DNA of 53,624 nucleotides from a virus. The notes below the pieces were generated by a model. That model ran no database searches. It saw only the letters and a program-made list of their open reading frames with translations, and had not been told where the DNA came from. This document shows, piece after piece, positions 1 through 53,624 of the stretch. How positions within the stretch are numbered: the stretch's first letter is position 1; each line of letters starts with the position of its first letter. The position numbers and the translations under genes were made by a program. The DNA lies in IMG/VR virus record IMGVR_UViG_3300048597_000653, positions 1 to 53,624 of that record; one strand, written 5' to 3'.

Positions 1-852
1 TTATCGGTAGACTTCCAAGTTCTGGGCCTCCGTAATCTGATAGTCGCAATAGCCATTTGCGAATGGCGGGTTACGCTGAACGTTCCAAAACCGGTTCTCT
101 CCGCCGAGGATCTGGTCCAATAGCATTCGGTATCGGACTAAGCGGTGATACGCAACGAGTTGTACGCTTTCCACGTCAGGGAATTGGCGCCGATCGGGAA
201 TCGGCGGATCGGTCATTTCCATTGATGAAATGAACTCAAGCCGCGTCTTTACATCTTCTGCTCTCAAAGGCGTGAACGTTGGGCACTTTCCAATGTGGTC
301 AGCGTAGTTCGCGCGATTGCGATGCGCTGAATCGGAAATGTCGAGATGGTCAGCGTTTCGCGTAAAAAGTGGATCGGTCGCAAAGCAAGCGTTTTCTTTC
401 ACGACCTTCCAATAGAATTGATGCTCGCGTGCGTTTCCGTCTTTCTTCATTGAGTGGCAATGATGCGATCCACGCTCAAGTTTTGCGTAAATCACCAGCT
501 TCCGCTCGAATAGCAACATGTAGCCGAGCAGGTGCGCGAGAGCGCGCATTGCGTAGTGGCTCGAATAATAGCCACTCACCGATGCCCAGATAGGGCTAGC
601 AGTGGTTAGCGAGCAAGAGACTAGCAAGCTGTGAATTGACCGATGCCACGACTCCACAGATGCCGTGGCGAAATATTTAACCTTATTGGGGCCTATGGAA
701 TGCTGGACTTCTTCCTTATTAGGGAACAGTTCCGCGAGGGCCTTGGAGAGTGACCCAAGGCTCGGAATAGAATGAGCGGCGCTTGCATCATTGAGGCTTG
801 CGAACAAGACCGAAACATGAATTCGCGTTTTTTCGGGAATCTCAATCGGCAT
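1..852 (-). CDS. HEPN-like hypothetical protein, 283 aa
   Basis: Function unknown. The frame is open upstream to 918, but the ATG at 852 is preferred because it overlaps the end of the preceding DGQHR gene by only 11 bases, typical of a coupled pair. A helical stretch near residues 65-110 (SVESWHRSIHSLL, then YYSSHYAMRALAHLLGY) resembles HEPN-type helical bundles. RANYADH at about residues 180-186 fits the HEPN Rx4-6H active-site pattern. HEPN proteins are commonly RNases or partners in defence loci; here the family call is inference from pattern only. The stop codon is at bases 1-3, so the gene is complete. Confidence 0.6.
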   Translation of the reverse strand: MPIEIPEKTRIHVSVLFASLNDASAAHSIPSLGSLSKALAELFPNKEEVQHSIGPNKVKYFATASVESWHRSIHSLLVSCSLTTASPIWASVSGYYSSHYAMRALAHLLGYMLLFERKLVIYAKLERGSHHCHSMKKDGNAREHQFYWKVVKENACFATDPLFTRNADHLDISDSAHRNRANYADHIGKCPTFTPLRAEDVKTRLEFISSMEMTDPPIPDRRQFPDVESVQLVAYHRLVRYRMLLDQILGGENRFWNVQRNPPFANGYCDYQITEAQNLEVYR

Positions 853-2206
853 CGCTATACTCAGAATAGATGTTGTCACGAAGCTCGCGCGCCCTGCTGG
901 AGATTTCCTCTGGGTCAAGATCCGCCACGGCTAGGCCGCCAGCGATGGCACACCATAGGGTATCACGAAACCGAGCAATTCCACCGCTCCCCAGGTATCC
1001 CAATTCCTTGAATTGGGCTTTATCGATGAACTCACCCTCTTCCAAGAAGTCGGCTTTCTTCAGTGATCGTTTCAACCACGAAGCTAGCTGCTCTTGGGCA
1101 TCGTCACTAAGTAGTTCCGTTCCCTTCTTCTTCAAGTAGGAAATGCACGCCGGAATCAGGGTAATGAATGACACCATGACTCGGCCTTGATATACGACGT
1201 TGTGAGGAGAGAGCTTTTCGCCTTCCATCAACTCTTCTTTTCGCCCGGAAGCGGTCAGCCAAGCGTCTAAGCACAGAGCTAAGAACGACGCCTGATCGTC
1301 CAAGGATGTGATGTCGTTTTTGTAGAGTGCATCAATGACATCCTCGATTGCCGAGTTCAGCGTCGCGAGCGTCACGACATCACTTACACCGTACTTGATT
1401 CCCGGAATTTGAATCATGCCCACCAACGGTCCCACTTCAAGCATGAGCTTGCGCCCAAGGTCTTGCGAGCGTTCCTTCTTCGCAAGTCCGCTCCCTTCAC
1501 GGGCAGTCGGAAATAAGTCAGCGACGAGTGAACGATCTACCTTCTTCTGATAGAAGTTCACGTCAATAAAAATCTGCGCTTGGCGCTTCGGCGTGTCGCC
1601 GGCTTTGTCTAAATCTAGAAAGATCTCGGCGGGTATCTGCCAGACTAAACTTGGTTCATCCCGACGAGCCAGCATAACGGCGAAATATGCCCCATTGATT
1701 CGGTGCTGGCCGTCGATGACGGAGAAATTGAGATTCTTGTCACCTTCATTGAATCTCAGATTTGCTGTGCCATCTTGATTCTTGTCCAAGCTCGCCCCGT
1801 TGAGGTGAAGCAGGACATTTGAAAATACCGGATAAGAACTACGAACGAACCCGACAACTCGCGGAACGCGGGGCGGCCAGACACGGCCTTTCTCGTTCTT
1901 TCTAACTTCGTAGATTTCCGCAAAGCAATTCATTAGCTGCGTCGGGGCATCAACGATCTCCTGTTGCAGCAGGTAAGCCGCAATCTGAGCGACTCGCTTC
2001 CACTCCAAGGAACGCTGAATGGCTTTAACTTTGCGCGCATTGCGATGGGGAGCGTGCGGCGTCCCTGGCCACCACTCCATTAGCTTCTCAACGTTCAATG
2101 CGGCCAAGCAGTGAGTCGCAGATTGTAGCTCCGCGGGCACGAAGGGGTTCGTCGGGACAATCACCGAGATCGTTTGGACGTTGTGCTGGACTGCCATACC
2201 TGTCAC
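842..2206 (-). CDS. DGQHR-domain protein (DndB-like)
   Basis: A 454-residue protein with the diagnostic DGQHR motif at residues 165-169 inside FSVIDGQHRINGAYFA. The same fold is found in DndB, the regulator of DNA phosphorothioation systems, and in many orphan proteins of mobile islands. No dndA, C, D or E gene is visible, so a role in sulphur modification cannot be claimed. The GTG at 2206 is the longest start; an ATG at 2197 is an alternative and neither has a clear ribosome-binding site. Its end overlaps the HEPN-like gene by 11 bases, so the two probably form an operon and act together. Confidence 0.75.
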   Translation of the reverse strand: MTGMAVQHNVQTISVIVPTNPFVPAELQSATHCLAALNVEKLMEWWPGTPHAPHRNARKVKAIQRSLEWKRVAQIAAYLLQQEIVDAPTQLMNCFAEIYEVRKNEKGRVWPPRVPRVVGFVRSSYPVFSNVLLHLNGASLDKNQDGTANLRFNEGDKNLNFSVIDGQHRINGAYFAVMLARRDEPSLVWQIPAEIFLDLDKAGDTPKRQAQIFIDVNFYQKKVDRSLVADLFPTAREGSGLAKKERSQDLGRKLMLEVGPLVGMIQIPGIKYGVSDVVTLATLNSAIEDVIDALYKNDITSLDDQASFLALCLDAWLTASGRKEELMEGEKLSPHNVVYQGRVMVSFITLIPACISYLKKKGTELLSDDAQEQLASWLKRSLKKADFLEEGEFIDKAQFKELGYLGSGGIARFRDTLWCAIAGGLAVADLDPEEISSRARELRDNIYSEYSDAD

Positions 2207-2518
2207 TCACGGCAAGAAACGAGATCAGCCTATTTGACTAGATCGGCTGAAATTGTCCGTTGGTCCCCGAATTCTGGCCGGATTCGGTTAAGATCGCCCG
2301 CGATAATACCGAATGAGACGGCCCAAAGCGAACACAGTCGCGCTAAAAGGAACGCCTGACGTCCGCGTCCGCGGCGTATAGCTTAAATACACGAGCTTAG
2401 CGACCGCGGTGCGCAGCCCACTATCCCCAGGCATTTACGGCCAATTCTCTCAGACTCTTAGTTCGAAGATGACTAAGCTGGTCCTCGGACCGTAACGCAA
2501 GGTCGCGGTGCGTTTAGC
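2207..2518. other. Intergenic stretch, no gene seen
   Basis: About 310 bases upstream of the DGQHR gene. I see no convincing reading frame, tRNA or strong hairpin. It must hold the promoter of the leftward DGQHR/HEPN pair, but no clear -35/-10 pair stands out. Confidence 0.4.
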
Positions 2519-2734
2519 CTAACTGAGTAGGTCGGGCGAGTACTCTCCTGTACTGAGGTTGCCCCGACCGACGCCAGAAGAGAAATACGGCAGCTCGCAC
2601 AGGACTAACCGTCCTGAGTCACGAGGCTCGATACCGACCTCGGAGCGGACAATTTCCACTTGAAGTCGCCAGTCGATTTCTACAGAGATGCGGTTCGCAT
2701 GCTCGGTGCGTTGGATGATGTTGAATTGCGTCAT
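2519..2734 (-). CDS. Small hypothetical protein, 71 aa
   Basis: Starts MTQFNIIQRTEHANRISVEI. The start is supported by GGAGG nine bases upstream. It follows the 69-residue gene by two bases in the same direction and is the last of three small leftward genes diverging from the relaxase. No domain is recognised; the alternating hydrophobic pattern (ISVEIDWRLQVEIV) suggests a small beta-rich fold. Confidence 0.55.
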   Translation of the reverse strand: MTQFNIIQRTEHANRISVEIDWRLQVEIVRSEVGIEPRDSGRLVLCELPYFSSGVGRGNLSTGEYSPDLLS

Positions 2735-2736
2735 GG

Positions 2737-2946
2737 CTATGCCTCCGATTCGCTGTCTTGGGTTTCAGCATCGAAATGTTTGCTAACAAGTCGTAGACAG
2801 CGATCGAAGTCCTGATCGTATTGCCGGCACCAATGCATGGCATCGGTCATCAGGTCGATCAGGGCCGTTGGGACGTCATTGTCGTAGTCGTCAGTGAGTG
2901 ACAGAATGACAACCTCGAAGCGGTTGCAGCGCGTTTCATTGTTCAT
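2737..2946 (-). CDS. Small acidic hypothetical protein, 69 aa
   Basis: Start at 2946 with GGAAAGGA upstream. The sequence is acidic and predicted helical (LTDDYDNDVPTALIDLMTDAM, ending DAETQDSESEA). It is the middle member of a three-gene leftward mini-operon next to the relaxase. No family is recognised. Confidence 0.55.
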   Translation of the reverse strand: MNNETRCNRFEVVILSLTDDYDNDVPTALIDLMTDAMHWCRQYDQDFDRCLRLVSKHFDAETQDSESEA

Positions 2947-3021
2947 GGTCGGATTCCTTTCCTCGATTACTGGTTATGGCTTGGGCGGGCGCCTCCTTGC
3001 GCCCGCCGCGTGCCGGTTGCG

Positions 3022-3234
3022 TTACTCTTTCGACTCGGTGGCCACCCTCAGGACGACGCGACCATCGAGGGGGACACATTCGAGCTGGAGATTGAACCCT
3101 TTGCCATCTTGATGCGCCCAGGCACTGCCGATGCGCGTCCAGAAGGCCTTCTGTCCTTCGCGGTCCCGGACCTGGTAAGCGGAGTGGCTGGGTGACTTGG
3201 AGGTGGCGTTCTCTTTGGTGTTCGTGTTCGACAT
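3022..3234 (-). CDS. Conserved small RDREGQK-type protein, 70 aa
   Basis: The start is set at 3234, where GAAAGGAAC lies eight bases upstream, rather than at the longer frame start of 3273. The core reads YQVRDREGQKAFWTRIGSAW followed by HQDGKGFNLQL and a VPLDGRVVLRV end. I recall very similar short proteins in plasmids and integrative elements of Planctomycetota and Proteobacteria, usually near transfer genes; their function is not known to me. It is divergent from the MobF relaxase across the candidate transfer-origin region. Confidence 0.7.
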   Translation of the reverse strand: MSNTNTKENATSKSPSHSAYQVRDREGQKAFWTRIGSAWAHQDGKGFNLQLECVPLDGRVVLRVATESKE

Positions 3235-3613
3235 AACTAAGTTCCTTTCGCTTGAGTGACGGACCGCGACCATCGCGGCCTTTCGGGCACCATCAAACGA
3301 AGCGGATTAGCCGGAGCCGCAGGCGTGCCGGACCAGTGGAAAATTCGGAGGGGAACCGGCTGCACACGGGCGATAGCCCACGGAAGCTGGGGAGGGGCCG
3401 CCATTTTCCACTTGCCGGACCGGCGACGCTTCGTAAGTGCCGGAAAAGAAGGCCGCGGGCGCCGGTACCGTTAACTACTCAGGCGAAGGGACAGTTGGTC
3501 GCGCCATACACGAACAGACCCCTCGACACCCGACAATCTGTGCCAATTCATGACACACGCTGTCCGGGAATATTGTTGACGAAGGGACAACTTTCTGGTG
3601 CGTATCATCATGC
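3235..3613. other. Candidate transfer-origin region upstream of relaxase
   Basis: A 379-base gap between divergent genes, immediately upstream of a MobF relaxase, which is a usual position for oriT. It contains a 10-base direct repeat CGAAGGGACA at 3484-3493 and 3580-3589. No nic-site match can be asserted by eye. It may also carry the promoters for both flanking units. Confidence 0.35.
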
Positions 3614-6232
3614 ATGCTGCGCATCATCCAGAGCACGAGTTCAACGCAAGCCCAAAGCTACTACTCGACGGCGGATTACTACCTGGCCAACGAGCAAGAG
3701 TTAGCCGGCCGCTGGCGGGGGAAGGGGGCGAGCCTCCTGGGACTTTCGGGAGACGTCCAGCAAGCCGACTGGGATGCTCTGTGCGACAATCGCGATCCGC
3801 GGGATGGCAAACGCATCACCTCTCGCCAACGGAAAGATCGTACGATCGGCTACGATTTTAACTTCCACGTCCCCAAGAGCGTGTCATTGCTTTATGCGGA
3901 GACTCGCGACGAGCGGCTGCTGGATGCGTTTCGGGATTCGGTACGAGCCACGATGGACGACATAGAAGCCGAGATGCAGGCCCGTGTCCGCAAAGGGGGC
4001 AAAAACGAGAATCGTGTCACGGGCAACGCCGTGTGGGGCGAGTTCATTCACTTCACTTCCAGACCTGTGGATGGTGAACCGGACCCGCACCTGCATGCCC
4101 ACTGCTATCTGCATAACGTAACATTCGACGGGAAGGAGAATCGCTGGAAGGCAGGCCAGTTCCGGGAACTCAAACGTGACGCACCGTATTTCGAAGCCTT
4201 GTTCCATTCGCGGCTGGCGCAGAACCTGGTAAAGCTCGGATTGCCGATCAAGCGCAAGGCCAAAGGCTGGGAACTGGCCGGCGTCGAGAAAGGACTCGTC
4301 AGAAAATTCTCGCGGCGCACAGCCCAGATCGAAGAGAAGGCTCGCGAACTGGGCATTGACGATCCGTCGAAGAAGGACGAGCTCGGGGCCAAGACCCGCG
4401 AACACAAGCAGAAAAACCTGTCGTTTGGAGAGTTACAGTCCGCCTGGCGAGAGCGGATGACGGCGAACGAGCGGAAGACATTAGCCTCGCTGGCGAAGCA
4501 GGTGGGCGGCGAAGCGTTGCCGCGGGATACCGACGCAGCCCGGAGGGCGGTCACGTTTGCGATCGAGCATGAGTTTGAACGCCAATCGGTCGTTTCCGAA
4601 CGGGAACTACTGACTCGTACTCTCAAGCAAGGAGTAGGAGTTGCTTCGGTCGAGCAAATCCGTCAGCAGATGTCCCAGGCAGACCTGCTGTCTGCCGATC
4701 GCACGAACCGGCGGATGGTCACGACGCGCCAGGTTCTGGCGGAAGAACAGAAGATCATTGACTTCGCTCGCGAGGGACGCGGGACTATGCGACCACTTGT
4801 CCCAGGATTGGAACCACTTAGGGGCGATCGGCTGAGCGACGAGCAGAAGCGGGCAGTCCAGCAGATCGTCCAATCACGAGACCGTGTGATTTTGCTGCGA
4901 GGTAAAGCGGGGGTCGGCAAGACGACCTTGCTGCAAACCGCGAAGGAACTGATCGAGGCCAGCGGAACGAAGGTGTTTGCCTTCGCTCCTTCGGCCGAGG
5001 CCAGCCGGGGCGTCCTGCGGAGCGACGGGTTCCAGGACGCCGATACGCTGGCCATGCTCCTGAATGATCCTCGCAAACAGCAAGAGGCGGCCGGTCAGTT
5101 GATTCTGATTGACGAGGCCGGGCAGGTCGGAACCAAGACAATGGGCCAAGTCTTTGATTTGGCCGAGAGAATCGACGCCCGCCTCCTGCTCTCAGGAGAC
5201 CGCTTCCAGCATGGCAGCGTCGAGCGGGGAGCAGCCTTGCAGCTATTGGAAGAAGAAGCCGGGATTAAGTGCGCCGAGGTCTGGAACATCCAGCGGCAGT
5301 CCGGGAACTACAAATTGGCGGTCCAAGCTCTCAGCGAAGGCCGGATCGGCGAGGGCTTCCGCCGGTTCGATAACATGGGCTGGATTGTCGGGATTCCGGG
5401 CTCAGACCGCTACAAGCGGATTGCCGCGGACTACGCCCAGGCCGTGGCAGAAGGAAAATCCACGCTGGTCATCTCACCGACGCATCTGGAGGGGGAGCGG
5501 CTGACGGCGGCAATCCGCCAACAGATGAAAGAGACGGGAACGCTCGGGAGCGACGAACGCACCTTCCGCATGCTTCAGAACGCCCATTTAACCGAGGCCG
5601 AACGGGGCGACGCGGCGCATTATGTACCCGGTCTTGATGTGTTGGTCTTTCTCCAGAATGCCAAGGGGTTTAGGCGGGGAGAGCGGGTCGAAGTGCAACG
5701 GGGAACCGAACTGCCCCTGGATCAACGGGCCCGGTTCCAGGTCTATCATGCGAGCGAGTTGAAGCTTGCTGCGGGGGATCAAATTCGCATTACCCGCAAT
5801 GGATTTTCCAAGGATGGGAAGCATCGACTGGACAATGGCACGCTGTGGAAAGTGCGGTCGTTCGACGCCGAAGGCAACATCGTGCTGACAAACGGCTGGA
5901 CGATTGCCAAGGATTTTGGGTTCATCGACCACGGGCATGTGGTTACGTCCTACTCCAGCCAAGGAAAAACGGTCCAGCGGGTCTTCGTGGCCCAAGGATA
6001 CGAATCATTGCCCGCCAGTTCCCGCGAGCAGTTTTACGTCAGTGCTTCGCGAGCCAAGGAGCAAGTCACGTTCTATACGGGGAACCGCGATGAATTCCTT
6101 GAAGCGGTCAGCGAACCTGACGAACGATTAACGGCCGTCGAATTGATGGGCCGGGCGGGGATTTCCATTGACCATCTGCTTCAAATGACACTCGAACGAC
6201 AACCATTACAGGAACTGAGCTATGACCGCTAA
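3614..6232 (+). CDS. MobF-family conjugative relaxase-helicase (TrwC/TraI-like)
   Basis: Nicks the transfer origin, binds covalently to the cut strand and unwinds it for transfer. The N-terminal relaxase domain has the tyrosine cluster SYYSTADYY (Y16, Y17, Y22, Y23) and the metal-binding triad HLHAH at H159, H161 and H163. The C-terminal superfamily-1 helicase has Walker A GKAGVGKT (residues 430-437), Walker B LILIDEAG (D500, E501) and a late YVSASRAKEQVTFYTGNRDEF motif. At 872 residues it is somewhat shorter than plasmid TrwC/TraI proteins. The ATG at 3614 has only a weak ribosome-binding site. The end overlaps the next gene by 11 bases. The family call is firm. Confidence 0.95.
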   Translation: MLRIIQSTSSTQAQSYYSTADYYLANEQELAGRWRGKGASLLGLSGDVQQADWDALCDNRDPRDGKRITSRQRKDRTIGYDFNFHVPKSVSLLYAETRDERLLDAFRDSVRATMDDIEAEMQARVRKGGKNENRVTGNAVWGEFIHFTSRPVDGEPDPHLHAHCYLHNVTFDGKENRWKAGQFRELKRDAPYFEALFHSRLAQNLVKLGLPIKRKAKGWELAGVEKGLVRKFSRRTAQIEEKARELGIDDPSKKDELGAKTREHKQKNLSFGELQSAWRERMTANERKTLASLAKQVGGEALPRDTDAARRAVTFAIEHEFERQSVVSERELLTRTLKQGVGVASVEQIRQQMSQADLLSADRTNRRMVTTRQVLAEEQKIIDFAREGRGTMRPLVPGLEPLRGDRLSDEQKRAVQQIVQSRDRVILLRGKAGVGKTTLLQTAKELIEASGTKVFAFAPSAEASRGVLRSDGFQDADTLAMLLNDPRKQQEAAGQLILIDEAGQVGTKTMGQVFDLAERIDARLLLSGDRFQHGSVERGAALQLLEEEAGIKCAEVWNIQRQSGNYKLAVQALSEGRIGEGFRRFDNMGWIVGIPGSDRYKRIAADYAQAVAEGKSTLVISPTHLEGERLTAAIRQQMKETGTLGSDERTFRMLQNAHLTEAERGDAAHYVPGLDVLVFLQNAKGFRRGERVEVQRGTELPLDQRARFQVYHASELKLAAGDQIRITRNGFSKDGKHRLDNGTLWKVRSFDAEGNIVLTNGWTIAKDFGFIDHGHVVTSYSSQGKTVQRVFVAQGYESLPASSREQFYVSASRAKEQVTFYTGNRDEFLEAVSEPDERLTAVELMGRAGISIDHLLQMTLERQPLQELSYDR

Positions 6233-6635
6233 TATCCTGGATCGCTACGCTCCTCGTATCCTGGAATCCACCGTGAAGTCGGCGGAGGAAACAGGAGCAA
6301 TGGACGACTTTGGAGCGTTCGGCATTCTGCGGGGCGTGCGGGATCGTTCGCTGATGCTCGAACTGCGCTTCCGAAATGGTAATTCCGTGGCATTCCACTA
6401 CGGCTATCTTGCGCAGGCAAACCTCGACCCCTCCCGGGGCATCCTGCTCCAATTCGGCAATCGGCGGGTGGTGCTCAGCGGCAGCAACCTGAACGCGGAG
6501 GTTCGCCCCAACCTCCGGCTGTTCGAGGCGATCCTACGTCACCGCGTCCCCTGGATACGCGAAACAGAACGAAACGAGCAGTTGGAAGCTGCTCCGGGGT
6601 CGATCCTGATCGACCATATTAATGTGGGCGAATAG
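6222..6635 (+). CDS. Hypothetical protein coupled to relaxase, 137 aa
   Basis: Begins 11 bases before the relaxase stop, so it is probably translationally coupled and cotranscribed with it. It has no recognised domain. The pattern (LMLELRFRNGNSVAFHYGYL, then GILLQFGNRRVVLSG) suggests a small beta-barrel-like domain. A role in transfer or relaxase accessory function is inferred only from position. Confidence 0.7.
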   Translation: MTANILDRYAPRILESTVKSAEETGAMDDFGAFGILRGVRDRSLMLELRFRNGNSVAFHYGYLAQANLDPSRGILLQFGNRRVVLSGSNLNAEVRPNLRLFEAILRHRVPWIRETERNEQLEAAPGSILIDHINVGE

Positions 6636-6716
6636 CCAAATGTTCGCTTGCTGTGGGATAGACGAATCCTGCGGTGGTGCCCGGTGGCGGGCACCGCCGC
6701 GAATTTTGAACCGGCC

Positions 6717-7454
6717 TCAGCCTGCATTTGATTGCGATGCGACCATTTGCCAGGCTCGCTCGATCCGTCGGCAGGCGTAGTCGAAATAGGCCGGATCGCG
6801 TTCCACGCCGAAAAACGTCTTGCCCGCCTGCAGGGCAGCCACACCCGTGGTGCCGCTTCCCATGAAGGGATCGACAATCGTGTCGGCTCGGACCGAGTCG
6901 CAGAAATACTGGACTTGCTCCAGAGGCCTCGGGCAAGAAACCGGATTGCCGGTCATTGTCTCAGCCCACGGTGCCAAGTGGGTAACGTGCCAGTCCCGGG
7001 GCAACTCGTGGTAGATGCGGGAACGGCCGCTAAAGAAAATCACCGGGTCCCAGGTCATGCAATGCGGTGTCGTACCCGATCGGGATGGATACGCCTTGCA
7101 GGCAGCCACAAGATGATACCCTCGGGGAAAATACATATGCCACTGGTCCGCCTTGCTCGGAGCCTGCCAGACAAAGCATGGTCCGTCGTTGGTGACTCTC
7201 TGTAACGCGGGGATGAGCCGCGTCATCAGGCCGTGATAAGTCTCTGGCGAGTCGTCGTAGCTGCGGTACTTGTAGCCGATGCCAAAGGGAGGATCGGTAG
7301 TCGCGGCGTCCACCCCGTGCAGGGTCGGCAGTACGTCGAAACAATCCGCCCGGAAGAGGGTGGCATTGCCAATTTTCACTTGCTCAATGGTTTGATAGCG
7401 GGACGGCCGCACGTTTCGCCGCGCGAAATAGGGATTGATAGTGCGGGTTGTCAT
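6717..7454 (-). CDS. Orphan DNA adenine/cytosine-N4 methyltransferase, beta class
   Basis: Transfers a methyl group from SAM to an exocyclic amino group in DNA. Catalytic motif TDPPFG (DPPF at residues 54-57) comes before the SAM-binding motif VDPFMGSGTTG (194-204), the order typical of the beta class. The start at 7454 gives 245 residues and has AGGAAC upstream; a longer frame reaches 7577 but overlaps the ArdC gene. No restriction partner is adjacent, so it is likely an orphan that protects the element from host restriction. It sits just downstream of the antirestriction gene in the same direction. Confidence 0.85.
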   Translation of the reverse strand: MTTRTINPYFARRNVRPSRYQTIEQVKIGNATLFRADCFDVLPTLHGVDAATTDPPFGIGYKYRSYDDSPETYHGLMTRLIPALQRVTNDGPCFVWQAPSKADQWHMYFPRGYHLVAACKAYPSRSGTTPHCMTWDPVIFFSGRSRIYHELPRDWHVTHLAPWAETMTGNPVSCPRPLEQVQYFCDSVRADTIVDPFMGSGTTGVAALQAGKTFFGVERDPAYFDYACRRIERAWQMVASQSNAG

Positions 7455-7521
7455 GGTGTCGGTTCCTGAAAGATTGAGTGTTCGATGGGAGCAAAAGGTT
7501 TCACGGTCTCGGCGGGCCGGG

Positions 7522-8430
7522 TTACGAAGGTTTTCCCGGCTGCAAACCGTGCAGATAGTCGGCCGCCTTGCTGGCATGACTGGCGGCTGTGAAGATTGCC
7601 CGCCTGTCGTTCTTCAGAACCTCCAGCCAATGCCCGATGTAGCTGGCATGGTCCTCCCGGACTTCGGGCGTGATGGCTAAATCGGCACAGAGAAAGGCAC
7701 TGCCAAGCTCGGCGACCAGTTCTTCCATCGCATAGCCGGCATCTCCCCAGCGTTTGCGGCCAAAATTCTCCCGATTCAAACGCGAAGGATGCTGCGTCCA
7801 GTGGGTCAACTCGTGAATCAGCGTGGCCGCGTGGCTCTCGGCGTCGCGAAACGTCTCGAAGGGTGGCATTTGGATGCGATCGCCAGCCAGCGTGTAGTAT
7901 GCTTGATTGCCTCCGTAACGAATCTCCGCCTTCGTATGGGCCACGAATCGGTCAACCGCTTCCATGCGTTCTAGCTTGTCCTTGGGCGGCTCGGCCAGTT
8001 GATAGAAGTGCTGAGGCAATCCCTCGCATTGATCTGCGCAAAACACTGTATAAGTCTTGAGAAACGGAATCTCCTGCTCGATCTCCTCGCCGGTTTCGTC
8101 GGTCTCGTGCTTCTTGAAGGTCGAGGCATAGACCACCTGGCTGCCATGCTCTCCTTTCCTCACGTGTCCCCCTAGTTCCCGGCATTGCTTGAACGTCAGC
8201 CAGAATGGGCTGCTATAACCGGACATATCGGCGGTCATCCACAGCACCACGACGTTGATACCGGAATACGGCTGCCCGTTGTGCCGTAACGGCCGGGAAA
8301 TTCGCCCCACCAAATGCTCGCAATTCCAAAGCTTGAGCCAGGGCTTGGTGCCCGCCTCAAGCTGCTCGATGATGCGGTTAGTGATACGGCTGTAGATGTC
8401 CTGCTTCGTGTGGTCAATAGTCGTTGCCAT
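7522..8430 (-). CDS. ardC: ArdC-type antirestriction protein with metallopeptidase motif
   Basis: A 302-residue protein with an N-terminal ArdC-like single-stranded-DNA-binding domain (about residues 8-130) and a C-terminal zincin-like domain with HELTHW (HExxH at 206-210) and the third-ligand helix EELVAE (236-241). ArdC-type proteins are known from broad-host plasmids, where they protect incoming single-stranded DNA. The start at 8430 has GGGAG upstream. Together with the neighbouring methyltransferase it forms an anti-restriction pair near the relaxase, which fits early function after transfer. Confidence 0.85.
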   Translation of the reverse strand: MATTIDHTKQDIYSRITNRIIEQLEAGTKPWLKLWNCEHLVGRISRPLRHNGQPYSGINVVVLWMTADMSGYSSPFWLTFKQCRELGGHVRKGEHGSQVVYASTFKKHETDETGEEIEQEIPFLKTYTVFCADQCEGLPQHFYQLAEPPKDKLERMEAVDRFVAHTKAEIRYGGNQAYYTLAGDRIQMPPFETFRDAESHAATLIHELTHWTQHPSRLNRENFGRKRWGDAGYAMEELVAELGSAFLCADLAITPEVREDHASYIGHWLEVLKNDRRAIFTAASHASKAADYLHGLQPGKPS

Positions 8431-9308
8431 CGTTGTGCTCCCTCGTCTGAAATGAAACAAACCCCTTTCGCGGAAACGCGCCCCGCGTTTTCCAGCGAAG
8501 GGGGGACGAAGGTCCCAACAACAGGGGACGGGCGGTCAAGGACCGCCGACGTGGAGGGGCACCCGGTCTGCAACGTAGCGCAGCGGAGAGAAGATCGGGG
8601 AGGAAACCACAGAGGCGGCGCGGCTCCGATCCTTGACGGCGCGGGGGAAAGCTCCCCAAAGGTGATTCACGTATTGAAGTTGAAGTGGCACCGTGTTTGC
8701 CGCGCAGCGCTCAATGGCATGGCTCAGGCAAGCTCTCCGCTCCAGCAGCACAGCGGATCTTCCCTAACCGATACCTTCATATCGGCTGGTACAGGAATTT
8801 GATGCTGGCCACACGTTTCTAGCACCTCGTGTTAGGCCGGCAGCCCGCCGCGAATGCGATTGTCGCTATTGACGACCACGCGTGAGAGCGTTGGGGTGGA
8901 TCATAGCGTCCAGCCGAGGGCGTGACCGACTCGCTGACGATGGCTGGTGCGCTGTGCGCTAAACGCTTAGATGATGCCCGATTTTGTCAGGGCGCTAGAG
9001 ACGGTGTGCGCAAGTGTGAGTACAGCGGCCGTTCATTGCGCCGGTAAATCCCTGTGAAATAGGCCTGACGGGTTTCACAGTTCATGCGAGCTGAGTTTCT
9101 CGCGATCGAGCCGTCCGACACTCTAGCGCCCCGCGGTTTGCACGGAATGAAGGGCAAATGGTTCCAGTATCCGGCAATTCAAAGCCACACATGGCCCAGC
9201 TACTCAAGCGGCAAAAGCACGCCCCATCGCTCGAAAGTCCGGGCCAAAACGGTCGCATTAGCAGCGGCGGTATCAATCGCGACACGAGAATTGACAGGTG
9301 TCGCGCTG
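8431..9308. other. Long intergenic stretch, no convincing gene
   Basis: Nearly 900 bases between the ArdC gene and a hypothetical gene. Open frames here are short and lack ribosome-binding sites. An 8-base inverted repeat CTGTGAAA/TTTCACAG lies at 9052-9059 and 9073-9080. This looks like the start of a decayed zone that runs to 11.9 kb. Confidence 0.4.
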
Positions 9309-9701
9309 CTAACGTGCCATACCTGTGATCCGTCGATAGACAGAACCTAGAGACACGAATCCGGGCTTATCGAAATAAGCCATTATCTTTGCGTCCAAAT
9401 GATTTCTCGCATTTGGCTCAACCGAGGCAGCCAAATCACCTTCCTCATACCTATAGTGTTCGTCGTCAATTATCGCAGTGCACGGAGCTATGATTTGGCA
9501 GCGTGTCTCGGCATTTTCAAATAAGTCATGGTAAACAGCTGGATCATTCAGGCGTGGATCATATGTCTTCAACCCAGGCTTGAACCATCGAATTCCGGGC
9601 TCAGCTTTTATAATTAGATTCGATAGTGGTCTGAACCCACCTCCTCCATCCTCGCTCTCAGGTTTCCTTTTCACTACAACCATTTCGCCGCTCCGAATCA
9701 T
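9309..9701 (-). CDS. Hypothetical protein, 130 aa
   Basis: Begins MIRSGEMVVVKRKPESEDGG at 9701. The base composition is more AT-rich than the transfer genes. No domain is recognised; the middle section (DEHYRYEEGDLAAS) is acidic. It is bounded by an AT-rich gap on one side and a non-coding stretch on the other, so it may be a foreign single-gene insertion. Confidence is limited because no family is known to me. Confidence 0.5.
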   Translation of the reverse strand: MIRSGEMVVVKRKPESEDGGGGFRPLSNLIIKAEPGIRWFKPGLKTYDPRLNDPAVYHDLFENAETRCQIIAPCTAIIDDEHYRYEEGDLAASVEPNARNHLDAKIMAYFDKPGFVSLGSVYRRITGMAR

Positions 9702-9996
9702 AGAATCCATCCCTTTTTATCTGCTTGAAACCTCGTCGCTCGTCAATGATTTTGGCGCAAAACTACTAATAATGCAACGGCGGAGATGCGTAAGTTGTGT
9801 CTGGTTAAAGCTTTATGTTACGCAATCCATTAAGTCCTTGACAAATCCCCGTATTTTGACAACTAATCGACGCAAGTCATTTCCAATACACCATTTATCG
9901 ATTTGTGTCCGAGGCGATCAAAACTACTTGGCGTAATTTCCCAGGACCGCTAGATTAGACTTTCTAATCATAGGATTCGTTCGGGGAGGAAGTTAG

Positions 9997-10635
9997 ATGC
10001 TGTTTTCCTGCGGGGGGTTCTGTAGGCGACGTGCACGACGCGGGGGCCGAGCCGTACCCAGCGCTCGTCGGAAGGAATTCAAGAGTCACCGGATCAATCT
10101 TTCGCCAGACGCATTTTGCAAAGAAAATTATGCCTATTCGCTAACCGTAGCTGATCCCGGTTTAGCTCGTGGGCCCGGCGATGCTCTCTCTCGCGAAGCT
10201 ATAGAATGCGTCGGCGCGACGATTTCAACGCAATTTGAAAATGAAATCGCTTCTAGATACTGCCGCGGACTAAAAACCCATCAAGCAGAGTGGTTTCCAG
10301 ACTACGACACGTGCGTTGTGAGTAGCACAATCGCGAAGGATCTTAGGCTTACACCAGGGCATGCTGCTATCTTATTCATTCTAAACTCGGTCGGACAAGT
10401 ACATCCAATTCGAGTTCACATTGATGAAGTAAATGATGAATATGGTCACGATCTATTTTGGATTTCATCGGCGGCAGTGGACGAAGCATTCAACTATGAC
10501 CGAATCGCAGTAAATAAGAGTGGGCCCAACGAATTGATCCTTCAGGCCATCAATTCAAAGGTTATCAGGCGTGATTTTAGACATCTGTTTGGAGCGGTGC
10601 GCAAAGTCATCGCTAGAATTCCAACGTTTTTTTGA
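9997..10635 (+). CDS. Hypothetical protein, 212 aa
   Basis: The ATG at 9997 is preceded by GGGGAGGAAG. The first about 30 residues are Arg-rich and unlike the rest, which is AT-richer coding sequence (FENEIASRYCRGLKTHQAEW, then HPIRVHIDEVNDEYGHDLFW). No domain is recognised. The AT-rich upstream gap (9702-9996) contains a GATTAGA/TCTAATC inverted repeat at 9952-9968 that could be an operator. An isolated cargo gene with composition unlike its neighbours, probably acquired. Confidence 0.55.
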   Translation: MLFSCGGFCRRRARRGGRAVPSARRKEFKSHRINLSPDAFCKENYAYSLTVADPGLARGPGDALSREAIECVGATISTQFENEIASRYCRGLKTHQAEWFPDYDTCVVSSTIAKDLRLTPGHAAILFILNSVGQVHPIRVHIDEVNDEYGHDLFWISSAAVDEAFNYDRIAVNKSGPNELILQAINSKVIRRDFRHLFGAVRKVIARIPTFF

Positions 10636-10736
10636 TCCACCATTTCACGTGTAACTACATTGTTGTGTATTCACTAGGCTCCTAGTTCGTTAAATGACAT
10701 CACGTCAGAATCACGAGGTCCGCCAGCTCCAGTCGG

Positions 10737-10935
10737 GGCAGGTTGAGATCGCCTCACAGGTCATTAGCAGGCCAAGATGGATTTAATCTGAGAAAGTCAT
10801 CCGGCGCCGCCAAGCTTTCTCCCTTCACTCGATGTCTGTGCCTGACATGAAGGCACTGATATTGCGGACGCCAAGCTCATAATCCGGCGTCGTTCGAGCA
10901 TTTGGCTTTTTGGGTATGACGCGAACCTATAATCG
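10737..10935 (-). pseudogene. Decayed second copy of the 361-aa neighbour gene (3' part)
   Basis: Base-by-base comparison with the intact gene at 15425-16510 shows shared order. The segment near 10748-10795 matches the region near 15466-15515, including the AGATxGA, TAATC and GA-A--TCAT blocks. GCCAAGCTCATAATCCGGCG near 10870 matches GCCAAAGCTCATGATGCGG. Translated on the minus strand with frameshifts it reads RRRIMSLGVRNISAFMSGTD and RMTFSD*IHLGLLM. The intact protein has RDRIMSFGFRPTSVCMPNTN and QMSFSDYVYLGLLM. Stops and shifts make it a fossil. It shows that the family has been present at this locus more than once. Confidence 0.75.
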
Positions 10936-10939
10936 CTAG

Positions 10940-11410
10940 GCGCAGGGTACGTGGTTGATCGAACGAACACCGTCGGCGCGCTGGCAAACTACCACGCCTC
11001 CGGATGCGTTGCAGGCCAGCGGCTTTGTGGCCCCGCTGACCGTGGAGGGCGCGATCTATGGATCGCTGTTCCGCGGGTCGAACAGCATCTCGTCCCGGCC
11101 TTAGTAAGACCAGGCGACGTGGTCGCGATGGACAATCTCTCTAGTCACAACAATAAAAGGAATCCGCGAAGCGATTGATGCGGCAGGTGCCGAGCGTTAG
11201 CTGCCGCCGTATTCACCCCACCTAAACCCAATCGAGTTCACCCCACCTAAACCCAATCGAGTTCACCCCACCTAAACCCAATCGAGTTGGGCTGAAGAAA
11301 GTCCTGCGCGACGGCCCGCGCGGATGGCCGATTAGCTCTGGAATCCCTGCGGCCGGCTGATCGAAGTGGTCCGCGAGCCCGAGGGCCGCCTTTACTTCAA
11401 GCACTGCGGA
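10940..11410 (+). pseudogene. Degraded IS630-like transposase remnant
   Basis: Fragments in several frames recall IS630 family transposases: LVPALVRPGDVVAMDNLSSH (part of the DDE core, ending near 11150), then IREAIDAAGAER and, after a frame change, LPPYSPHLNPIE ending at the tandem repeats. No frame is intact, no terminal inverted repeats were found, and a 25-bp triplication interrupts the DDE region. The insertion sequence is dead. Confidence 0.7.
11212..11286. repeat. Perfect 25-bp tandem triplication
   Basis: Three identical copies of a 25-base unit (starting TTCACCCCACCTAAACCC and ending AATCGAG) at 11212-11236, 11237-11261 and 11262-11286. The unit encodes the PYSPHLNPIE part of the IS630-like transposase. 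Since 25 is not a multiple of three, the expansion shifts the frame. Perfect identity implies a recent slippage or repair event in an already broken gene. Confidence 0.95.
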
Positions 11411-11872
11411 CAACTTCTCACTTAGCGTGGAGACGCACTACACAGATTTCCGTCTTATGATCGACAGCCACTTGAGCGGGTTGCCAGCCTTCGTGCGATT
11501 GAACACGAAATCAATTTGCTCCAGCGGTTATGAGGGTCATATTGAAGGTCAGCATGGTCGCCATACCGGAGCAGATCCCGTGAACGCTGAGTGAACCGGA
11601 AGCAATTCCGGGGTCGTAACGATTCGCCAGGCCTGCAACAGATTGGTCACCGCTGAAAAACTACCCCGGTGCGAAGACTGCCTCGGTTATTTGCGTCACT
11701 CGCATTGTTTTCCAAGTTAGATGCGTGCCTCTCAAGTACGTAAGCCAAGTCGCGACGCAAAAAAGAATGCTCGCTAGCGATGCTAGCGCACATCAACAAC
11801 CCCATTCCACTTGACCCAAACTGTCGCTTATGCTAGTGGATGACTTCTTACCAATTGCAAGGAGGCAAAGGT
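11411..11872. other. Non-coding stretch after the transposase wreck
   Basis: About 460 bases with no convincing gene. The short minus-strand frames present lack ribosome-binding sites. Nothing identifiable apart from its position in the decayed zone; the promoter of the 127-residue gene should lie at its right edge. Confidence 0.35.
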
Positions 11873-12256
11873 ATGACCAAATCATCGTACGCCGCCGGCC
11901 TATCGGCAAGCCGCAGCTCTGGATCGCGAACGCTGGCCGACTTCTTATTTCCGTTATCGAATCGGAAGGTCCGCAAAGAGTTGGAAGAGTTTCGTATCGC
12001 ATACGAAGAGACTCACGGGCCTACTGATCTCACCAAGCGATATACGTCGGTCTGGCCAACCGCCGACCAGGAATGGCTAACGGCGAATGAACCGAAGCGA
12101 TATTTCGATGGGTTACCACCATTCGCGCAAGCGTACATAAAGGCAAACATGGAAGCTGCGGCTGAAGTGGGAAAGTTGGACGACATGCCCTCGTGTTACC
12201 TCAAGGTCTTTGTTGGCGGACACATGGCCGCGATCAGTGGGCCATCGCTGCCGTAG
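11873..12256 (+). CDS. Hypothetical protein, 127 aa
   Basis: The ATG at 11873 (MTKSSYAAGLSASRSSGSRT) is chosen over 11840 because a strong AAGGAGG lies seven bases upstream. The N-terminus is Ser-rich. The middle (LSNRKVRKELEEFRIAYEET) is helical. No domain is recognised. It converges with the large AAA+ gene, and the two stop codons abut at 12256/12257. Confidence 0.65.
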   Translation: MTKSSYAAGLSASRSSGSRTLADFLFPLSNRKVRKELEEFRIAYEETHGPTDLTKRYTSVWPTADQEWLTANEPKRYFDGLPPFAQAYIKANMEAAAEVGKLDDMPSCYLKVFVGGHMAAISGPSLP

Positions 12257-15151
12257 TTAATGCGCACTTACCGACCGCTTCCGCTTTGACCGCTTGCTAG
12301 CTTCCTTCGAAAGCAGCCTATTTGTTTTCGACGGCCTTAGATGACTTTTAGACTTTGTTCTACTGGAGCGAGTCGTCTCAGCCTCTTGGCTTGGTGACCA
12401 CACCTCGTTCGAGTCACCACGGATATTTGTTTTGGGCAACTCCTGCAAGAACTCGCCTGATTGCAGTCTGGAACGACCGCGCAACATTTGGGTGACAAAC
12501 TCATCTGCGTCTACATGCATATCCAGTTGCGCACGCGATGGAAGCGATGCCTTCTCGATTCGTCCATCCATTGGTTGGCACATACGCAGAATTGCTTCCA
12601 TTGATCGCATTCCGTGTCGATAACGGTTGACGGTTAACATCGCATAAACAATATCGTCATCAATATTTGCCAAATCAACGCGGTGCTCACCAACGGATCT
12701 TGCGATAGTTAAGCCACGGCCCTCGATAAGCCCTCGCAACGTTATTGCGCGACGTATGATGTGCTTGGTCTCGCCGGGTCTACTATTCGCAGGTAATATG
12801 TCGATGTGGCCACCCAACCGACTAACGAAGTCGGGGCCTTTCTGCTGTCGAAACCTACGTTCAGACCGCTTGTCGCGAGTTTGGACGAACTGCCTAAAAC
12901 TATCGCAAACTCCGCCGGCAAACACAAAGATACCAGGACCGATGCTTACAGTCTGGCGCGCACCATAGTACGTACCATCGTTCATTGGCGCCAAAAAATA
13001 TTTGAGCCATCCAAAGGGCTTGCCGTTGAAAGGGCAATCAAACTCATCAAAAAACACCAAAGGTGTTTTGCCTTCGTTGTTTATACTCGCCACTCGAACA
13101 AACGCGTCAGCTAGTTGATCTGCAGCCTGGAGCTGCGCCATATTGTACTCAATAATCTCCAGCGCGCGTCGCGACTTCTTTATCGACGCATTTACGTCTT
13201 CGGCAATCTGTTTCACCGTAAATGACTTACCGGAGCCAGGCGGACCGAATACTGCCACGGAGATTGGTCGAGTAAACGGATCGCCGTTTTTTAGGTTCTC
13301 CAGATAGCCTTTCATCAAATTGCGAATACTATTCAAGCTCTCAATCTCATCTCGCTCTATTACAGTCAGGCGACCAAACTTTCGAATCGGCGCATAAATA
13401 GCTTGAAGCAATCGCGTTGAGGCACTAACCTCTGCGGTGCCCCGTAACTCTCGTGGTTGTGTCGCCACCTTCGCGTACTGACCCTCAGCAACCGTTACGT
13501 TGTCTGGTATTTCATGTCCGGCGCAAGGGGGACGCGTGAGTACCGATCGTATTTGCGCATCGAACAGCTGCGTTTCCTCCTGGGCCGTCGGAGCCAATGC
13601 GTCAGGCGGACATGGCACCTCCTCGTGAAAATCCCTATTTAACACGAGATTCTGGCCAAATGACACAATCCCCTGACCGATATTGATTCGTAGAACAGCT
13701 GGATCCAGATGCGAAGCACTTGCGAGGCTTAGTGACTTGCCAAGTATGTTCCATCTCGTATCTGGTCGCTGTCGTTGCATGCAACTAGCGACAACATCGG
13801 TCGGGAGCGAAAAATGTCCAAGAACTCGCTCATTATCATTGTAGGGCGACGGCGGAGTGTATCCTTCTAAAATTACTTCCTTGGCCGGCTTAATAAGCAA
13901 TCTTATAAACTCTTCACCAAGAGCCGTGGTGCTCTGAGAGCGATCGCCGCCGCTTGCCGTGGGGATCTTCGGAGTCTGATAACCATTCTCATAAACCTTC
14001 ACGATACTTTGAAGGCCGGTTTTTAATGACCTGACGAACACTTGGCGGAGGTCGCCAAATCGACCACGAGGCGAGTGCGCACGAAAGCTATCCACAAGCG
14101 CAGCGCTCAACAGAACGTTATTCCCAAACAGCTGGCCATCTTCTAGTGGATCGCGATAAATCATTTCTCTCGCCGCGGGAGCAAATACGAGATCGGCTGT
14201 TCGACAGCGTTCTGTCGTCATGATGTGAATAGCAGCGACCATCCCGAAACGAATCACGACATGGCGAAACTGACATAAGAGCGCGAGCTGGTCGCAGGAG
14301 CCAATTTCTGCAAGCAGGTCCTCTGCTGTTTGCTCCCAAGATAGTCGCCGGCTGATTGACAGGCCTGCGCTTCGAAGCACATCCGCTGAACATACGACGC
14401 ACACAGCTTGCGGCTCGGAAGCGAGAACATTCCATAGAGCCATGTTTTTTGGGAAGCAAAGGGCTCCTTTGCGATCGCGGTCGGCACGAGGAAGGTCGTG
14501 GCTCATATTTACGACGATGCGGGGAATAACTCGATCTCGACCGGACTCCGAATTGCCACGGTTGGAATCAAGGTGGTAGCGAGCCAATGCGGCGGCTGCG
14601 AGACCACAGGCGGAAACTGTGCGATGCCCGTTCTTCTTAGGGATACGCTTGGGGTATTCTCGCCACTCATGTGAGCCGTCGTGGATCATCAGCAGATCCA
14701 TGCGCGGGCGGGCGGCGAGCTGCGATACGTTGTCGGCCGCGAATAGGTCGACCAGATTGTCGTACGGTGTGAAATTGTCGCGACTCACCGTCGTCGTAAT
14801 ATTATCGATCGGCTCAGTTTGGCTAGCGCGCAGCACTGAGCGACGCTTTTGCACGTTGCTGTGATGCGTTCGTAGATGAATTAGGTGTCGCTTATGAAAT
14901 AAGAACGCTCCTTCGTTCCGTGCTTTTCTTATTCTTGGATGGGTCAAGGTGCGTATCTCATACTGTGTGCCGTCAAAGATGTGTTGAAAGACGACTCCCG
15001 AAAAGGCTGCACCAGACGGAACATCAATATCGATCGCCGCTTCTGGAAGTGGTGTTCGGCGATCTTTTGAAAGATAACCCTTCTCTGTTCGTGTGTAGAT
15101 GTCGTATCCAGCATCACCAATAATAAAAATCCTGAAAGGCTCTTTTGTCAT
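12257..15151 (-). CDS. PfkB-like/AAA+ fusion ATPase, candidate defence protein
   Basis: A 964-residue fusion. Residues 1 to about 345 look like a PfkB-type sugar-kinase fold that may have lost catalysis (IFIIGDAGYDIY at the start; DLLMIHDGS near 152; IPRIVVNMSHDLP; a VVCSADVLRSAGLSISRRLSWE segment). Residues about 580-870 form an AAA+ domain with Walker A GPPGSGKS (636-643) and Walker B VFFDEFD (D702, E703). The C-terminal about 60 residues are Lys/Arg/Ser-rich and probably disordered or nucleic-acid binding. I recall related kinase-like/AAA+ fusions in other bacteria without a settled function. AAGGGA precedes the start. A conserved neighbour (361 aa) lies upstream in the same direction. Defence is inferred from architecture and island context, not shown. 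Confidence 0.7.
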   Translation of the reverse strand: MTKEPFRIFIIGDAGYDIYTRTEKGYLSKDRRTPLPEAAIDIDVPSGAAFSGVVFQHIFDGTQYEIRTLTHPRIRKARNEGAFLFHKRHLIHLRTHHSNVQKRRSVLRASQTEPIDNITTTVSRDNFTPYDNLVDLFAADNVSQLAARPRMDLLMIHDGSHEWREYPKRIPKKNGHRTVSACGLAAAALARYHLDSNRGNSESGRDRVIPRIVVNMSHDLPRADRDRKGALCFPKNMALWNVLASEPQAVCVVCSADVLRSAGLSISRRLSWEQTAEDLLAEIGSCDQLALLCQFRHVVIRFGMVAAIHIMTTERCRTADLVFAPAAREMIYRDPLEDGQLFGNNVLLSAALVDSFRAHSPRGRFGDLRQVFVRSLKTGLQSIVKVYENGYQTPKIPTASGGDRSQSTTALGEEFIRLLIKPAKEVILEGYTPPSPYNDNERVLGHFSLPTDVVASCMQRQRPDTRWNILGKSLSLASASHLDPAVLRINIGQGIVSFGQNLVLNRDFHEEVPCPPDALAPTAQEETQLFDAQIRSVLTRPPCAGHEIPDNVTVAEGQYAKVATQPRELRGTAEVSASTRLLQAIYAPIRKFGRLTVIERDEIESLNSIRNLMKGYLENLKNGDPFTRPISVAVFGPPGSGKSFTVKQIAEDVNASIKKSRRALEIIEYNMAQLQAADQLADAFVRVASINNEGKTPLVFFDEFDCPFNGKPFGWLKYFLAPMNDGTYYGARQTVSIGPGIFVFAGGVCDSFRQFVQTRDKRSERRFRQQKGPDFVSRLGGHIDILPANSRPGETKHIIRRAITLRGLIEGRGLTIARSVGEHRVDLANIDDDIVYAMLTVNRYRHGMRSMEAILRMCQPMDGRIEKASLPSRAQLDMHVDADEFVTQMLRGRSRLQSGEFLQELPKTNIRGDSNEVWSPSQEAETTRSSRTKSKSHLRPSKTNRLLSKEASKRSKRKRSVSAH

Positions 15152-15424
15152 GGCCGTGTCCCTTATAGTCAGTGTGTTACAGGGCTGCTCCCGACATGGC
15201 TCGTAAAAGTCCTAGGCCAATACATTAGAGTACAGAAATGGCGCTTGCAAGAAAATGAGAGCATACGGTCGCTGAGATGGGAAAGTTGCGCTGGCTTTGC
15301 GGATCGTCAGTCGTCGAGTGTGACGATTCGGGCCGTAAGAGCATCCTCTGAGCTAGACGGTGCGGCGTTCCTCTCACTTAGGGTGTTACTATTCATCGCA
15401 CTCTTCAAAGCAACGGACCGACGT

Positions 15425-16510
15425 TCATTTAGTCATCATCGGCGGCACAAGTCGACAGTTAGGATCACCTCCCAGTGCCATCAGCAGCCCGAGATAGACG
15501 TAATCCGAAAAGCTCATTTGACGCCCCCAATCCTTTTCCATCCAATCGATGTTGGTGTTGGGCATACAGACACTTGTCGGCCGAAAGCCAAAGCTCATGA
15601 TGCGGTCTCGGTTGGCAGGCGTGCCGGCAAAACTCAGCATGCGAAAACGCCCCCGCGCCCGATCACGGTGGGGATTGGAAAGAATCGCCTGCTGGCTCAA
15701 GGCTGCGATGAGGGTGCTGCGGGTATGATTCCCCGCTTCGCCTCCTACCAGCGGCAGGCGCTCTCCAACCATCTCGACGAGTAAGTTGGGTGAGGGGCGT
15801 CGCAATTCTTCGGGACGAATGTCGTAGCTCATTCGATTCCCGCTTCTAAGTGAATTGTAAGCGGCGTCCGTTAGCGGCAGCACGATGCTCATTCCCACAG
15901 GTGCTTTGCGGCCCTTGACTCGTATAACCGTCCAAGGATCGTATTGCCACCAAGCAACCGCTTTGTGGACATAGTCGTCCAGACTGATTCGCATATGGTC
16001 CGCGGCGATGGAGATCGACTCTTTGTGCCAGAGATCCTGCTTTTCGGAAATGTGCCGGGCCACCAGCACGTACATCCATTTGACCACTTCGGCTACATCC
16101 GATTCGCTGCGACATGGGCTGATACTGCTTTCGACTGTTGTCATCGAACTGACGGCATCCCAAATACCGTGAACTCCTCGCTGGAGCAGGTCATGTTCGC
16201 CGTCTTCTAGCAGCATCGAGGCGATCTTTTCGGCCGATTGCCCGAGCCAATCCGTCCCGCCCAGCAATTCAATTAGCACGGCACGCGCCGCTTCGCATTC
16301 AGCGTCTCCGCCCTGGAGATATCGCACAAAGCGAACCACGTACATGGCCCGCACGCCGTAGCCACCGATCATCTGGGCGTAGATGCCGTTTTTGATCCCC
16401 TGATCATACTGTTTGACCCACTTCAGGAAGGCACTGGCCGCAGGCCAAGCTTGGTGGGAATCCATCATTTCTCGGAACGACGTTTTAAGACGGCGAGTTG
16501 CTCGCACCAT
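15425..16510 (-). CDS. Conserved hypothetical protein, 361 aa, partner of the AAA+ fusion
   Basis: Function unknown. The first half is helical (ASAFLKWVKQYDQGIKNGIY, then AMYVVRFVRYLQGG). The second half is more beta-like (VGMSIVLPLTDAAYNSLRSG, RIMSFGFRPTSVCMPN) and has some acetyltransferase-like flavour, which I cannot confirm. The start at 16510 has AAAGGGGC upstream. It is followed after 273 bases by the AAA+ fusion gene in the same orientation. A decayed second copy of its 3' part lies at 10.74-10.93 kb, so this family has been gained or duplicated repeatedly here. Confidence 0.7.
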   Translation of the reverse strand: MVRATRRLKTSFREMMDSHQAWPAASAFLKWVKQYDQGIKNGIYAQMIGGYGVRAMYVVRFVRYLQGGDAECEAARAVLIELLGGTDWLGQSAEKIASMLLEDGEHDLLQRGVHGIWDAVSSMTTVESSISPCRSESDVAEVVKWMYVLVARHISEKQDLWHKESISIAADHMRISLDDYVHKAVAWWQYDPWTVIRVKGRKAPVGMSIVLPLTDAAYNSLRSGNRMSYDIRPEELRRPSPNLLVEMVGERLPLVGGEAGNHTRSTLIAALSQQAILSNPHRDRARGRFRMLSFAGTPANRDRIMSFGFRPTSVCMPNTNIDWMEKDWGRQMSFSDYVYLGLLMALGGDPNCRLVPPMMTK

Positions 16511-16601
16511 CGAATGCCCCTTTGAAAATGCGGTTCATTTCCCTGTCTGAACTGCTACGCAAGATGTCTTAGGAAGGTTGTGAAACTTCTTTTGACATGA
16601 T

Positions 16602-16620
16602 GCTGTCACGTCATGACAGC
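16602..16620. promoter_or_regulatory. Inverted-repeat operator candidate before transfer operon
   Basis: GCTGTCA-CGTCA-TGACAGC, a perfect 7-base inverted repeat with a 5-base centre, directly follows TTGACA at 16592-16597. It sits about 170 bases upstream of the first gene of the 16.8-21.6 kb operon. This is a plausible repressor site overlapping a promoter; no good -10 hexamer is obvious. Confidence 0.45.
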
Positions 16621-16791
16621 GATTGGCACTCTACGGCCTTGCGTGGGACACATGTTTTCCCCGTTCTTCCCCGTCCTGTTGTCCTTGCTCCGAACAATCC
16701 ATCCGAGCGGCAAAAAAACGACTGCTCAGCAACTCGCCGTACCCAGGCCGCGGCGAACCGCTTCAAAGACCGGCCTGCGAAAGGAAACGTC

Positions 16792-16998
16792 GTGTTGATA
16801 CCACTGCTTTGCCTATTGGCGATGGGGACAGGTACCGCCGGACTGATCTGGTACGAGAACTTGGACTCAGATCAAAAGCGGCGGGCAGACCGCTTGGCCG
16901 AGGCGTACGCCCAAGATTTGTACGCCAAGGGCGTGCCTCAACTGCAGCGGCACGAGGCCTACGAGGTCCACCGCCTCGTGCGCGGGCATTTTGGCTGA
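16792..16998 (+). CDS. Small single-pass membrane protein, 68 aa
   Basis: The chosen GTG at 16792 follows GAAAGGAAA and places a hydrophobic segment (VLIPLLCLLAMGTGTAGLIW) at the N-terminus. The frame is open back to an ATG at 16597, but that part looks non-coding. The remainder is charged and helical. It opens the transfer operon (16.8-21.6 kb), so it is likely an inner-membrane accessory of the mobilisation apparatus. Confidence 0.5.
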   Translation: MLIPLLCLLAMGTGTAGLIWYENLDSDQKRRADRLAEAYAQDLYAKGVPQLQRHEAYEVHRLVRGHFG

Positions 16999-17080
16999 TT
17001 CGGCTCGATGGCAGGACGGGCCGAGTCGATCGGCATCGGCCCGTCCTAGGGTTTTTACCCCAACCCAAGGAGATTCCACG

Positions 17081-17638
17081 ATGTCCGTCGAAACAGCCAG
17101 CGAAGAACGGGCGCCGCCGTTTCGGCTCGGCGCCTATCTGCTGTACCTGGCATGGCAGGTGACGACCAAGTGCGTACTAGGAGTCGTGTATCTAGCAGTG
17201 ATAGCAGAAGGCTTACGCATCGTCATCCCGCCCTTGTCGCAAAAGTTACACAAGCTACCGGGGCTCGCGATCCTCGATCGGTTCGAGACCACGTACCAAG
17301 TCGATCTGGCCAACATCTTCGCCGTGTTCTTGCTGCTGGCTGTCTGGGCACTGTGGGACAGGTGCTTGCGAATTTGGCTCGACGTGCCTGCGCACTGCCA
17401 TCCCTCCTGGAACCCGGAGCGCTACCGCCAATTCATCGTTGTGATGGGCAGCATCGTGCTGTTCAGCGATGCAATGCTTTTTTACTTCGCCATGGGAACC
17501 ATGTCATGGGGAGGCTCCCAGTTTTCGCTGGGAGCCCTCCTGGCCACGGCCGCGTACCTGGCCGTGATCATTTTTGCCAGTTTTGTGGGCGTGTCTTTAC
17601 ACCAACGCATCAGCGATGCAATGGAGGATTACCCATGA
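17081..17638 (+). CDS. Multi-pass membrane protein of transfer operon, 185 aa
   Basis: Start ATG at 17081 with AAGGAGA upstream. Four hydrophobic segments are visible: YLLYLAWQVTTKCVLGVVYL, IFAVFLLLAVWALW, FIVVMGSIVLFSDAMLFYFA and ALLATAAYLAVIIFASFVGV. No enzymatic motif is seen. It overlaps the next gene by four bases (ATGA). Its place before the coupling protein suggests a membrane partner in DNA transfer; function is unknown. Confidence 0.75.
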   Translation: MSVETASEERAPPFRLGAYLLYLAWQVTTKCVLGVVYLAVIAEGLRIVIPPLSQKLHKLPGLAILDRFETTYQVDLANIFAVFLLLAVWALWDRCLRIWLDVPAHCHPSWNPERYRQFIVVMGSIVLFSDAMLFYFAMGTMSWGGSQFSLGALLATAAYLAVIIFASFVGVSLHQRISDAMEDYP

Positions 17639-18354
17639 TCAGTCCCAAAGCAGCGATGATTTCTACGGGCGTCATTGTTGGAGTGATGTGGCTCATGCTC
17701 GCCTCAAAAATCGATTCCGCTCCGCGGGATCGCACGTCACGAGAGGAGCCCGTGTTCGAGGAACAGACGCACGACAGCACGCTCACTATCATTCTAGATT
17801 TATCGACTTCATGTGAGCAATTGATGTCTCCTGACGGACAGGGATATGAGTTGATGCTCAAGCTGATCGATCGCTACTTCCGCAGCCGACTCGGCACGGG
17901 CGATCAGTTGATTTTGGCGAAGATTTGTGGCAATGACCGCGCGCTCCTCTGGGAAGGCACCCCCTTGGAATTGCGACGGCGGTTTCGCTCGGCATCGTCA
18001 TTCAGGCAGTTCCTACTGGACCATGCCGATCCAAATGGATCGCGTGTATACGCCGGAGTAACGCGCGCCGTCGAGTACGCTCTTGCCCGCCAAGGTAAAA
18101 GTGCCACAGAAGCGAAGAACGCCTGCTTGATTCTGTCGGACTTCGTCGAAAACGATCCGACGCAAAAAGGCTCGGCCGGCAAGATGTTCGAGACGCTGGC
18201 CAAGTACAGCGAAGCGGGGGGCGCAATCGGCTTCTATTTTGTGGACCAGGCCATTTGCCCGTACCTCGAAAAACACCTGGCCGAACACGGCATCAAGAAC
18301 TTCTGCGTTCAGTCGGAAGTCGTCGCTTCGCCCGTTCTTCCCAATCTCGATTAA
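17635..18354 (+). CDS. Membrane-anchored vWA-like protein, 239 aa
   Basis: The ATG at 17635 overlaps the preceding stop (ATGA). One N-terminal transmembrane helix (about residues 7-24) is followed by a von Willebrand A-like domain: TIILDLSTS carries the MIDAS DxSxS (D55, S57, S59), and a later CLILSDFVEND may supply the other metal contact. The predicted domain lies on one side of the membrane as an interaction module. It is flanked by a polytopic membrane protein and a ParB-like gene within the transfer operon. The vWA call is from motif and layout; the partner is unknown. Confidence 0.65.
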   Translation: MISPKAAMISTGVIVGVMWLMLASKIDSAPRDRTSREEPVFEEQTHDSTLTIILDLSTSCEQLMSPDGQGYELMLKLIDRYFRSRLGTGDQLILAKICGNDRALLWEGTPLELRRRFRSASSFRQFLLDHADPNGSRVYAGVTRAVEYALARQGKSATEAKNACLILSDFVENDPTQKGSAGKMFETLAKYSEAGGAIGFYFVDQAICPYLEKHLAEHGIKNFCVQSEVVASPVLPNLD

Positions 18355-18373
18355 CTCCTCTTGGAGATTCGAC

Positions 18374-19177
18374 ATGCTCGTTAAACAGATTCCTTTGGCG
18401 CTGGTGAGACGTAATAACATCCGCACCAAGCGCGATGCCCAAAAACTTGCCAACCTGAAACAGTCGATTGCTACCCTTGGCCAGCTATATCCGATCCTGG
18501 TGTTTGCCCTGCATGGCCTGTTTGAGGTGATCGACGGCCATGGCCGGGTGGAGGCATGTGAAGAACTGGGAATGGAGACCATTGCCGCCCTGGTGCAGGA
18601 GGGCCCCACGAGCGAGGACCACCATCTGCACAAGGCCTTGGTCAGCAATGTGCAGCGAGAGGGCCTTTCGCCGGTCGATATGGCCAAGGCCACCTCGCGT
18701 CTGATGGAGCTCAATAGCTGGAACGCTTCCCAAGTTGCTCAGCAGTTGGGTTTGTCGGTCTCGGCCATTACGAAATCTTTGTCCATTTTGAAACTGCCGG
18801 CCGAAATCGTTGAGCAGATCGAGTCGCGAAAGATTCTCGCCTCTGCCGCCTATGAGCTTTCGCGCATCACCGATCCGCAAAAACAGGCCGAATTGGCAAA
18901 GCGCTTGGCCTGCGGTCAGCTCACCCGTGATGGTTTAGCGCAGAAGCGACAACGTGCAACCTCTTCGCGCCAAGCGACGAAAGCCAGTGGTAAGCGGGCC
19001 GTCGTTTACCTGACGCCGGGCTCCACGCTCACGCTTTCCGGTAAGTCCTTGGATTTCGAGAACTTCATCACGGCCTGCGAGATAGCCGCCGCGCAAGCCA
19101 AGAAGGCCCGCCAGCAAAAGCTCTCGTTTGCAACATTTCTGCTGGCCACACGCGATCAGGCTGTCGCCGCCCCATAA
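18374..19177 (+). CDS. ParB-like DNA-binding protein
   Basis: A 267-residue ParB/Spo0J-family protein. The N-terminal ParB domain has LANLKQSIATLGQLYPILV and the VIDGHGRVEACEELG phosphoesterase-like signature. A helix-turn-helix follows (NASQVAQQLGLSVSAITKSL). The start at 18374 has TTGGAGA upstream. No ParA-type ATPase is adjacent, so it may serve as a transcriptional or transfer-related ParB relative rather than a full partition pair. It sits directly before the coupling-protein gene. Confidence 0.85.
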   Translation: MLVKQIPLALVRRNNIRTKRDAQKLANLKQSIATLGQLYPILVFALHGLFEVIDGHGRVEACEELGMETIAALVQEGPTSEDHHLHKALVSNVQREGLSPVDMAKATSRLMELNSWNASQVAQQLGLSVSAITKSLSILKLPAEIVEQIESRKILASAAYELSRITDPQKQAELAKRLACGQLTRDGLAQKRQRATSSRQATKASGKRAVVYLTPGSTLTLSGKSLDFENFITACEIAAAQAKKARQQKLSFATFLLATRDQAVAAP

Positions 19178-19194
19178 CCAGTCGGGAGCCCGGA

Positions 19195-20685
19195 ATGGGA
19201 TCTGTACGAAGACGTAAAGCGGGATTCTTGACTTGTCCTGATGATGTTTTGCTGCGCTGGGGGCCACACGATGTCTTCACACTCGGCGATGCCTGGGAGG
19301 GCGTCTTTGTGGCCGGGGCCACCGGGAGCGGCAAGTCGTCCGCCTCCGGTGCGCACCTGACGCGGGCCTATCTGTCGGCTGGCATGGGAGGTGTCGTACT
19401 GACGGCCAAGAAAGGCGAGCGGCAGCTCTGGGAAGGGTATTGCAGAGCCACGGGTCGTAGCGGCGATCTGCGGGTCGTCTCGCCGGGTGGTCCTTATCGT
19501 TTCAACTTTCTCGACTACGAGCTCCGCCGCAAAGGAGAAGGAGCCGGGCTGACCGAGAACTTGGTGCACCTGTTTTCCGAGGTGCTGCAATTGGCCGAGC
19601 GAGGAAGCGGAGAAGGGGGCCGTAACGAGGAGGGGTACTGGCGCCGTGCTTGCCAGCAGTTGATGCGCAACGCGATCGACCTGGTGGTGTTGGCGACAGG
19701 ACGAATCACGATTGCGGAGGTTTATCAACTGGTCGTCTCAGCACCTACCAGCATGGAACAGATGCGCTCGGCGCCATGGCGTGAGAGCTCCTTCTGTTTC
19801 GCCTGCCTCCGCCAAGCGGATGAGAGTCCGAAGTCGGCTCGGCAGGCCCACGACTTCGAGATTGTGACGGACTACTTCCTGATCGAATGGCCGCAGCTTT
19901 CAGAAAAGACTCGTAGCGTCATTCTTTCGACCTTTACCAGCATGATCGATGTGATTCACCGCGGAGTGCTCTCGGAACTATTCTGCACGGACACGACGCT
20001 GACACCGGAGGCGACCGAACAAGGGGCGATCATCTTGATCGACCTGCCGGTCAAAGAATTCGGCCTGGTAGGACAATTCGCCCAGGTGCTCTGGAAATCC
20101 GCTTTCCAGCGCTCGATCGAGCGGCGTGACGTCCGGCAGAATCCCCGGAGCGTGTTCCTGTTTGCCGATGAGGCGCAGTATTTTCTGACTTCGCCCGGGG
20201 ATCACCAGTTCCAGACCACTTGCCGCGCCTCGCGCGTGGCAACCGTCCTCTTGACGCAAAGCATCGGCAATCTGCGCGCCGCGCTGGGAGGAAGCGGTCA
20301 GGGGGAGGCCGCCACCGATAGTCTCTTGGGCAACCTGAATACGAAGTGCCTGCATGCCAATGGCGATCCGGTCACCAACGAATGGGCCGCCTCCCTGATC
20401 GGCCGTAGCCGCCAATTCCTGGTCAATGCCTCGTCGCAGCAACAGCCCCAAGGCTTGCTCGCGCAATGGGCCGGACTGCGATCGTTCCCGTCCACCAGTG
20501 CGGGAATTAGCGAGCAAGTCGACTTCGAAGTGCAGCCCAAGCGATTCACGACGCTCCGGCGCGGCGGCGTGGCTAATCAGAGGCAGGTGGATGCGATCGT
20601 GTTCCAGGGTGGAAAACGCTTCCGAGCCAATGGCAAGACCTGGCTGCCTGTGACATTTCAGCAACAGAAAGGTGGAACCTCATGA
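19195..20685 (+). CDS. VirD4/TraD-type coupling ATPase
   Basis: A 496-residue type IV coupling protein that would deliver the relaxase-DNA complex to a secretion channel. Walker A is GATGSGKS (residues 41-48) and Walker B is VFLFADEAQYF (D325, E326). The order and the KKGER loop after strand 2 are typical of VirD4-like proteins. No N-terminal transmembrane helix is present; the adjacent membrane proteins may anchor it. GGGAGCC precedes the ATG at 19195. It ends in a four-base ATGA overlap with the next gene. Confidence 0.85.
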   Translation: MGSVRRRKAGFLTCPDDVLLRWGPHDVFTLGDAWEGVFVAGATGSGKSSASGAHLTRAYLSAGMGGVVLTAKKGERQLWEGYCRATGRSGDLRVVSPGGPYRFNFLDYELRRKGEGAGLTENLVHLFSEVLQLAERGSGEGGRNEEGYWRRACQQLMRNAIDLVVLATGRITIAEVYQLVVSAPTSMEQMRSAPWRESSFCFACLRQADESPKSARQAHDFEIVTDYFLIEWPQLSEKTRSVILSTFTSMIDVIHRGVLSELFCTDTTLTPEATEQGAIILIDLPVKEFGLVGQFAQVLWKSAFQRSIERRDVRQNPRSVFLFADEAQYFLTSPGDHQFQTTCRASRVATVLLTQSIGNLRAALGGSGQGEAATDSLLGNLNTKCLHANGDPVTNEWAASLIGRSRQFLVNASSQQQPQGLLAQWAGLRSFPSTSAGISEQVDFEVQPKRFTTLRRGGVANQRQVDAIVFQGGKRFRANGKTWLPVTFQQQKGGTS

Positions 20686-21266
20686 ACGAACCAGACCGTC
20701 CGTTTGCGTTGCCCGATTTCGAGCAGTCGGCCAATCTAGCGATGCTATTGGCCCAAACCTGGTCCTTTTCGCTGGAAGTATTCCTGCGCTGCCGGTTCGG
20801 CTCTCGCTACATCGGCTTGCAGGGGCTGCTGGTACTCCCCCTGATCGTGGTCTTTTGCCTCTGGTGGCCGCCAGAGGAGTGCGGGCCGTTATTCCTGTTC
20901 TTGCTGGCTTACCTCGCACTGTGCTTTTGCCACCGGATGGCAACGCTGTGGCGCCGCCGGAATGGAGAAGCGAATCATTCACGTTATACGGGGGCTCCGC
21001 TGCTCTTGAAGCCCACCCGTCGTCTCACCGAGGAAACTATCAAGCAGTACGTCGAGCCGATCTTCGTGGCGGGCCTGGGATGCCTGCTGGGGCCCTCCAG
21101 CGCTCCGCTAGGCGCCTATCTGCTCGTCGGGGCCGCGATGATGTTCTTTACCGTCCGCCATTCAATCCACTGGACGGCCATGCGCACCAGGGACCTGCAC
21201 GACAACCTGATCGAACAACAATGCGTCGCGGCCGATTTTCGGTCGCGCATGGGGGATGACTTTTAA
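20682..21266 (+). CDS. Membrane protein coupled to the coupling ATPase, 194 aa
   Basis: ATGA overlap with the coupling-protein gene indicates translational coupling. There are two hydrophobic regions: GLLVLPLIVVFCLWW with PLFLFLLAYLALCFC, and VAGLGCLLGPSS with GAYLLVGAAMMFF. It could be the membrane anchor that the soluble VirD4-like ATPase lacks; this is inference from order and topology only. Confidence 0.7.
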   Translation: MNEPDRPFALPDFEQSANLAMLLAQTWSFSLEVFLRCRFGSRYIGLQGLLVLPLIVVFCLWWPPEECGPLFLFLLAYLALCFCHRMATLWRRRNGEANHSRYTGAPLLLKPTRRLTEETIKQYVEPIFVAGLGCLLGPSSAPLGAYLLVGAAMMFFTVRHSIHWTAMRTRDLHDNLIEQQCVAADFRSRMGDDF

Positions 21267-21280
21267 GCGAGGAACGCACG

Positions 21281-21571
21281 ATGAGCGACAAGCCCAAGAT
21301 GGGAGAAGGGCATGCCTCGGCCATGTGGAGGCAGGGCCTACGTGAATTGCGTAACGTTTTTTATCCCGAATCGAATGTCTCACAGCAACTGGAATATGGG
21401 CTCTACGGAACCAGGACGCCTGGTGAAGTAGCAGAGGCTCGCAATTCAGACACTCGCGATCTCGAAGATGAACGACGTGCGGAGTCGATTCTGGATCGCA
21501 AACTCAGAGAACTCGACCAACGCCATCAGGAGCCTGGCAAAGAGCGACCCGGACCGGAAATGGACCGTTAA
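21281..21571 (+). CDS. Small charged hypothetical protein, 96 aa
   Basis: Start with GAGGAAC upstream. No hydrophobic segment is present; a charged helical C-terminus (DLEDERRAESILDRKLRELD) suggests a short coiled coil. It is the last gene of the transfer operon, 14 bases after the membrane protein. No family is recognised. Confidence 0.65.
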   Translation: MSDKPKMGEGHASAMWRQGLRELRNVFYPESNVSQQLEYGLYGTRTPGEVAEARNSDTRDLEDERRAESILDRKLRELDQRHQEPGKERPGPEMDR

Positions 21572-21595
21572 TTAGGACCCCGGAGCAGGATCAAG

Positions 21596-21826
21596 ATGGA
21601 TATCCCCTTTTCCCCACCGTTTACAGACGTTTTCGAAGTCGGAACTCTGTTGATGACCGCTGATCAACTGGCCACGGCGCTCCAAATTTCCAAACGCTCC
21701 ATCTGGCGATTGTGCGATGAGCGAAAGATCCCCGAGCCCATCCGTCTGGGGGGCGCGGTTCGCTGGCGCGTCAAGGAGGTGGAGGCATGGTTGGCGAGCG
21801 GATGTCCGCGCCGTAGCGGCAACTAA
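21596..21826 (+). CDS. AlpA/excisionase-like helix-turn-helix protein
   Basis: A 76-residue protein with a winged helix-turn-helix of the MerR/AlpA type: LMTADQLATALQISKRSIWR, then LCDERKIPEPIRLGGAVRWR. Such small proteins act as excisionases or regulators for nearby recombinases. It lies 230 bases upstream of the serine recombinase in the same direction. It probably directs excision or controls the recombinase gene. Confidence 0.8.
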   Translation: MDIPFSPPFTDVFEVGTLLMTADQLATALQISKRSIWRLCDERKIPEPIRLGGAVRWRVKEVEAWLASGCPRRSGN

Positions 21827-21851
21827 GTGTGGAAGCGGTCGAAAGGACGAC

Positions 21852-22052
21852 ATGGAAAGCCAGCGCGAGTTTCCGGCGGAGACAGGCGAGCTAGCGCTGC
21901 CGCCGGGAACTGCGCCTTGGATCACTCCCGAACTCGTCCGAAAAACACTTTTGGTTTGGCAACCCTATTACCAAGCTCCTCTATCCGTCGAGGATGCCGT
22001 TACAATGATCCAGAGCGTGGGTCGATTGTTTGGCGTATTACGACGGAGCTAA
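21852..22052 (+). CDS. Small recombinase-associated protein, 66 aa
   Basis: The ATG at 21852 has GAAAGGA upstream. The core TPELVRKTLLVWQPYYQAPL with EDAVTMIQSVGRLFGVL matches a short family I recall just upstream of serine recombinases or in recombinase operons of Planctomycetota. The function is unknown; a recombination directionality factor is one possibility. It ends four bases before the recombinase start. Confidence 0.65.
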   Translation: MESQREFPAETGELALPPGTAPWITPELVRKTLLVWQPYYQAPLSVEDAVTMIQSVGRLFGVLRRS

Positions 22053-22055
22053 GCC

Positions 22056-23546
22056 ATGAAGCGATTCGTCGCCTTGGCCCGAGTCAGCAGCCGGGAACAA
22101 GAACGGGAAGGGTTTTCGCTCGACGTCCAAGAAGAGGCTTTGCGACGATACGCCACCCACGCCGGTGGCGAAATTGTCGAATTCTTCCGCATCGCTGAGA
22201 CGGCCAGCAAGAGCGATGAGCGCCGCACCTTCAAGTCGATGGTGGCGTATGCCAAACGCCACTGCCTGGAAATCGACGCGCTACTCTTCTACAAGATCGA
22301 TCGGGCGGCTCGAAATCTCTACGATTACGTCGAACTTGAACGGCTGGAATCGGAATACAATGTTCCGTTCATCTCGGTCTCGCAACCGACGGAGAACAAT
22401 CCGGCCGGCCGGATGATGCGCCGCACGCTGGCCAACATGGCCAGCTTCTATACGGAACAACAATCCGTGGACGTGCGGGAGGGCCTGGCCCGCCGCGTGC
22501 AAGAAGGGTGGTTTGTAGGGCACGCCCCCTACGGATATCGCAATGTGCGGCGAAACGGACGTAGCGTCGTCGAAATTGATTCCGTCCCCGCCGAAAATGT
22601 TCGCCGGTTCTTTCACCTCTATGCCTACGAAAACCTGACGCTGGATGGCGTTGTGGAAAAGATGGCGGAGGAGGGAAGGTGCTATCGAACGTCGTATCCC
22701 CGGTTTCTACGGGGCTCCTTGCATGCCATGCTGCGCGATCGGGCCTACATCGGAGAAATCGAATTCCGCGGCCAATGGTATCCGGGTAAGCAGGAACCGC
22801 TCATCGATCGAGGGACCTGGGACCGCGTGCAAGCATTGCTCGGGGGCCATGTCTATCAGGCCCACGAAATGACGTATGCCGGCGAATTGATGACCTGCGG
22901 TCATTGTGGCCATCCGATTACCGGCGAACGCAAAACTCGCCAAACCAAGCGAGGTCAGCGGAGCTACGTCTATTACCGCTGTGCGCGCTACAGCCAGGGA
23001 GATCACCCGCGCATCCGCGTCACGGAAGCGGAGCTCGATCTACAAATGCTGGCGTTATTCAAGCGGATGCGAATCGAGGACGACGGCGTCCGGGAATGGT
23101 TTCGCACGGTGCTCAACTCCCAGACCTTCGATGCCCAGCGAGAGTCACTGTCTCAGCACCATGAACTGACTCGGCAAGAAACCATGCTGATCGGTCAACA
23201 AGACCGGCTACTCAATCTTCGCCTGGCGGATCAAATCGACGACGATACCTTCGCCGCGAAGCAAACCGAAATCCGGGACCGGTTGGCTCGAATCCGGTTG
23301 CAACTGGATGTGCTGGACCGTTCGCATGACGAAACGGCCGAATTGGCACTGAAAGCGTTTGAACTTTCGCAAACCCTTGTCGAGAAGTGGCTTAACGCAG
23401 ACTATGCGACGAAACGCCGAATCCTTGAAATTGTCTGTTTGAACTGTTGCCTCAACGGCGCAACTCTTTGCCCGACAATAAGAAAGCCCTTCGACGTTTT
23501 GGCCGAAGGGCTCATTTCGAAAGATAGTCGGGGCGACAGGATTTGA
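22056..23546 (+). CDS. Large serine recombinase/integrase
   Basis: A 496-residue serine site-specific recombinase. The N-terminal resolvase domain has ARVSSREQ with S11 as the likely nucleophile, and FYKIDRAARN. The recombinase domain follows (GHAPYGYRNVRRNG, LHAMLRDRAYIGEIEFRG). Next are a zinc ribbon (CGHCGHPITG, with YYRCARY) and a helical C-terminus. CGGAG precedes the ATG at 22056. The stop codon lies inside a tRNA-Pro-like 3' fragment, so the gene ends within what is probably its own attachment site. It would integrate and excise the element. Confidence 0.92.
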   Translation: MKRFVALARVSSREQEREGFSLDVQEEALRRYATHAGGEIVEFFRIAETASKSDERRTFKSMVAYAKRHCLEIDALLFYKIDRAARNLYDYVELERLESEYNVPFISVSQPTENNPAGRMMRRTLANMASFYTEQQSVDVREGLARRVQEGWFVGHAPYGYRNVRRNGRSVVEIDSVPAENVRRFFHLYAYENLTLDGVVEKMAEEGRCYRTSYPRFLRGSLHAMLRDRAYIGEIEFRGQWYPGKQEPLIDRGTWDRVQALLGGHVYQAHEMTYAGELMTCGHCGHPITGERKTRQTKRGQRSYVYYRCARYSQGDHPRIRVTEAELDLQMLALFKRMRIEDDGVREWFRTVLNSQTFDAQRESLSQHHELTRQETMLIGQQDRLLNLRLADQIDDDTFAAKQTEIRDRLARIRLQLDVLDRSHDETAELALKAFELSQTLVEKWLNADYATKRRILEIVCLNCCLNGATLCPTIRKPFDVLAEGLISKDSRGDRI

Positions 23547-23570
23547 ACCTGCGACCTCTTGCACCCCAAG
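23529..23570 (-). other. tRNA-Pro(GGG)-like 3' fragment, candidate attachment site
   Basis: Read on the minus strand, this holds the anticodon loop TTGGGGT, the anticodon-stem 3' half GCAAG, variable loop AGGTC, T-arm GCAGG-TTCAAAT-CCTGT and acceptor 3' half CGCCCCG followed by A and CTA. The 5' half of the tRNA (acceptor, D-arm) is missing: bases 23571 onward do not pair with GCAAG beyond chance. A displaced tRNA 3' end overlapping an integrase gene is the usual mark of an integration site. The break falls at the edge of the anticodon loop. Confidence 0.7.
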
Positions 23571-23774
23571 CCAAGGGATTGCAAGGTTTTCTCGCGCGAG
23601 CTTTCGCCGCAACGTCTTATCTCGATCGGGCTTGTGCTCACTGTAATTGGGGTGACCGCCTCGGTCAACGGCGGTGTTCTACCGCCTTGTCCCGCCTGTT
23701 GGACGCACTTCCAGGGACAAATCAGGGACAAAGCTCTGTCCCTGTGGCCATCGCCTAGTGTGATTTCCCCTAAT
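23571..23774. other. Gap between attachment site and sigma gene, with hairpin
   Basis: About 200 bases without a convincing gene. CAGGGACA-AAGCTC-TGTCCCTG at 23723-23744 is a perfect 8-base hairpin, with another CAGGGACAAA just upstream at 23712. It could end transcription or mark the junction between two elements. Confidence 0.45.
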
Positions 23775-23802
23775 TTGACAACTCCATGATTCGGACTAAT
23801 TT
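23775..23802 (+). promoter_or_regulatory. Promoter candidate of the sigma-factor gene
   Basis: TTGACA at 23775-23780, a 16-base spacer, and TAATTT at 23797-23802, with the first start codon of the sigma gene at 23818. The spacer (CTCCATGATTCGGAC) weakly resembles the CACCATCATTGAC box found at five downstream sites. Confidence 0.45.
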
Positions 23803-23817
23803 TGTCTTTGCTGGTCA

Positions 23818-24414
23818 ATGATGATGCAAGCGGATAAAGAACCAATGAACCGCACCGATGAAGACCTCGCACAAGCGTTCATGCACCGTGGCTGCCAGGA
23901 ATCAGGCGGCATTCTCTACGAACGATATCGCCCGGCACTAACCGACTTCCTGCGGCGATACGTGCGCGACCGGCACATCGCTGAAGACCTGGTCCAGGAC
24001 ACCTTCCTGCGGTTGCCGTCCGCCGGGCAACGCTACAACCCAGCCTTTTCTTTCAAGAACTGGGTCTTCAGTGTGGCAGCCAATCTGGCCAAAAACTGGC
24101 TCAAAGCGGCGAGAATCCGCCGCACAGTGTCGCTAGGCGAATCGTCCGACGAACACAGCCTCAACGACGTCATCGCGGACCTGACCGTCGCGGACCCTCA
24201 CACTCAGGCGGAAGAGCGAGAGGATGTGACGTTCATTCAAGGCTGCCTCGACGAGCTTCCGCCGGATGAATCGGCCGCCTTTAACCTGATTGTAGAAGGC
24301 CATCAGTACAACGAAGTCGCAGACTTGATCGGCGTCCCAGTCGGCACGCTGAAATCGCGAGTGAGCCGCACCGCCAAAACCATTCGTCGCGCTCGCGAGC
24401 GGATGATCGCCTAA
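23818..24414 (+). CDS. ECF-type RNA polymerase sigma factor
   Basis: A 198-residue sigma-70 family protein of ECF size. Region 2 is around residues 50-90 (AEDLVQDTFLRL, then NPAFSFKNWVFSVAANLAKN). Region 4 is around 160-190 (YNEVADLIGVPVGTLKSRVS). No anti-sigma gene is recognised next to it. ATG codons occur at 23818, 23821, 23824 and 23845 (MNRTDEDLAQAF); the last is conserved-looking and may be the true start. It is the first gene of a long rightward array and may direct RNA polymerase to the recurring box sites downstream. Confidence 0.85.
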   Translation: MMMQADKEPMNRTDEDLAQAFMHRGCQESGGILYERYRPALTDFLRRYVRDRHIAEDLVQDTFLRLPSAGQRYNPAFSFKNWVFSVAANLAKNWLKAARIRRTVSLGESSDEHSLNDVIADLTVADPHTQAEEREDVTFIQGCLDELPPDESAAFNLIVEGHQYNEVADLIGVPVGTLKSRVSRTAKTIRRARERMIA

Positions 24415-24421
24415 TTATTTC

Positions 24422-24448
24422 TTGCATTTCACCATCATTGACCTATGG
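24422..24448 (+). promoter_or_regulatory. Shared box, copy a
   Basis: Contains CACCATCATTGAC at 24430-24442 followed by CTATGG, just after the sigma-factor stop and 41 bases before the next start. TTGCAT at 24423 and TATGGT at 24444 are 15 bases apart and could act as -35 and -10. One of five copies of this box in the window. Confidence 0.55.
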
Positions 24449-24489
24449 TTTCGATGCGGGACAAACAAACCACAACGCGAGAGGCAACA

Positions 24490-24852
24490 GTGAAGGTTCG
24501 ATTCTTCTACAACGTGATGGTCGAATATCAGTGCGGGCGAGATCGGAAGTTCTGGCACGGCTACTTTCTCGAACCGCCTACACCAGAGTCGGTGCAGGCC
24601 GCCATTGAACAGAAACATGGTCGAGAGCACGACGCTGCCGCCTTATGTGCCCGATTCGCCTACTTCAATGTGCCGGACTTGCATCAGGCTCTCTGCCGTA
24701 ACCGGCTTACTGACACCAATGGCTGCTGGCTAGCCAACGTCACGATTACCGCACGAGAAATCTTCTGCCAGCCGCCCAACGCAAAACACTGTCAGCGACC
24801 GTTCACTGTGAAAGGCTGCCTGACAGGTCGCATTACCAATGAGGCAGCATGA
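24490..24852 (+). CDS. Hypothetical protein, 120 aa (paralogue of next gene)
   Basis: The GTG at 24490 (VKVRFFYNVMVEYQ) with GAGAGG upstream is preferred to an ATG at 24445 that lies within the shared box. It resembles the following gene: FFYNVMV against YYTVIV, EPPTPESVQAAIE against DAPTKEAIQAALE, and GCWLANVTITAREIF against GVKIATVEITANRVY. A diverged tandem duplication of an unknown family. ATGA overlap with the next gene. Confidence 0.65.
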   Translation: MKVRFFYNVMVEYQCGRDRKFWHGYFLEPPTPESVQAAIEQKHGREHDAAALCARFAYFNVPDLHQALCRNRLTDTNGCWLANVTITAREIFCQPPNAKHCQRPFTVKGCLTGRITNEAA

Positions 24853-25208
24853 TCTCAGCAGGTTTGTACTACACCGTCATCGTGAATCGGAACAAGACCC
24901 GAGGGCTGCCTCTGACCTTCATCGACGCACCAACCAAAGAAGCAATTCAAGCAGCTTTGGAGATCGAAATTAAGGACTTGCAACGGTCCTACGAAGAGTC
25001 CGGCGATGAGACAGAGGATTGGGAGTACGACGATATTCGCGACTGCATCGAGGCTCGGCAACACGATCTCGAAGCTGTCCGACATATCAGCGAGTTGCAG
25101 CTTCCAACCGATGACGGCACGAAGACCAGCCGCGACCTGAAGATCGCCGGGGTAAAGATCGCCACTGTCGAAATCACCGCTAACCGCGTTTACAAGAAAG
25201 CCGCATGA
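24849..25208 (+). CDS. Hypothetical protein, 119 aa (paralogue of preceding gene)
   Basis: Starts MISAGLYYTVIVNRNKTRGL and is joined to its neighbours by four-base overlaps on both sides. It shares a beginning, middle and end pattern with the preceding gene and has a longer acidic helical insertion (ESGDETEDWEYDDIRDCIEA). No domain is recognised. Confidence 0.65.
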   Translation: MISAGLYYTVIVNRNKTRGLPLTFIDAPTKEAIQAALEIEIKDLQRSYEESGDETEDWEYDDIRDCIEARQHDLEAVRHISELQLPTDDGTKTSRDLKIAGVKIATVEITANRVYKKAA

Positions 25209-25780
25209 AACTCCCACGTCCCTACGTCAGCATCGACATCGAGACCACCGGCCTGAATCCCGACACCTGTCAAGTGCTGGAGGTCGCGGCCGTGATCGAA
25301 GATTGGAAGTCTGACATCGACGCGCTCCCCGTCTTCCACCGCTTGATCGAGCACGATCAAATCGTGGGCGAACCTTTCGCCCTGGCATTGAACCACCGGA
25401 TTCTGGCCGAACTGGCAAAGCCGCCGGGTGAGTGTGAGACGCTGCGATGTGAACCGTGGGAAGTGCGAGGTCTGCTGGCCAGCTTCCTCGAAAGGTACAA
25501 GATCGATCCAGATGAAGCGATCCTGGCAGCGGGTAAGAACTTCAGCGGATTCGATCGGCCATTCCTCAACCGACTGCCGCACTTCGATCTCAAGTTCCAT
25601 CACCGGGTCATTGACCCCGGCATGGCGTACTGGAATCCCCTGATCGACGAAACGCCCCCTGACACCAAGACCTGCAAGGAACGTGCGGGAATCCAAGGCG
25701 AAGTCAGTCACCGCGCGGTGGATGATGCGCGAGACATCATCCGGATCATTCGGAGCAAGTTTCATTATGGCAATCACTGA
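25205..25780 (+). CDS. DEDDh-type 3'-5' exonuclease (DnaQ/RNase T-like)
   Basis: A 191-residue stand-alone exonuclease domain. Motif I SIDIETTG supplies D11 and E13, motif II AGKNFSGFD a further Asp, and motif III HRAVDDARD (H169, D174) gives the DEDDh class. It would remove nucleotides from DNA or RNA 3' ends. It is embedded in the sigma-led array by four-base overlaps. Similar exonucleases occur in phages and plasmids. Substrate is unknown. Confidence 0.85.
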   Translation: MKLPRPYVSIDIETTGLNPDTCQVLEVAAVIEDWKSDIDALPVFHRLIEHDQIVGEPFALALNHRILAELAKPPGECETLRCEPWEVRGLLASFLERYKIDPDEAILAAGKNFSGFDRPFLNRLPHFDLKFHHRVIDPGMAYWNPLIDETPPDTKTCKERAGIQGEVSHRAVDDARDIIRIIRSKFHYGNH

Positions 25781-25973
25781 GATGACAGTCCAACACCGAA
25801 CGATCAAGCTCGAAGTCGGCGACCTACGGAAGCTCTTGGGAATCAATAATCGTGAGAGCGTACGAGTGTACGTGACCGACGTCTACGACAAGGATCACGA
25901 GCTTTCGTGCAATGGACACTCGATCTCCGTCGTCTGCGAGAAGATGATCCCAAACGACAAAGAGGGCGAATAA
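25767..25973 (+). CDS. Small hypothetical protein, 68 aa
   Basis: Start ATG at 25767 (MAITEMTVQHRTIKLEVGDL) has GGAG upstream and overlaps the exonuclease end by 14 bases; the ATG at 25782 is an alternative. A short beta-rich pattern (SVRVYVTDVYDKDHEL, then HSISVVCEKM). No domain is recognised. Confidence 0.6.
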   Translation: MAITEMTVQHRTIKLEVGDLRKLLGINNRESVRVYVTDVYDKDHELSCNGHSISVVCEKMIPNDKEGE

Positions 25974-25982
25974 GACCGCGAT

Positions 25983-26693
25983 ATGAACCGAGAATCACTG
26001 TTAGATACGATCCGACGATTGCTCGCTCTCAGCGAGTCACCGAACGAGCATGAAGCGGCGAGAGCCGCTGCCAAGGCCGCCGAGCTAATGTCGCAGCACA
26101 ACATCGAGTTGGCGCAGTTGGAGACGCCACCTGAGCACGACTGGTTCGAGGAAGATGCCGGTGAAGAGCGGCAACGAGTGACAGCCGAGCAGCCAATCAT
26201 CGCGAACATTCTAAAGGCTCACTTCTTCGTCGTTCCCATTTTCCTTCGGCGAGAGCGATCCTACGGCTCATGGGTCACGGTTCTCTCCCTATTCGGGGAA
26301 CGTCATAACGTCGCTGTGGCGAGATATGTGGGCAGCTATCTTCGCGACACGTTTCGCCGCTTGGCCAAGCAGGCTCGCATTCAGACCAAAGGCCGTCGGT
26401 CTTACTTCCTCGGTCTGGCTCAGACAGTTGGCGCCAAACTGGAGGCACAGCGTCAAAAGTCAGTCCAAGTCCCTGGTGGCGAAAGAGCGCTAGTTGTGCT
26501 CGAAGCCGATACCAAGAAGGCATTCGATGAGCGGTATCCGGACATTGAAAAGCTACAAAGTCGAGCATCGTTTGACGACGACAGCTTTATCCGTGGCCTC
26601 CGAGACGGAGAACAGATCAGCATCAATCCTGCCATCGGTCGAGGCGATAGAACACCGATCGGTGCGGCACAGCTTGTATTGCCATCACGCTGA
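25983..26693 (+). CDS. DUF2786-domain protein, 236 aa
   Basis: The N-terminal about 45 residues (RRLLALSESPNEHEAARAAA, then KAAELMSQHNI) match DUF2786, a small helical domain common in phages and mobile elements. The rest (residues about 65-230) contains SYFLGLAQTVGAKLEAQRQ, in keeping with the usual second domain of these proteins. Function is not known. It lies in the middle of the rightward array. Confidence 0.8.
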   Translation: MNRESLLDTIRRLLALSESPNEHEAARAAAKAAELMSQHNIELAQLETPPEHDWFEEDAGEERQRVTAEQPIIANILKAHFFVVPIFLRRERSYGSWVTVLSLFGERHNVAVARYVGSYLRDTFRRLAKQARIQTKGRRSYFLGLAQTVGAKLEAQRQKSVQVPGGERALVVLEADTKKAFDERYPDIEKLQSRASFDDDSFIRGLRDGEQISINPAIGRGDRTPIGAAQLVLPSR

Positions 26694-26699
26694 GAACAG

Positions 26700-26957
26700 A
26701 TGACCCAAGAACTCACGCAACCAACCTTGAACGTCGATTGGTCCAACGACCAGTTGTTCTTTACCCACGAATGGTGGGACGAGACCTCGATGTGGGACAG
26801 CGACCCATCGGTCCGCTACTGCTACGGCAGTGAGTGCTATGAACGTAAGTTGCGAGCACGAGTCCCGATCGCGTTCAAAAACTGCGACGAACTGATCGAT
26901 GCCTTCATCTGCTGGATGATTGACAACTATCCGGACATCGAAGGCTTTTGGGTCTAA
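26700..26957 (+). CDS. Small hypothetical protein, 85 aa
   Basis: Rich in Trp and Asp (DQLFFTHEWWDETSMWDSD). ATG at 26700 is six bases after the preceding stop. No hydrophobic helix or cysteine motif is seen. No family is recognised. Confidence 0.6.
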   Translation: MTQELTQPTLNVDWSNDQLFFTHEWWDETSMWDSDPSVRYCYGSECYERKLRARVPIAFKNCDELIDAFICWMIDNYPDIEGFWV

Positions 26958-26965
26958 GGACAACC

Positions 26966-27283
26966 ATGCAATTCAGGAACCCGACTAAAGAGCAGATTAA
27001 CATCTGCAACTCCAGAGAAGCGCGCTACCGGGAGAAGAAGGACGCAACAGGCAGATTGTTCTGCCAGGGCGACGTCTTCTTTTTACGGTATACGGATTTC
27101 AACACTTACCAGAGCCGTTGGTACTCCTTCCAACTTATCGATTTGAATGAGGGATCAGGGAAACATCGGGTCCGTTCAATGGACACAGGGCACTTGCTGA
27201 ATATAGGTAATGAAATCTTCATAGGCAGCATCATCATCGGCAATCTACCCCTCAACCAGTTCGAGTTCTGCAACGGCCTATGA
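26966..27283 (+). CDS. Hypothetical protein, 105 aa
   Basis: The ATG at 26966 (MQFRNPTKEQINI) has AAGGA upstream, better than the 26948 ATG. The beta-rich core (RWYSFQLIDLNEGSG, NEIFIGSIIIGNLPL) suggests a small barrel. It is joined to the next gene by an ATGA overlap. No family is known to me. Confidence 0.6.
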   Translation: MQFRNPTKEQINICNSREARYREKKDATGRLFCQGDVFFLRYTDFNTYQSRWYSFQLIDLNEGSGKHRVRSMDTGHLLNIGNEIFIGSIIIGNLPLNQFEFCNGL

Positions 27284-27474
27284 GCGACACCTTTGCAAAG
27301 GTCGAAGAGGTTCCCGCCGAGCGGCTCGCGAAGTGCCGCCAGATGCAGGACTTCTTGACCATTCGACGAATGCAGCCTCTTAAACCACTCACGACGGTTC
27401 ACTGGATACAGATGGCGGCTCGCATCGAGAGTCGTCCCTACCTTCCGCAGTCAGGAACAAATGAACCAAGCTGA
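27280..27474 (+). CDS. Small hypothetical protein, 64 aa
   Basis: ATGA overlap with the preceding gene and a 14-base overlap with the following one. Short helical sequence (AERLAKCRQMQDFLTIRRMQ). No domain is recognised; accepted mainly because of its place in the overlapping chain. Confidence 0.5.
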   Translation: MSDTFAKVEEVPAERLAKCRQMQDFLTIRRMQPLKPLTTVHWIQMAARIESRPYLPQSGTNEPS

Positions 27475-27832
27475 AGAACTTCTCGTCAAGGCGCTGCGAT
27501 CGGGCAAGTACCAGCAGGGTACAGGCGTTCTCAAACAACAATGTGGCGAGGACTTCTTGCTTTGCTGTCTGGGTGTTGCAAGCGAAGTTTACCAGGAAGT
27601 AGCCGGCGACCTGGAGGTGTTGACCGTTCAGATAGAAGGCAAGAAATGTGTTTGTTTTGATGACAGAATTGCAGTTCTTCCAGCAAAGGTCCAACAATGG
27701 CTGGGCTGGAAAAGCTGCGCTGGTAGCCTAGATAACGGTAGCTCTTTGACGGCATTTAACGACACCTTAACGCCGTTCAGTGAAATTGCTGACCTCATCG
27801 AGCAAGGCCGCGTGGAGAAGCTAGTTGCATGA
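27461..27832 (+). CDS. Phage-type hypothetical protein, 123 aa
   Basis: The pattern KALRSGKYQQGTGVLKQQCG followed by FLLCCLGVASEVY is a signature I know from a widespread family of unknown function in phages and mobile elements. The C-terminal part (LTAFNDTLTPFSEIADLIEQ) also fits it. ATGA overlap with the next gene. Confidence 0.7.
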   Translation: MNQAEELLVKALRSGKYQQGTGVLKQQCGEDFLLCCLGVASEVYQEVAGDLEVLTVQIEGKKCVCFDDRIAVLPAKVQQWLGWKSCAGSLDNGSSLTAFNDTLTPFSEIADLIEQGRVEKLVA

Positions 27833-28122
27833 TCCAAGTATCTCTTCATCTCAAGGTCTCTAACGCGACTGATCGCGATAAGGGTGTCACGCTAGTGCGG
27901 GACACTCGGCTGGCGTGTGTGCCGCCGATCGATAGCACAATCGTCTTGCCTGATAGCAAGTCTTCTTACGTCGTCAGGGCATTGTCACTGACGGCGGGAT
28001 ACAACTCTGTCACCGTCGTGCTCGCACCGGACCACAGCAACTTCAAGACGAAGGATCGGCCTAAGCACTTCGATGAGAAGGTCGCAAAGTATCGGGCGAA
28101 CGACTGGGAGTTGCTGCGTTGA
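27829..28122 (+). CDS. Small hypothetical protein, 97 aa
   Basis: Beta-strand-rich (VSLHLKVSNATDRD, SYVVRALSLTAGYNSVTVVL). Linked by four-base overlaps to the preceding gene (ATGA) and the following methyltransferase (TTGA). No recognised family. Confidence 0.6.
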   Translation: MIQVSLHLKVSNATDRDKGVTLVRDTRLACVPPIDSTIVLPDSKSSYVVRALSLTAGYNSVTVVLAPDHSNFKTKDRPKHFDEKVAKYRANDWELLR

Positions 28123-29030
28123 AAGCAGTTGACCTGTTTGCTGGTAGCGGAGGGTTCACGATCGGCGCCCGGCTGGCCGGGGTCGAGGTGCTATGGGCTG
28201 CCAACCACTGGCCACTCGCGGTCCAGTGCCACGCCGAGAATCACCCGGACGTCGCACATCTCTGCCAAGACCTTCAGCAAGCCGATTGGACCCAGGTGCC
28301 CGACTGCGACCTGGTGCTGGCCTCGCCCTGCTGCCAAGGGCACACCGATGCACGAGGTAAGGATCAACCGCACCACGACGCCTCGCGAGCGACCGCCTGG
28401 GCAGTGGTCTCCTGCTGCGAGATCAAGCGGCCGGTGGCCTTCATCGTGGAGAACGTGCCCGAGTTCCTGCGATGGTCGCTCTTCCCGGCTTGGCGACAAG
28501 CGATGGAGACACTGGGCTACCATCTTACCACGGCGGTGCTGGACGCGGCCGACGTCGGCGTGCCACAGCATCGCGAGCGACTGTTCATCGTGGGATCACT
28601 CCGCGGCTCGATCCGCATCGCGCCGGGCACCAGCGCGCATGTCCCCGTGCGCGAGATCATTGGCGAAGCCCGCTGGTCACCGATCAACAAGCGGGGCAGG
28701 GCGGAGGCCACGCTCGCCCGAATCGCAGCCGGCCGAGAGCGGTTCGGCCGCCGCTTCGTGATGCCGTATTACAAGTCAGGCTCGGGTCTGACGGGGCGTT
28801 CCCTCGACCGGCCGCTGGGCACGGTCACAACGGTCGATCGCTGGGCACTGGTGGACGGCGACCGCATGCGGATGCTCTCGGTCGAGGAATACCGGCGGGC
28901 GATGAGCTTCCCCGACGATTACAAGCTACCGCGCACGAAGAGGGAAGCTGTCAAGCTACTGGGCAACGCCGTTCCGCCACGCCTGGCATGTCATGTCATT
29001 CAGCAAACGATCGAGGGACTCGCGGCATGA
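28119..29030 (+). CDS. DNA cytosine-C5 methyltransferase
   Basis: Methylates cytosine at C5 in a specific DNA sequence. Motif I DLFAGSGGF (residues 5-13), motif IV SPCCQGHT with the catalytic Cys at C71 (PCCQ instead of the usual PCQ), motif VI ENV (111-113), motif VIII QHRERLF (about 151) and motif X GNAVPP near the end are all present. The 303 residues suggest a short target-recognition region. It uses a TTG start at 28119 with GGGAG upstream, overlapping the preceding stop. No restriction gene is adjacent, so it is an orphan, probably for self-protection. Confidence 0.92.
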   Translation: MKAVDLFAGSGGFTIGARLAGVEVLWAANHWPLAVQCHAENHPDVAHLCQDLQQADWTQVPDCDLVLASPCCQGHTDARGKDQPHHDASRATAWAVVSCCEIKRPVAFIVENVPEFLRWSLFPAWRQAMETLGYHLTTAVLDAADVGVPQHRERLFIVGSLRGSIRIAPGTSAHVPVREIIGEARWSPINKRGRAEATLARIAAGRERFGRRFVMPYYKSGSGLTGRSLDRPLGTVTTVDRWALVDGDRMRMLSVEEYRRAMSFPDDYKLPRTKREAVKLLGNAVPPRLACHVIQQTIEGLAA

Positions 29031-29485
29031 GAATGTTCCAAGGGCTGAGCATCGATCAAGCGAAAAAGTGTTTGAACCTCACGGTGCAATGCCGCCCGAC
29101 CATGCACATCTCGTTCCGCGATATCGGTTCGATAATGACAGGTATCGAATGGAACACGTTCAATCAATGGATCGAACACAACGACCAAATACCAACCGGC
29201 TGCAAAGACTCGCAAGGTGAACTGATCTTTGCCGGTGATATTCTCGAACGCTATTACAACGAGTTCTACCCGATCGCGCGTGGTCAGGTACTTTGGAAGC
29301 CGGAGTATGCGGCGTACGTGCTTCAAGGATCATTTGCAGATGGAGGCGGATGGCACACGTTCAACCTGAAAGACTCTCGCAGCTACCGAAAGGTCGGCGA
29401 TAAAACCACGCCGGGCGCCCTCTATCCAGCGATGAAAGTAGCCAGCGGTGGATTGTTCCCAGAGATGCCGAGCAGTCTGCAATGA
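29027..29485 (+). CDS. YopX-like protein, 152 aa
   Basis: The ATG at 29027 overlaps the methyltransferase stop (ATGA). The longer frame from 28472 runs across the methyltransferase gene and is rejected. The segment TGCKDSQGELIFAGDIL followed by GQVLWKPEYAAYVL is the pattern of YopX-type phage proteins (TGLKDKNGKEIYEGDI...). Their function is unknown. Its N-terminal about 60 residues are additional. Confidence 0.65.
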   Translation: MRMFQGLSIDQAKKCLNLTVQCRPTMHISFRDIGSIMTGIEWNTFNQWIEHNDQIPTGCKDSQGELIFAGDILERYYNEFYPIARGQVLWKPEYAAYVLQGSFADGGGWHTFNLKDSRSYRKVGDKTTPGALYPAMKVASGGLFPEMPSSLQ

Positions 29486-29661
29486 TTACTGCCATCACGA
29501 TCTGCGACAGTTGCTCAACCTTTCTCGTGCCAGCGATCCAAGAGACGACATGTCCAAGCTGCTGTGGTATTCTTCGGCCCGTACCGACTGCTTGGGTGCC
29601 TTGGCAGGAACGCCTCGCCCGAATTGTCGATCTGCTAGTCCAACTTCGCTATCAGGAGTGA
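29482..29661 (+). CDS. Zinc-ribbon microprotein, 59 aa
   Basis: Found by translating the gap: ATG at 29482 overlaps the preceding stop (ATGA) and the frame closes at 29661. It contains CDSC and CPSCC about 16 residues apart, typical of a zinc ribbon, followed by a helical tail (WQERLARIVDLLVQLRY). Likely a DNA- or protein-binding microprotein; function unknown. Confidence 0.7.
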   Translation: MITAITICDSCSTFLVPAIQETTCPSCCGILRPVPTAWVPWQERLARIVDLLVQLRYQE

Positions 29662-29668
29662 TTTTGCC

Positions 29669-30052
29669 ATGCGTAGCTTCCTTCTACTGACACTCATTGC
29701 GGTCTGCGGATGCGCCAAGCCAATCGAGCCCGTCATTCCGACAAAGCCAGCACCGGTAGACAACAGCGACATCGAGCAGATCCGCGACGAAGCGCTGGGC
29801 AATATCAAAACGATCGAGCAGTCGTATCAGGCCGCGGTCGATTCAGGCGACTACCTTGCCGCCGCCGACAACATGTGCCGCATCGCCAAGCTGAACGGCG
29901 AGGCGACGGAGAACGCCGTCTTGCAGGCCTTTCGCGAAGTGGTTCAGCACCAACATCCTGACTGGTCCCGCTCGCAGTGCGACGAAGCTGCGTTCGACGA
30001 GCACAAGAAACGAGCAACGGAGTGCCGACAACTCATTGAGAAATATAAGTGA
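29669..30052 (+). CDS. Predicted lipoprotein, 127 aa
   Basis: The N-terminus MRSFLLLTLIAVCGCAKP is a short lipoprotein signal with C15 as the likely lipidated cysteine. The mature part has a proline-rich spacer then a helical domain (IEQIRDEALGNIKTIEQSYQ, then AAADNMCRIAKLNGEATENA). CAGGAG precedes the ATG at 29669. It overlaps the next gene by four bases (GTGA). It is the only clear exported protein in this array; an entry-exclusion-like role would be a guess. Confidence 0.7.
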   Translation: MRSFLLLTLIAVCGCAKPIEPVIPTKPAPVDNSDIEQIRDEALGNIKTIEQSYQAAVDSGDYLAAADNMCRIAKLNGEATENAVLQAFREVVQHQHPDWSRSQCDEAAFDEHKKRATECRQLIEKYK

Positions 30053-30591
30053 TACCCAAGTACGACGTCTTCGACATCCATGTTCAGTTCTCTCAGGATC
30101 TCCACCCTGGTGTTCACCGCTGGGAATGGCCTGGCAGGCCCACGCTTCCAGAGAATCGGACCTGGAATAGCCTCACTTTCTGCAAGATGCCACGCGACCG
30201 AACCACCTTGGACGCGATGCGCGAACAGGTGCAGAAGGAACTGCCAAGCCTCTTTGCCCGGCAGAAGCTGCGAGTGGACAACCCAGGCGATATCGACATC
30301 GCAATCAGCCACGCGGAACGCGCCTGGTGCTGGGGGTGGTTCGACCACTGGACGTATGACGTTGGACTGGACGATCAGGCCTATCTCGATTCGTTCCAAG
30401 ATCACGTCGATGCCGTGATGTTAGAAGACCGTCGTGCCGGTCGCGAGCCTGGCTATGCATTGATGAACGCCGAAGACCGTTGGCGGTGGCACGGCCGGGA
30501 CGGAGATGGGAGCCCAGACGCCAAGCAGGTGGCCGCGCCCTGTCGCTGCACCAACTGCAAGAAGTACGGCGTCGTGAGGATCCTGCACTAA
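30049..30591 (+). CDS. Hypothetical protein with C-terminal zinc ribbon, 180 aa
   Basis: GTG start at 30049 overlapping the lipoprotein stop. Trp-rich middle (AERAWCWGWFDHWTYDVGLD) and CRCTNCKK near the end, a probable metal-binding knuckle. ATG of the next gene overlaps its TAA. No family is recognised. Confidence 0.6.
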   Translation: MIPKYDVFDIHVQFSQDLHPGVHRWEWPGRPTLPENRTWNSLTFCKMPRDRTTLDAMREQVQKELPSLFARQKLRVDNPGDIDIAISHAERAWCWGWFDHWTYDVGLDDQAYLDSFQDHVDAVMLEDRRAGREPGYALMNAEDRWRWHGRDGDGSPDAKQVAAPCRCTNCKKYGVVRILH

Positions 30592-31040
30592 TGGGCTACA
30601 ACACCAAGTTCCGCGGAGTTTTTGAACTCAGCAAACAACCCAGTCCAGAGGCGATCGACAGGCTGATCGAGTTATCGCAAACTCGCCACGATCGTAGTGA
30701 ATATCCCAGCTACTATTGCCAGTGGGTGATCGACGATGACTATCGCCGGATGAAATGGGACGGCGGTGAGTCGTTCCATAATTACGTCGAATGGCTTCAG
30801 TGGATCATTGACAACATCCTCAAGCCAGAGAGCGTCTCACTCACTGGACAAGTCGAATTCACCGGAGAAGACGTCGAGGACGTCGGTGTACTGATTGTTG
30901 CCGATGACCAGAACGTGCAGATCCACAAGAAGGTGCTCGTCCCTGACGATTACGACGATTTGAAACGCTTTCGCGACTTTGTGCTCACCTCCGATTGGAG
31001 GGATGAGATCCTGGAAGCGTGGGAAAAACGTCGCGGCTAA
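30591..31040 (+). CDS. Phage-type hypothetical protein, 149 aa
   Basis: Starts at the TAATG junction (30591). The pattern MGYNTKFRGVFELSKQPSPE, then SYYCQWVIDDDYRRMKWDGG and NYVEWLQWIIDNILKP, matches a family I recall from phages and plasmids (YNTxFxGxFEL...CQW...WDGxExFYNYVEWL). Function unknown. Confidence 0.75.
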   Translation: MGYNTKFRGVFELSKQPSPEAIDRLIELSQTRHDRSEYPSYYCQWVIDDDYRRMKWDGGESFHNYVEWLQWIIDNILKPESVSLTGQVEFTGEDVEDVGVLIVADDQNVQIHKKVLVPDDYDDLKRFRDFVLTSDWRDEILEAWEKRRG

Positions 31041-31076
31041 CCTGCAACCAATATCGGGCTGGGCGGTAGTTCAAGT

Positions 31077-31385
31077 ATGTACACCGCACAAGACCGCTAT
31101 CAGTTCCAACCGTTCTACATCAAGGCCTACCGCTGGTTGCGCTGGAGGCCTTTCTTCGCTGCCAAAGCCGTCGTGATGATTGCACGATGGCTGATCTTCA
31201 GCCGGCAGATTCCTAATCACCGTGCTTGGCGAATTGGCCAGAACGCCGATCCACGTTTCCGCTATCTGAAGTCTATTTGGTTCCACTGCATGGGCGTCTG
31301 CGACGTGCGTATGAGGTGGTATTACACCACCGCTGAGGTGATGCAGGAGCTTGCTGATCGGAACGCCTTTGCAAGCTGGGATTAA
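31077..31385 (+). CDS. Hypothetical protein, 102 aa
   Basis: Aromatic-rich and basic (FYIKAYRWLRWRPFFAAKAV, then VVMIARWLIFSRQI), with one possible membrane-associated helix near residues 28-45. The ribosome-binding site is weak. No family is recognised. Confidence 0.5.
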   Translation: MYTAQDRYQFQPFYIKAYRWLRWRPFFAAKAVVMIARWLIFSRQIPNHRAWRIGQNADPRFRYLKSIWFHCMGVCDVRMRWYYTTAEVMQELADRNAFASWD

Positions 31386-31387
31386 CC

Positions 31388-31645
31388 ATGTGCCAACTCT
31401 GCGGTGGCCTCGAACTCGCGATCGTATCCGCCGTGGTTTCGGCTGGATACGTCGGCACCTACGCGATCAACACCTTGAGAGCCCGACATGAGCAACACCG
31501 TTCCTTGCCAGTTCTGCGACAAGCCGACGCCGATGCTCGGGACGAAGATGTGCAACGCCTGCTGGTCGGTGGAGCGAGGACTGAGAGACTTCCTGCGCAC
31601 GCAAGGAGGGATGGCCTACACGAAGGGCGTGATTGCAGGACTTGA
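31388..31645 (+). CDS. Doubtful small protein with N-terminal membrane helix
   Basis: Begins MCQLCGGLELAIVSAVVSAG with a plausible membrane segment, but its last two thirds overlap the better-supported 31488-31706 gene in another frame. Either the true gene is shorter through a frameshift (a TGA in another frame sits at 31489) or this frame is not expressed over its full length. Confidence 0.3.
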   Translation: MCQLCGGLELAIVSAVVSAGYVGTYAINTLRARHEQHRSLPVLRQADADARDEDVQRLLVGGARTERLPAHARRDGLHEGRDCRT

Positions 31646-31706
31646 GCGGGTCGCCAGAACCAGTCCCTACGATTGCGGTGTGAAACGCCCGATTAAGTCC
31701 ATTTGA
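31488..31706 (+). CDS. Zinc-finger microprotein, 72 aa
   Basis: CQFC and CNAC, about 15 residues apart, form a zinc ribbon at the N-terminus; the remainder is helical (WSVERGLRDFLRTQG). Its stop codon TGA overlaps the TTGACA of the following promoter. Confidence 0.7.
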   Translation: MSNTVPCQFCDKPTPMLGTKMCNACWSVERGLRDFLRTQGGMAYTKGVIAGLERVARTSPYDCGVKRPIKSI

Positions 31707-31731
31707 CATTGCACCATCATTGACGTACTGT
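31703..31731 (+). promoter_or_regulatory. Shared box, copy b, with sigma-70-like promoter
   Basis: TTGACA (31703-31708), 17-base spacer, TACTGT (31726-31731). The spacer contains CACCATCATTGAC (31712-31724), identical to copies a and c. It lies 20 bases upstream of the membrane-protein start and overlaps the stop codon of the preceding gene. Conservation of the spacer points to a second protein, or a special sigma factor, reading it. Confidence 0.7.
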
Positions 31732-31750
31732 TGATTCGGAGGGCAAAACA

Positions 31751-31981
31751 ATGCGACTTTGGTTATTTGCTGGCGCCATCGTAATTCTGTGCTGGCCGTT
31801 GTTCCGCGTGCTTTCGCAAAGCGATCCGCGGGTTGTCTTGGGAATTGCCGCAGGGCCGGTGCTTTTCGTGGCGAACCAAGCCAACCGACGCCGGGACGAG
31901 GAGTATCGCCGCGCCCGTGCCAAGGCCCGCGCAGTTCGCGAGACGTATCGCGATTCCGAAAATCTTTCTCCGTCCGTTTGA
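31751..31981 (+). CDS. Small membrane protein, 76 aa
   Basis: GGAGGG precedes the ATG at 31751. Two hydrophobic segments (LWLFAGAIVILCWPLF and VVLGIAAGPVLFVAN) are followed by a strongly basic tail (RRRDEEYRRARAKARAVRE). It stands alone between two copies of the shared box, each followed by its own start, so it is probably transcribed as a single regulated gene. Confidence 0.65.
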   Translation: MRLWLFAGAIVILCWPLFRVLSQSDPRVVLGIAAGPVLFVANQANRRRDEEYRRARAKARAVRETYRDSENLSPSV

Positions 31982-32006
31982 CATTGCACCATCATTGACG
32001 TACAGT
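31978..32006 (+). promoter_or_regulatory. Shared box, copy c, with sigma-70-like promoter
   Basis: TTGACA (31978-31983), 17-base spacer, TACAGT (32001-32006); the spacer carries CACCATCATTGAC at 31987-31999. From TTGACA to the -10 only two positions of the hexamer differ from copy b. It again overlaps a stop codon. The next translated unit downstream is a four-codon frame at 32034. Confidence 0.7.
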
Positions 32007-32033
32007 TGAGTATCCAACCGAAAGGAGACAGCC

Positions 32034-32048
32034 GTGAAGAACAACTAA
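32034..32048 (+). CDS. Four-codon open frame (M-K-N-N) after strong ribosome site
   Basis: AAAGGAG at 32021-32027 is ideally placed before GTG AAG AAC AAC TAA. The following 228 bases to the next gene (32277) have no supported frame. This may be a leader peptide, a regulatory mini-frame, or the stump of a gene cut by mutation. Confidence 0.35.
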   Translation: MKNN

Positions 32049-32276
32049 CCCCGCAGTGAGACCACCGAGAGACGAATAACCAAATACACCACACCGAAGA
32101 GAACGCAGTCCATAAGACCCAGGCTGAGAAACAGGGTCGATCACCCAGTAACAGGTGGCCTATGAGAAGCTGATGATCCACGCGAAAACCCACAACTCGA
32201 CAATTCGGACAATCTGGACGCAGTAGCCTGGCGGGCACTTTGAATCGCCCGTCAGGCCAGACCACGGGGCAGCAAG

Positions 32277-32900
32277 ATGACGGTATTTCAAAAAGAATTC
32301 ACGCACAATGGCCAACGCAACCTGATCGTCGCGACCGTCCGCTTTGACGATCAGTGCAAAAACGGCCACAGCAGTTTCTCAATCACGGCTGTTCTGTATG
32401 AACTGCGAGACGACGGCCTCGTCGGTGTGATCGCAAGTGGCTGCTTGCATGACGGCGTTCGAGAGCATTTGCCGGAACTAGCCCCGTACTTAAAGTGGCA
32501 TCTCTGCTCGACCGAAGGGCCGATGCATTACGTCGCCAACACCGTCTACCACGCAGGGGATCGCGACCACCACGGTCTGCGGAAGGGCGAAGTAAAACAA
32601 TTAAGAGACGGCCAAACACACCTCCCAGCATGGATCTTGGACGACGTACCTTTCGAGAAAAAGCACGTTGACTCACTCGACAAACCGGCACCGATCACGC
32701 TGGAATATCGCCCGTGGTGTCGAGTAGGCGAGGGCAAGGATCGAGACCTTGCAGCCGCTCGATCGTGCGCCATCTGGCCCGACGCCACGGACGAAGAACT
32801 GATCGCACCTGGCCTCGAAGAGCGGCTCCAAGCCCGCCTACCTGGGCTGCTTGCCGAGTTCCGCGCGGCGATGGAAAGCTTGGGATTCGAGTATGCCTAG
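32277..32900 (+). CDS. Phage/plasmid-type hypothetical protein, 207 aa
   Basis: ATG at 32277. The segment CSTEGPMHYVANTVYHAGDR with HGLRKGE matches a family I have seen in phages and plasmids (HYxANTxYxAGDRD..GxRKGE). Function unknown. Its C-terminal helix is ordinary. It overlaps the next gene by eight bases. Confidence 0.7.
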   Translation: MTVFQKEFTHNGQRNLIVATVRFDDQCKNGHSSFSITAVLYELRDDGLVGVIASGCLHDGVREHLPELAPYLKWHLCSTEGPMHYVANTVYHAGDRDHHGLRKGEVKQLRDGQTHLPAWILDDVPFEKKHVDSLDKPAPITLEYRPWCRVGEGKDRDLAAARSCAIWPDATDEELIAPGLEERLQARLPGLLAEFRAAMESLGFEYA

Positions 32901-33207
32901 GGCCTCGTTCCCGCTTCCAACCCAGTACCGCAGTGGCACACCCATTCGAGGCAAGTCGCACGCCGGAGCTTGGTGGAAAGGCTACCTTGCCGGCCTATCC
33001 GGCCTCTCACGCACGTCTTGTCCTTACGACCAATGGGCAACGGCCGTCGTTGGCCGCGGTCGAGTCGTACCGACCGGTGAGCGAGGCTTTGCGAGAGCGT
33101 GGTTGGACGGCCGACAAGCTGGGCAAGACGACACGACGAACGAAGTACCTGAGTGTCGGCGCGAGATGTTCCAAGCTGCGACCACAGAGATCATATCGGA
33201 GACCTAA
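32893..33207 (+). CDS. Hypothetical protein, 104 aa
   Basis: The ATG at 32893 (MPRASFPLPTQYRSGTPIRG) is preferred to 32851 because it overlaps the preceding gene only slightly. The segment SHAGAWWKGYLAGLSGLS suggests a short helical motif. Followed by a TAATG junction. No recognised family. Confidence 0.55.
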   Translation: MPRASFPLPTQYRSGTPIRGKSHAGAWWKGYLAGLSGLSRTSCPYDQWATAVVGRGRVVPTGERGFARAWLDGRQAGQDDTTNEVPECRREMFQAATTEIISET

Positions 33208-33536
33208 TGACAGCTAGCTGGTTGGAGAATCTGAAGCCGGGTGACAAAGTCGTGCTGTCTCGCGGACTGGGAACACATTGGCTTAACACCGTCGAGCGTG
33301 TTACGAAGACACTTATCATATTGGCCAACGGCAGCCGGTATCGAAAGAAGGACGGACAGCTAGCCGGTGAATCGATGTTCGGCCATAGTCAACTCGTGCA
33401 AGTAAATCCATTGATTGCTGCGCAAATGCGAAGGCAGCGTCTGATCTATGCGATCACGCATGCTAAGCCGGAGCGATTCGGCACCCTGAGCAACGACGAA
33501 CTCGAAGCATTTCTGCGAACCCTGAAAGCACCATGA
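33207..33536 (+). CDS. Hypothetical protein, 109 aa (tandem paralogue 1)
   Basis: Starts MTASWLENLKPGDKVVLSRG at a TAATG junction. Its N-terminus (NLKPGDKVVL) and C-terminus (LSNDELEAFLRTLK) are nearly repeated in the next gene. A small SH3-like N-terminal barrel is possible. ATGA overlap with its paralogue. Confidence 0.7.
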   Translation: MTASWLENLKPGDKVVLSRGLGTHWLNTVERVTKTLIILANGSRYRKKDGQLAGESMFGHSQLVQVNPLIAAQMRRQRLIYAITHAKPERFGTLSNDELEAFLRTLKAP

Positions 33537-33859
33537 GCAACTGGCTTGCTAACTTGAAACCGGGTGACGAAGTCGTCTTGGCCGCTGGCAATTACAACGA
33601 TCGCGTGGCGACAGTTGAGCGACTGACTGAAACATGCATTGTCCTTGACAGCGGTGAAATCTTCAGTCGCGTCATTCCCGATCGGCCTGCTGATTGTTCG
33701 TTCTACGGTGTTAGCTTACGGCAAGCTACCGAAGAGCGAGTCAGATCGATTCAGCGTCGTCAATTGATCCATGTGATCGCTTATGCAAAATCGGAGCAGT
33801 TCGACACGCTCAGCAACGAAGAACTGGAAGCTTTCGTTCGGACCATGAAGTCAACCTAA
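33533..33859 (+). CDS. Hypothetical protein, 108 aa (tandem paralogue 2)
   Basis: MSNWLANLKPGDEVVLAAGN at the start and LSNEELEAFVRTMK at the end match the preceding gene; the middle has diverged. A clear tandem duplication. Function unknown. Confidence 0.7.
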   Translation: MSNWLANLKPGDEVVLAAGNYNDRVATVERLTETCIVLDSGEIFSRVIPDRPADCSFYGVSLRQATEERVRSIQRRQLIHVIAYAKSEQFDTLSNEELEAFVRTMKST

Positions 33860-33873
33860 ACCAAGGATTCACT

Positions 33874-34131
33874 GTGCGATATAGCATTCGAGCTTGGGCC
33901 ATCGCAGTTGTCATTGCGGCCCTGTTGTTTCAAGTTCACGTCCTGAAATCGCGGATTGTTGATCTCAAACGGGGATACGTGTTTAACAGGGGCTGCATTG
34001 AGGATTTGCAACTCCAAGCCATGCGGATCCACTGGCGTGTGCAAGACCTTGAGCAAGAACCACCTGGGCAGATACAGATCCTGGAAAACCAGATCATCGA
34101 CTTGCAAGCGAGATTAGAAGGTCAGCCATGA
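33874..34131 (+). CDS. Membrane-anchored coiled-coil protein, 85 aa
   Basis: GTG start with AAGGA upstream. One N-terminal transmembrane helix (WAIAVVIAALLFQVHV), then a coiled-coil-like tail (VQDLEQEPPGQIQILENQII). The topology resembles small phage lysis-accessory (Rz-like) proteins, but no lysis cassette is present, so this is only a resemblance. Confidence 0.6.
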   Translation: MRYSIRAWAIAVVIAALLFQVHVLKSRIVDLKRGYVFNRGCIEDLQLQAMRIHWRVQDLEQEPPGQIQILENQIIDLQARLEGQP

Positions 34132-34700
34132 TATTCACCGGGCTGGCCCATCGTCATTACGCAACCGTCCTGGCCGATCCGCCTTGGCGATTTGACAACC
34201 GTACCGGGAAGGTTGCACCCGAGCACGGCCGCCTTCGACGCTATCACACGATGTCGCTGCAAGACATCTGCGAGTTACCCGTCGCCGAGCGAGTGGCAAA
34301 CGCCGCCCATCTTTACATGTGGGTGCCCAACGCACTGCTGCCAGACGGCCTGGAAGTGATGAAGGCCTGGGGCTTCCGCTACAAGTCTAACCTGATCTGG
34401 TACAAGGTCCGAAAAGATGGTGGACCGGACGGTCGAGGCGTGGGCTTCTACTTTCGCAACGTCACCGAAGTTCTGCTGTTTGGCGTCCGCGGATCGATGC
34501 GCACGCTGAAGCCTGGACGAACTCAGGTGAACTTGGTTGCGACCCGCAAGCGAGAACACTCCCGCAAGCCGGACGAGATTTACGATCTGGTTGAAGCTTG
34601 CAGCCCTGGTCCCTACCTGGAACTGTTCGCCCGCGCTCCGCGACCTGGCTGGACTCAGTGGGGCGACGAACTCGATACCTACTTGAAGGACGCTGCATGA
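34128..34700 (+). CDS. MT-A70-family adenine methyltransferase
   Basis: A 190-residue SAM-dependent methyltransferase with catalytic DPPW (residues 17-20) in ATVLADPPWRFDN, HLYMWVPNALLPDGL and the EVLLFGVRG segment of the MT-A70 family. Members methylate adenine N6 in DNA or RNA; in phages and plasmids they usually modify DNA to resist restriction. ATGA overlaps on both sides. Confidence 0.88.
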   Translation: MIFTGLAHRHYATVLADPPWRFDNRTGKVAPEHGRLRRYHTMSLQDICELPVAERVANAAHLYMWVPNALLPDGLEVMKAWGFRYKSNLIWYKVRKDGGPDGRGVGFYFRNVTEVLLFGVRGSMRTLKPGRTQVNLVATRKREHSRKPDEIYDLVEACSPGPYLELFARAPRPGWTQWGDELDTYLKDAA

Positions 34701-35047
34701 CCTGGAAAGCAACCTGGCGGAAGATTGACGATCGCTACGTCACAGGAATTCATAACAAGTCCGACCGCGGAATTGGCACGATATCTTACGAGCCGGCAAA
34801 AGCTGACGAAGACTTTGCACTCATGTGCTTCATCGCGAGTCGCCTGAACGCGCTGGACGGTCTCACCGACGAACAGGTTGACGCGCTGAAGGGCTACGAC
34901 CTGACCAAGCTCGGCAACATCGGACAAGCCATTGACCTCTTGGAAGACTCCCTCGAAGAAAGCGAGACGGTCGGCTGCCTGCTGATCGAGGACTACGAAT
35001 CACAGTGCGTGGGTAGCCTGCTAGCAGGTACTCTCAGGAAAGACTGA
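34697..35047 (+). CDS. Hypothetical protein, 116 aa
   Basis: ATGA overlap with the methyltransferase and a TGATG junction with the next gene. Acidic, helical C-terminus (AIDLLEDSLEESETVGCLLI). It could be an accessory of the MT-A70 enzyme by position; no domain is recognised. Confidence 0.6.
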   Translation: MTWKATWRKIDDRYVTGIHNKSDRGIGTISYEPAKADEDFALMCFIASRLNALDGLTDEQVDALKGYDLTKLGNIGQAIDLLEDSLEESETVGCLLIEDYESQCVGSLLAGTLRKD

Positions 35048-35343
35048 TGGACATCCGCATTGAGTTCAAGCCCGCGGTGGTTTCTCTTTACACCGCACCG
35101 CGGATGCAACATGGTAGCATCATTGCGGTTTGGAAGAATCGCTCTCGACAATGGCGATACGGCTTCGTCATGCGTATACTGTGGTTCGGCCTGGCAGTTC
35201 GATGGCTTCGCGTGAAGCCGATGGACTACTACACAATGATTTTGACGGTCTCACCGATGCGATCGCACCGCCTTTCTGACGAGCCGAAGCCGCTTCCGCC
35301 GGACATGCCCATTGTCGAGCCATGCCCAGGCGATGTGCCCTAA
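35047..35343 (+). CDS. Hypothetical protein, 98 aa
   Basis: Starts MDIRIEFKPAVVSLYTAPRM at a TGATG junction. Basic N-terminal two thirds, Pro-rich acidic end (SDEPKPLPPDMPIVEPCPGD). No recognised family. Confidence 0.55.
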   Translation: MDIRIEFKPAVVSLYTAPRMQHGSIIAVWKNRSRQWRYGFVMRILWFGLAVRWLRVKPMDYYTMILTVSPMRSHRLSDEPKPLPPDMPIVEPCPGDVP

Positions 35344-35400
35344 TGAGTTTGCGATGCTTAAGCCCTAGACGCTTGGCTAGTCCGCCAAGATAATGCGGGC

Positions 35401-35628
35401 ATGGACTTGTCACGCGACCAAGCCGAAGTTCTTTTGGCCAGCTTTCGGCCGATGCTCGACTTCTGTAATCGAGCGCTGGAGCGAATGGACGACATCGACG
35501 TGCCGTCCAGCGACGATTTCTATCAGCAAGTCGCAGGACTGCGAACTTCGCTGCAAGACCTCACGATGCACTTGCATTACAAGACCTGCCCAGACAAGGT
35601 GCGACTTGAGCGAACTGAACGAGCATAG
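35401..35628 (+). CDS. Small helical protein, 75 aa
   Basis: Predicted all-helical (DQAEVLLASFRPMLDFCNRA, QQVAGLRTSLQDLTMHLHYK). The next gene starts inside its 3' end (23-base overlap). No recognised family. Confidence 0.55.
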   Translation: MDLSRDQAEVLLASFRPMLDFCNRALERMDDIDVPSSDDFYQQVAGLRTSLQDLTMHLHYKTCPDKVRLERTERA

Positions 35629-35914
35629 CACTGCGGAAGACGTCGCCCGCTGGATGCAAGAGCAACTACAAGATCCTGGCGGCTTGCCTCGCGGTATTGT
35701 TGCAGGCGTTTTAATCGACCAATGTAATGGCCGCTTTGTAAGCACTACTAGGAGCAATAATCCTTCGATCTCGCAAGAAGTCCTCTATGCTTTCTGGGAG
35801 TTGACGGGCGACAAGTATGTCTACGTCAACAAAAAGGGCGGCTATTGGCGAGAGCGAATGGAGGATGATGACCCAGCTAGTCGAGTGGCTCGCCCGCGGC
35901 CGTTGGATTCCTAA
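35606..35914 (+). CDS. Hypothetical protein, 102 aa
   Basis: TTG start at 35606 (MSELNEHSTAEDVARWMQEQ) with AAGGTG upstream. Contains LYAFWELTGDKYVYVNKKGG and an acidic-basic tail. No recognised family. Confidence 0.55.
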   Translation: MSELNEHSTAEDVARWMQEQLQDPGGLPRGIVAGVLIDQCNGRFVSTTRSNNPSISQEVLYAFWELTGDKYVYVNKKGGYWRERMEDDDPASRVARPRPLDS

Positions 35915-35929
35915 AAGCAGAGCAAATGC

Positions 35930-36454
35930 ATGGACGATTTGACAGGAAAGCTGTTTGCAGCAGTTTGTGCGGTGATTGCTACAAAAGCAGTCGATGCAAT
36001 ACTAAAGCGACGTGAGAAGCCAAGAATAGTTTGCGAATCACGATATAGCGGATTCCCTGTGCCAAAGGTAGGAAGTAGCTTTGGTCCAGAGGTCGTAGAT
36101 GCGTTTGGGAAAATCTTTTTTAGGCTTCAATTCTTCGGTGGCAGCCCGATAAAGAATGTCCGAATTCGGCTCGACTGCGGTCGCAACGAGCTAGTAGGTT
36201 GGTGCTGGTTTGTTGGTCAGTTGCTGGATTGCCAACGTCTCCAAGATCGAATGCAGCACGAGAACTCCGGTCAATGCGTTTGGGCTTATATCAATCCCGG
36301 TGACGTACTCGATCTTGAAGTTGAAGTTAGAAAGGTCACTGACCCTTCAGAAATTCGCCTTGAAATTGACGCAGAAGGTCTGTTGGTTCATCACAAACGA
36401 ACTCACATTCAATGCGATGTCCAACCTAGATCGGGAACTCGGCGCGGCGCTTGA
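35930..36454 (+). CDS. Hypothetical protein, 174 aa, end of rightward array
   Basis: The N-terminus has a hydrophobic helix (KLFAAVCAVIATKAVDAIL) then RRREKP-type basic residues, suggesting a membrane anchor. The remaining domain is beta-rich (PGDVLDLEVEVRKVTD, SEIRLEIDAEGLLVHHK). AT-richer than its neighbours. Its 3' end overlaps the leftward array by 29 bases. Confidence 0.6.
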   Translation: MDDLTGKLFAAVCAVIATKAVDAILKRREKPRIVCESRYSGFPVPKVGSSFGPEVVDAFGKIFFRLQFFGGSPIKNVRIRLDCGRNELVGWCWFVGQLLDCQRLQDRMQHENSGQCVWAYINPGDVLDLEVEVRKVTDPSEIRLEIDAEGLLVHHKRTHIQCDVQPRSGTRRGA

Positions 36455-36839
36455 CGACGCCGCCAACCTTTTGTGCGTGCAACTGGGCGACTTCCGGTGT
36501 TTCGTATCGCTCGGCGAATTCGTAGTTGAGGTGAATTCCTCTACCGCGAGCCATGAATCCCTTGGGCGTTTGTACCACGAAGCCCTCGCCGGTGTGCGAT
36601 CGGTCCATCCATATAACCGAATCGCGAACCCAGTAGCCTTTAGTGCGGTCGGCGATTTGCGATACCACCTGCCAGAGACTCATACAGTTGAGGATTGGGC
36701 CAAGACGACTGTCACTCGCAATGAATTGCACACCCTCGCGTGGCGAAACTCCGGCCAACACGGTGCCGACTCTGAAGCCGTCCACTAAGACATCGGTTTT
36801 ACGATCGAGAAGTTCAACCGTTGTTATTTTCGGCGGCAT
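36426..36839 (-). CDS. Hypothetical protein, 137 aa, end of leftward array
   Basis: Starts MPPKITTVELLDRKTDVLVD and is the last gene of the leftward array. No recognised domain; a compact mixed fold is suggested by KGYWVRDSVIWMDRSHTGEG. Overlaps the preceding gene by 26 bases and the convergent rightward gene by 29. Confidence 0.6.
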   Translation of the reverse strand: MPPKITTVELLDRKTDVLVDGFRVGTVLAGVSPREGVQFIASDSRLGPILNCMSLWQVVSQIADRTKGYWVRDSVIWMDRSHTGEGFVVQTPKGFMARGRGIHLNYEFAERYETPEVAQLHAQKVGGVVKRRAEFPI

Positions 36840-37245
36840 TCAGCCCTCCTAATGCGTTGCGCTTCCATCGTGGCCAACTGGCTACGACACGGCTAGACCG
36901 TTTCAGATGTTCAGTGAATCGATGATTCTCTCCGAACCATGTGAAGTGTCCCTCGGGTAGCTCCTCGATCGGCTTCATCGCGACGGCGCCCTCGGGGTAG
37001 GGCAGGGCGGTCACTTGGGACAACTCACTAACGTGGCAAGCCAGTTGCTTGACTGGCTCGCCGATTGCATCGGTCCAAGTCACGAGCCGGAAGGGATTCC
37101 GCGCTTGAGGCCTGCCCCAGTCAATGGACCAGTGTCGCTCACGCTTGGCCAAAGCGATCAGTGTGCGGATCGCTTCCGCATGAATCTTGTAGGCCATGAG
37201 ATTGGCCACGTTCTCGCTGATGCGGATTGCGTCGTCAATTTCCAT
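36814..37245 (-). CDS. Hypothetical protein, 143 aa
   Basis: MEIDDAIRISENVANLMAYK begins at a TAATG junction with the 40-residue membrane protein. Helical N-terminus, then a Trp-rich part (RHWSIDWGRPQARNPFRL). No recognised family. Confidence 0.6.
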   Translation of the reverse strand: MEIDDAIRISENVANLMAYKIHAEAIRTLIALAKRERHWSIDWGRPQARNPFRLVTWTDAIGEPVKQLACHVSELSQVTALPYPEGAVAMKPIEELPEGHFTWFGENHRFTEHLKRSSRVVASWPRWKRNALGGLNAAENNNG

Positions 37246-37367
37246 TAGCGGTTTATGTTCCCAGTTGAACGCTTGGCGAGTCGATAACCCAGGCCTATAC
37301 CAGCCAGGAATGATCCTTGAATGGCCAGGACGATGATTAGTGCGTCGAACGAAGATATTTGAGTCAT
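37245..37367 (-). CDS. Small single-pass membrane protein, 40 aa
   Basis: The ATG at 37367 has AAGGAGAAAC upstream inside the repeated junction element. Nearly the whole protein is one hydrophobic helix (SFDALIIVLAIQGSFLAGIG) with a basic end (RLAKRSTG). The longer frame to 37466 overlaps the upstream gene and is rejected. Probably an inner-membrane microprotein. Confidence 0.6.
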   Translation of the reverse strand: MTQISSFDALIIVLAIQGSFLAGIGLGYRLAKRSTGNINR

Positions 37368-37399
37368 GTTTCTCCTTAGCCGTTCTTGATCCCGGTTAG
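37365..37399 (-). repeat. Repeated junction element, copy 1
   Basis: Minus strand: CTAACCGGGATCAAGAACGG, then CTAAGGAGAAAC and ATG. Here the first half is coding (LTGIKNG-stop of the 67-residue protein). One of five copies sharing CTAACCG, AACG-CTAAGG and the start codon. Confidence 0.7.
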
Positions 37400-37579
37400 C
37401 GTGTTCTGGCACCGATGGCAGAGACCGATTTGCTTTTCTACATTGGTCATTAGAGGATTGTTGCACGGCACAACCCGCAATTCATCCAGACCAACTGTTT
37501 CGCAATCAATGAACACAACATCGTCCACCACTTGTTGATGCACTTTGATGTCTAGGCGCTTGTTCGTGCAATGTCCCAT
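37376..37579 (-). CDS. Zinc-ribbon-like small protein, 67 aa
   Basis: ATG at 37579 overlaps the preceding stop (TAATG); a TTG at 37639 would be inside the upstream gene. It contains FIDCETVGLDELRVVPCNNP and CHRCQN, a pattern suiting a zinc knuckle related to HNH-adjacent or ribbon proteins, though no HNH motif is present. Confidence 0.6.
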   Translation of the reverse strand: MGHCTNKRLDIKVHQQVVDDVVFIDCETVGLDELRVVPCNNPLMTNVEKQIGLCHRCQNTLTGIKNG

Positions 37580-38184
37580 TACTTTCCAACCTTGCTCGTG
37601 GTTGCTCTGTATCGGTCGAGCCCTTCCTCGCCGAAGCAACGATGGTCGCGGAGATATTGTAGTGGCTCAGATGCGGTGCCAGCTTCCCAGGCTTTGCGAA
37701 GCCGCTGTTTCCACATCCGGCCGTTGGCCTGGGCAAACTTGTTGAGGTGGTATTCCTCTTCCCATTTGAGCGACGTGCGAGTCCGCTCACGCTCTTCAGC
37801 CAGTCGCTTCTGTCGTGCGGCCTCTCGCCGCGCTTCACGCTTCTGATGGTCGCCGTAAGATTCCAGCGTGAGCTTGTGTGGCTTCAAAGCTTCGCGGATG
37901 TCCTCGACCTCGCCCTCGTGCAAGTAGATGACCTGCACCGGCAGCCCGTCCTTGGTTGTGGCGTGAATCAGTTGGTACGGAACGATGTCCTCGGGCTTGG
38001 ACAACTCCTGAACGATGCAGGTTAGTTCCTGCTGGCCAGGGGCGATGCCACGAACCTCTTCGATGATGTCTCGCAGTTGGCTGCTCAGCCACACGTCGCC
38101 GTCGCCATCAGGCTCGCCGGTTCGGCCGTACTCGATCGCGCTTTTCACCAGATCGAAGATGGATTCGAGCAGTTCATCGTTCAT
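37579..38184 (-). CDS. Hypothetical coiled-coil protein, 201 aa
   Basis: Helical N-terminus (LLESIFDLVKSAIEYG), a mixed middle (GLPVQVIYLHEGEVEDIREA), then a long charged helix (KREARREAARQKRLAEERER) and a basic end. Start within junction element copy 2. No recognised family. Confidence 0.65.
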   Translation of the reverse strand: MNDELLESIFDLVKSAIEYGRTGEPDGDGDVWLSSQLRDIIEEVRGIAPGQQELTCIVQELSKPEDIVPYQLIHATTKDGLPVQVIYLHEGEVEDIREALKPHKLTLESYGDHQKREARREAARQKRLAEERERTRTSLKWEEEYHLNKFAQANGRMWKQRLRKAWEAGTASEPLQYLRDHRCFGEEGLDRYRATTSKVGK

Positions 38185-38218
38185 CGTTTGCCCTTTAGCG
38201 GTTTCTTGTCTCGGTTAA
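38182..38218 (-). repeat. Repeated junction element, copy 2
   Basis: Minus strand: TTAACCGAGACAAGAAACCG, then CTAAAGGGCAAACG and ATG of the 201-residue gene. Non-coding here, except that TTAACC provides a stop in one frame. Confidence 0.65.
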
Positions 38219-38225
38219 GGTTGCC

Positions 38226-38254
38226 CGCCAGGTTGGGAGCGACCCAACCTGGCG
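38226..38254. promoter_or_regulatory. Strong 12-bp hairpin in a gap of the leftward array
   Basis: CGCCAGGTTGGG, loop AGCGA, CCCAACCTGGCG: perfect stem. No U-run follows on the minus transcript, so it is unlikely to be a simple terminator. It lies just upstream of junction element copy 2 and could protect or attenuate the downstream message. Confidence 0.6.
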
Positions 38255-38333
38255 AGCCCGCATTTGTCACACTTAGGCTCCGCAGGAATCTCCCGCGGGC
38301 AAATCTTTCAATTGAGGCGCCCGACTGTGGCCG

Positions 38334-38447
38334 CTAAGCGAACCCCGTGGGGAACGGCCGTTTGGCCAGGCTAGTTGGCTTTGCTTGCGTCGGCCGGGGC
38401 GCTTGCGACTCCCGCAGGCATAAGGGTTGGATGTATGGACTGGTCAT
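38334..38447 (-). CDS. Possible microprotein, 37 aa
   Basis: ATG at 38447 overlaps the preceding stop (ATGA), the array's usual linkage, and gives MTSPYIQPLCLRESQAPRPT and a Pro-rich basic remainder. Composition is unlike a folded protein. The rest of the gap (38185-38333) shows no supported gene, only an orphan KCDKCG zinc-knuckle-like stretch that may be a gene remnant. Confidence 0.3.
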   Translation of the reverse strand: MTSPYIQPLCLRESQAPRPTQAKPTSLAKRPFPTGFA

Positions 38448-39052
38448 TGGGCCTCGACCGCGCGGAGTGCTTTGTGAAACTCGGGCACCAAGTCAACCAC
38501 GTCGGCCGCATCGGTTGCTTCGCAGGCTCTGCGGACAACTTCGATCAAGGATGGGACGGCGTCCAGATTGAGTTTGGCCGTTTCTTGTCCCGGTTGGCAC
38601 CGATTTTCTTCGATGACCTGCTTTGCGATCTCACGCGCTTTGTCGCACTGTTCGCTTCGGAACTCGTCTTCCTTCTCCTGGTCGCTCAATTCGTCGCGGA
38701 ATTCCTGGTACGCCTGGTTGATCCGGCCGATCAGATCGCACCATGTAACGCCTACAGCGTTGCCGTAGGTGTAGGCAGCCTGGGTGCCAATGGCCTTCTC
38801 CGGCTCTTGGCCTTGCCACAGTCCGTTGTCGGTTTCGATGTAATTGGACAGTTCATCGAGCAACTCGGCCGCATCCAGCAGATCGTAGAGCCTGTCAACG
38901 TGGTTTTCGTGGTGATAACTGTCACCGTCATCGTAGTCATTGTTGAAATCTTCGGACGCCTCGCCGTCGTCCACCAGTTGATCGACAATCTGATCCAAGA
39001 AGTGTTCCGCCATGTCGCAAGCGTCATTCATCGCATCATCGGAGTAGCTCAT
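38444..39052 (-). CDS. Acidic hypothetical protein, 202 aa
   Basis: Very acidic N-terminal half (DGEASEDFNNDYDDGDSYHH), then a helical region (GRINQAYQEFRDELSDQEKE). Strong negative charge could suggest DNA mimicry, as in some anti-restriction proteins; this is speculation from composition. Start within junction element copy 3. Confidence 0.65.
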   Translation of the reverse strand: MSYSDDAMNDACDMAEHFLDQIVDQLVDDGEASEDFNNDYDDGDSYHHENHVDRLYDLLDAAELLDELSNYIETDNGLWQGQEPEKAIGTQAAYTYGNAVGVTWCDLIGRINQAYQEFRDELSDQEKEDEFRSEQCDKAREIAKQVIEENRCQPGQETAKLNLDAVPSLIEVVRRACEATDAADVVDLVPEFHKALRAVEAQ

Positions 39053-39088
39053 GGTGTTTGCCCCTTAGTCGTTTCTCGGTCCGGTTAG
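39050..39088 (-). repeat. Repeated junction element, copy 3
   Basis: Minus strand: CTAACCGGACCGAGAAACGA, then CTAAGGGGCAAACACC and ATG. Here the TAA of CTAACC is the stop codon of the upstream gene, so the rest is untranslated. The closest copy to number 5. Confidence 0.7.
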
Positions 39089-39486
39089 AGTCGGTTGGTC
39101 ATCACAGATTCGCGGAGCGCTTCCATCGCTTCCTCGACGGATTCCCACGCGATGGAATTCATGGATGAGAAGCTTTCGACCTCGCCCAGCATGTTCGGAT
39201 CGTCGATTTGGGCGAGAATGGCGTCGATGACATCACAGGCGATATGCCGATCCTCGCTGGTTCGATTTTCGTAGTGATCGCGGACAGTCTGGGCGACGTT
39301 CTCATCCACAACCCAAGGCTGCAACCGCACCTCGTCGTAACAATGATGAAGCCAGTAGCGGGAATCGCCCGTCCGGTTGCTGCGATCGAGCACATACACG
39401 CTCACGATCCGCTCGATTTGCGGCCGATCGGCTTCTCTGATGTCAAACTCGTGCGTGGTGTCGAGTGTCACCGCGAAGGCGTCCAT
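39085..39486 (-). CDS. Hypothetical protein, 133 aa
   Basis: The ATG at 39486 (MDAFAVTLDTTHEFDIREAD) sits after junction element copy 4; the longer frame to 39735 runs over another gene. Contains IVSVYVLDRSNRTGDSRYWL and a helical acidic end. No recognised family. Confidence 0.6.
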   Translation of the reverse strand: MDAFAVTLDTTHEFDIREADRPQIERIVSVYVLDRSNRTGDSRYWLHHCYDEVRLQPWVVDENVAQTVRDHYENRTSEDRHIACDVIDAILAQIDDPNMLGEVESFSSMNSIAWESVEEAMEALRESVMTNRL

Positions 39487-39521
39487 AGTTACTGCCCTTA
39501 GTCGTTTGTTGGTTCGGTTAG
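39484..39521 (-). repeat. Repeated junction element, copy 4
   Basis: Minus strand: CTAACCGAACCAACAAACGA, then CTAAGGGCAGTAACT and ATG. The TAA of CTAACC is the stop of the 83-residue gene. Confidence 0.65.
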
Positions 39522-39769
39522 GCTGCGGGTTGCCGATAGTTCCACAATCGCTGGCCTGGAATTCCGCCGGGGAACTCGCCCATTTCAACGTCACCGCCGA
39601 AGTAGAGCGCTTCCACTCGCCACATGTGGCGGTTGTACGCTTCCCAGCTTGGAGTCGATGAGGTGAGCATGTTGTGATAGGTCCAGCGTGCTTTCGCCTT
39701 GGCCAGCCCGATCGCATTGGTGATACGATCCTCAAGACGGCAAAGGCGGGATAACGTCCCTTCGTTCAT
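39518..39769 (-). CDS. Hypothetical protein, 83 aa
   Basis: MNEGTLSRLCRLEDRITNAI begins after CTGGAG. Helical N-terminus, aromatic middle (SWEAYNRHMWRVEALYFGGD). No recognised family. Follows the basic 36-residue microprotein by five bases. Confidence 0.6.
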   Translation of the reverse strand: MNEGTLSRLCRLEDRITNAIGLAKAKARWTYHNMLTSSTPSWEAYNRHMWRVEALYFGGDVEMGEFPGGIPGQRLWNYRQPAA

Positions 39770-39774
39770 CGTTG

Positions 39775-39885
39775 CTAACTCCAGAGTCGTTTCGCGAAGC
39801 GCTTAGCGCGGTGGGATGCATACCATCGTCGCCGCGCTTCACCCTTGCTGCCATTTCTTCTCGGGCGCTTGCTTCCGTCGATCAT
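39775..39885 (-). CDS. Strongly basic microprotein, 36 aa
   Basis: Found by translating the gap: ATG at 39885, four bases after the previous stop with AAGG in between. The product is extremely basic (MIDGSKRPRRNGSKGEARRR, then HRAKRFAKRLW). It could bind nucleic acid or membranes. Not covered by standard length cut-offs. Confidence 0.5.
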   Translation of the reverse strand: MIDGSKRPRRNGSKGEARRRWYASHRAKRFAKRLWS

Positions 39886-39889
39886 GGCC

Positions 39890-40330
39890 TTAGCCCTCAG
39901 CGCTTACGGTTAAGGCTTCCTGAGCCAGTTCAAACCACTCCAATCCCTCAAAGAAGATCGGCGCCCGATGGCTCGTCTTGATCCGCAGAATCTCGCATGC
40001 GTGGTCAAATTGTTTGCCGTAGTCGTCTGCGATGCTGACACCGTGGCCCATGCATCCCAACATGAGGGACGATAGCGCTCGGGCCTCATCGTCTGGGCCT
40101 AGATCCATGTGATGAAACACAAGGCCCAAATCGTGGCCCCATGCGTGCTCAATGCGGCCGATATACCGCATGACGATTGGCAACTGGACATCATCCGGCA
40201 GACGCGGGACGTGCTCGCAAATGTCTTCCTGCGCGGGAAAGCGTCCACCTTGCTCTTCAAATTCGCTCGCGTACACGCTCGCGTAGCAGGCATGCGCGGC
40301 TTCAAGTAAAGCTTGTTTTGACGGTAGCAT
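39890..40330 (-). CDS. Hypothetical protein, 146 aa
   Basis: Helical, His-rich middle (MRYIGRIEHAWGHDLGLVFH) and acidic surface. GGGGCAACC precedes the ATG at 40330. No recognised family. Confidence 0.6.
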   Translation of the reverse strand: MLPSKQALLEAAHACYASVYASEFEEQGGRFPAQEDICEHVPRLPDDVQLPIVMRYIGRIEHAWGHDLGLVFHHMDLGPDDEARALSSLMLGCMGHGVSIADDYGKQFDHACEILRIKTSHRAPIFFEGLEWFELAQEALTVSAEG

Positions 40331-40339
40331 GGTTGCCCC

Positions 40340-40525
40340 TTAGCTTGCGATCATCTGGTTGATTTGTGCCAAGTATTCTGGCTTGTAGATGTCCACTCGA
40401 TTGGTTGCGTCGTGGAGTATCTGCTTTGCGACGTGGGGAGGTATCTTTACGTCAAACTGCATACGCTTGCCGGTTGGTGTCGCGAGGATGTGAACCCAGC
40501 CGGCAATTGTTTGAATAGATGCCAT
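40340..40525 (-). CDS. Small hypothetical protein, 61 aa
   Basis: MASIQTIAGWVHILATPTGK followed by a helical end (PEYLAQINQMIAS). Start within junction element copy 5 with AAGGGG. No recognised family. Confidence 0.55.
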   Translation of the reverse strand: MASIQTIAGWVHILATPTGKRMQFDVKIPPHVAKQILHDATNRVDIYKPEYLAQINQMIAS

Positions 40526-40559
40526 GATTTGCCCCTTAGTCGTTATGCGGTCCGGTTAG
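40523..40559 (-). repeat. Repeated junction element, copy 5
   Basis: Minus strand: CTAACCGGACCGCATAACGA, then CTAAGGGGCAAATC and ATG. In this copy the first half is coding (LTGPHND-stop), in a different frame from copies 3 and 4, which shows that the conservation is at the nucleotide level. Confidence 0.7.
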
Positions 40560-40793
40560 AGTGGCGACCTTGCGCGGCTTGCTGAATTGCTTCAGGAGGT
40601 AGCGATATTCCTTGTATGTGGTGGGAATCTGTTGACTGACTGGCACACTGGCGAATTCTGGCACGAGCGCTTGCGTCCCCTCATAGCCCTCGTCGATGGC
40701 TCGCACGATGGTTGCCTTCTCATTGAGGATCAGGAATAGACGCCGCGGGTTGCCGTTTCTGTCGTTTCCTGCGTTTAGGTGGATTGCGATCAT
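40536..40793 (-). CDS. Small hypothetical protein, 85 aa
   Basis: MIAIHLNAGNDRNGNPRRLF, then ATIVRAIDEGYEGTQAL. Four-base ATGA overlap with the preceding gene. Its last seven codons form half of junction element copy 5. No recognised family. Confidence 0.6.
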   Translation of the reverse strand: MIAIHLNAGNDRNGNPRRLFLILNEKATIVRAIDEGYEGTQALVPEFASVPVSQQIPTTYKEYRYLLKQFSKPRKVATLTGPHND

Positions 40794-41062
40794 TGGCCCT
40801 GCTCCCCATAGGCGGATTCGATTTGCTTGTCACAATCTGAGCAATGCAGGCTGTCGTCTTCCCAGTTGACATCAGCGCCGACTATGTGCCATTGCTTGTC
40901 GCTTGCGTCCTTGTAATCGACGTTAGATTGACACGCGCAGTCCGCACATAACGTCCCGCCATCCGCGGTTACGTAATACAGCGGATAGCCGCCCGGCCAT
41001 GCATACGCTTGTAGCTTGCCGTTTTCCATTCGGTAGGTTTCTAGATCGAATGGTTTGCACAT
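40790..41062 (-). CDS. Zinc-ribbon protein, 90 aa
   Basis: Start at 41062 (MCKPFDLETYRMENGKLQAY). Two CxxC-type knuckles, CADCAC and HCSDCDK, about 35 residues apart, suggest a treble-clef or ribbon. The pattern GYPLYYVTADGGTLC is one I have seen in small phage-associated proteins. Function unknown. Confidence 0.65.
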   Translation of the reverse strand: MCKPFDLETYRMENGKLQAYAWPGGYPLYYVTADGGTLCADCACQSNVDYKDASDKQWHIVGADVNWEDDSLHCSDCDKQIESAYGEQGQ

Positions 41063-41066
41063 TGCC

Positions 41067-41330
41067 CTAGCTCCTGATTGCCGGATGATTGGGATGCTGT
41101 AGCCGCAAATGATCGGACACGATCGCATTGACTTCGTGCGCGTCGATGCCGGGTTGCTTGCCACCTATTCGGCAATCGACCAGGTCGCCCCGTGCGTCGA
41201 ATTCCGCGAATAGTCGCTTGCCTGCTATCTGCGAGCATGGCCAGCGGTTGCCTGGACGGTTGGCCCATTGGTAGGTTTCATCAGCCGAGAGCCAAAGCGC
41301 TGTCCCTGATTCGTTGACAATTACTCTCAT
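41067..41330 (-). CDS. Hypothetical protein, 87 aa
   Basis: MRVIVNESGTALWLSADETY, then RLFAEFDARGDLVDCRIGGK. Mixed alpha-beta pattern, no cysteine motif. Follows the 116-residue gene by three bases. No recognised family. Confidence 0.6.
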   Translation of the reverse strand: MRVIVNESGTALWLSADETYQWANRPGNRWPCSQIAGKRLFAEFDARGDLVDCRIGGKQPGIDAHEVNAIVSDHLRLQHPNHPAIRS

Positions 41331-41333
41331 GGC

Positions 41334-41684
41334 TCACCTCACACGAATTGAGACGTAATAGTAGGTGTCGCAATCCTCACCGATGAATTCTCCATCCTCA
41401 TCGGAGTAATCATCGGGGTTTACGTCGATGAGGTGCGTTTCAACGTCTGGCGAGGTGGGGAACTCTTTCCAGCCTTCCTGCTCTTTAATCCGCGCTTCCA
41501 AGTCTTCAGAATCCCAGCCTTGCTGGGCCAGACTTTCTAGCGCGTCGTCGATTGCCTCCGCGGGATTGTTGCCGTTGCCTGTTGCAACGTCGGTATACTG
41601 AGTGTGGGATGTCCCGCAGCCCTGGAAGTAGCTTGCGCCTTCTATACCGTGATCGATCAGTTCAAAAGCTTCTGCGCGTTTCAT
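41334..41684 (-). CDS. Acidic hypothetical protein, 116 aa
   Basis: Helical N-terminus and acidic C-terminal half (IDVNPDDYSDEDGEFIGEDC). Start at 41684 preceded by AAGGGGCAAAC. No recognised family. Confidence 0.6.
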   Translation of the reverse strand: MKRAEAFELIDHGIEGASYFQGCGTSHTQYTDVATGNGNNPAEAIDDALESLAQQGWDSEDLEARIKEQEGWKEFPTSPDVETHLIDVNPDDYSDEDGEFIGEDCDTYYYVSIRVR

Positions 41685-41693
41685 GTTTGCCCC

Positions 41694-41870
41694 TTAGCGG
41701 ATTGGGTAACTGCCAACATAAAGCAGAGAATTGCGGAAGGCTTTTGCTTGCCTTGCGCCGTATCTGCTGCGGATACTTTGCAACGTGGCGGCCAGCATCG
41801 GGCGAGTGGGCGGATGCAAGACGTAGTGGCAATGCACGCGCATCATAGGCGCGAAGTAATAACCGCTCAT
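41694..41870 (-). CDS. Basic hypothetical protein, 58 aa
   Basis: Found by translating the gap. ATG at 41870 overlaps the stop of the preceding gene (ATGA) with CGGGGCAAC upstream. The product (MSGYYFAPMMRVHCHYVLHP, then RSRYGARQAKAFRNSLLYVG) is basic. No recognised family. Confidence 0.6.
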   Translation of the reverse strand: MSGYYFAPMMRVHCHYVLHPPTRPMLAATLQSIRSRYGARQAKAFRNSLLYVGSYPIR

Positions 41871-42484
41871 TTGTTGCCCCGATTCTGTTGGTTGAGCTTG
41901 AATCGCAGGCTAAGGCGATGGTTTGCCAATCGTTCGGCGCGAAGATCAGGCTTTCCCGCAACCGTATAACCGTCTGCCTCAAGCTGGGCTGCCACGTTCC
42001 AAGCGCAATCTCGGGCGCAGTCATCAGCGGCAAAATCGTAGTCATCAATTCCACCAAGGCTGTCGATATATCCGCGGAATTCGCAGACCACGCGATACCA
42101 TTCCCAGCCTTGATCGTGCCATTTCACAAGCTGGGCCAACCGGCGCGCCTTGTCTTGTGCTGCAAGCTCGCGTGCTACTTGCTTGCTCGCGCCGTTGTCG
42201 CGATGGTACTGATACGTTTCTTGAATTCCGGCAGACTGTGGCTCATCCAAGACGATAACGCCACCCCTACGGCCAGCGCCGTAGGAATAACCTTGGCCCT
42301 CTTTCTGCCCTGGATGGTCGGCCGATTCTATCTCGTGATCGTAGCCGCACTGGTTGTCCCAAGGCTTGTCACCGAATTCGTCATTCTCCATGCGACAAGC
42401 TTCTAAGATGTCTGCAAAATCGACGATTGCAGATTCTGCGCTGATTGTTAGCATCGTGTCGTCAATGCGCATTTTCTTGCTCAT
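41867..42484 (-). CDS. Hypothetical protein, 205 aa
   Basis: The ATG at 42484 (MSKKMRIDDTMLTISAESAI) overlaps the preceding stop by ATGA; the frame extending to 42655 is rejected. Helical and charged, with GIDDYDFAADDCARDCAWNV near the C-terminus. No recognised family. Confidence 0.6.
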   Translation of the reverse strand: MSKKMRIDDTMLTISAESAIVDFADILEACRMENDEFGDKPWDNQCGYDHEIESADHPGQKEGQGYSYGAGRRGGVIVLDEPQSAGIQETYQYHRDNGASKQVARELAAQDKARRLAQLVKWHDQGWEWYRVVCEFRGYIDSLGGIDDYDFAADDCARDCAWNVAAQLEADGYTVAGKPDLRAERLANHRLSLRFKLNQQNRGNK

Positions 42485-42855
42485 GGTTGCGCTCGCGTGA
42501 ACTGGTTGACTGCTGCTAGTACGTCGTCTGCGGTTGCTTGTCGCAGGCTTGCATAGGGCACAGTGCAAACTGTGCCATCCACTCGGCGCACATAGACTTG
42601 ATCGAAAGGCTTGCTTTCGGCTGTGCCTGCCATGATTCCATGCGGGGTATCCCATGCGACGTGGTTTGCGAGCGCGTCAACATGGCGAGCGCCTCGCAAT
42701 GTCACCTCACCTAGGCGTTTTTCACCATTGAAGATTCGCCAACATGATGAATCAGTCGAGACGTATCGTTGCGCCACACTCACAGCATCGGTAAACAGTC
42801 CGTCTACTTGCTGCGATTCGTTCGGGTTGTTCGCGTTGACGATTTGCCACAACAT
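42481..42855 (-). CDS. Hypothetical protein, 124 aa
   Basis: MLWQIVNANNPNESQQVDGL, then SSCWRIFNGEKRLGEVTLRG. A beta-rich small domain. AAAAGG precedes the start. No recognised family. Confidence 0.6.
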   Translation of the reverse strand: MLWQIVNANNPNESQQVDGLFTDAVSVAQRYVSTDSSCWRIFNGEKRLGEVTLRGARHVDALANHVAWDTPHGIMAGTAESKPFDQVYVRRVDGTVCTVPYASLRQATADDVLAAVNQFTRAQP

Positions 42856-42858
42856 GGA

Positions 42859-43020
42859 TCAGCCTTTTACGCCACATGCGCGGTAAAACGTGGTAAAACT
42901 GAAGCGCGGATTCTGGCTAGCGCAGACTTCTGCAATCAGGTTGGCCACTCGCTCTCGCTCCTGTTCGTTGCTGATGCTTTTGATTGCTTCGGCCAGTGCT
43001 TTGAAGTGTTTTCTGCTCAT
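42859..43020 (-). CDS. Conserved small helical protein, 53 aa
   Basis: MSRKHFKALAEAIKSISNEQ, then NPRFSFTTFYRACGV. This is a pattern I know from short proteins near replication or transfer genes of phages and plasmids (MSRKHFxALAxAL...NPRFxxxxFxxACG). The function is unknown. GAGGGGCACC precedes the ATG at 43020. Confidence 0.7.
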   Translation of the reverse strand: MSRKHFKALAEAIKSISNEQERERVANLIAEVCASQNPRFSFTTFYRACGVKG

Positions 43021-43030
43021 GGTGCCCCTC

Positions 43031-43117
43031 TTAGTAAGGTTGCCGCGGGGCAAGCACAGTCTGCCAGACGCTCGCAATCAGGATGAATCCGGCAAAGGCT
43101 GCTAGTTCGATGACCAT
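43031..43117 (-). CDS. Membrane microprotein, 28 aa, first gene of leftward array
   Basis: Found by translating the leader: ATG at 43117, stop at 43031, GGGGCAAG upstream. The product is essentially one hydrophobic helix (MVIELAAFAGFILIASVWQT). It starts about 20 bases after the -10 hexamer. The 12-base inverted repeat GGGGCAAGCACA (43047-43058) / TGTGCTTGCCCC (43118-43129) brackets it, so the ribosome-binding site can be sequestered by its own coding region. Confidence 0.55.
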   Translation of the reverse strand: MVIELAAFAGFILIASVWQTVLAPRQPY

Positions 43118-43139
43118 TGTGCTTGCCCCTTGGTTGTGC

Positions 43140-43170
43140 ATTATAAGATTGCATCACCATTGACCTAAGG
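43140..43170 (-). promoter_or_regulatory. Promoter of leftward array with shared box, copy d
   Basis: On the minus strand a perfect TATAAT (43145-43140) lies 23 bases before the first start codon. Directly upstream is a variant box: on the plus strand CATCACCATTGAC at 43152-43164, followed by CTAAGG. The box thus occupies the spacer/-35 zone. Confidence 0.65.
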
Positions 43171-43938
43171 CAAACAGAATTTAGCGGATCCGTAGTATTT
43201 ATTCCCGAATCCCACGATTGGTTGCACAGAATGTGGGAAATACCGCGCACGATGGGCGCCGGCCGACCGCGAGCGTGTCGCGTCTTGGTGCAGAGCGGGC
43301 GCAGAATGCTGCCTGATCGACGCGGTACGATGCTTTGCGTGTCGCGTCAGGCAGTGATTATCGACGCGACGAATGGCGAGAATTTGACGAGCCTAAGATT
43401 TAGAATCTGTCGCGTGCAAAATCTTGAGCAAGGCCGAGCCAACCGCGTCAATTACCGGATTGAGTAATGTCGCGTCGAAAAGAGTCATTTTTGTAAGGTG
43501 CAGAGCGGGTTGACGTTGCGTTGAAAAAGTTACTGAGTTACCCTGGTTACCGTTTGTTACTTCTCCTATGCATATTCTATTTACACTCACTCTCTACTTA
43601 CTTACTTACTAAATAACTATCTATATAGAAGAACAATAATAGAGTAATTGAGTCATTCTGTACGCGCAACGTGCATTGAATGCACGGCTTGCTGCATGTT
43701 ACCTTTCTGCAAATTGCGATACTACCGCGTCAAATTAGGTAATTGTCGCGTCAGACGTGGTTACAAGCTGGGAGGCAAGAACTGCCGAAACGGCAGACAT
43801 GACGCGGCAAGAAACCATATTTGGCAGTCAACCGCGTCAGACCACGACGCGACCCGCTCACCTGGTCGATGCTGTGCGTTGATCGTCGCGAATCAACGCA
43901 AATCGTGATGCACAAACAAGATGCAATCGTGCTCGTGT

Positions 43939-43962
43939 TATATTGCACCACCTTAGACGTCC
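43939..43962. promoter_or_regulatory. Shared box, copy e
   Basis: CACCACCTTAGAC at 43946-43958 preceded by TTG, the most diverged copy of the box. On the minus strand TATAAC lies next to it, in the same relative place as TATAAT beside copy d. It lies within the repeat-rich tract. Confidence 0.4.
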
Positions 43963-44149
43963 GTCGATGGTGACGCAACGTGATGGCAGACGCGGGGTTG
44001 TATCGTCTGGGCAGGTAACTTGCCGCGGGTGGAACGGGTGGGGTCAAATCCGCGGGTTGTGACCGGGATTGGCATGGCACGCCATTCGCAGCCCTTTCGA
44101 CGCTTGGGGCGCCGAAGCAAGAAGCAGTGACGCGTCATGCGGGCTTCTC

Positions 44150-44176
44150 GGCCGATCGCGGGGCTCGCGATCGGCC
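44150..44176. repeat. Perfect 11-bp inverted repeat
   Basis: GGCCGATCGCG, loop GGGCT, CGCGATCGGCC. There is no U-run on either side. It lies 13 bases after the TGACGCGTCA palindrome at 44128-44137. Could be a protein-binding or cruciform site of the candidate origin. Confidence 0.7.
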
Positions 44177-44578
44177 AAGCTCGAACTCGCGGGGCTCGCC
44201 GCCGGCCGACGCAAAGCACATCGACGCGTCATCAAGGCATCTCGCGACTGGCAGCGACAACGTCCGAACACAATCGCGATCGCCGGAGGCTTCGGATTTG
44301 CCACCGCCTGCGCGATAGATAGGTGCCCATCGTCAAATCACACCGGCCCATGACATATCGCAACAGAAGCGAACTGTGAGCATTTCAGCCAGGGTCACGC
44401 GGCAGGAGGGTCAAATCCGCCGGCCACAGGAATTCAATCAACTGCTTAACGCGTCAGAGCAATTCCGGCGCCGGCCGGCGGAGAGAGGCATTGACGCGTC
44501 AGTCTCCTGCCTTGAGAAGAGGTAAACACAGAGCGAATTCAACGACCAGATTCTATGTCGTAGCGGTCCCCAGGCAGA

Positions 44579-47357
44579 CTACTCCGGCGGTGACGTGTCG
44601 GACTGTTTTCGGCGACGAGCTTTGGGTAGGCCCGCCGTTATCGGTGCAGTCATCGTATCGTAGAGCCTGAACAAGAACTCCATACGTTGTAAATCATTCG
44701 CAAAGGGTTGAGAGCGATAGCACTTATCGACCACTTTGTCGAGTTCCGCGTGAGCTTTGGAAAGGTTCCTTGGCATCGTCACCGGATCATACAAATCCGC
44801 CAAGGAACTATCAGGCCATGCTTGTCGGGCATCGAGCACAAGCTGCGCCTTTGCTTCGACTGTCTCTCGGGCTTTTTTCGTTGCCGTATCAGGCCACGGA
44901 AAGTTGTTGTAGACAAGTGTGCCTGAGTAGCGATAACGCGATTCCAGTCGTCCCGCAATTTGCCGTACCCAGGCCATGTGCATAGCAGAGGAGAGGATTC
45001 CAAAATGAAAGAGCGTTGCTTCTTCCACAACAAATACGAGATCGCTAACCAGCGTTTCCGGTGACATGAAGCCAATGGGAATGTACAGCCGTCGCTCGGA
45101 TGAGACCTTGGGAATCAACAAGAATTCGCGCGTTGGCATTTTCTCGACATGAAAGCGGGTGGGCGTCTTCGCGATTTTTTGTGTGGGAATACTCTTACTG
45201 GCTGCTCTGAACTTGCGGACGGCCTCCACTCGTTTGACAGCCTCAGGCATCGCCTTGAGTTCGTTGGGGGGGACAATCCCCGAGCCAGAGGCACCAACGC
45301 TTTTTGCCGTTGATGAACTCGTCCGATCCAACCCATTGTCGGAACCATTTTTTCGCCTTGGGCTCTTGCTTGAGGAACTGGTCCATCTCCTCTTCCAAGA
45401 ACAAATAATTGCCGTCGTCGATGGGCTTATTACCGATCGCGATTTTCGGCACGGCACAAACAGGCGTCTCTCTGTTGACAATGAGCGTATCGGGGCCTTC
45501 AACGAGGTAGGGGCTGATGTTCTTGGCGTCAATTACCGTTGGTGTGTTCGGATCAGATTCGTAGTCATAGAGTCGTTTTTTCCCAGCGACGTTTTCGCCG
45601 AAACCGATGATGACTACATGGACGTGAGCTTTGCCTCTCGCCTCGCTTTCCCAGGCAAAGGTGCGGTGCGCGAAGCGAATTTGCAGTCCGCGTTTAAGCA
45701 AGTCCGCCCAAAGCGTTCCAACTTGCTCGCCCTGGGTAATAGAGTTCGTGGAAACGAAGCCAACCGATATGTTGGTGCCGCGAATAAAACCCGCCGCCTG
45801 AAAGTACCATCCGGTCACATAGTCGAGCAGGCCCACATTCTTGACTGTCGAGGCAACAGTTTTCATGTCCGAACGTTGTGACTCCGACTGGTATTTCGAC
45901 CCAACGAATGGAGGGTTGCCCAAAACGTAGCTGCACTCTTCTGGGGCGACGATCGTCCGCCAATCGAGTCGGAGTGCGTTACCCTGAACGATCTTGGCAC
46001 TTTTTCGGAGCGGCAGCCGCACGAAATATTGGCCGAAAGCTTCCGAGACCCGGAGGTTCATTTGATGATCCATGAGCCACATCGCCACTTCGGCAATGCG
46101 AACCGGAAACTCGTTGATTTCAACGCCAATAAAGGCATCGACGTCCACCCTGGCCATGTGCGAGATATCCAGGGTCAACTGACGATCGCCCTCCTGTAGT
46201 TGCAGCAGGACATCGAGTTCAAGGAGTCGTAGCTCGCGGTAGGTGACAACCAAAAAGTTCCCACAGCCACAAGCCGGGTCAAAAAATCGGAGCTTTGCTA
46301 AGCGATCATGGAAGCGCCGTAGGTCAGGTTTGCTTTTCTTGATCCGCTCGAACTCGGCACGCAAATCGTCGAGGAAAAGAGAGCGTACAACCTTCATAAT
46401 GTCGCGTTCGCTCGTGTAGTGTGCTCCGACTTGACGCCGTTCGCGTGGCTCAATCACTGACTGAAAGAGTGAGCCGAAAATTGCTGGCGAGATACGGCTC
46501 CAATCAAAGCGGCAGCAACTCAGGAGAGCCTCGCGGGTTGATCGCGTGAACTCGACGAACTCAAGGTGTTCGGCAAACAAGTCACCATTGACGTAGGGGA
46601 GACTGGCTAAGAGTTCGTCGAGATTCCTCTGTCGGTGGTCCGTCGGTGTATTAAGGACGGAGAAAATGCGTGCCAGGTGTGCTCCTAAGTCGGAGCCGTC
46701 CGCGTTGGTTCGCTCTTCAACGAACTGGGTAAACGCGTTTCGGTCAAAGATTCCGTTGTCTTCGGCGAAGAGACAAAACAACACGCGAACGAGGAATCGT
46801 TCTAACTGGTGACCGGCGTAGCCGCCGTCTTCCAAGGCATCGTGCAGTTCGCCCATTTTCTCAACGGCCTTGACGTTGATCGGATCCTCAACATCAAGGC
46901 GGTGCTGCTTATAGCCTGGGATGAAGGCAAAGACATGGACGTGCTTGTGCAACTCCTTGAGCGAGCATTCAAACGATTTACGCTCATCCAAGTCGTGAAG
47001 AGCCAAGGAAGCAAAATCGGAAAGGACAACGTACCGAGGAATATCGTCGTCACGACCAGCATCTTTTAGGCCTCGGATGTACGCCATCGCCTGGCTTTGT
47101 GCGACGTCCAGCGGCTTGCCCAAACTCTTGTGTTCGACGAGTAATGTCCCAGGCCAGAAGAGGTCAATGAAGCCCCAGGCACCAGAAAGTTTCTTTACCG
47201 GCTCTTCAAAACTGGCGACGGTCCGCCGGCGCACACCAAAAACCGCGAAGAACTCATCCCAAAAGCTTTTGGCTTCAGCGTGCTCTCTGGTTTCCGCCGC
47301 CCACTCTTTGGAAAAAGCAATGGCGTTCTGACGAATCTCGTTCCAAGATATGGGCAC
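44579..47357 (-). pseudogene. MmeI-like type IIG restriction-modification gene, frameshifted at a C7 run
   Basis: The first 704 codons (GTG at 47357 to 45243) and a second frame (to 44579) together form one protein of about 925 residues, the usual size for this family. The N-terminal nuclease motif has D65 and E75-x-K77 (LLVEHK). The methyltransferase domain has HYTSERD, FDPACGCGNF (about 359-368) and NPPF (480-483). The second frame continues with PNELKAMPEAVKRVEAVRKF and the target-recognition and C-terminal parts. The break lies in a run of seven C (minus strand; plus strand G7 at 45266-45272); six would restore the frame. This may be a phase-variable switch, a recent mutation or a sequencing error. 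If intact it would both cut and methylate DNA. Confidence 0.85.
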
Positions 47358-47560
47358 GGCAGGGTATTACTCCGGAAACATAGCTTGGCTCGTTTGCATC
47401 GAACTGATGGGCCATGTTGTAGCACGGAAAAACTCGCTCGGGAATGTTGTAAAACAGCACATGAATAACCGCCTGTAAGCTTGAGTCATACGGCGGGAAT
47501 CCGCGTGGCCGCCGGCCGGCGGAGTCGGTATGCTGGCGACCCGACCCAAAAGGAGGCATC

Positions 47561-48478
47561 ATGCACGCACTGCTCGTCGCGGCCGCGCTGGGCGCGGTCT
47601 TCACACCGCTCGGAGAGTTCACCACGTTCCAGTCGTTCAGCGATCGGGTCTCCCTCTCGCCGGACGGCCACACCGCAGTCGGTTGGAGCGACACGCTAGG
47701 CGGACCGGAAGCCTTCATCTGGACCGCGGGAAGCGGGATGCAATCGCTGGGCGCCGGCCGAGCCCTGGCGGTGACCAACGGCGGGACCATGATCGTCGGC
47801 GATCGAGCGGGTGAGGCCTGGGAGTTCGTGGGCGGCACAGGCTACGGACCGGGGACCGCGCTGGCGACGGATGGGACCACAGTCGTCGGGACGTCCGGCG
47901 GCCAAGCGATGAACTTCACCACGGGCGAAGACCTGGGAATCGGCCAAGCGCTGGTGATCTTCGAGGGAACGATCTACGGTCAGTACGCTCCGCCGACTCC
48001 GCACCGGGCGTGGAACTACACCACCGGCCAGTCGCTGGGCGAGGGTTATCTCTACGATGTGAGCGATGCCGGGATCGCCGGAGCAACCGCGGGTGCTTAC
48101 GCCGCCAAGTATCCGACCATCCTCCCGCAACCGCCGGCCACCTTTGCATCCAACGCGTTTGCCATCTCGCGTGGCGGCCGGATGGTGGGTGCCAATATCA
48201 CGGGTCAAGGAATCTTCGCCGTGATCTGGGAGAACGACGGGACCGCGAGCTACCTGGCCGACTGGCTGCCCGCGGGGCTTGTCCCAACGGGCTGGATCTT
48301 GCGAGAGGCAACCGACATCTCGGATGACGGCCACAAAATTGCGGGCTTCGCGGAACGGCCAGATGGTGTCTACCAGAGCTTTGTGGTTGCGGTCCCAGAA
48401 CCCGCTACAATGACGTCATCCGTAATTGCGGTGATCGCCTTGTTCGCTGGACGGCGGAGAACACACAGTGAGCGTTAA
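47561..48478 (+). CDS. PEP-CTERM surface protein with repeat domain
   Basis: A 305-residue exported protein. The short N-terminal signal (MHALLVAAALGAVFTPLGEF) is followed by repeated beta units of the HAF type (SPDGHTAVGWS, TDGTTVVGTSGG, SRGGRMVGANIT, SDDGHKIAGFAE). The C-terminal sorting signal has VPEP (278-281), a hydrophobic helix and RRR. PEP-CTERM proteins are processed by exosortase and are frequent in Planctomycetota and other envelope-rich bacteria. A strong AAAGGAGG precedes the ATG. Surrounding gap sequences are rich in GCCGGC. Confidence 0.82.
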   Translation: MHALLVAAALGAVFTPLGEFTTFQSFSDRVSLSPDGHTAVGWSDTLGGPEAFIWTAGSGMQSLGAGRALAVTNGGTMIVGDRAGEAWEFVGGTGYGPGTALATDGTTVVGTSGGQAMNFTTGEDLGIGQALVIFEGTIYGQYAPPTPHRAWNYTTGQSLGEGYLYDVSDAGIAGATAGAYAAKYPTILPQPPATFASNAFAISRGGRMVGANITGQGIFAVIWENDGTASYLADWLPAGLVPTGWILREATDISDDGHKIAGFAERPDGVYQSFVVAVPEPATMTSSVIAVIALFAGRRRTHSER

Positions 48479-49025
48479 TACTAAGCAGTTGGCGGCGTGG
48501 CTATTGATGCTAAAGGAGGCACGTCAGTCGATCCCTGAACTCGATGAGATGGTTAGAGACGTTGTGACAACGCTTGCGCAGTCGTACAACGATTCAGATT
48601 CGACACAAACCTTGTACCTCATCGGCGATCAATCGTACACGCTTGATGCCATTCAAGCTGCGAGACCGCATATTGCTCCGGAGACAATTGAGCGTGTCCA
48701 ATTGGACATTTGGGATCTGTTGCACAATCGAATTAGTGCAGCGCTTAGTGTTCACGGCAAAGCGCGTCATGTGGATGAAATCAATAAGCTTTATGCTCTC
48801 GTCCGGAGGCCTGACAATTATAGATTTCCGGTCTTGAGTGCAGAATCTGACAAGTCCTTTGAGCATAGGGGCCTTCTGCGAGTCTTTATCGACCCTGGCG
48901 AAGCATCGACCGAATTGCTCACCGAGTTCTATATAGCCCTGTCTGCTTATTACCGAGCATTAGGCGGAGCAGGACTTGAAGTGATTGGTCGTGAAAGAAG
49001 AATTCTTGTGGGAGAGCGAGCATGA
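48468..49025 (+). CDS. Hypothetical protein, 185 aa
   Basis: GTG start at 48468 overlaps the PEP-CTERM stop by 11 bases, although composition shifts to AT-richer sequence, so the two are probably unrelated. Predicted mostly helical with a small beta segment near the C-terminus (GLLRVFIDPGEASTELLTEF). ATGA overlap with the next gene. Confidence 0.65.
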   Translation: MSVNTKQLAAWLLMLKEARQSIPELDEMVRDVVTTLAQSYNDSDSTQTLYLIGDQSYTLDAIQAARPHIAPETIERVQLDIWDLLHNRISAALSVHGKARHVDEINKLYALVRRPDNYRFPVLSAESDKSFEHRGLLRVFIDPGEASTELLTEFYIALSAYYRALGGAGLEVIGRERRILVGERA

Positions 49026-49471
49026 GCTTGACTCCCTACGATGAAGGATCTGTTGTGGTTCAACGCACGGACTTGCGCGCTATTACGTCGCCCGAAGTGA
49101 GTGCTAAACCAGGAGCCTGGAGAGCATTTTGCAATGGTTTGCGAAATCTATTCGGGAGAAGATCGGTCGAACTTGGCGAACGATATCTCAAAGCCAAGGT
49201 TCGCCAAGAAGAAGTTGAGGCGGAAGCCAGGTTGATGCAAGCGACCGCAGATTACGAACTAAAAATGGCTCACGTGCGACGGTTGGATGCTGAAACAGAT
49301 CAGTCGTTGCGTAGAGTTGACTCACTGACGAAGATACTCGCACTTGCGAAGAACGAAAAGCCAGAAGCGGCGATGGCTCGTCTTGAAGAGATCGTGCGGC
49401 AGATTGAAATGGCGGGCGGGGCCATTGAAATTCAAGAGGCCAGAGAGATCCCGTTCGACGACAGCGAATGA
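49022..49471 (+). CDS. Coiled-coil hypothetical protein, 149 aa
   Basis: ATGA overlap with the preceding gene indicates a pair. A long charged coiled coil is visible from about residue 50 to 110 (KAKVRQEEVEAEARLMQATA, DYELKMAHVRRLDAETDQSL). The two proteins probably form a complex; function unknown. Confidence 0.65.
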   Translation: MSLTPYDEGSVVVQRTDLRAITSPEVSAKPGAWRAFCNGLRNLFGRRSVELGERYLKAKVRQEEVEAEARLMQATADYELKMAHVRRLDAETDQSLRRVDSLTKILALAKNEKPEAAMARLEEIVRQIEMAGGAIEIQEAREIPFDDSE

Positions 49472-49632
49472 ACCTATCGCTGAAACGTGCTGAGTAGCTG
49501 CCGGGACTTCTGGAGCGGAGAGGTTCAGCAAGGTACTAGGTTGCAGGACGTCTTGACTCGCCGCGTCGCATGCCTAAGCCTTGCGGTAGTTGCAGGATCG
49601 TGCGATCTATTGCCCACTTGAGGAGAATGCCG

Positions 49633-50226
49633 ATGCCTAGAATGCTCGTCGCCGTCACTATGGTTCTCGTGTGGATGTCAGTTGTAACGGCGCAAGATTC
49701 GCCATTTAGAGATGAGGCCGATCAAGCGGTGCTGGATCTCATTAAGGAAACGTATCCACCGCTTGAAGGAAGGATTGAGGTTAGCACGGAGCCGCTGAAG
49801 GGAAATCGCATCATCAAGCACGAGGGCGAGGGCGAGGGCAAGGGCGTCGTTGTGGAAGCTACGTTTACGGTGTGGGTCAAGAACATCCAAGAGAAGGATG
49901 CTTTTGGATTTAGCCCAGGCGACATCGACGTCATGCTCTTCACTATAGATGGAAAGCCCTTTCCCAGTGAAGACTATCGATGGAATGAATCAGGGCATGG
50001 CGAAACTGGAACCTATAAACTCGCGCCAGGAAAACAGAACGGAAAACACATTACTCTTAGATTGTTCGACAAAGAGGTGAAACCTGATTCACGCTATTTG
50101 GTCGTTGCAACTTATGTGCAACTGTATGAAGGCCCGCCAGTAGGTTTCGATCAGATGGCTGCCATTCGTGTGATTAGCGCGGTGGAAGAGGCTCCGGCCG
50201 AAGATGACGAAGCGGGCAAAGAATAA
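49633..50226 (+). CDS. Secreted hypothetical protein, 197 aa
   Basis: The ATG at 49633 is preferred because AGGAG lies at proper spacing; ATGs at 49627 and 49570 are alternatives. Signal peptide MPRMLVAVTMVLVWMSVVTA with cleavage likely near AQD. The mature part is beta-rich (VVVEATFTVWVKNIQ, YLVVATYVQLYEG) with a short EGEGEGK tract and an acidic tail. No family is recognised. Confidence 0.7.
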   Translation: MPRMLVAVTMVLVWMSVVTAQDSPFRDEADQAVLDLIKETYPPLEGRIEVSTEPLKGNRIIKHEGEGEGKGVVVEATFTVWVKNIQEKDAFGFSPGDIDVMLFTIDGKPFPSEDYRWNESGHGETGTYKLAPGKQNGKHITLRLFDKEVKPDSRYLVVATYVQLYEGPPVGFDQMAAIRVISAVEEAPAEDDEAGKE

Positions 50227-50240
50227 TCTCGCACCACTTT

Positions 50241-50750
50241 CTAAGGACGAGACTTTGGTTTCCAACTAAAGTGATATGAGTTGTCTCTTTGAACGTAAAT
50301 CACTCTGACCGAATGGCGAGTGAAGTTCCCCTTGCCGGCGTTGATGCCGTCGTACGTCTTCTTAAGCTTCGGTTTAGGAATTGGGTTGCTTGAAAGGTCC
50401 AACAGCAAGAGCACCCTCGTCTTCGCCTCACTGGAGAGCACGCGAGTAAGTTTTCTTAATTCGCTTCGGTTCTGTGACCCGTATAGGTGTCCTCCTTTTG
50501 TACGCGGTCTGACCGCGAACTCGATAACCACAGGGTTACTCGTCCCATATCGAAAGTCGATTCGTTGCGGTCTCGGTTTCGAGTGCATCCGCACTCTGTG
50601 CTGACGCGAGAAGTGTCCAAAACGCCCTTCAAAATAGGCGTATACCGTCCGGTCTATCAGCATTTCCCGATCGTCGTCGTTACTGTACTCATACTCATCA
50701 AGCAAGTGGAGGATGCGCTCCGCAGCGTCGATAATCACCGCAATTTTCAT
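50241..50750 (-). CDS. Hypothetical protein, nuclease-like pattern, 169 aa
   Basis: The segment RIDFRYGTSNPVVIEFAVRP, followed by LYGSQNRSELRKLTRV, resembles the D...(E)xA arrangement of some restriction-like folds. I recall close relatives as stand-alone hypothetical proteins in diverse islands. The call as a nuclease is uncertain. It is convergent with the secreted-protein gene. Confidence 0.6.
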   Translation of the reverse strand: MKIAVIIDAAERILHLLDEYEYSNDDDREMLIDRTVYAYFEGRFGHFSRQHRVRMHSKPRPQRIDFRYGTSNPVVIEFAVRPRTKGGHLYGSQNRSELRKLTRVLSSEAKTRVLLLLDLSSNPIPKPKLKKTYDGINAGKGNFTRHSVRVIYVQRDNSYHFSWKPKSRP

Positions 50751-51004
50751 GTGGCTGCCACCATTTGGGCTGAGGTCACGGCATTTGTATACCTTTGACG
50801 GCTACTATTCTCGACTGCCGTCCAGGTAGGTGCAAGACAGCCGACCTGATTATCGCGTCAATAGAAGGGGCGGGATATCTTGCTTGCTGAGGGATATCCA
50901 CTAATCCACAGACGACCGTGTTTACCCCAGGTCGGCCGAGACCACAAACGACGCAGAGCAGACGAATGCCGAAGTAATACCGGCACGATCGAAAAGGCGT
51001 TGGA
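50751..51004. other. Intergenic stretch, nothing identified
   Basis: About 250 bases between two leftward genes. Contains GGATATC-like repeats near 50874-50900 but no gene or clear hairpin. Confidence 0.35.
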
Positions 51005-51235
51005 TCATAGTTGCGAGTAGAGGGTTTGAGCTTTCTTGCGGATCGAGGTCAGCAGGGCTTCCGCGGCTGCCAGTTTCTCTTTGCATTCGCGAACGGCAGC
51101 GATCTGGATGACCTCGTAGGAGACCCAGGCTTCGTATTCGCTGTTGCAGTACGGATTCTTGGGGAGTTGCAGGACCTCTTCGCAGAGGCATTCGAGCCCG
51201 GAGGGCGTGCTGACGACACGGTATCGTTTAGGCAT
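51005..51235 (-). CDS. Small helical protein, 76 aa
   Basis: MPKRYRVVSTPSGLECLCEE, then a helical C-terminus (VRECKEKLAAAEALLTSIRK). Overlaps the previous gene by eight bases. Last gene of the leftward right-end cluster. No recognised family. Confidence 0.6.
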   Translation of the reverse strand: MPKRYRVVSTPSGLECLCEEVLQLPKNPYCNSEYEAWVSYEVIQIAAVRECKEKLAAAEALLTSIRKKAQTLYSQL

Positions 51236-51533
51236 CGATCAGCTTGCAGAGCTTGTTGAGATCGCGAGTGAGGTACTTGATTTGCTCCTCAATGCCTTTG
51301 AGTTCGCACTCGATGTTTTCGGCGAGGTACTCGATGGCCGCCTTCTTGGCATCTTTGATGTCTCGGAACAGCTTCTCAGGCCAGAAGCACTTGCGAATCT
51401 CGCAACGATACCGAAACATGACGCCGTACAAGCTCAAAGGCATCGGTTCCAGGAAGACAAACGTCTTGGTTTCCCGCTTGACCGGGACTTCTACGACCTG
51501 TCCGGTGCGGGTATACGAGTAAAGATTAGCCAT
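51228..51533 (-). CDS. Hypothetical protein, 101 aa
   Basis: The ATG at 51533 (MANLYSYTRTGQVVEVPVKR). A beta-rich N-terminal half (RETKTFVFLEPMPLSLYGVM) and a helical C-terminal half (LAENIECELKGIEEQIKYLT). Overlaps both neighbours by eight bases. No recognised family. Confidence 0.6.
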   Translation of the reverse strand: MANLYSYTRTGQVVEVPVKRETKTFVFLEPMPLSLYGVMFRYRCEIRKCFWPEKLFRDIKDAKKAAIEYLAENIECELKGIEEQIKYLTRDLNKLCKLIDA

Positions 51534-51687
51534 GAAGGTTCCGGAAGGTGGTGACAAGGTGTTGGCAGCGGCAGGCGAACTCACGCAGGGAACTGGCCAA
51601 CGGGACGGCCGCCTGTGCGATGGTCGCCAGAACCGCCCGGCGAGCGGACTTGCGATGGCTACGCCGCAGGCGATGATCGCGGGACAT
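51526..51687 (-). CDS. Basic microprotein, 53 aa
   Basis: The ATG at 51687 has GGGAG upstream. Sequence MSRDHRLRRSHRKSARRAVL, then a weakly hydrophobic AVLATIAQAAVPLASSL. Overlaps the upstream membrane-protein gene by 29 bases. A longer frame to 51819 is a shadow. Confidence 0.45.
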   Translation of the reverse strand: MSRDHRLRRSHRKSARRAVLATIAQAAVPLASSLREFACRCQHLVTTFRNLHG

Positions 51688-52036
51688 GCGGTTCTCCCAA
51701 ATTCGTGTCACAGAACGCCAGAATGGATTCAGACGTCCTGCGATGCAGGTCGCGCGTCTTGATCTCCAACGACACCGTCGCGACATACTGCTCCAGCCGT
51801 TGCAGTCGAAAGCCGACAACGATCAAGATGAGCCAGAGACCAAACATCGTCCCGAGCACGCCGAGAGCGTAGGGTGTGAAATACTCAACCGGATCCCACA
51901 TTCGTCCAATCATCAGCGTGGCGACTGCTGCCAGCAGGCAACAGTAGTAGACTTTGTTCTTGAACTGCCGGTGCTTGGCCTCACGCAGGACCGAGTGCAA
52001 GCCCCAGTAGGTCAAGTAGCAGACGTCAACCATCAT
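51659..52036 (-). CDS. Membrane protein of duplicated module, copy 1, 125 aa
   Basis: MMVDVCYLTYWGLHSVLREA, then two transmembrane helices (VYYCCLLAAVATLMIG and GVLGTMFGLWLILIVVGFRL) and a soluble tail. The N-terminal pattern (VDV-(F/Y)LT-xGLH) and layout match the protein at 52213-52608. Start overlaps the stop of the preceding 52-residue gene. Confidence 0.7.
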   Translation of the reverse strand: MMVDVCYLTYWGLHSVLREAKHRQFKNKVYYCCLLAAVATLMIGRMWDPVEYFTPYALGVLGTMFGLWLILIVVGFRLQRLEQYVATVSLEIKTRDLHRRTSESILAFCDTNLGEPHVPRSSPAA

Positions 52037-52191
52037 TTGTAGCCTCGATATTTGCCGTAGGTGGGTGGTGATTCAGGGTTCTGTTTGGCGCGACGTCGCT
52101 CGATGCGAACTTTGAGTCGCTTGAGCCAGGACTTGACTGTACCACTGCCACTGCTGCCAGCTTGTTCGACGTCGGGCTTGGGAGGGCGCAT
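52033..52191 (-). CDS. Basic small protein of duplicated module, copy 1, 52 aa
   Basis: Found by translating the gap. MRPPKPDVEQAGSSGSGTVK, a basic helix (LKRLKVRIERRRAKQ) and the end PPTYGKYRGYK. Clearly paralogous to the 52605-52760 product (RVERRRAKQDP, TTPTYGKYRGY). ATGA-type overlap with the following membrane-protein gene. Confidence 0.7.
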   Translation of the reverse strand: MRPPKPDVEQAGSSGSGTVKSWLKRLKVRIERRRAKQNPESPPTYGKYRGYK

Positions 52192-52212
52192 GGTGTTTGA
52201 ACTCTTCGATCA

Positions 52213-52608
52213 TCAACTGGCGAGCTTCTCGTTGGATTCAGTGCAAAGCTGGTGAAAGGCGGTTGCGGCCGGGCTGAGTGCATACTTAGCCCGCTCGGCA
52301 GCCTGTTCGGCGGCCCGCCTTGTCCGCTCTTTCCTGATCGAACTGATGTAGCGATGGGCGACCAGTACGTCGTTTGCAAACCACACCAGCACCAGGGCGT
52401 AAAAGGCAGTGGCGAAAACAAAGTACAATGCCAAGTCGAATGAAAACGGCTGCGTCCCGTAGTGGTACGCCACGCCGAACACTGCTGCCAATGCGACCGC
52501 ACAGATGAGCATAAGAACCAGGAACGCCAGATCGGTTAAACGACTTCGTTCCGCTTGACGCTCCGCTGCGTGCAGGCCCAAGTCGGTCAGGAACACAACA
52601 TCAATCAC
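52213..52608 (-). CDS. Membrane protein of duplicated module, copy 2, 131 aa
   Basis: MIDVVFLTDLGLHAAERQAE, two helices (LAFLVLMLICAVALAAVFGV and YFVFATAFYALVLVWFANDV) and a helical tail. Same order and N-terminal pattern as the 51659-52036 product. Coupled to its preceding basic small protein by a four-base overlap. Confidence 0.7.
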   Translation of the reverse strand: MIDVVFLTDLGLHAAERQAERSRLTDLAFLVLMLICAVALAAVFGVAYHYGTQPFSFDLALYFVFATAFYALVLVWFANDVLVAHRYISSIRKERTRRAAEQAAERAKYALSPAATAFHQLCTESNEKLAS

Positions 52609-52760
52609 GATTGATAGCCTCGATATTTTCCGTAGGTGGGAGTGGTTTCAGGGTCTTGCTTGGCACGCCGCCGCTCGACGCGAGCTTTGCGACGTTTGCG
52701 ACTGGCCTTGCCAGCACCTGAGCCGTCTGCTTGCTCAACAGTAGGACGACGAGTGCACAT
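52605..52760 (-). CDS. Basic small protein of duplicated module, copy 2, 51 aa
   Basis: ATG at 52760 (MCTRRPTVEQADGSGAGKAS) and the end RVERRRAKQDP, TTPTYGKYRGYQS. The longer frame to 53048 runs through the acidic-repeat gene and is rejected. Paralogue of the 52033-52191 product. Confidence 0.7.
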   Translation of the reverse strand: MCTRRPTVEQADGSGAGKASRKRRKARVERRRAKQDPETTPTYGKYRGYQS

Positions 52761-52764
52761 GGAC

Positions 52765-53130
52765 TTAGGCGGCGAGGTCGTCCTCGTCCTCATCATCTTC
52801 GAGCCACGAGTCATCGTCGTAGTCTGCATCCTCATCCAGGTAGTCATCTTCGTCATCGTAGAGGTCTGAGTCGTCTTCATCCTCGTCGTCTTCGAGCCAG
52901 GAATCGTCCTCGTCCTCTTCTTCGAGCCAAGAATCATCCTCGTCTTCCTCTTCGTCGAGCCAGGAATCGTCCTCATCCTCGTCGTCTTCGAGATTATCCT
53001 CTTGAGCAAGCAAGGTGTCGCGCTGGGCGCCGACCTCAAGCGACACAAGACGGTTTAGTGGGGAATGGGACCAGTCGTCGAAGAGAAGCGTTTCAGGGAT
53101 CGCAGTCAGCATCAGTTCCTCGGGTGTCAC
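52765..53130 (-). CDS. Acidic tandem-repeat protein, 121 aa
   Basis: The GTG at 53130 overlaps the preceding stop (GTGA), matching the coupling style here; ATG at 53112 is an alternative. After a 45-residue head, the rest consists of imperfect repeats of DEDDSWLEEE type, almost all Asp and Glu with periodic W and L. The strong negative charge and regular aromatic residues suggest DNA mimicry or calcium/partner binding; this is speculation. Confidence 0.65.
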   Translation of the reverse strand: MTPEELMLTAIPETLLFDDWSHSPLNRLVSLEVGAQRDTLLAQEDNLEDDEDEDDSWLDEEEDEDDSWLEEEDEDDSWLEDDEDEDDSDLYDDEDDYLDEDADYDDDSWLEDDEDEDDLAA

Positions 53131-53384
53131 AGTTTCACAATTCGGCCGTTGCAGAGTTTGGTCAGACAGGGCTCGGGATCGTATTGCGGGTGATGGTAAT
53201 AGTCTTTGCCACAGTCGTCGCAGATCATCTGACCAGAGACGCGGGCTCCAAAGTCGTGGTGAATTTCTCGGGCGGCGAGGCATTCCGGGCATTTCAACCA
53301 GTCGTGTTCGTGATCGACGTAGCGATGACACGCCCAGGGAATCACCTCACGGATTTGCTCGATCGTGGGGTACTGGTCGGCCAT
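53127..53384 (-). CDS. Zinc-binding small protein, 85 aa
   Basis: Two knuckles, CPECLAAREIHH and CDDCGK, plus further His and Cys (HRYVDHEHDW, CLTKLC) suggest one or two zinc sites. MADQYPTIEQIREVIPWACH begins the protein. No recognised family. Confidence 0.6.
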   Translation of the reverse strand: MADQYPTIEQIREVIPWACHRYVDHEHDWLKCPECLAAREIHHDFGARVSGQMICDDCGKDYYHHPQYDPEPCLTKLCNGRIVKL

Positions 53385-53387
53385 GCG

Positions 53388-53624
53388 TTAAGGCGGCAGC
53401 TTGGAGTTGGCTTCACGCATCGACTCGGCGCGGCGGCCAAGGGCGTTGTAGAAATCGATGCCCGGCTGTGCTTGGGCCACGAACTCCGAGTAAGCGGCTT
53501 GCAAGCGGCTGATTTTCTCAGACTCGATGTCGTCACGGTTGAGATTGACACAGGAAGGTTGCTGCGAGACGGCTTGAGCCCGTTCCACACGGAAAGGTTT
53601 GCGAAGCGACTCAGGCCAGGTAGA
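53388..53624 (-). CDS. Partial hypothetical protein running off the window
   Basis: The frame is open to the window end: the visible part reads STWPESLRKPFRVERAQAVS and continues to a C-terminus ANSKLPP. A GTG at 53588 is a possible start, but the coding pattern continues upstream of it (WPESLRKPFRVE), so the start probably lies outside. No recognised domain in the visible 78 residues. Confidence 0.55.
   Translation of the reverse strand, partial: STWPESLRKPFRVERAQAVSQQPSCVNLNRDDIESEKISRLQAAYSEFVAQAQPGIDFYNALGRRAESMREANSKLPP

Follow-up and report, generated by a model that had tools for sequence, protein, structure and literature searches.

We have identified a repeat of about 35 bases that lies just ahead of the start codon in about ten small, unrelated genes of one leftward array in an uncultured tailed phage. 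Its consensus, CTAACCG-N8-AACGnCTAAGG, is common to five minus-strand junctions and ends 6-10 nt ahead of the start codon. On balance, its position and pattern suggest that the element is probably a phage-private start-associated sequence of the SAS/ESAS type, acting at translation initiation and spread by the copying of junctions.

The window analysed here comprises bases 1-53,624 of the 117,624-base IMG/VR record IMGVR_UViG_3300048597_000653. This record is a tailed-phage genome, with terminase, portal, P22-like coat, tape measure, exonuclease and DNA polymerase genes at 62-104 kb, and from ~56 kb on it is largely syntenic with two other IMG/VR records, G008 (136 kb) and G017 (82 kb). At its left end lie a TrwC relaxase, a coupling-protein-like gene and a large serine recombinase; a Planctomycetota plasmid is nearest among the best matches to the relaxase (45% identity), and these relatives point to a Planctomycetota link of this uncultured phage group. 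All copies of the element fall within a minus-strand array (36426-42855) of ~18 small genes of unknown function, which we read as accessory and probably expressed early. The array proteins match no informative family and show no similarity when compared with one another, indicating that they are not paralogues. Because we relied on a simple script and on ORF lists to call gene starts, the weakest of these are provisional; the 36-aa gene starting at 39885 is backed by a homologue in G008.

Five strong copies align without gaps as [C/T]TAACCG-N8-AAC[G/C][A/G]CTAA[G/A]G, a left and a right block separated by a spacer, and all lie on the minus strand, 6-10 nt ahead of an ATG. The copy at 40523-40559 (CTAACCGGACCGCATAACGACTAAGGGGCAAATC-ATG; 36.4 bits) starts gene 40525-40340, and the upstream gene, 40793-40536, stops at the TAA of its right block. 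At 39484-39521 (38.9 bits) the element starts gene 39486-39085 and the upstream gene 39769-39518 stops at the left-block TAA, as does the gene upstream of the copy at 39050-39088 (39.6 bits), which starts gene 39052-38444. The fourth copy, at 38182-38218 (33.2 bits), starts gene 38184-37579 from within a 225-nt non-coding gap. A hairpin with 15-nt arms is located just upstream of this copy, at 38223-38257. The fifth, at 37365-37399 (34.0 bits), starts a 40-aa gene (37367-37245) and supplies, through its right-block TAA, the stop codon of gene 37579-37376.

An earlier note on this DNA had listed these five junctions, and all are present; inspection of the array reveals six further minus-strand copies that it had missed. 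Two are short forms comprising the right block only: CTAAGGGGCAAACATG (41682-41697) starts gene 41684-41334 and its TAA terminates gene 41870-41694, while CTAAGGGGCAACCATG (40328-40343) starts gene 40330-39890 and its TAA terminates gene 40525-40340. Three are degenerate extended copies, found before the ATG at 39885 of the 36-aa gene (39888-39913; 13.5 bits), before the ATG at 39769 (39781-39806; 13.1 bits) and at 37243-37268 (14.0 bits), where the element ends in CTAATG and so takes in the start codon of gene 37245-36814. The last is an apparent relic within gene 39052-38444 (38572-38597; 23.1 bits), in which both TAA triplets read CAA (QPGQETAK) and no start codon follows. Every copy, strong or weak, ends at a start codon except for this relic, and all occupy a single strand of a single array; none lies near the terminase, capsid or tail genes.

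The frame relationships reported in the earlier note are borne out by the sequence. The first half of the element is coding in two copies, ending at 40559 (LTGPHND*) and 37399 (LTGIKNG*), where the right TAA is the stop; in those ending at 39088 and 39521 a stop in a different frame is provided by the left TAA; and the copy ending at 38218 is non-coding. Because the gene upstream may stop at either the left or the right TAA, or at neither, conservation across several reading frames and unrelated proteins operates at the nucleotide level, as had been claimed, and is confined to the junction.

To assess how far the element departs from background, we built a weight matrix from the five strong copies and, leaving out one copy at a time, scored every one of the record's ~235,000 sites. 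Each held-out copy ranked among the top five sites, and the five strong copies are the five best sites of the whole 117,624-base record. The next four sites (38597, 37268, 39913 and 39806) are all on the minus strand and in the array, the last three ending at start codons; outside the array, the record holds no copy. In control DNA spanning 2.36 million positions, from which contigs that had themselves been retrieved with the pattern were left out, the best score was 15.9 bits, as compared with 33-40 bits for the strong copies. Site 38597, at 23.1 bits, exceeds this maximum and is thus very probably a genuine copy. This intragenic relic counts against a role at translation initiation, since it is a copy that no start codon accompanies. 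The three weak start copies, at 13-14 bits, are singly within noise, their support coming from the fact that all sit at start codons of one array. A comparison of windows ending at the 17 array starts gave 11 similar pairs scoring at least 11 and five scoring at least 14, whereas the same starts at eight shifted window positions gave 0-1 similar pairs. As similarity is bound to the start and is lacking among the array proteins, the repeat was copied or kept as a junction rather than carried within duplicated genes, and tandem gene duplication is ruled out as its source.

These figures bear on the simplest alternative, namely that the sites are ordinary strong ribosome-binding sites whose upstream similarity arose by chance. 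A stop codon joined to a Shine-Dalgarno sequence, as in the right block, is common in compact operons, and two unrelated contigs, L012 and L079, each carry one similar site before an ATG. However, all five strong copies agree in the left block, and neither leave-one-out ranks of 2-5 among 235,000 sites nor the lack of similar pairs at shifted windows is expected of chance, leaving this account scarcely credible. Since the L012 and L079 look-alikes have no second copy and share no genes with the array, we treated them as chance or convergence. The element was not found in terminase relatives, and when viral and genome collections were scanned with the pattern, single, isolated sites alone were returned; we found no second phage carrying it.

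Within the element, the 8-nt spacer varies at all eight columns, as opposed to four of 18 flanking columns (Fisher p = 3e-4), a contrast that is only suggestive and of low power because the five strong copies are few and related by descent. Spacer length is constant across these copies, placing 20 bp between the two CTAA blocks, and TAACCG of the left block is invariant in all five. The left block lies, by its position, outside the region that pairs with the ribosome in bacterial Shine-Dalgarno initiation. Element leaders are also poor in U (9% T versus 21% upstream of 137 other genes) and weakly structured, with ensemble energies of -6 to -9 kcal/mol against a mean of -13 kcal/mol for other genes; 94% of the record's other starts fold more stably than the median copy. 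Single leaders fold no better than their shuffles, indicating that low structure follows from composition. The earlier note had proposed folding the transcripts, which reveals neither a shared hairpin nor a consensus structure: the alignment consensus is ~0 kcal/mol, folds match shuffles, no inverted repeat or hairpin is common to the copies, and no Rfam family matches in the window. A conserved RNA hairpin, or covariation, is thereby ruled out. The note's suggestion of an RNA-binding site controlling translation may still hold, as position, U-poverty, low structure and the fixed-length bipartite pattern fit it.

The element might instead act on DNA. Each copy might be a promoter driving its own gene, a role suggested for the ESAS of Adephagia, which hold SigA-like hexamers (PMC11373665), and repeats in the relatives G008 and L075 look promoter-like. 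Here, however, the interval 36000-44600 contains no sigma-70-like site (shuffle mean, 4.2), an A+T-rich -10 region is absent from every copy and two copies lie partly within coding sequence. A sigma-70 promoter is thus ruled out, and promoters of any kind seem very improbable. Alternatively, the element could be an operator or stoperator-like site bound by a phage regulator acting on transcription of the array. The copies are asymmetric, intergenic and in a single orientation, with a fixed 20 bp between CTAA blocks; the stoperators of Cluster A phages are likewise asymmetric repressor-bound sites (PMC9283540); and at the same place the relative G020 has palindromic sites, comprising 12 exact copies of TGATTCC-N4-GGAATCA, mostly just before Shine-Dalgarno sequences. 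Such a role is nevertheless hard to reconcile with the near-fixed distance to the start codon, a right block that is itself a ribosome-binding site, the lack of any copy at a recognisable promoter and short forms devoid of the left block, and we regard it as decidedly unlikely.

We turned to relatives to ask whether the element follows the genes that it precedes. Three array genes, A (41867-42484), B (41334-41684) and C (39890-40330), are kept by relatives in which order and junctions differ: the homologous leftward array of G017 runs A-C-B rather than A-B-C, and in L056, L059 and L061 gene B precedes gene A. Gene B is kept in ~18 distinct contigs with unrelated junctions, so that the element is specific to the phage rather than to the gene. 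The earlier note had named kept genes with freely varying junctions as the observation that would refute its reading; between phages, this is what we see, so that the gene-to-junction link falls by the note's own test and the link between phage and junction stands.

Other members of the group carry repeats of their own at gene starts. G017 has ACAACGAACCACAACGCAACGGGAGACAAC, which is also present at gene B itself, L072 has CCTTTTACCCCATAAAGGAAAAACCCC and L056 has short private repeats. The window-shift control yields 36 start-aligned pairs versus 0-3 shifted pairs in G020, a very strong excess, and 34 versus 0-6 in the Cluster K phage Anaya, used as a positive control; in L056 the excess is clear but small, and in other contigs it is weak or absent, with genome-wide pair counts for G000, G017 and G008 being blurred by other repeats. 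Thirteen loci not selected for gene B show almost no start-aligned excess. Private start-associated repeats therefore recur in this phage group but are not universal. An upstream repeat in L073 was set aside, since it reads as a conserved C-terminal peptide.

The reordering of shared genes is also what would be expected if, as the earlier note had offered as a second possibility, the element were a scar of cassette shuffling: a short patch of homology for swapping or inserting genes in the array, with no function beyond carrying a ribosome-binding site. The same sequence flanks each gene between two copies, gene 14 of Corndog offers a precedent in its 17-bp direct repeat at the flanking stop/start junctions (PMC4351075), and the relic in gene 39052-38444 resembles a fused former junction; a structure prediction for that gene (pLDDT 42) is too low in confidence to inform on fusion. 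Against this, neutral scars should vary evenly, whereas here the blocks hold and the spacer drifts at constant length, and the short form shares only ~12-16 bases. Moreover, we found neither gain nor loss of a gene between two copies, and no empty site with a single copy. The evidence of reordering thus survives from the shuffling proposal, and a scar alone is a rather unlikely explanation.

The closest parallels are the SAS and ESAS of Cluster K mycobacteriophages (Pope et al. 2011; PMC3203893), in which the SAS is a 13-bp consensus, GGGATAGGAGCCC, and the ESAS are imperfect 17-bp inverted repeats upstream of it. Like the SAS, the present element is an asymmetric repeat at the ribosome-binding-site position of many unrelated non-structural genes, in one orientation, and is conserved beyond the needs of 16S rRNA pairing, as seen in the invariant TAACCG. 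In both systems short and extended forms exist, the upstream stop codon sometimes lies inside the element, and the extended consensus differs among Cluster K subclusters much as private repeats differ among the phages here. The location also corresponds: the SAS lies at the ribosome-binding site, a few nt from start codons, and here CTAAGG ends 6-10 nt ahead of the start in the strong copies and near the start in weak and short ones. The sequence does not, GGGATAGGAGCCC being absent, and in place of paired 17-bp inverted repeats there is one unstructured block with an 8-nt spacer. Adephagia ESAS, later read as containing promoters (PMC11373665), differ further in their SigA-like hexamers, of which the array has none. 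Most genes here are tightly packed rather than >50 bp apart, and the phage group is unrelated to Cluster K. Because position agrees while consensus and inverted repeats do not, the element looks as if it works like SAS/ESAS, but we do not file it as a member.

Independent groups with private repeats near gene starts are also known from Microbacterium phages, in which Cluster EF has SAS/ESAS-like elements and Clusters EC, EG and EI have start-linked repeats (PMC7302621). Cluster EF is closest in design, as the block that extends its element upstream of the ribosome-binding site is asymmetric and weakly conserved; sequences and hosts are different, and the EG inverted repeats are nearer to those of G020 than to this phage (PMC7302621). 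The element shares with Corndog gene 14, of Cluster O, a repeat at the stop/start junctions on both sides of a gene, although gene gain and loss is seen between Corndog relatives and not here (PMC4351075). Cluster A stoperators are similarly oriented, intergenic and numerous, yet are 13-bp repressor sites tied neither to the ribosome-binding site nor to a fixed start distance, as the element is (PMC9283540).

We infer a mechanism in which the right block (CTAAGGGG) would provide a Shine-Dalgarno sequence overlapping a stop codon, while the left block CTAACCG, the fixed 8-nt spacer and AACG would form an unstructured, U-poor leader, probably read on the mRNA. A stop codon and Shine-Dalgarno sequence alone would account for the right block, an observation that counts against a start-associated function of the whole element. 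The reader of the leader may be the ribosome itself, through standby or re-initiation past the upstream stop, or a phage-encoded factor. Copies may have spread among junctions by duplication or recombination, after which selection would have held the two blocks while the spacer drifted; an element that tracks the phage rather than the gene would fit such spread within a phage followed by selection for start function. The translation-initiation role of known SAS/ESAS is itself still proposed and awaits experiment (PMC3203893, PMC12699233). An unlikely extension is that each phage has a private start code, with its own factor reading its own repeat at accessory-gene starts and co-controlling their translation, such that captured genes acquire the local junction and gene and code evolve apart. 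Were this true, the code borne by a given gene would vary from phage to phage.

Repeats of the start-associated kind have posed a puzzle since 2011, and all reports that we found concern actinobacteriophages. Our analysis places the same phenomenon in uncultured phages with small-gene arrays, where the repeats can also serve as markers of small accessory-gene clusters, and adds a comparison in which shared gene families stand under a different private repeat from one phage to another. Because these genes are shared while their repeats differ, it becomes directly testable whether gene, phage or trans-acting factor is what the repeat follows.

The extended copy of the element that precedes start codons in the leftward small-gene array (38182-38218, minus strand) is adjoined on its upstream side by an inverted repeat at window 38223-38257, which has 15-nt arms (93%) and a 5-nt loop and lacks a T run. 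Repeats linked to gene starts are also present in relatives. Within record G020, an 18-bp palindrome, TGATTCC-N4-GGAATCA, recurs across L068 3643-15799 (twelve exact copies and one with a single mismatch), most copies lying directly 5′ of the Shine-Dalgarno sequences of small genes. Another relative, L072, carries a repeated leader, CCTTTTAaCCCATAAAGGAAAAACC, at 8845, 9240, 9412 and 9932; its CCTTT is complementary to the Shine-Dalgarno AAAGG and can pair with it, a complementarity that may give rise to a hairpin hiding the Shine-Dalgarno sequence at several starts. In the largely syntenic phage G008, many small genes are preceded by a promoter-like repeat, CTTTGACGTAGTATTGAGTTG (minus strand; for example, at starts 43978, 76884 and 77679), and the homologous leftward array of G017, a second syntenic phage, contains a pair of long similar intergenic regions (L053 6654-7549 and 11148-12045, minus strand) that share an identical 21-nt core, CGCCCTAACTATGTGCTTAAC, and possibly form a hairpin.

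Further repeats were seen on the record itself. Two genes at window 51659-52608 (minus strand) are preceded by near-identical upstream sequence, ACCCTGAA...TACGG.AAATATCGAGGCTA, which is probably a coding, protein-level repeat. Separately, in an adjacent gene pair of the tail region (record 71887-73663; L004/L005), a 167-residue stretch is 84% identical between the two members.

In an MmeI-like type IIL restriction-modification gene (window 44579-47357, minus strand), a single frameshift located in a C7 tract within the target-recognition domain splits the reading frame. Either slippage at this tract makes the gene phase-variable, or the shift stems from a sequencing error in the homopolymer. 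A protein encoded at window 842-2206 (minus strand) weakly matches a DndB-type domain, associated with DNA sulphur modification.

Alongside phage structural genes, the same record encodes a TrwC relaxase (window 3614-6232), a coupling-protein-like ATPase (19195-20685) and a large serine recombinase (22056-23546). Searches of G008 and G017 yielded no counterparts of the relaxase or coupling protein, and PF03135 (VirB4-type) had no match across the record. These three genes may belong to a phage-plasmid, a co-integrate or a neighbouring mobile element.

Follow-up and report, generated by a model that had tools for sequence, protein, structure and literature searches.

What is the function of a 1.5-kb stretch of phage DNA that lacks genes but is crowded with short repeats around an AT-rich block? 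The tract in question lies in the window analyzed here, which covers bases 1 to 53,624 of a virus record of 117,624 bp (G000), and an initial annotation had likened it to a plasmid or phage origin or to a centromere-like partition site. Comparison with related phages supports the phage origin well and the partition site less so. We consider it probable that the tract is the replication origin, of the iteron type, of a temperate Planctomycetota phage, its origin activity being inferred from sequence features and their conservation.

Architecture of the noncoding tract

A codon usage scan revealed no frame with coding character from about 43,050 to 44,570, which bears out the earlier description of a 1.4-kb noncoding tract. 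The hexamer CGCGTC, reported previously as more than ten repeats in both orientations, matches 19 times on the two strands from 43,279 to 44,500, with 54 matches in the entire window and 78 in the 117,624-bp record. It is the most clustered hexamer of the record (19 versus 0.71 expected; Poisson P = 6e-21), and in 2,000 shuffles that preserved the dinucleotides of the tract the count never exceeded 9. When the repeat was sought elsewhere on the replicon, any other 1.4 kb of the record contained at most about 3 copies, and nowhere within the record was it equally dense. Most CGCGTC sites are nonpalindromic. The palindromes noted on the right-hand side do exist, with perfect TGACGCGTCA only at 44,128 and 44,492 and GACGCGTC additionally at 44,223. 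The paired pattern CCGCGTCAA..GTCGCGTC was likewise recovered at 43,443-43,476 and 43,725-43,752, as was the triplet run of the AT-rich block (CTTACTTACTTACT, at about 43,597-43,610). Both longer direct repeats exist as well but are weak, one covering 40 nt at 73% and the other 18 nt at 89%.

Three features had been overlooked, namely, four GTTAC repeats, the lowest-GC status of the AT-rich block, and a conserved element, here called Block B (Table 1). With 28% GC against about 55%, the core has the AT richness of the unwinding element of an iteron-type theta origin. The four GTTAC repeats fall within 40 bp at the left edge of this core, an arrangement matched by 0 of 2,000 shuffles, and nowhere else in the record is GTTAC as dense over 300 bp. 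The window lacks a perfect TTATCCACA DnaA box, the record having one at 117,320, and boxes with one mismatch are absent from the tract. A GC-skew analysis, suggested earlier as a check, was run and proved uninformative, as the skew follows the coding strand.

Table 1. Positions of features in and around the tract (window coordinates)
Feature	Position	Strand	Details
Candidate replication origin tract	43,060..44,578	.	Noncoding, ~1.5 kb; no frame with coding score
TATAAT-like -10 of leftward small-gene cluster (43077 to 36426)	43140..43145	-	Read from sequence
CACCATTGACC-type (CACCATCATTGACSTA) element at the tract's left edge, possible phage operator	43152..43167	+	Related copies at 24430, 31712, 31987; weak at 43946
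Left CGCGTC cluster	43279..43476		43279+, 43319-, 43343+, 43363-, 43444+, 43471+; plus TGTCGCGT at 43409
Four GTTAC repeats, candidate iterons abutting the AT-rich core	43529..43560	+	43529, 43537, 43546, 43556; spacing 8/9/10 nt
AT-rich core, candidate DNA-unwinding element	43551..43650	.	28% GC; lowest-GC 100 bp of the record
Further GTTAC right of the core	43698..43764	+	43698, 43760; another at 44015 (-)
Middle CGCGTC cluster	43726..43994		43726+, 43747+, 43801-, 43833+, 43846-, 43989-
Block B, conserved ~110-bp element	44026..44140	-	TGMCGCGTCA...GAAAGGGC...GTGCC...GCAAATTTGACCCCACCC
Right CGCGTC cluster	44129..44500		Palindromic pairs 44129/44131, 44223/44225, 44493/44495; single site 44450

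The surroundings of the tract have features of their own. At 31712 and 31987, the CACCATCATTGACSTA element lies between TTGACA and TACNGT, like an operator in a promoter spacer. A leader of about 31 nt (TAACCGGACC..GACTAAGGGGCAAA) with a Shine-Dalgarno-like sequence precedes four small genes on the minus strand (38187, 39057, 39490, and 40528). To the right, positions 44579-47357 (-) carry an MmeI-like type IIL restriction-modification gene in two overlapping frames near 45,243-45,532, reflecting a frameshift or a sequencing error, and beside this system the gene at 47561-48478 (+) has a weak PEP-CTERM match (E = 0.002, below cut-off).

The carrier phage and the tract in its relatives

The record represents a temperate phage whose family is uncultured; a relative is integrated in a Planctomycetota chromosome. 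Its part from 54 to 117.6 kb encodes a terminase, portal, P22-like coat, tape measure, primase-helicase, helicase, PolA, ligase, and integrase, and core genes are common to the relatives G001 (136.5 kb), G002 (81.8 kb), and G018, the last of which is a prophage occupying about 6.3-92 kb on a contig of 444 kb from a Planctomycetota MAG. Positions 1-23,500 of the window, with a TrwC-type relaxase-helicase, a T4CP-like ATPase, ParB, ArdC, and a DndB-like protein, have almost no counterpart in these relatives, and the first ~23 kb may come from the host or another element. An oriT for the TrwC relaxase was set aside as a reading of the tract, the relaxase belonging to this segment, 38 kb away.

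In the relatives, too, a noncoding tract combines a conserved block with an AT-rich core, in line with a phage origin. By blastn, about 100 nt of the tract matched noncoding tracts of G001 (65%, E = 7e-9), G002 (71%, E = 2e-9), and L066 (73%, E = 3e-11), and an nhmmer profile of these four tracts independently found those of G018 (E = 1e-15) and L011 (E = 8e-6). The CGCGTC motif belongs to the conserved element, since the six-way alignment starts with TG(A/C)CGCGTCA; CGCGTCA-type 14-mers are conserved over the six tracts with scores of 60 and 59, compared to a null maximum of 57. Homologous tracts are thus recognizable in five relatives, and weaker ones occur in no fewer than four others (L074, L071, L075, and L076). 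The six-sequence profile alone gave E = 0.015 for L074 and 0.64 for L071, which joined the profile because an AT-rich core with repeats was seen in their tracts. The profiles extended in this way also find L076, L075, L078, and L081, all oriented alike and upstream of the recombinase, these hits leaning on weaker sequences and being less certain. Block matches in L170, L078, L081, and L160 were left out as too weak.

No other 100-bp segment of G000, G001, or G002 is as poor in GC as the core, which ranks second in this respect in the G018 prophage. Relative to Block B, its position is downstream in G000, G001, G002, L066, and G018 but upstream in L011, L071, L074, and L075. Core and block are kept while the flanking genes and their orientation vary. 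Repeats flanking the core were counted as (G/A)TTAC within 200 bp (observed versus expected) in nine tracts, six of which gave a strong signal (G000, 10 versus 0.5; G018, 8 versus 0.6; L074, 11 versus 0.4; L071, 5 versus 0.4; L011, 5 versus 0.6; L075, 6 versus 0.7) and three a weak one (G001, 2 versus 0.4; G002, 3 versus 0.45; L066, 3 versus 0.5). They occupy both sides of the core in G018, L074, and G000, with fewer right-hand copies in G000, and in G002 and L066 an inverted GATTACTT repeat spans the core instead. CGCGTC is enriched in the tracts of G000 (19 versus 0.6), L011 (7 versus 0.65), G018 (7 versus 2.1), and G002 and L066 (4 versus 1) but not in that of G001 (1 versus 0.7). The dominant repeat varies among relatives, being CGCGTC in G000, CACGAGC in G001, GACGTC in G002, and CCTGGTCG in L071, a difference that could reflect lineage-specific binding or neutral repeat expansion. 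The CACGAGC repeats of G001 (64248-67298; L045) span about 3 kb, well past the block and core.

Several simpler identities were set aside. The tract is not attP, because its G018 homolog (77.0-78.6 kb) lies deep within the prophage, with the tyrosine integrase at the other end; no exact repeats that could serve as att sites were found around the ends of G000 and G018. Nor is Block B a host REP or MITE repeat, since it occurs in only 1 of 294 sampled Planctomycetota genomes, and there solely in the G018 prophage. AAATTTGACCCCRCCC was unmatched in 149 genomes, a result that is uninformative alone as G018, whose block differs, was also unmatched. A structured RNA is unlikely because Block B folds weakly and covaries little, with compensation in 2 of 15 pairs, and the Rfam search returned nothing. 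The tract had no match in the plasmid and phage DNA collections.

A candidate initiator and a model for replication

The initial annotation found no known initiator nearby, which holds within the window, and looked for one among the many small proteins of unknown function. The complete record nonetheless encodes an SF3 primase-helicase at 88,846-91,629, about 44 kb from the tract, with a predicted C-terminal domain moderately similar to the origin-binding winged helix of phage P4; it is a better candidate than the small proteins and plausibly the initiator that had been overlooked. The protein matches the profiles DUF5906 (E = 2e-13) and TIGR01613 (P4 family; E = 7e-9), the latter with 35 bits against a curated cut-off of 108.7, and its homologs in G001, G002, and G018 give the same matches, again below the cut-off for the P4-family primase. 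Although the full-length structural model is poor (mean pLDDT of 56), it matches NrS-1, SaPI5 Rep, and D5 helicases. The C-terminal 138 residues modeled alone reached a pLDDT of 85-94 over fragment residues 40-110 and resemble winged helices, including the P4 origin-binding domain 1ka8 (Z of 5.6, 2.8 A over 71 residues). RFX domains score above 1ka8 (Z of 8.1 and 7.6), so this likeness speaks for the fold and not for the function. An HTH protein at 97,181-98,488 was set aside as initiator, its sequence looking like an HTH plus metallophosphatase.

In known PICI origins, two sets of iterons flank an AT-rich region (PMC6092414), and the P4 alpha protein binds repeats of its origin through a winged helix (PMC4234260). 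The reading of the tract as an origin follows from its resemblance to these phage-satellite origins, i.e., from the AT-rich core, the flanking repeats, the conserved noncoding unit, and an SF3 primase-helicase with a predicted winged helix (PMC6092414, PMC4234260). Like the PICI origins (Pri-Rep/ori and SaPI5-type Rep), the phage combines iterons flanking an AT-rich melting region with an SF3 primase-helicase in the same element, and the primase-helicase model matches SaPI5 Rep helicase structures. Unlike them, it is an autonomous tailed phage and not a satellite, its presumed initiator gene is distant, and its tract is longer, with an additional CGCGTCA array and Block B. With phage P4 (ori/crr and alpha), it shares a predicted 1ka8-like C-terminal winged helix and a P4-family primase-helicase profile match, found in four phages; here, however, the match is below the curated cut-off, whole-protein identity is low, and the likeness is at the protein level.

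Upon prophage induction or infection, the SF3 primase-helicase would bind the short repeats beside the AT-rich core through its C-terminal winged helix, melt the core, and load itself as a hexameric helicase. It would then prime synthesis by the PolA-type polymerase of the phage. For binding of the initiator, the GTTAC/GGTAAC-type repeats next to the core are the better candidates. A second factor that would control firing, such as a regulator, an accessory initiator, or a ParB-family protein, would more likely bind at the CGCGTCA sites and Block B, which has no known role in an origin; the CGCGTCA array itself could belong to the initiator, a ParB-family protein, or a regulator.

Some observations count against an origin. 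Initiators of plasmids and satellites usually adjoin their origin, and the distance of about 44 kb to the candidate gene departs from this layout. The missing GC-skew signal, the turnover of repeats, the weak (G/A)TTAC signal in three tracts, the sub-cut-off TIGR01613 match, the 1ka8 match outscored by RFX, and the lack of a known origin role for Block B were counted on the same side.

Alternative functions of the tract

The phage core encodes two ParB-family proteins (91,647-92,549 and 99,679-100,539), both above the Pfam cut-offs for ParB_N and HTH_ParB, and the second is kept in G001, G002, and G018. One way to accommodate them is a compound control site, in which a GTTAC-type iteron origin is joined to an array bound by a ParB-family protein without ParA, acting as a replication switch, and to the novel ~110-bp block; we regard this arrangement as conceivable, if rather unlikely. 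Alternatively, the CGCGTCA/TGACGCGTCA sites could form a centromere-like (parS) region, bound by either protein, that partitions an extrachromosomal prophage or organizes phage DNA. The many sites, a few of them perfectly palindromic, would suit this function; short direct repeats can serve as parS loci in phages, and mycobacteriophage parABS/repA loci offer a precedent with a phage-borne origin and ParB-family proteins in the phage (PMC7157519). In contrast to those loci, no RepA homolog was identified here and the G018 relative is integrated in the chromosome; moreover, no ParA ATPase (PF13614, PF01656) exceeded the cut-off in G000, G001, G002, or G029, records that may be incomplete, while 14 of 14 control genomes were positive. 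Partitioning also fits poorly with the prevalence of nonpalindromic sites and leaves unexplained an AT-rich core with repeats of its own. The ParB-like protein of the window (18,239-19,177), to which the initial annotation pointed, lies in the part not common to the relatives. Overall, a partition site seems unlikely.

It is more doubtful still that the tract is a regulatory region holding operators and promoters for the leftward small-gene cluster and its neighbors. The CACCATTGACC-type elements at its edge recur beside other phage genes, a TATAAT-like -10 is found at 43,140, and the reverse strand of Block B (44026-44140) reads as a sigma-54-like TGGCAC-N5-YYGC in most of the six sequences; yet the neighbors and their orientation change among relatives while core and block stay, and 1.2-1.6 kb of DNA that includes the lowest-GC segment of the genome exceeds what promoters need. 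Least probable of all is a res-type site for the small serine recombinase (55,933-56,859), with Block B supplying crossover and accessory subsites: resolvase sites are similar in size to the ~110-bp block and the recombinase gene directly abuts the tract in L066 and L011 and lies 0.8-4 kb away in L071, L074, L075, L076, and L148, but in G000, G001, and G002 it is 7-17 kb away with the block still within 0.8 kb of the core, Block B shows by eye no triple inverted-repeat arrangement, and such a site does not require an AT-rich core.

An iteron-type origin of a temperate phage therefore remains our preferred reading. The category of site is known, and the phage family, the motif, and the block appear to be undescribed. 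No close relative was found among 50,697 deposited phage genomes, the best terminase match having about 27% identity, and the replication of this phage family is consequently undescribed. Model Planctomycetota are without a replicative plasmid (PMC11958385), and a compact phage origin together with its initiator would be a direct candidate from which to derive one.
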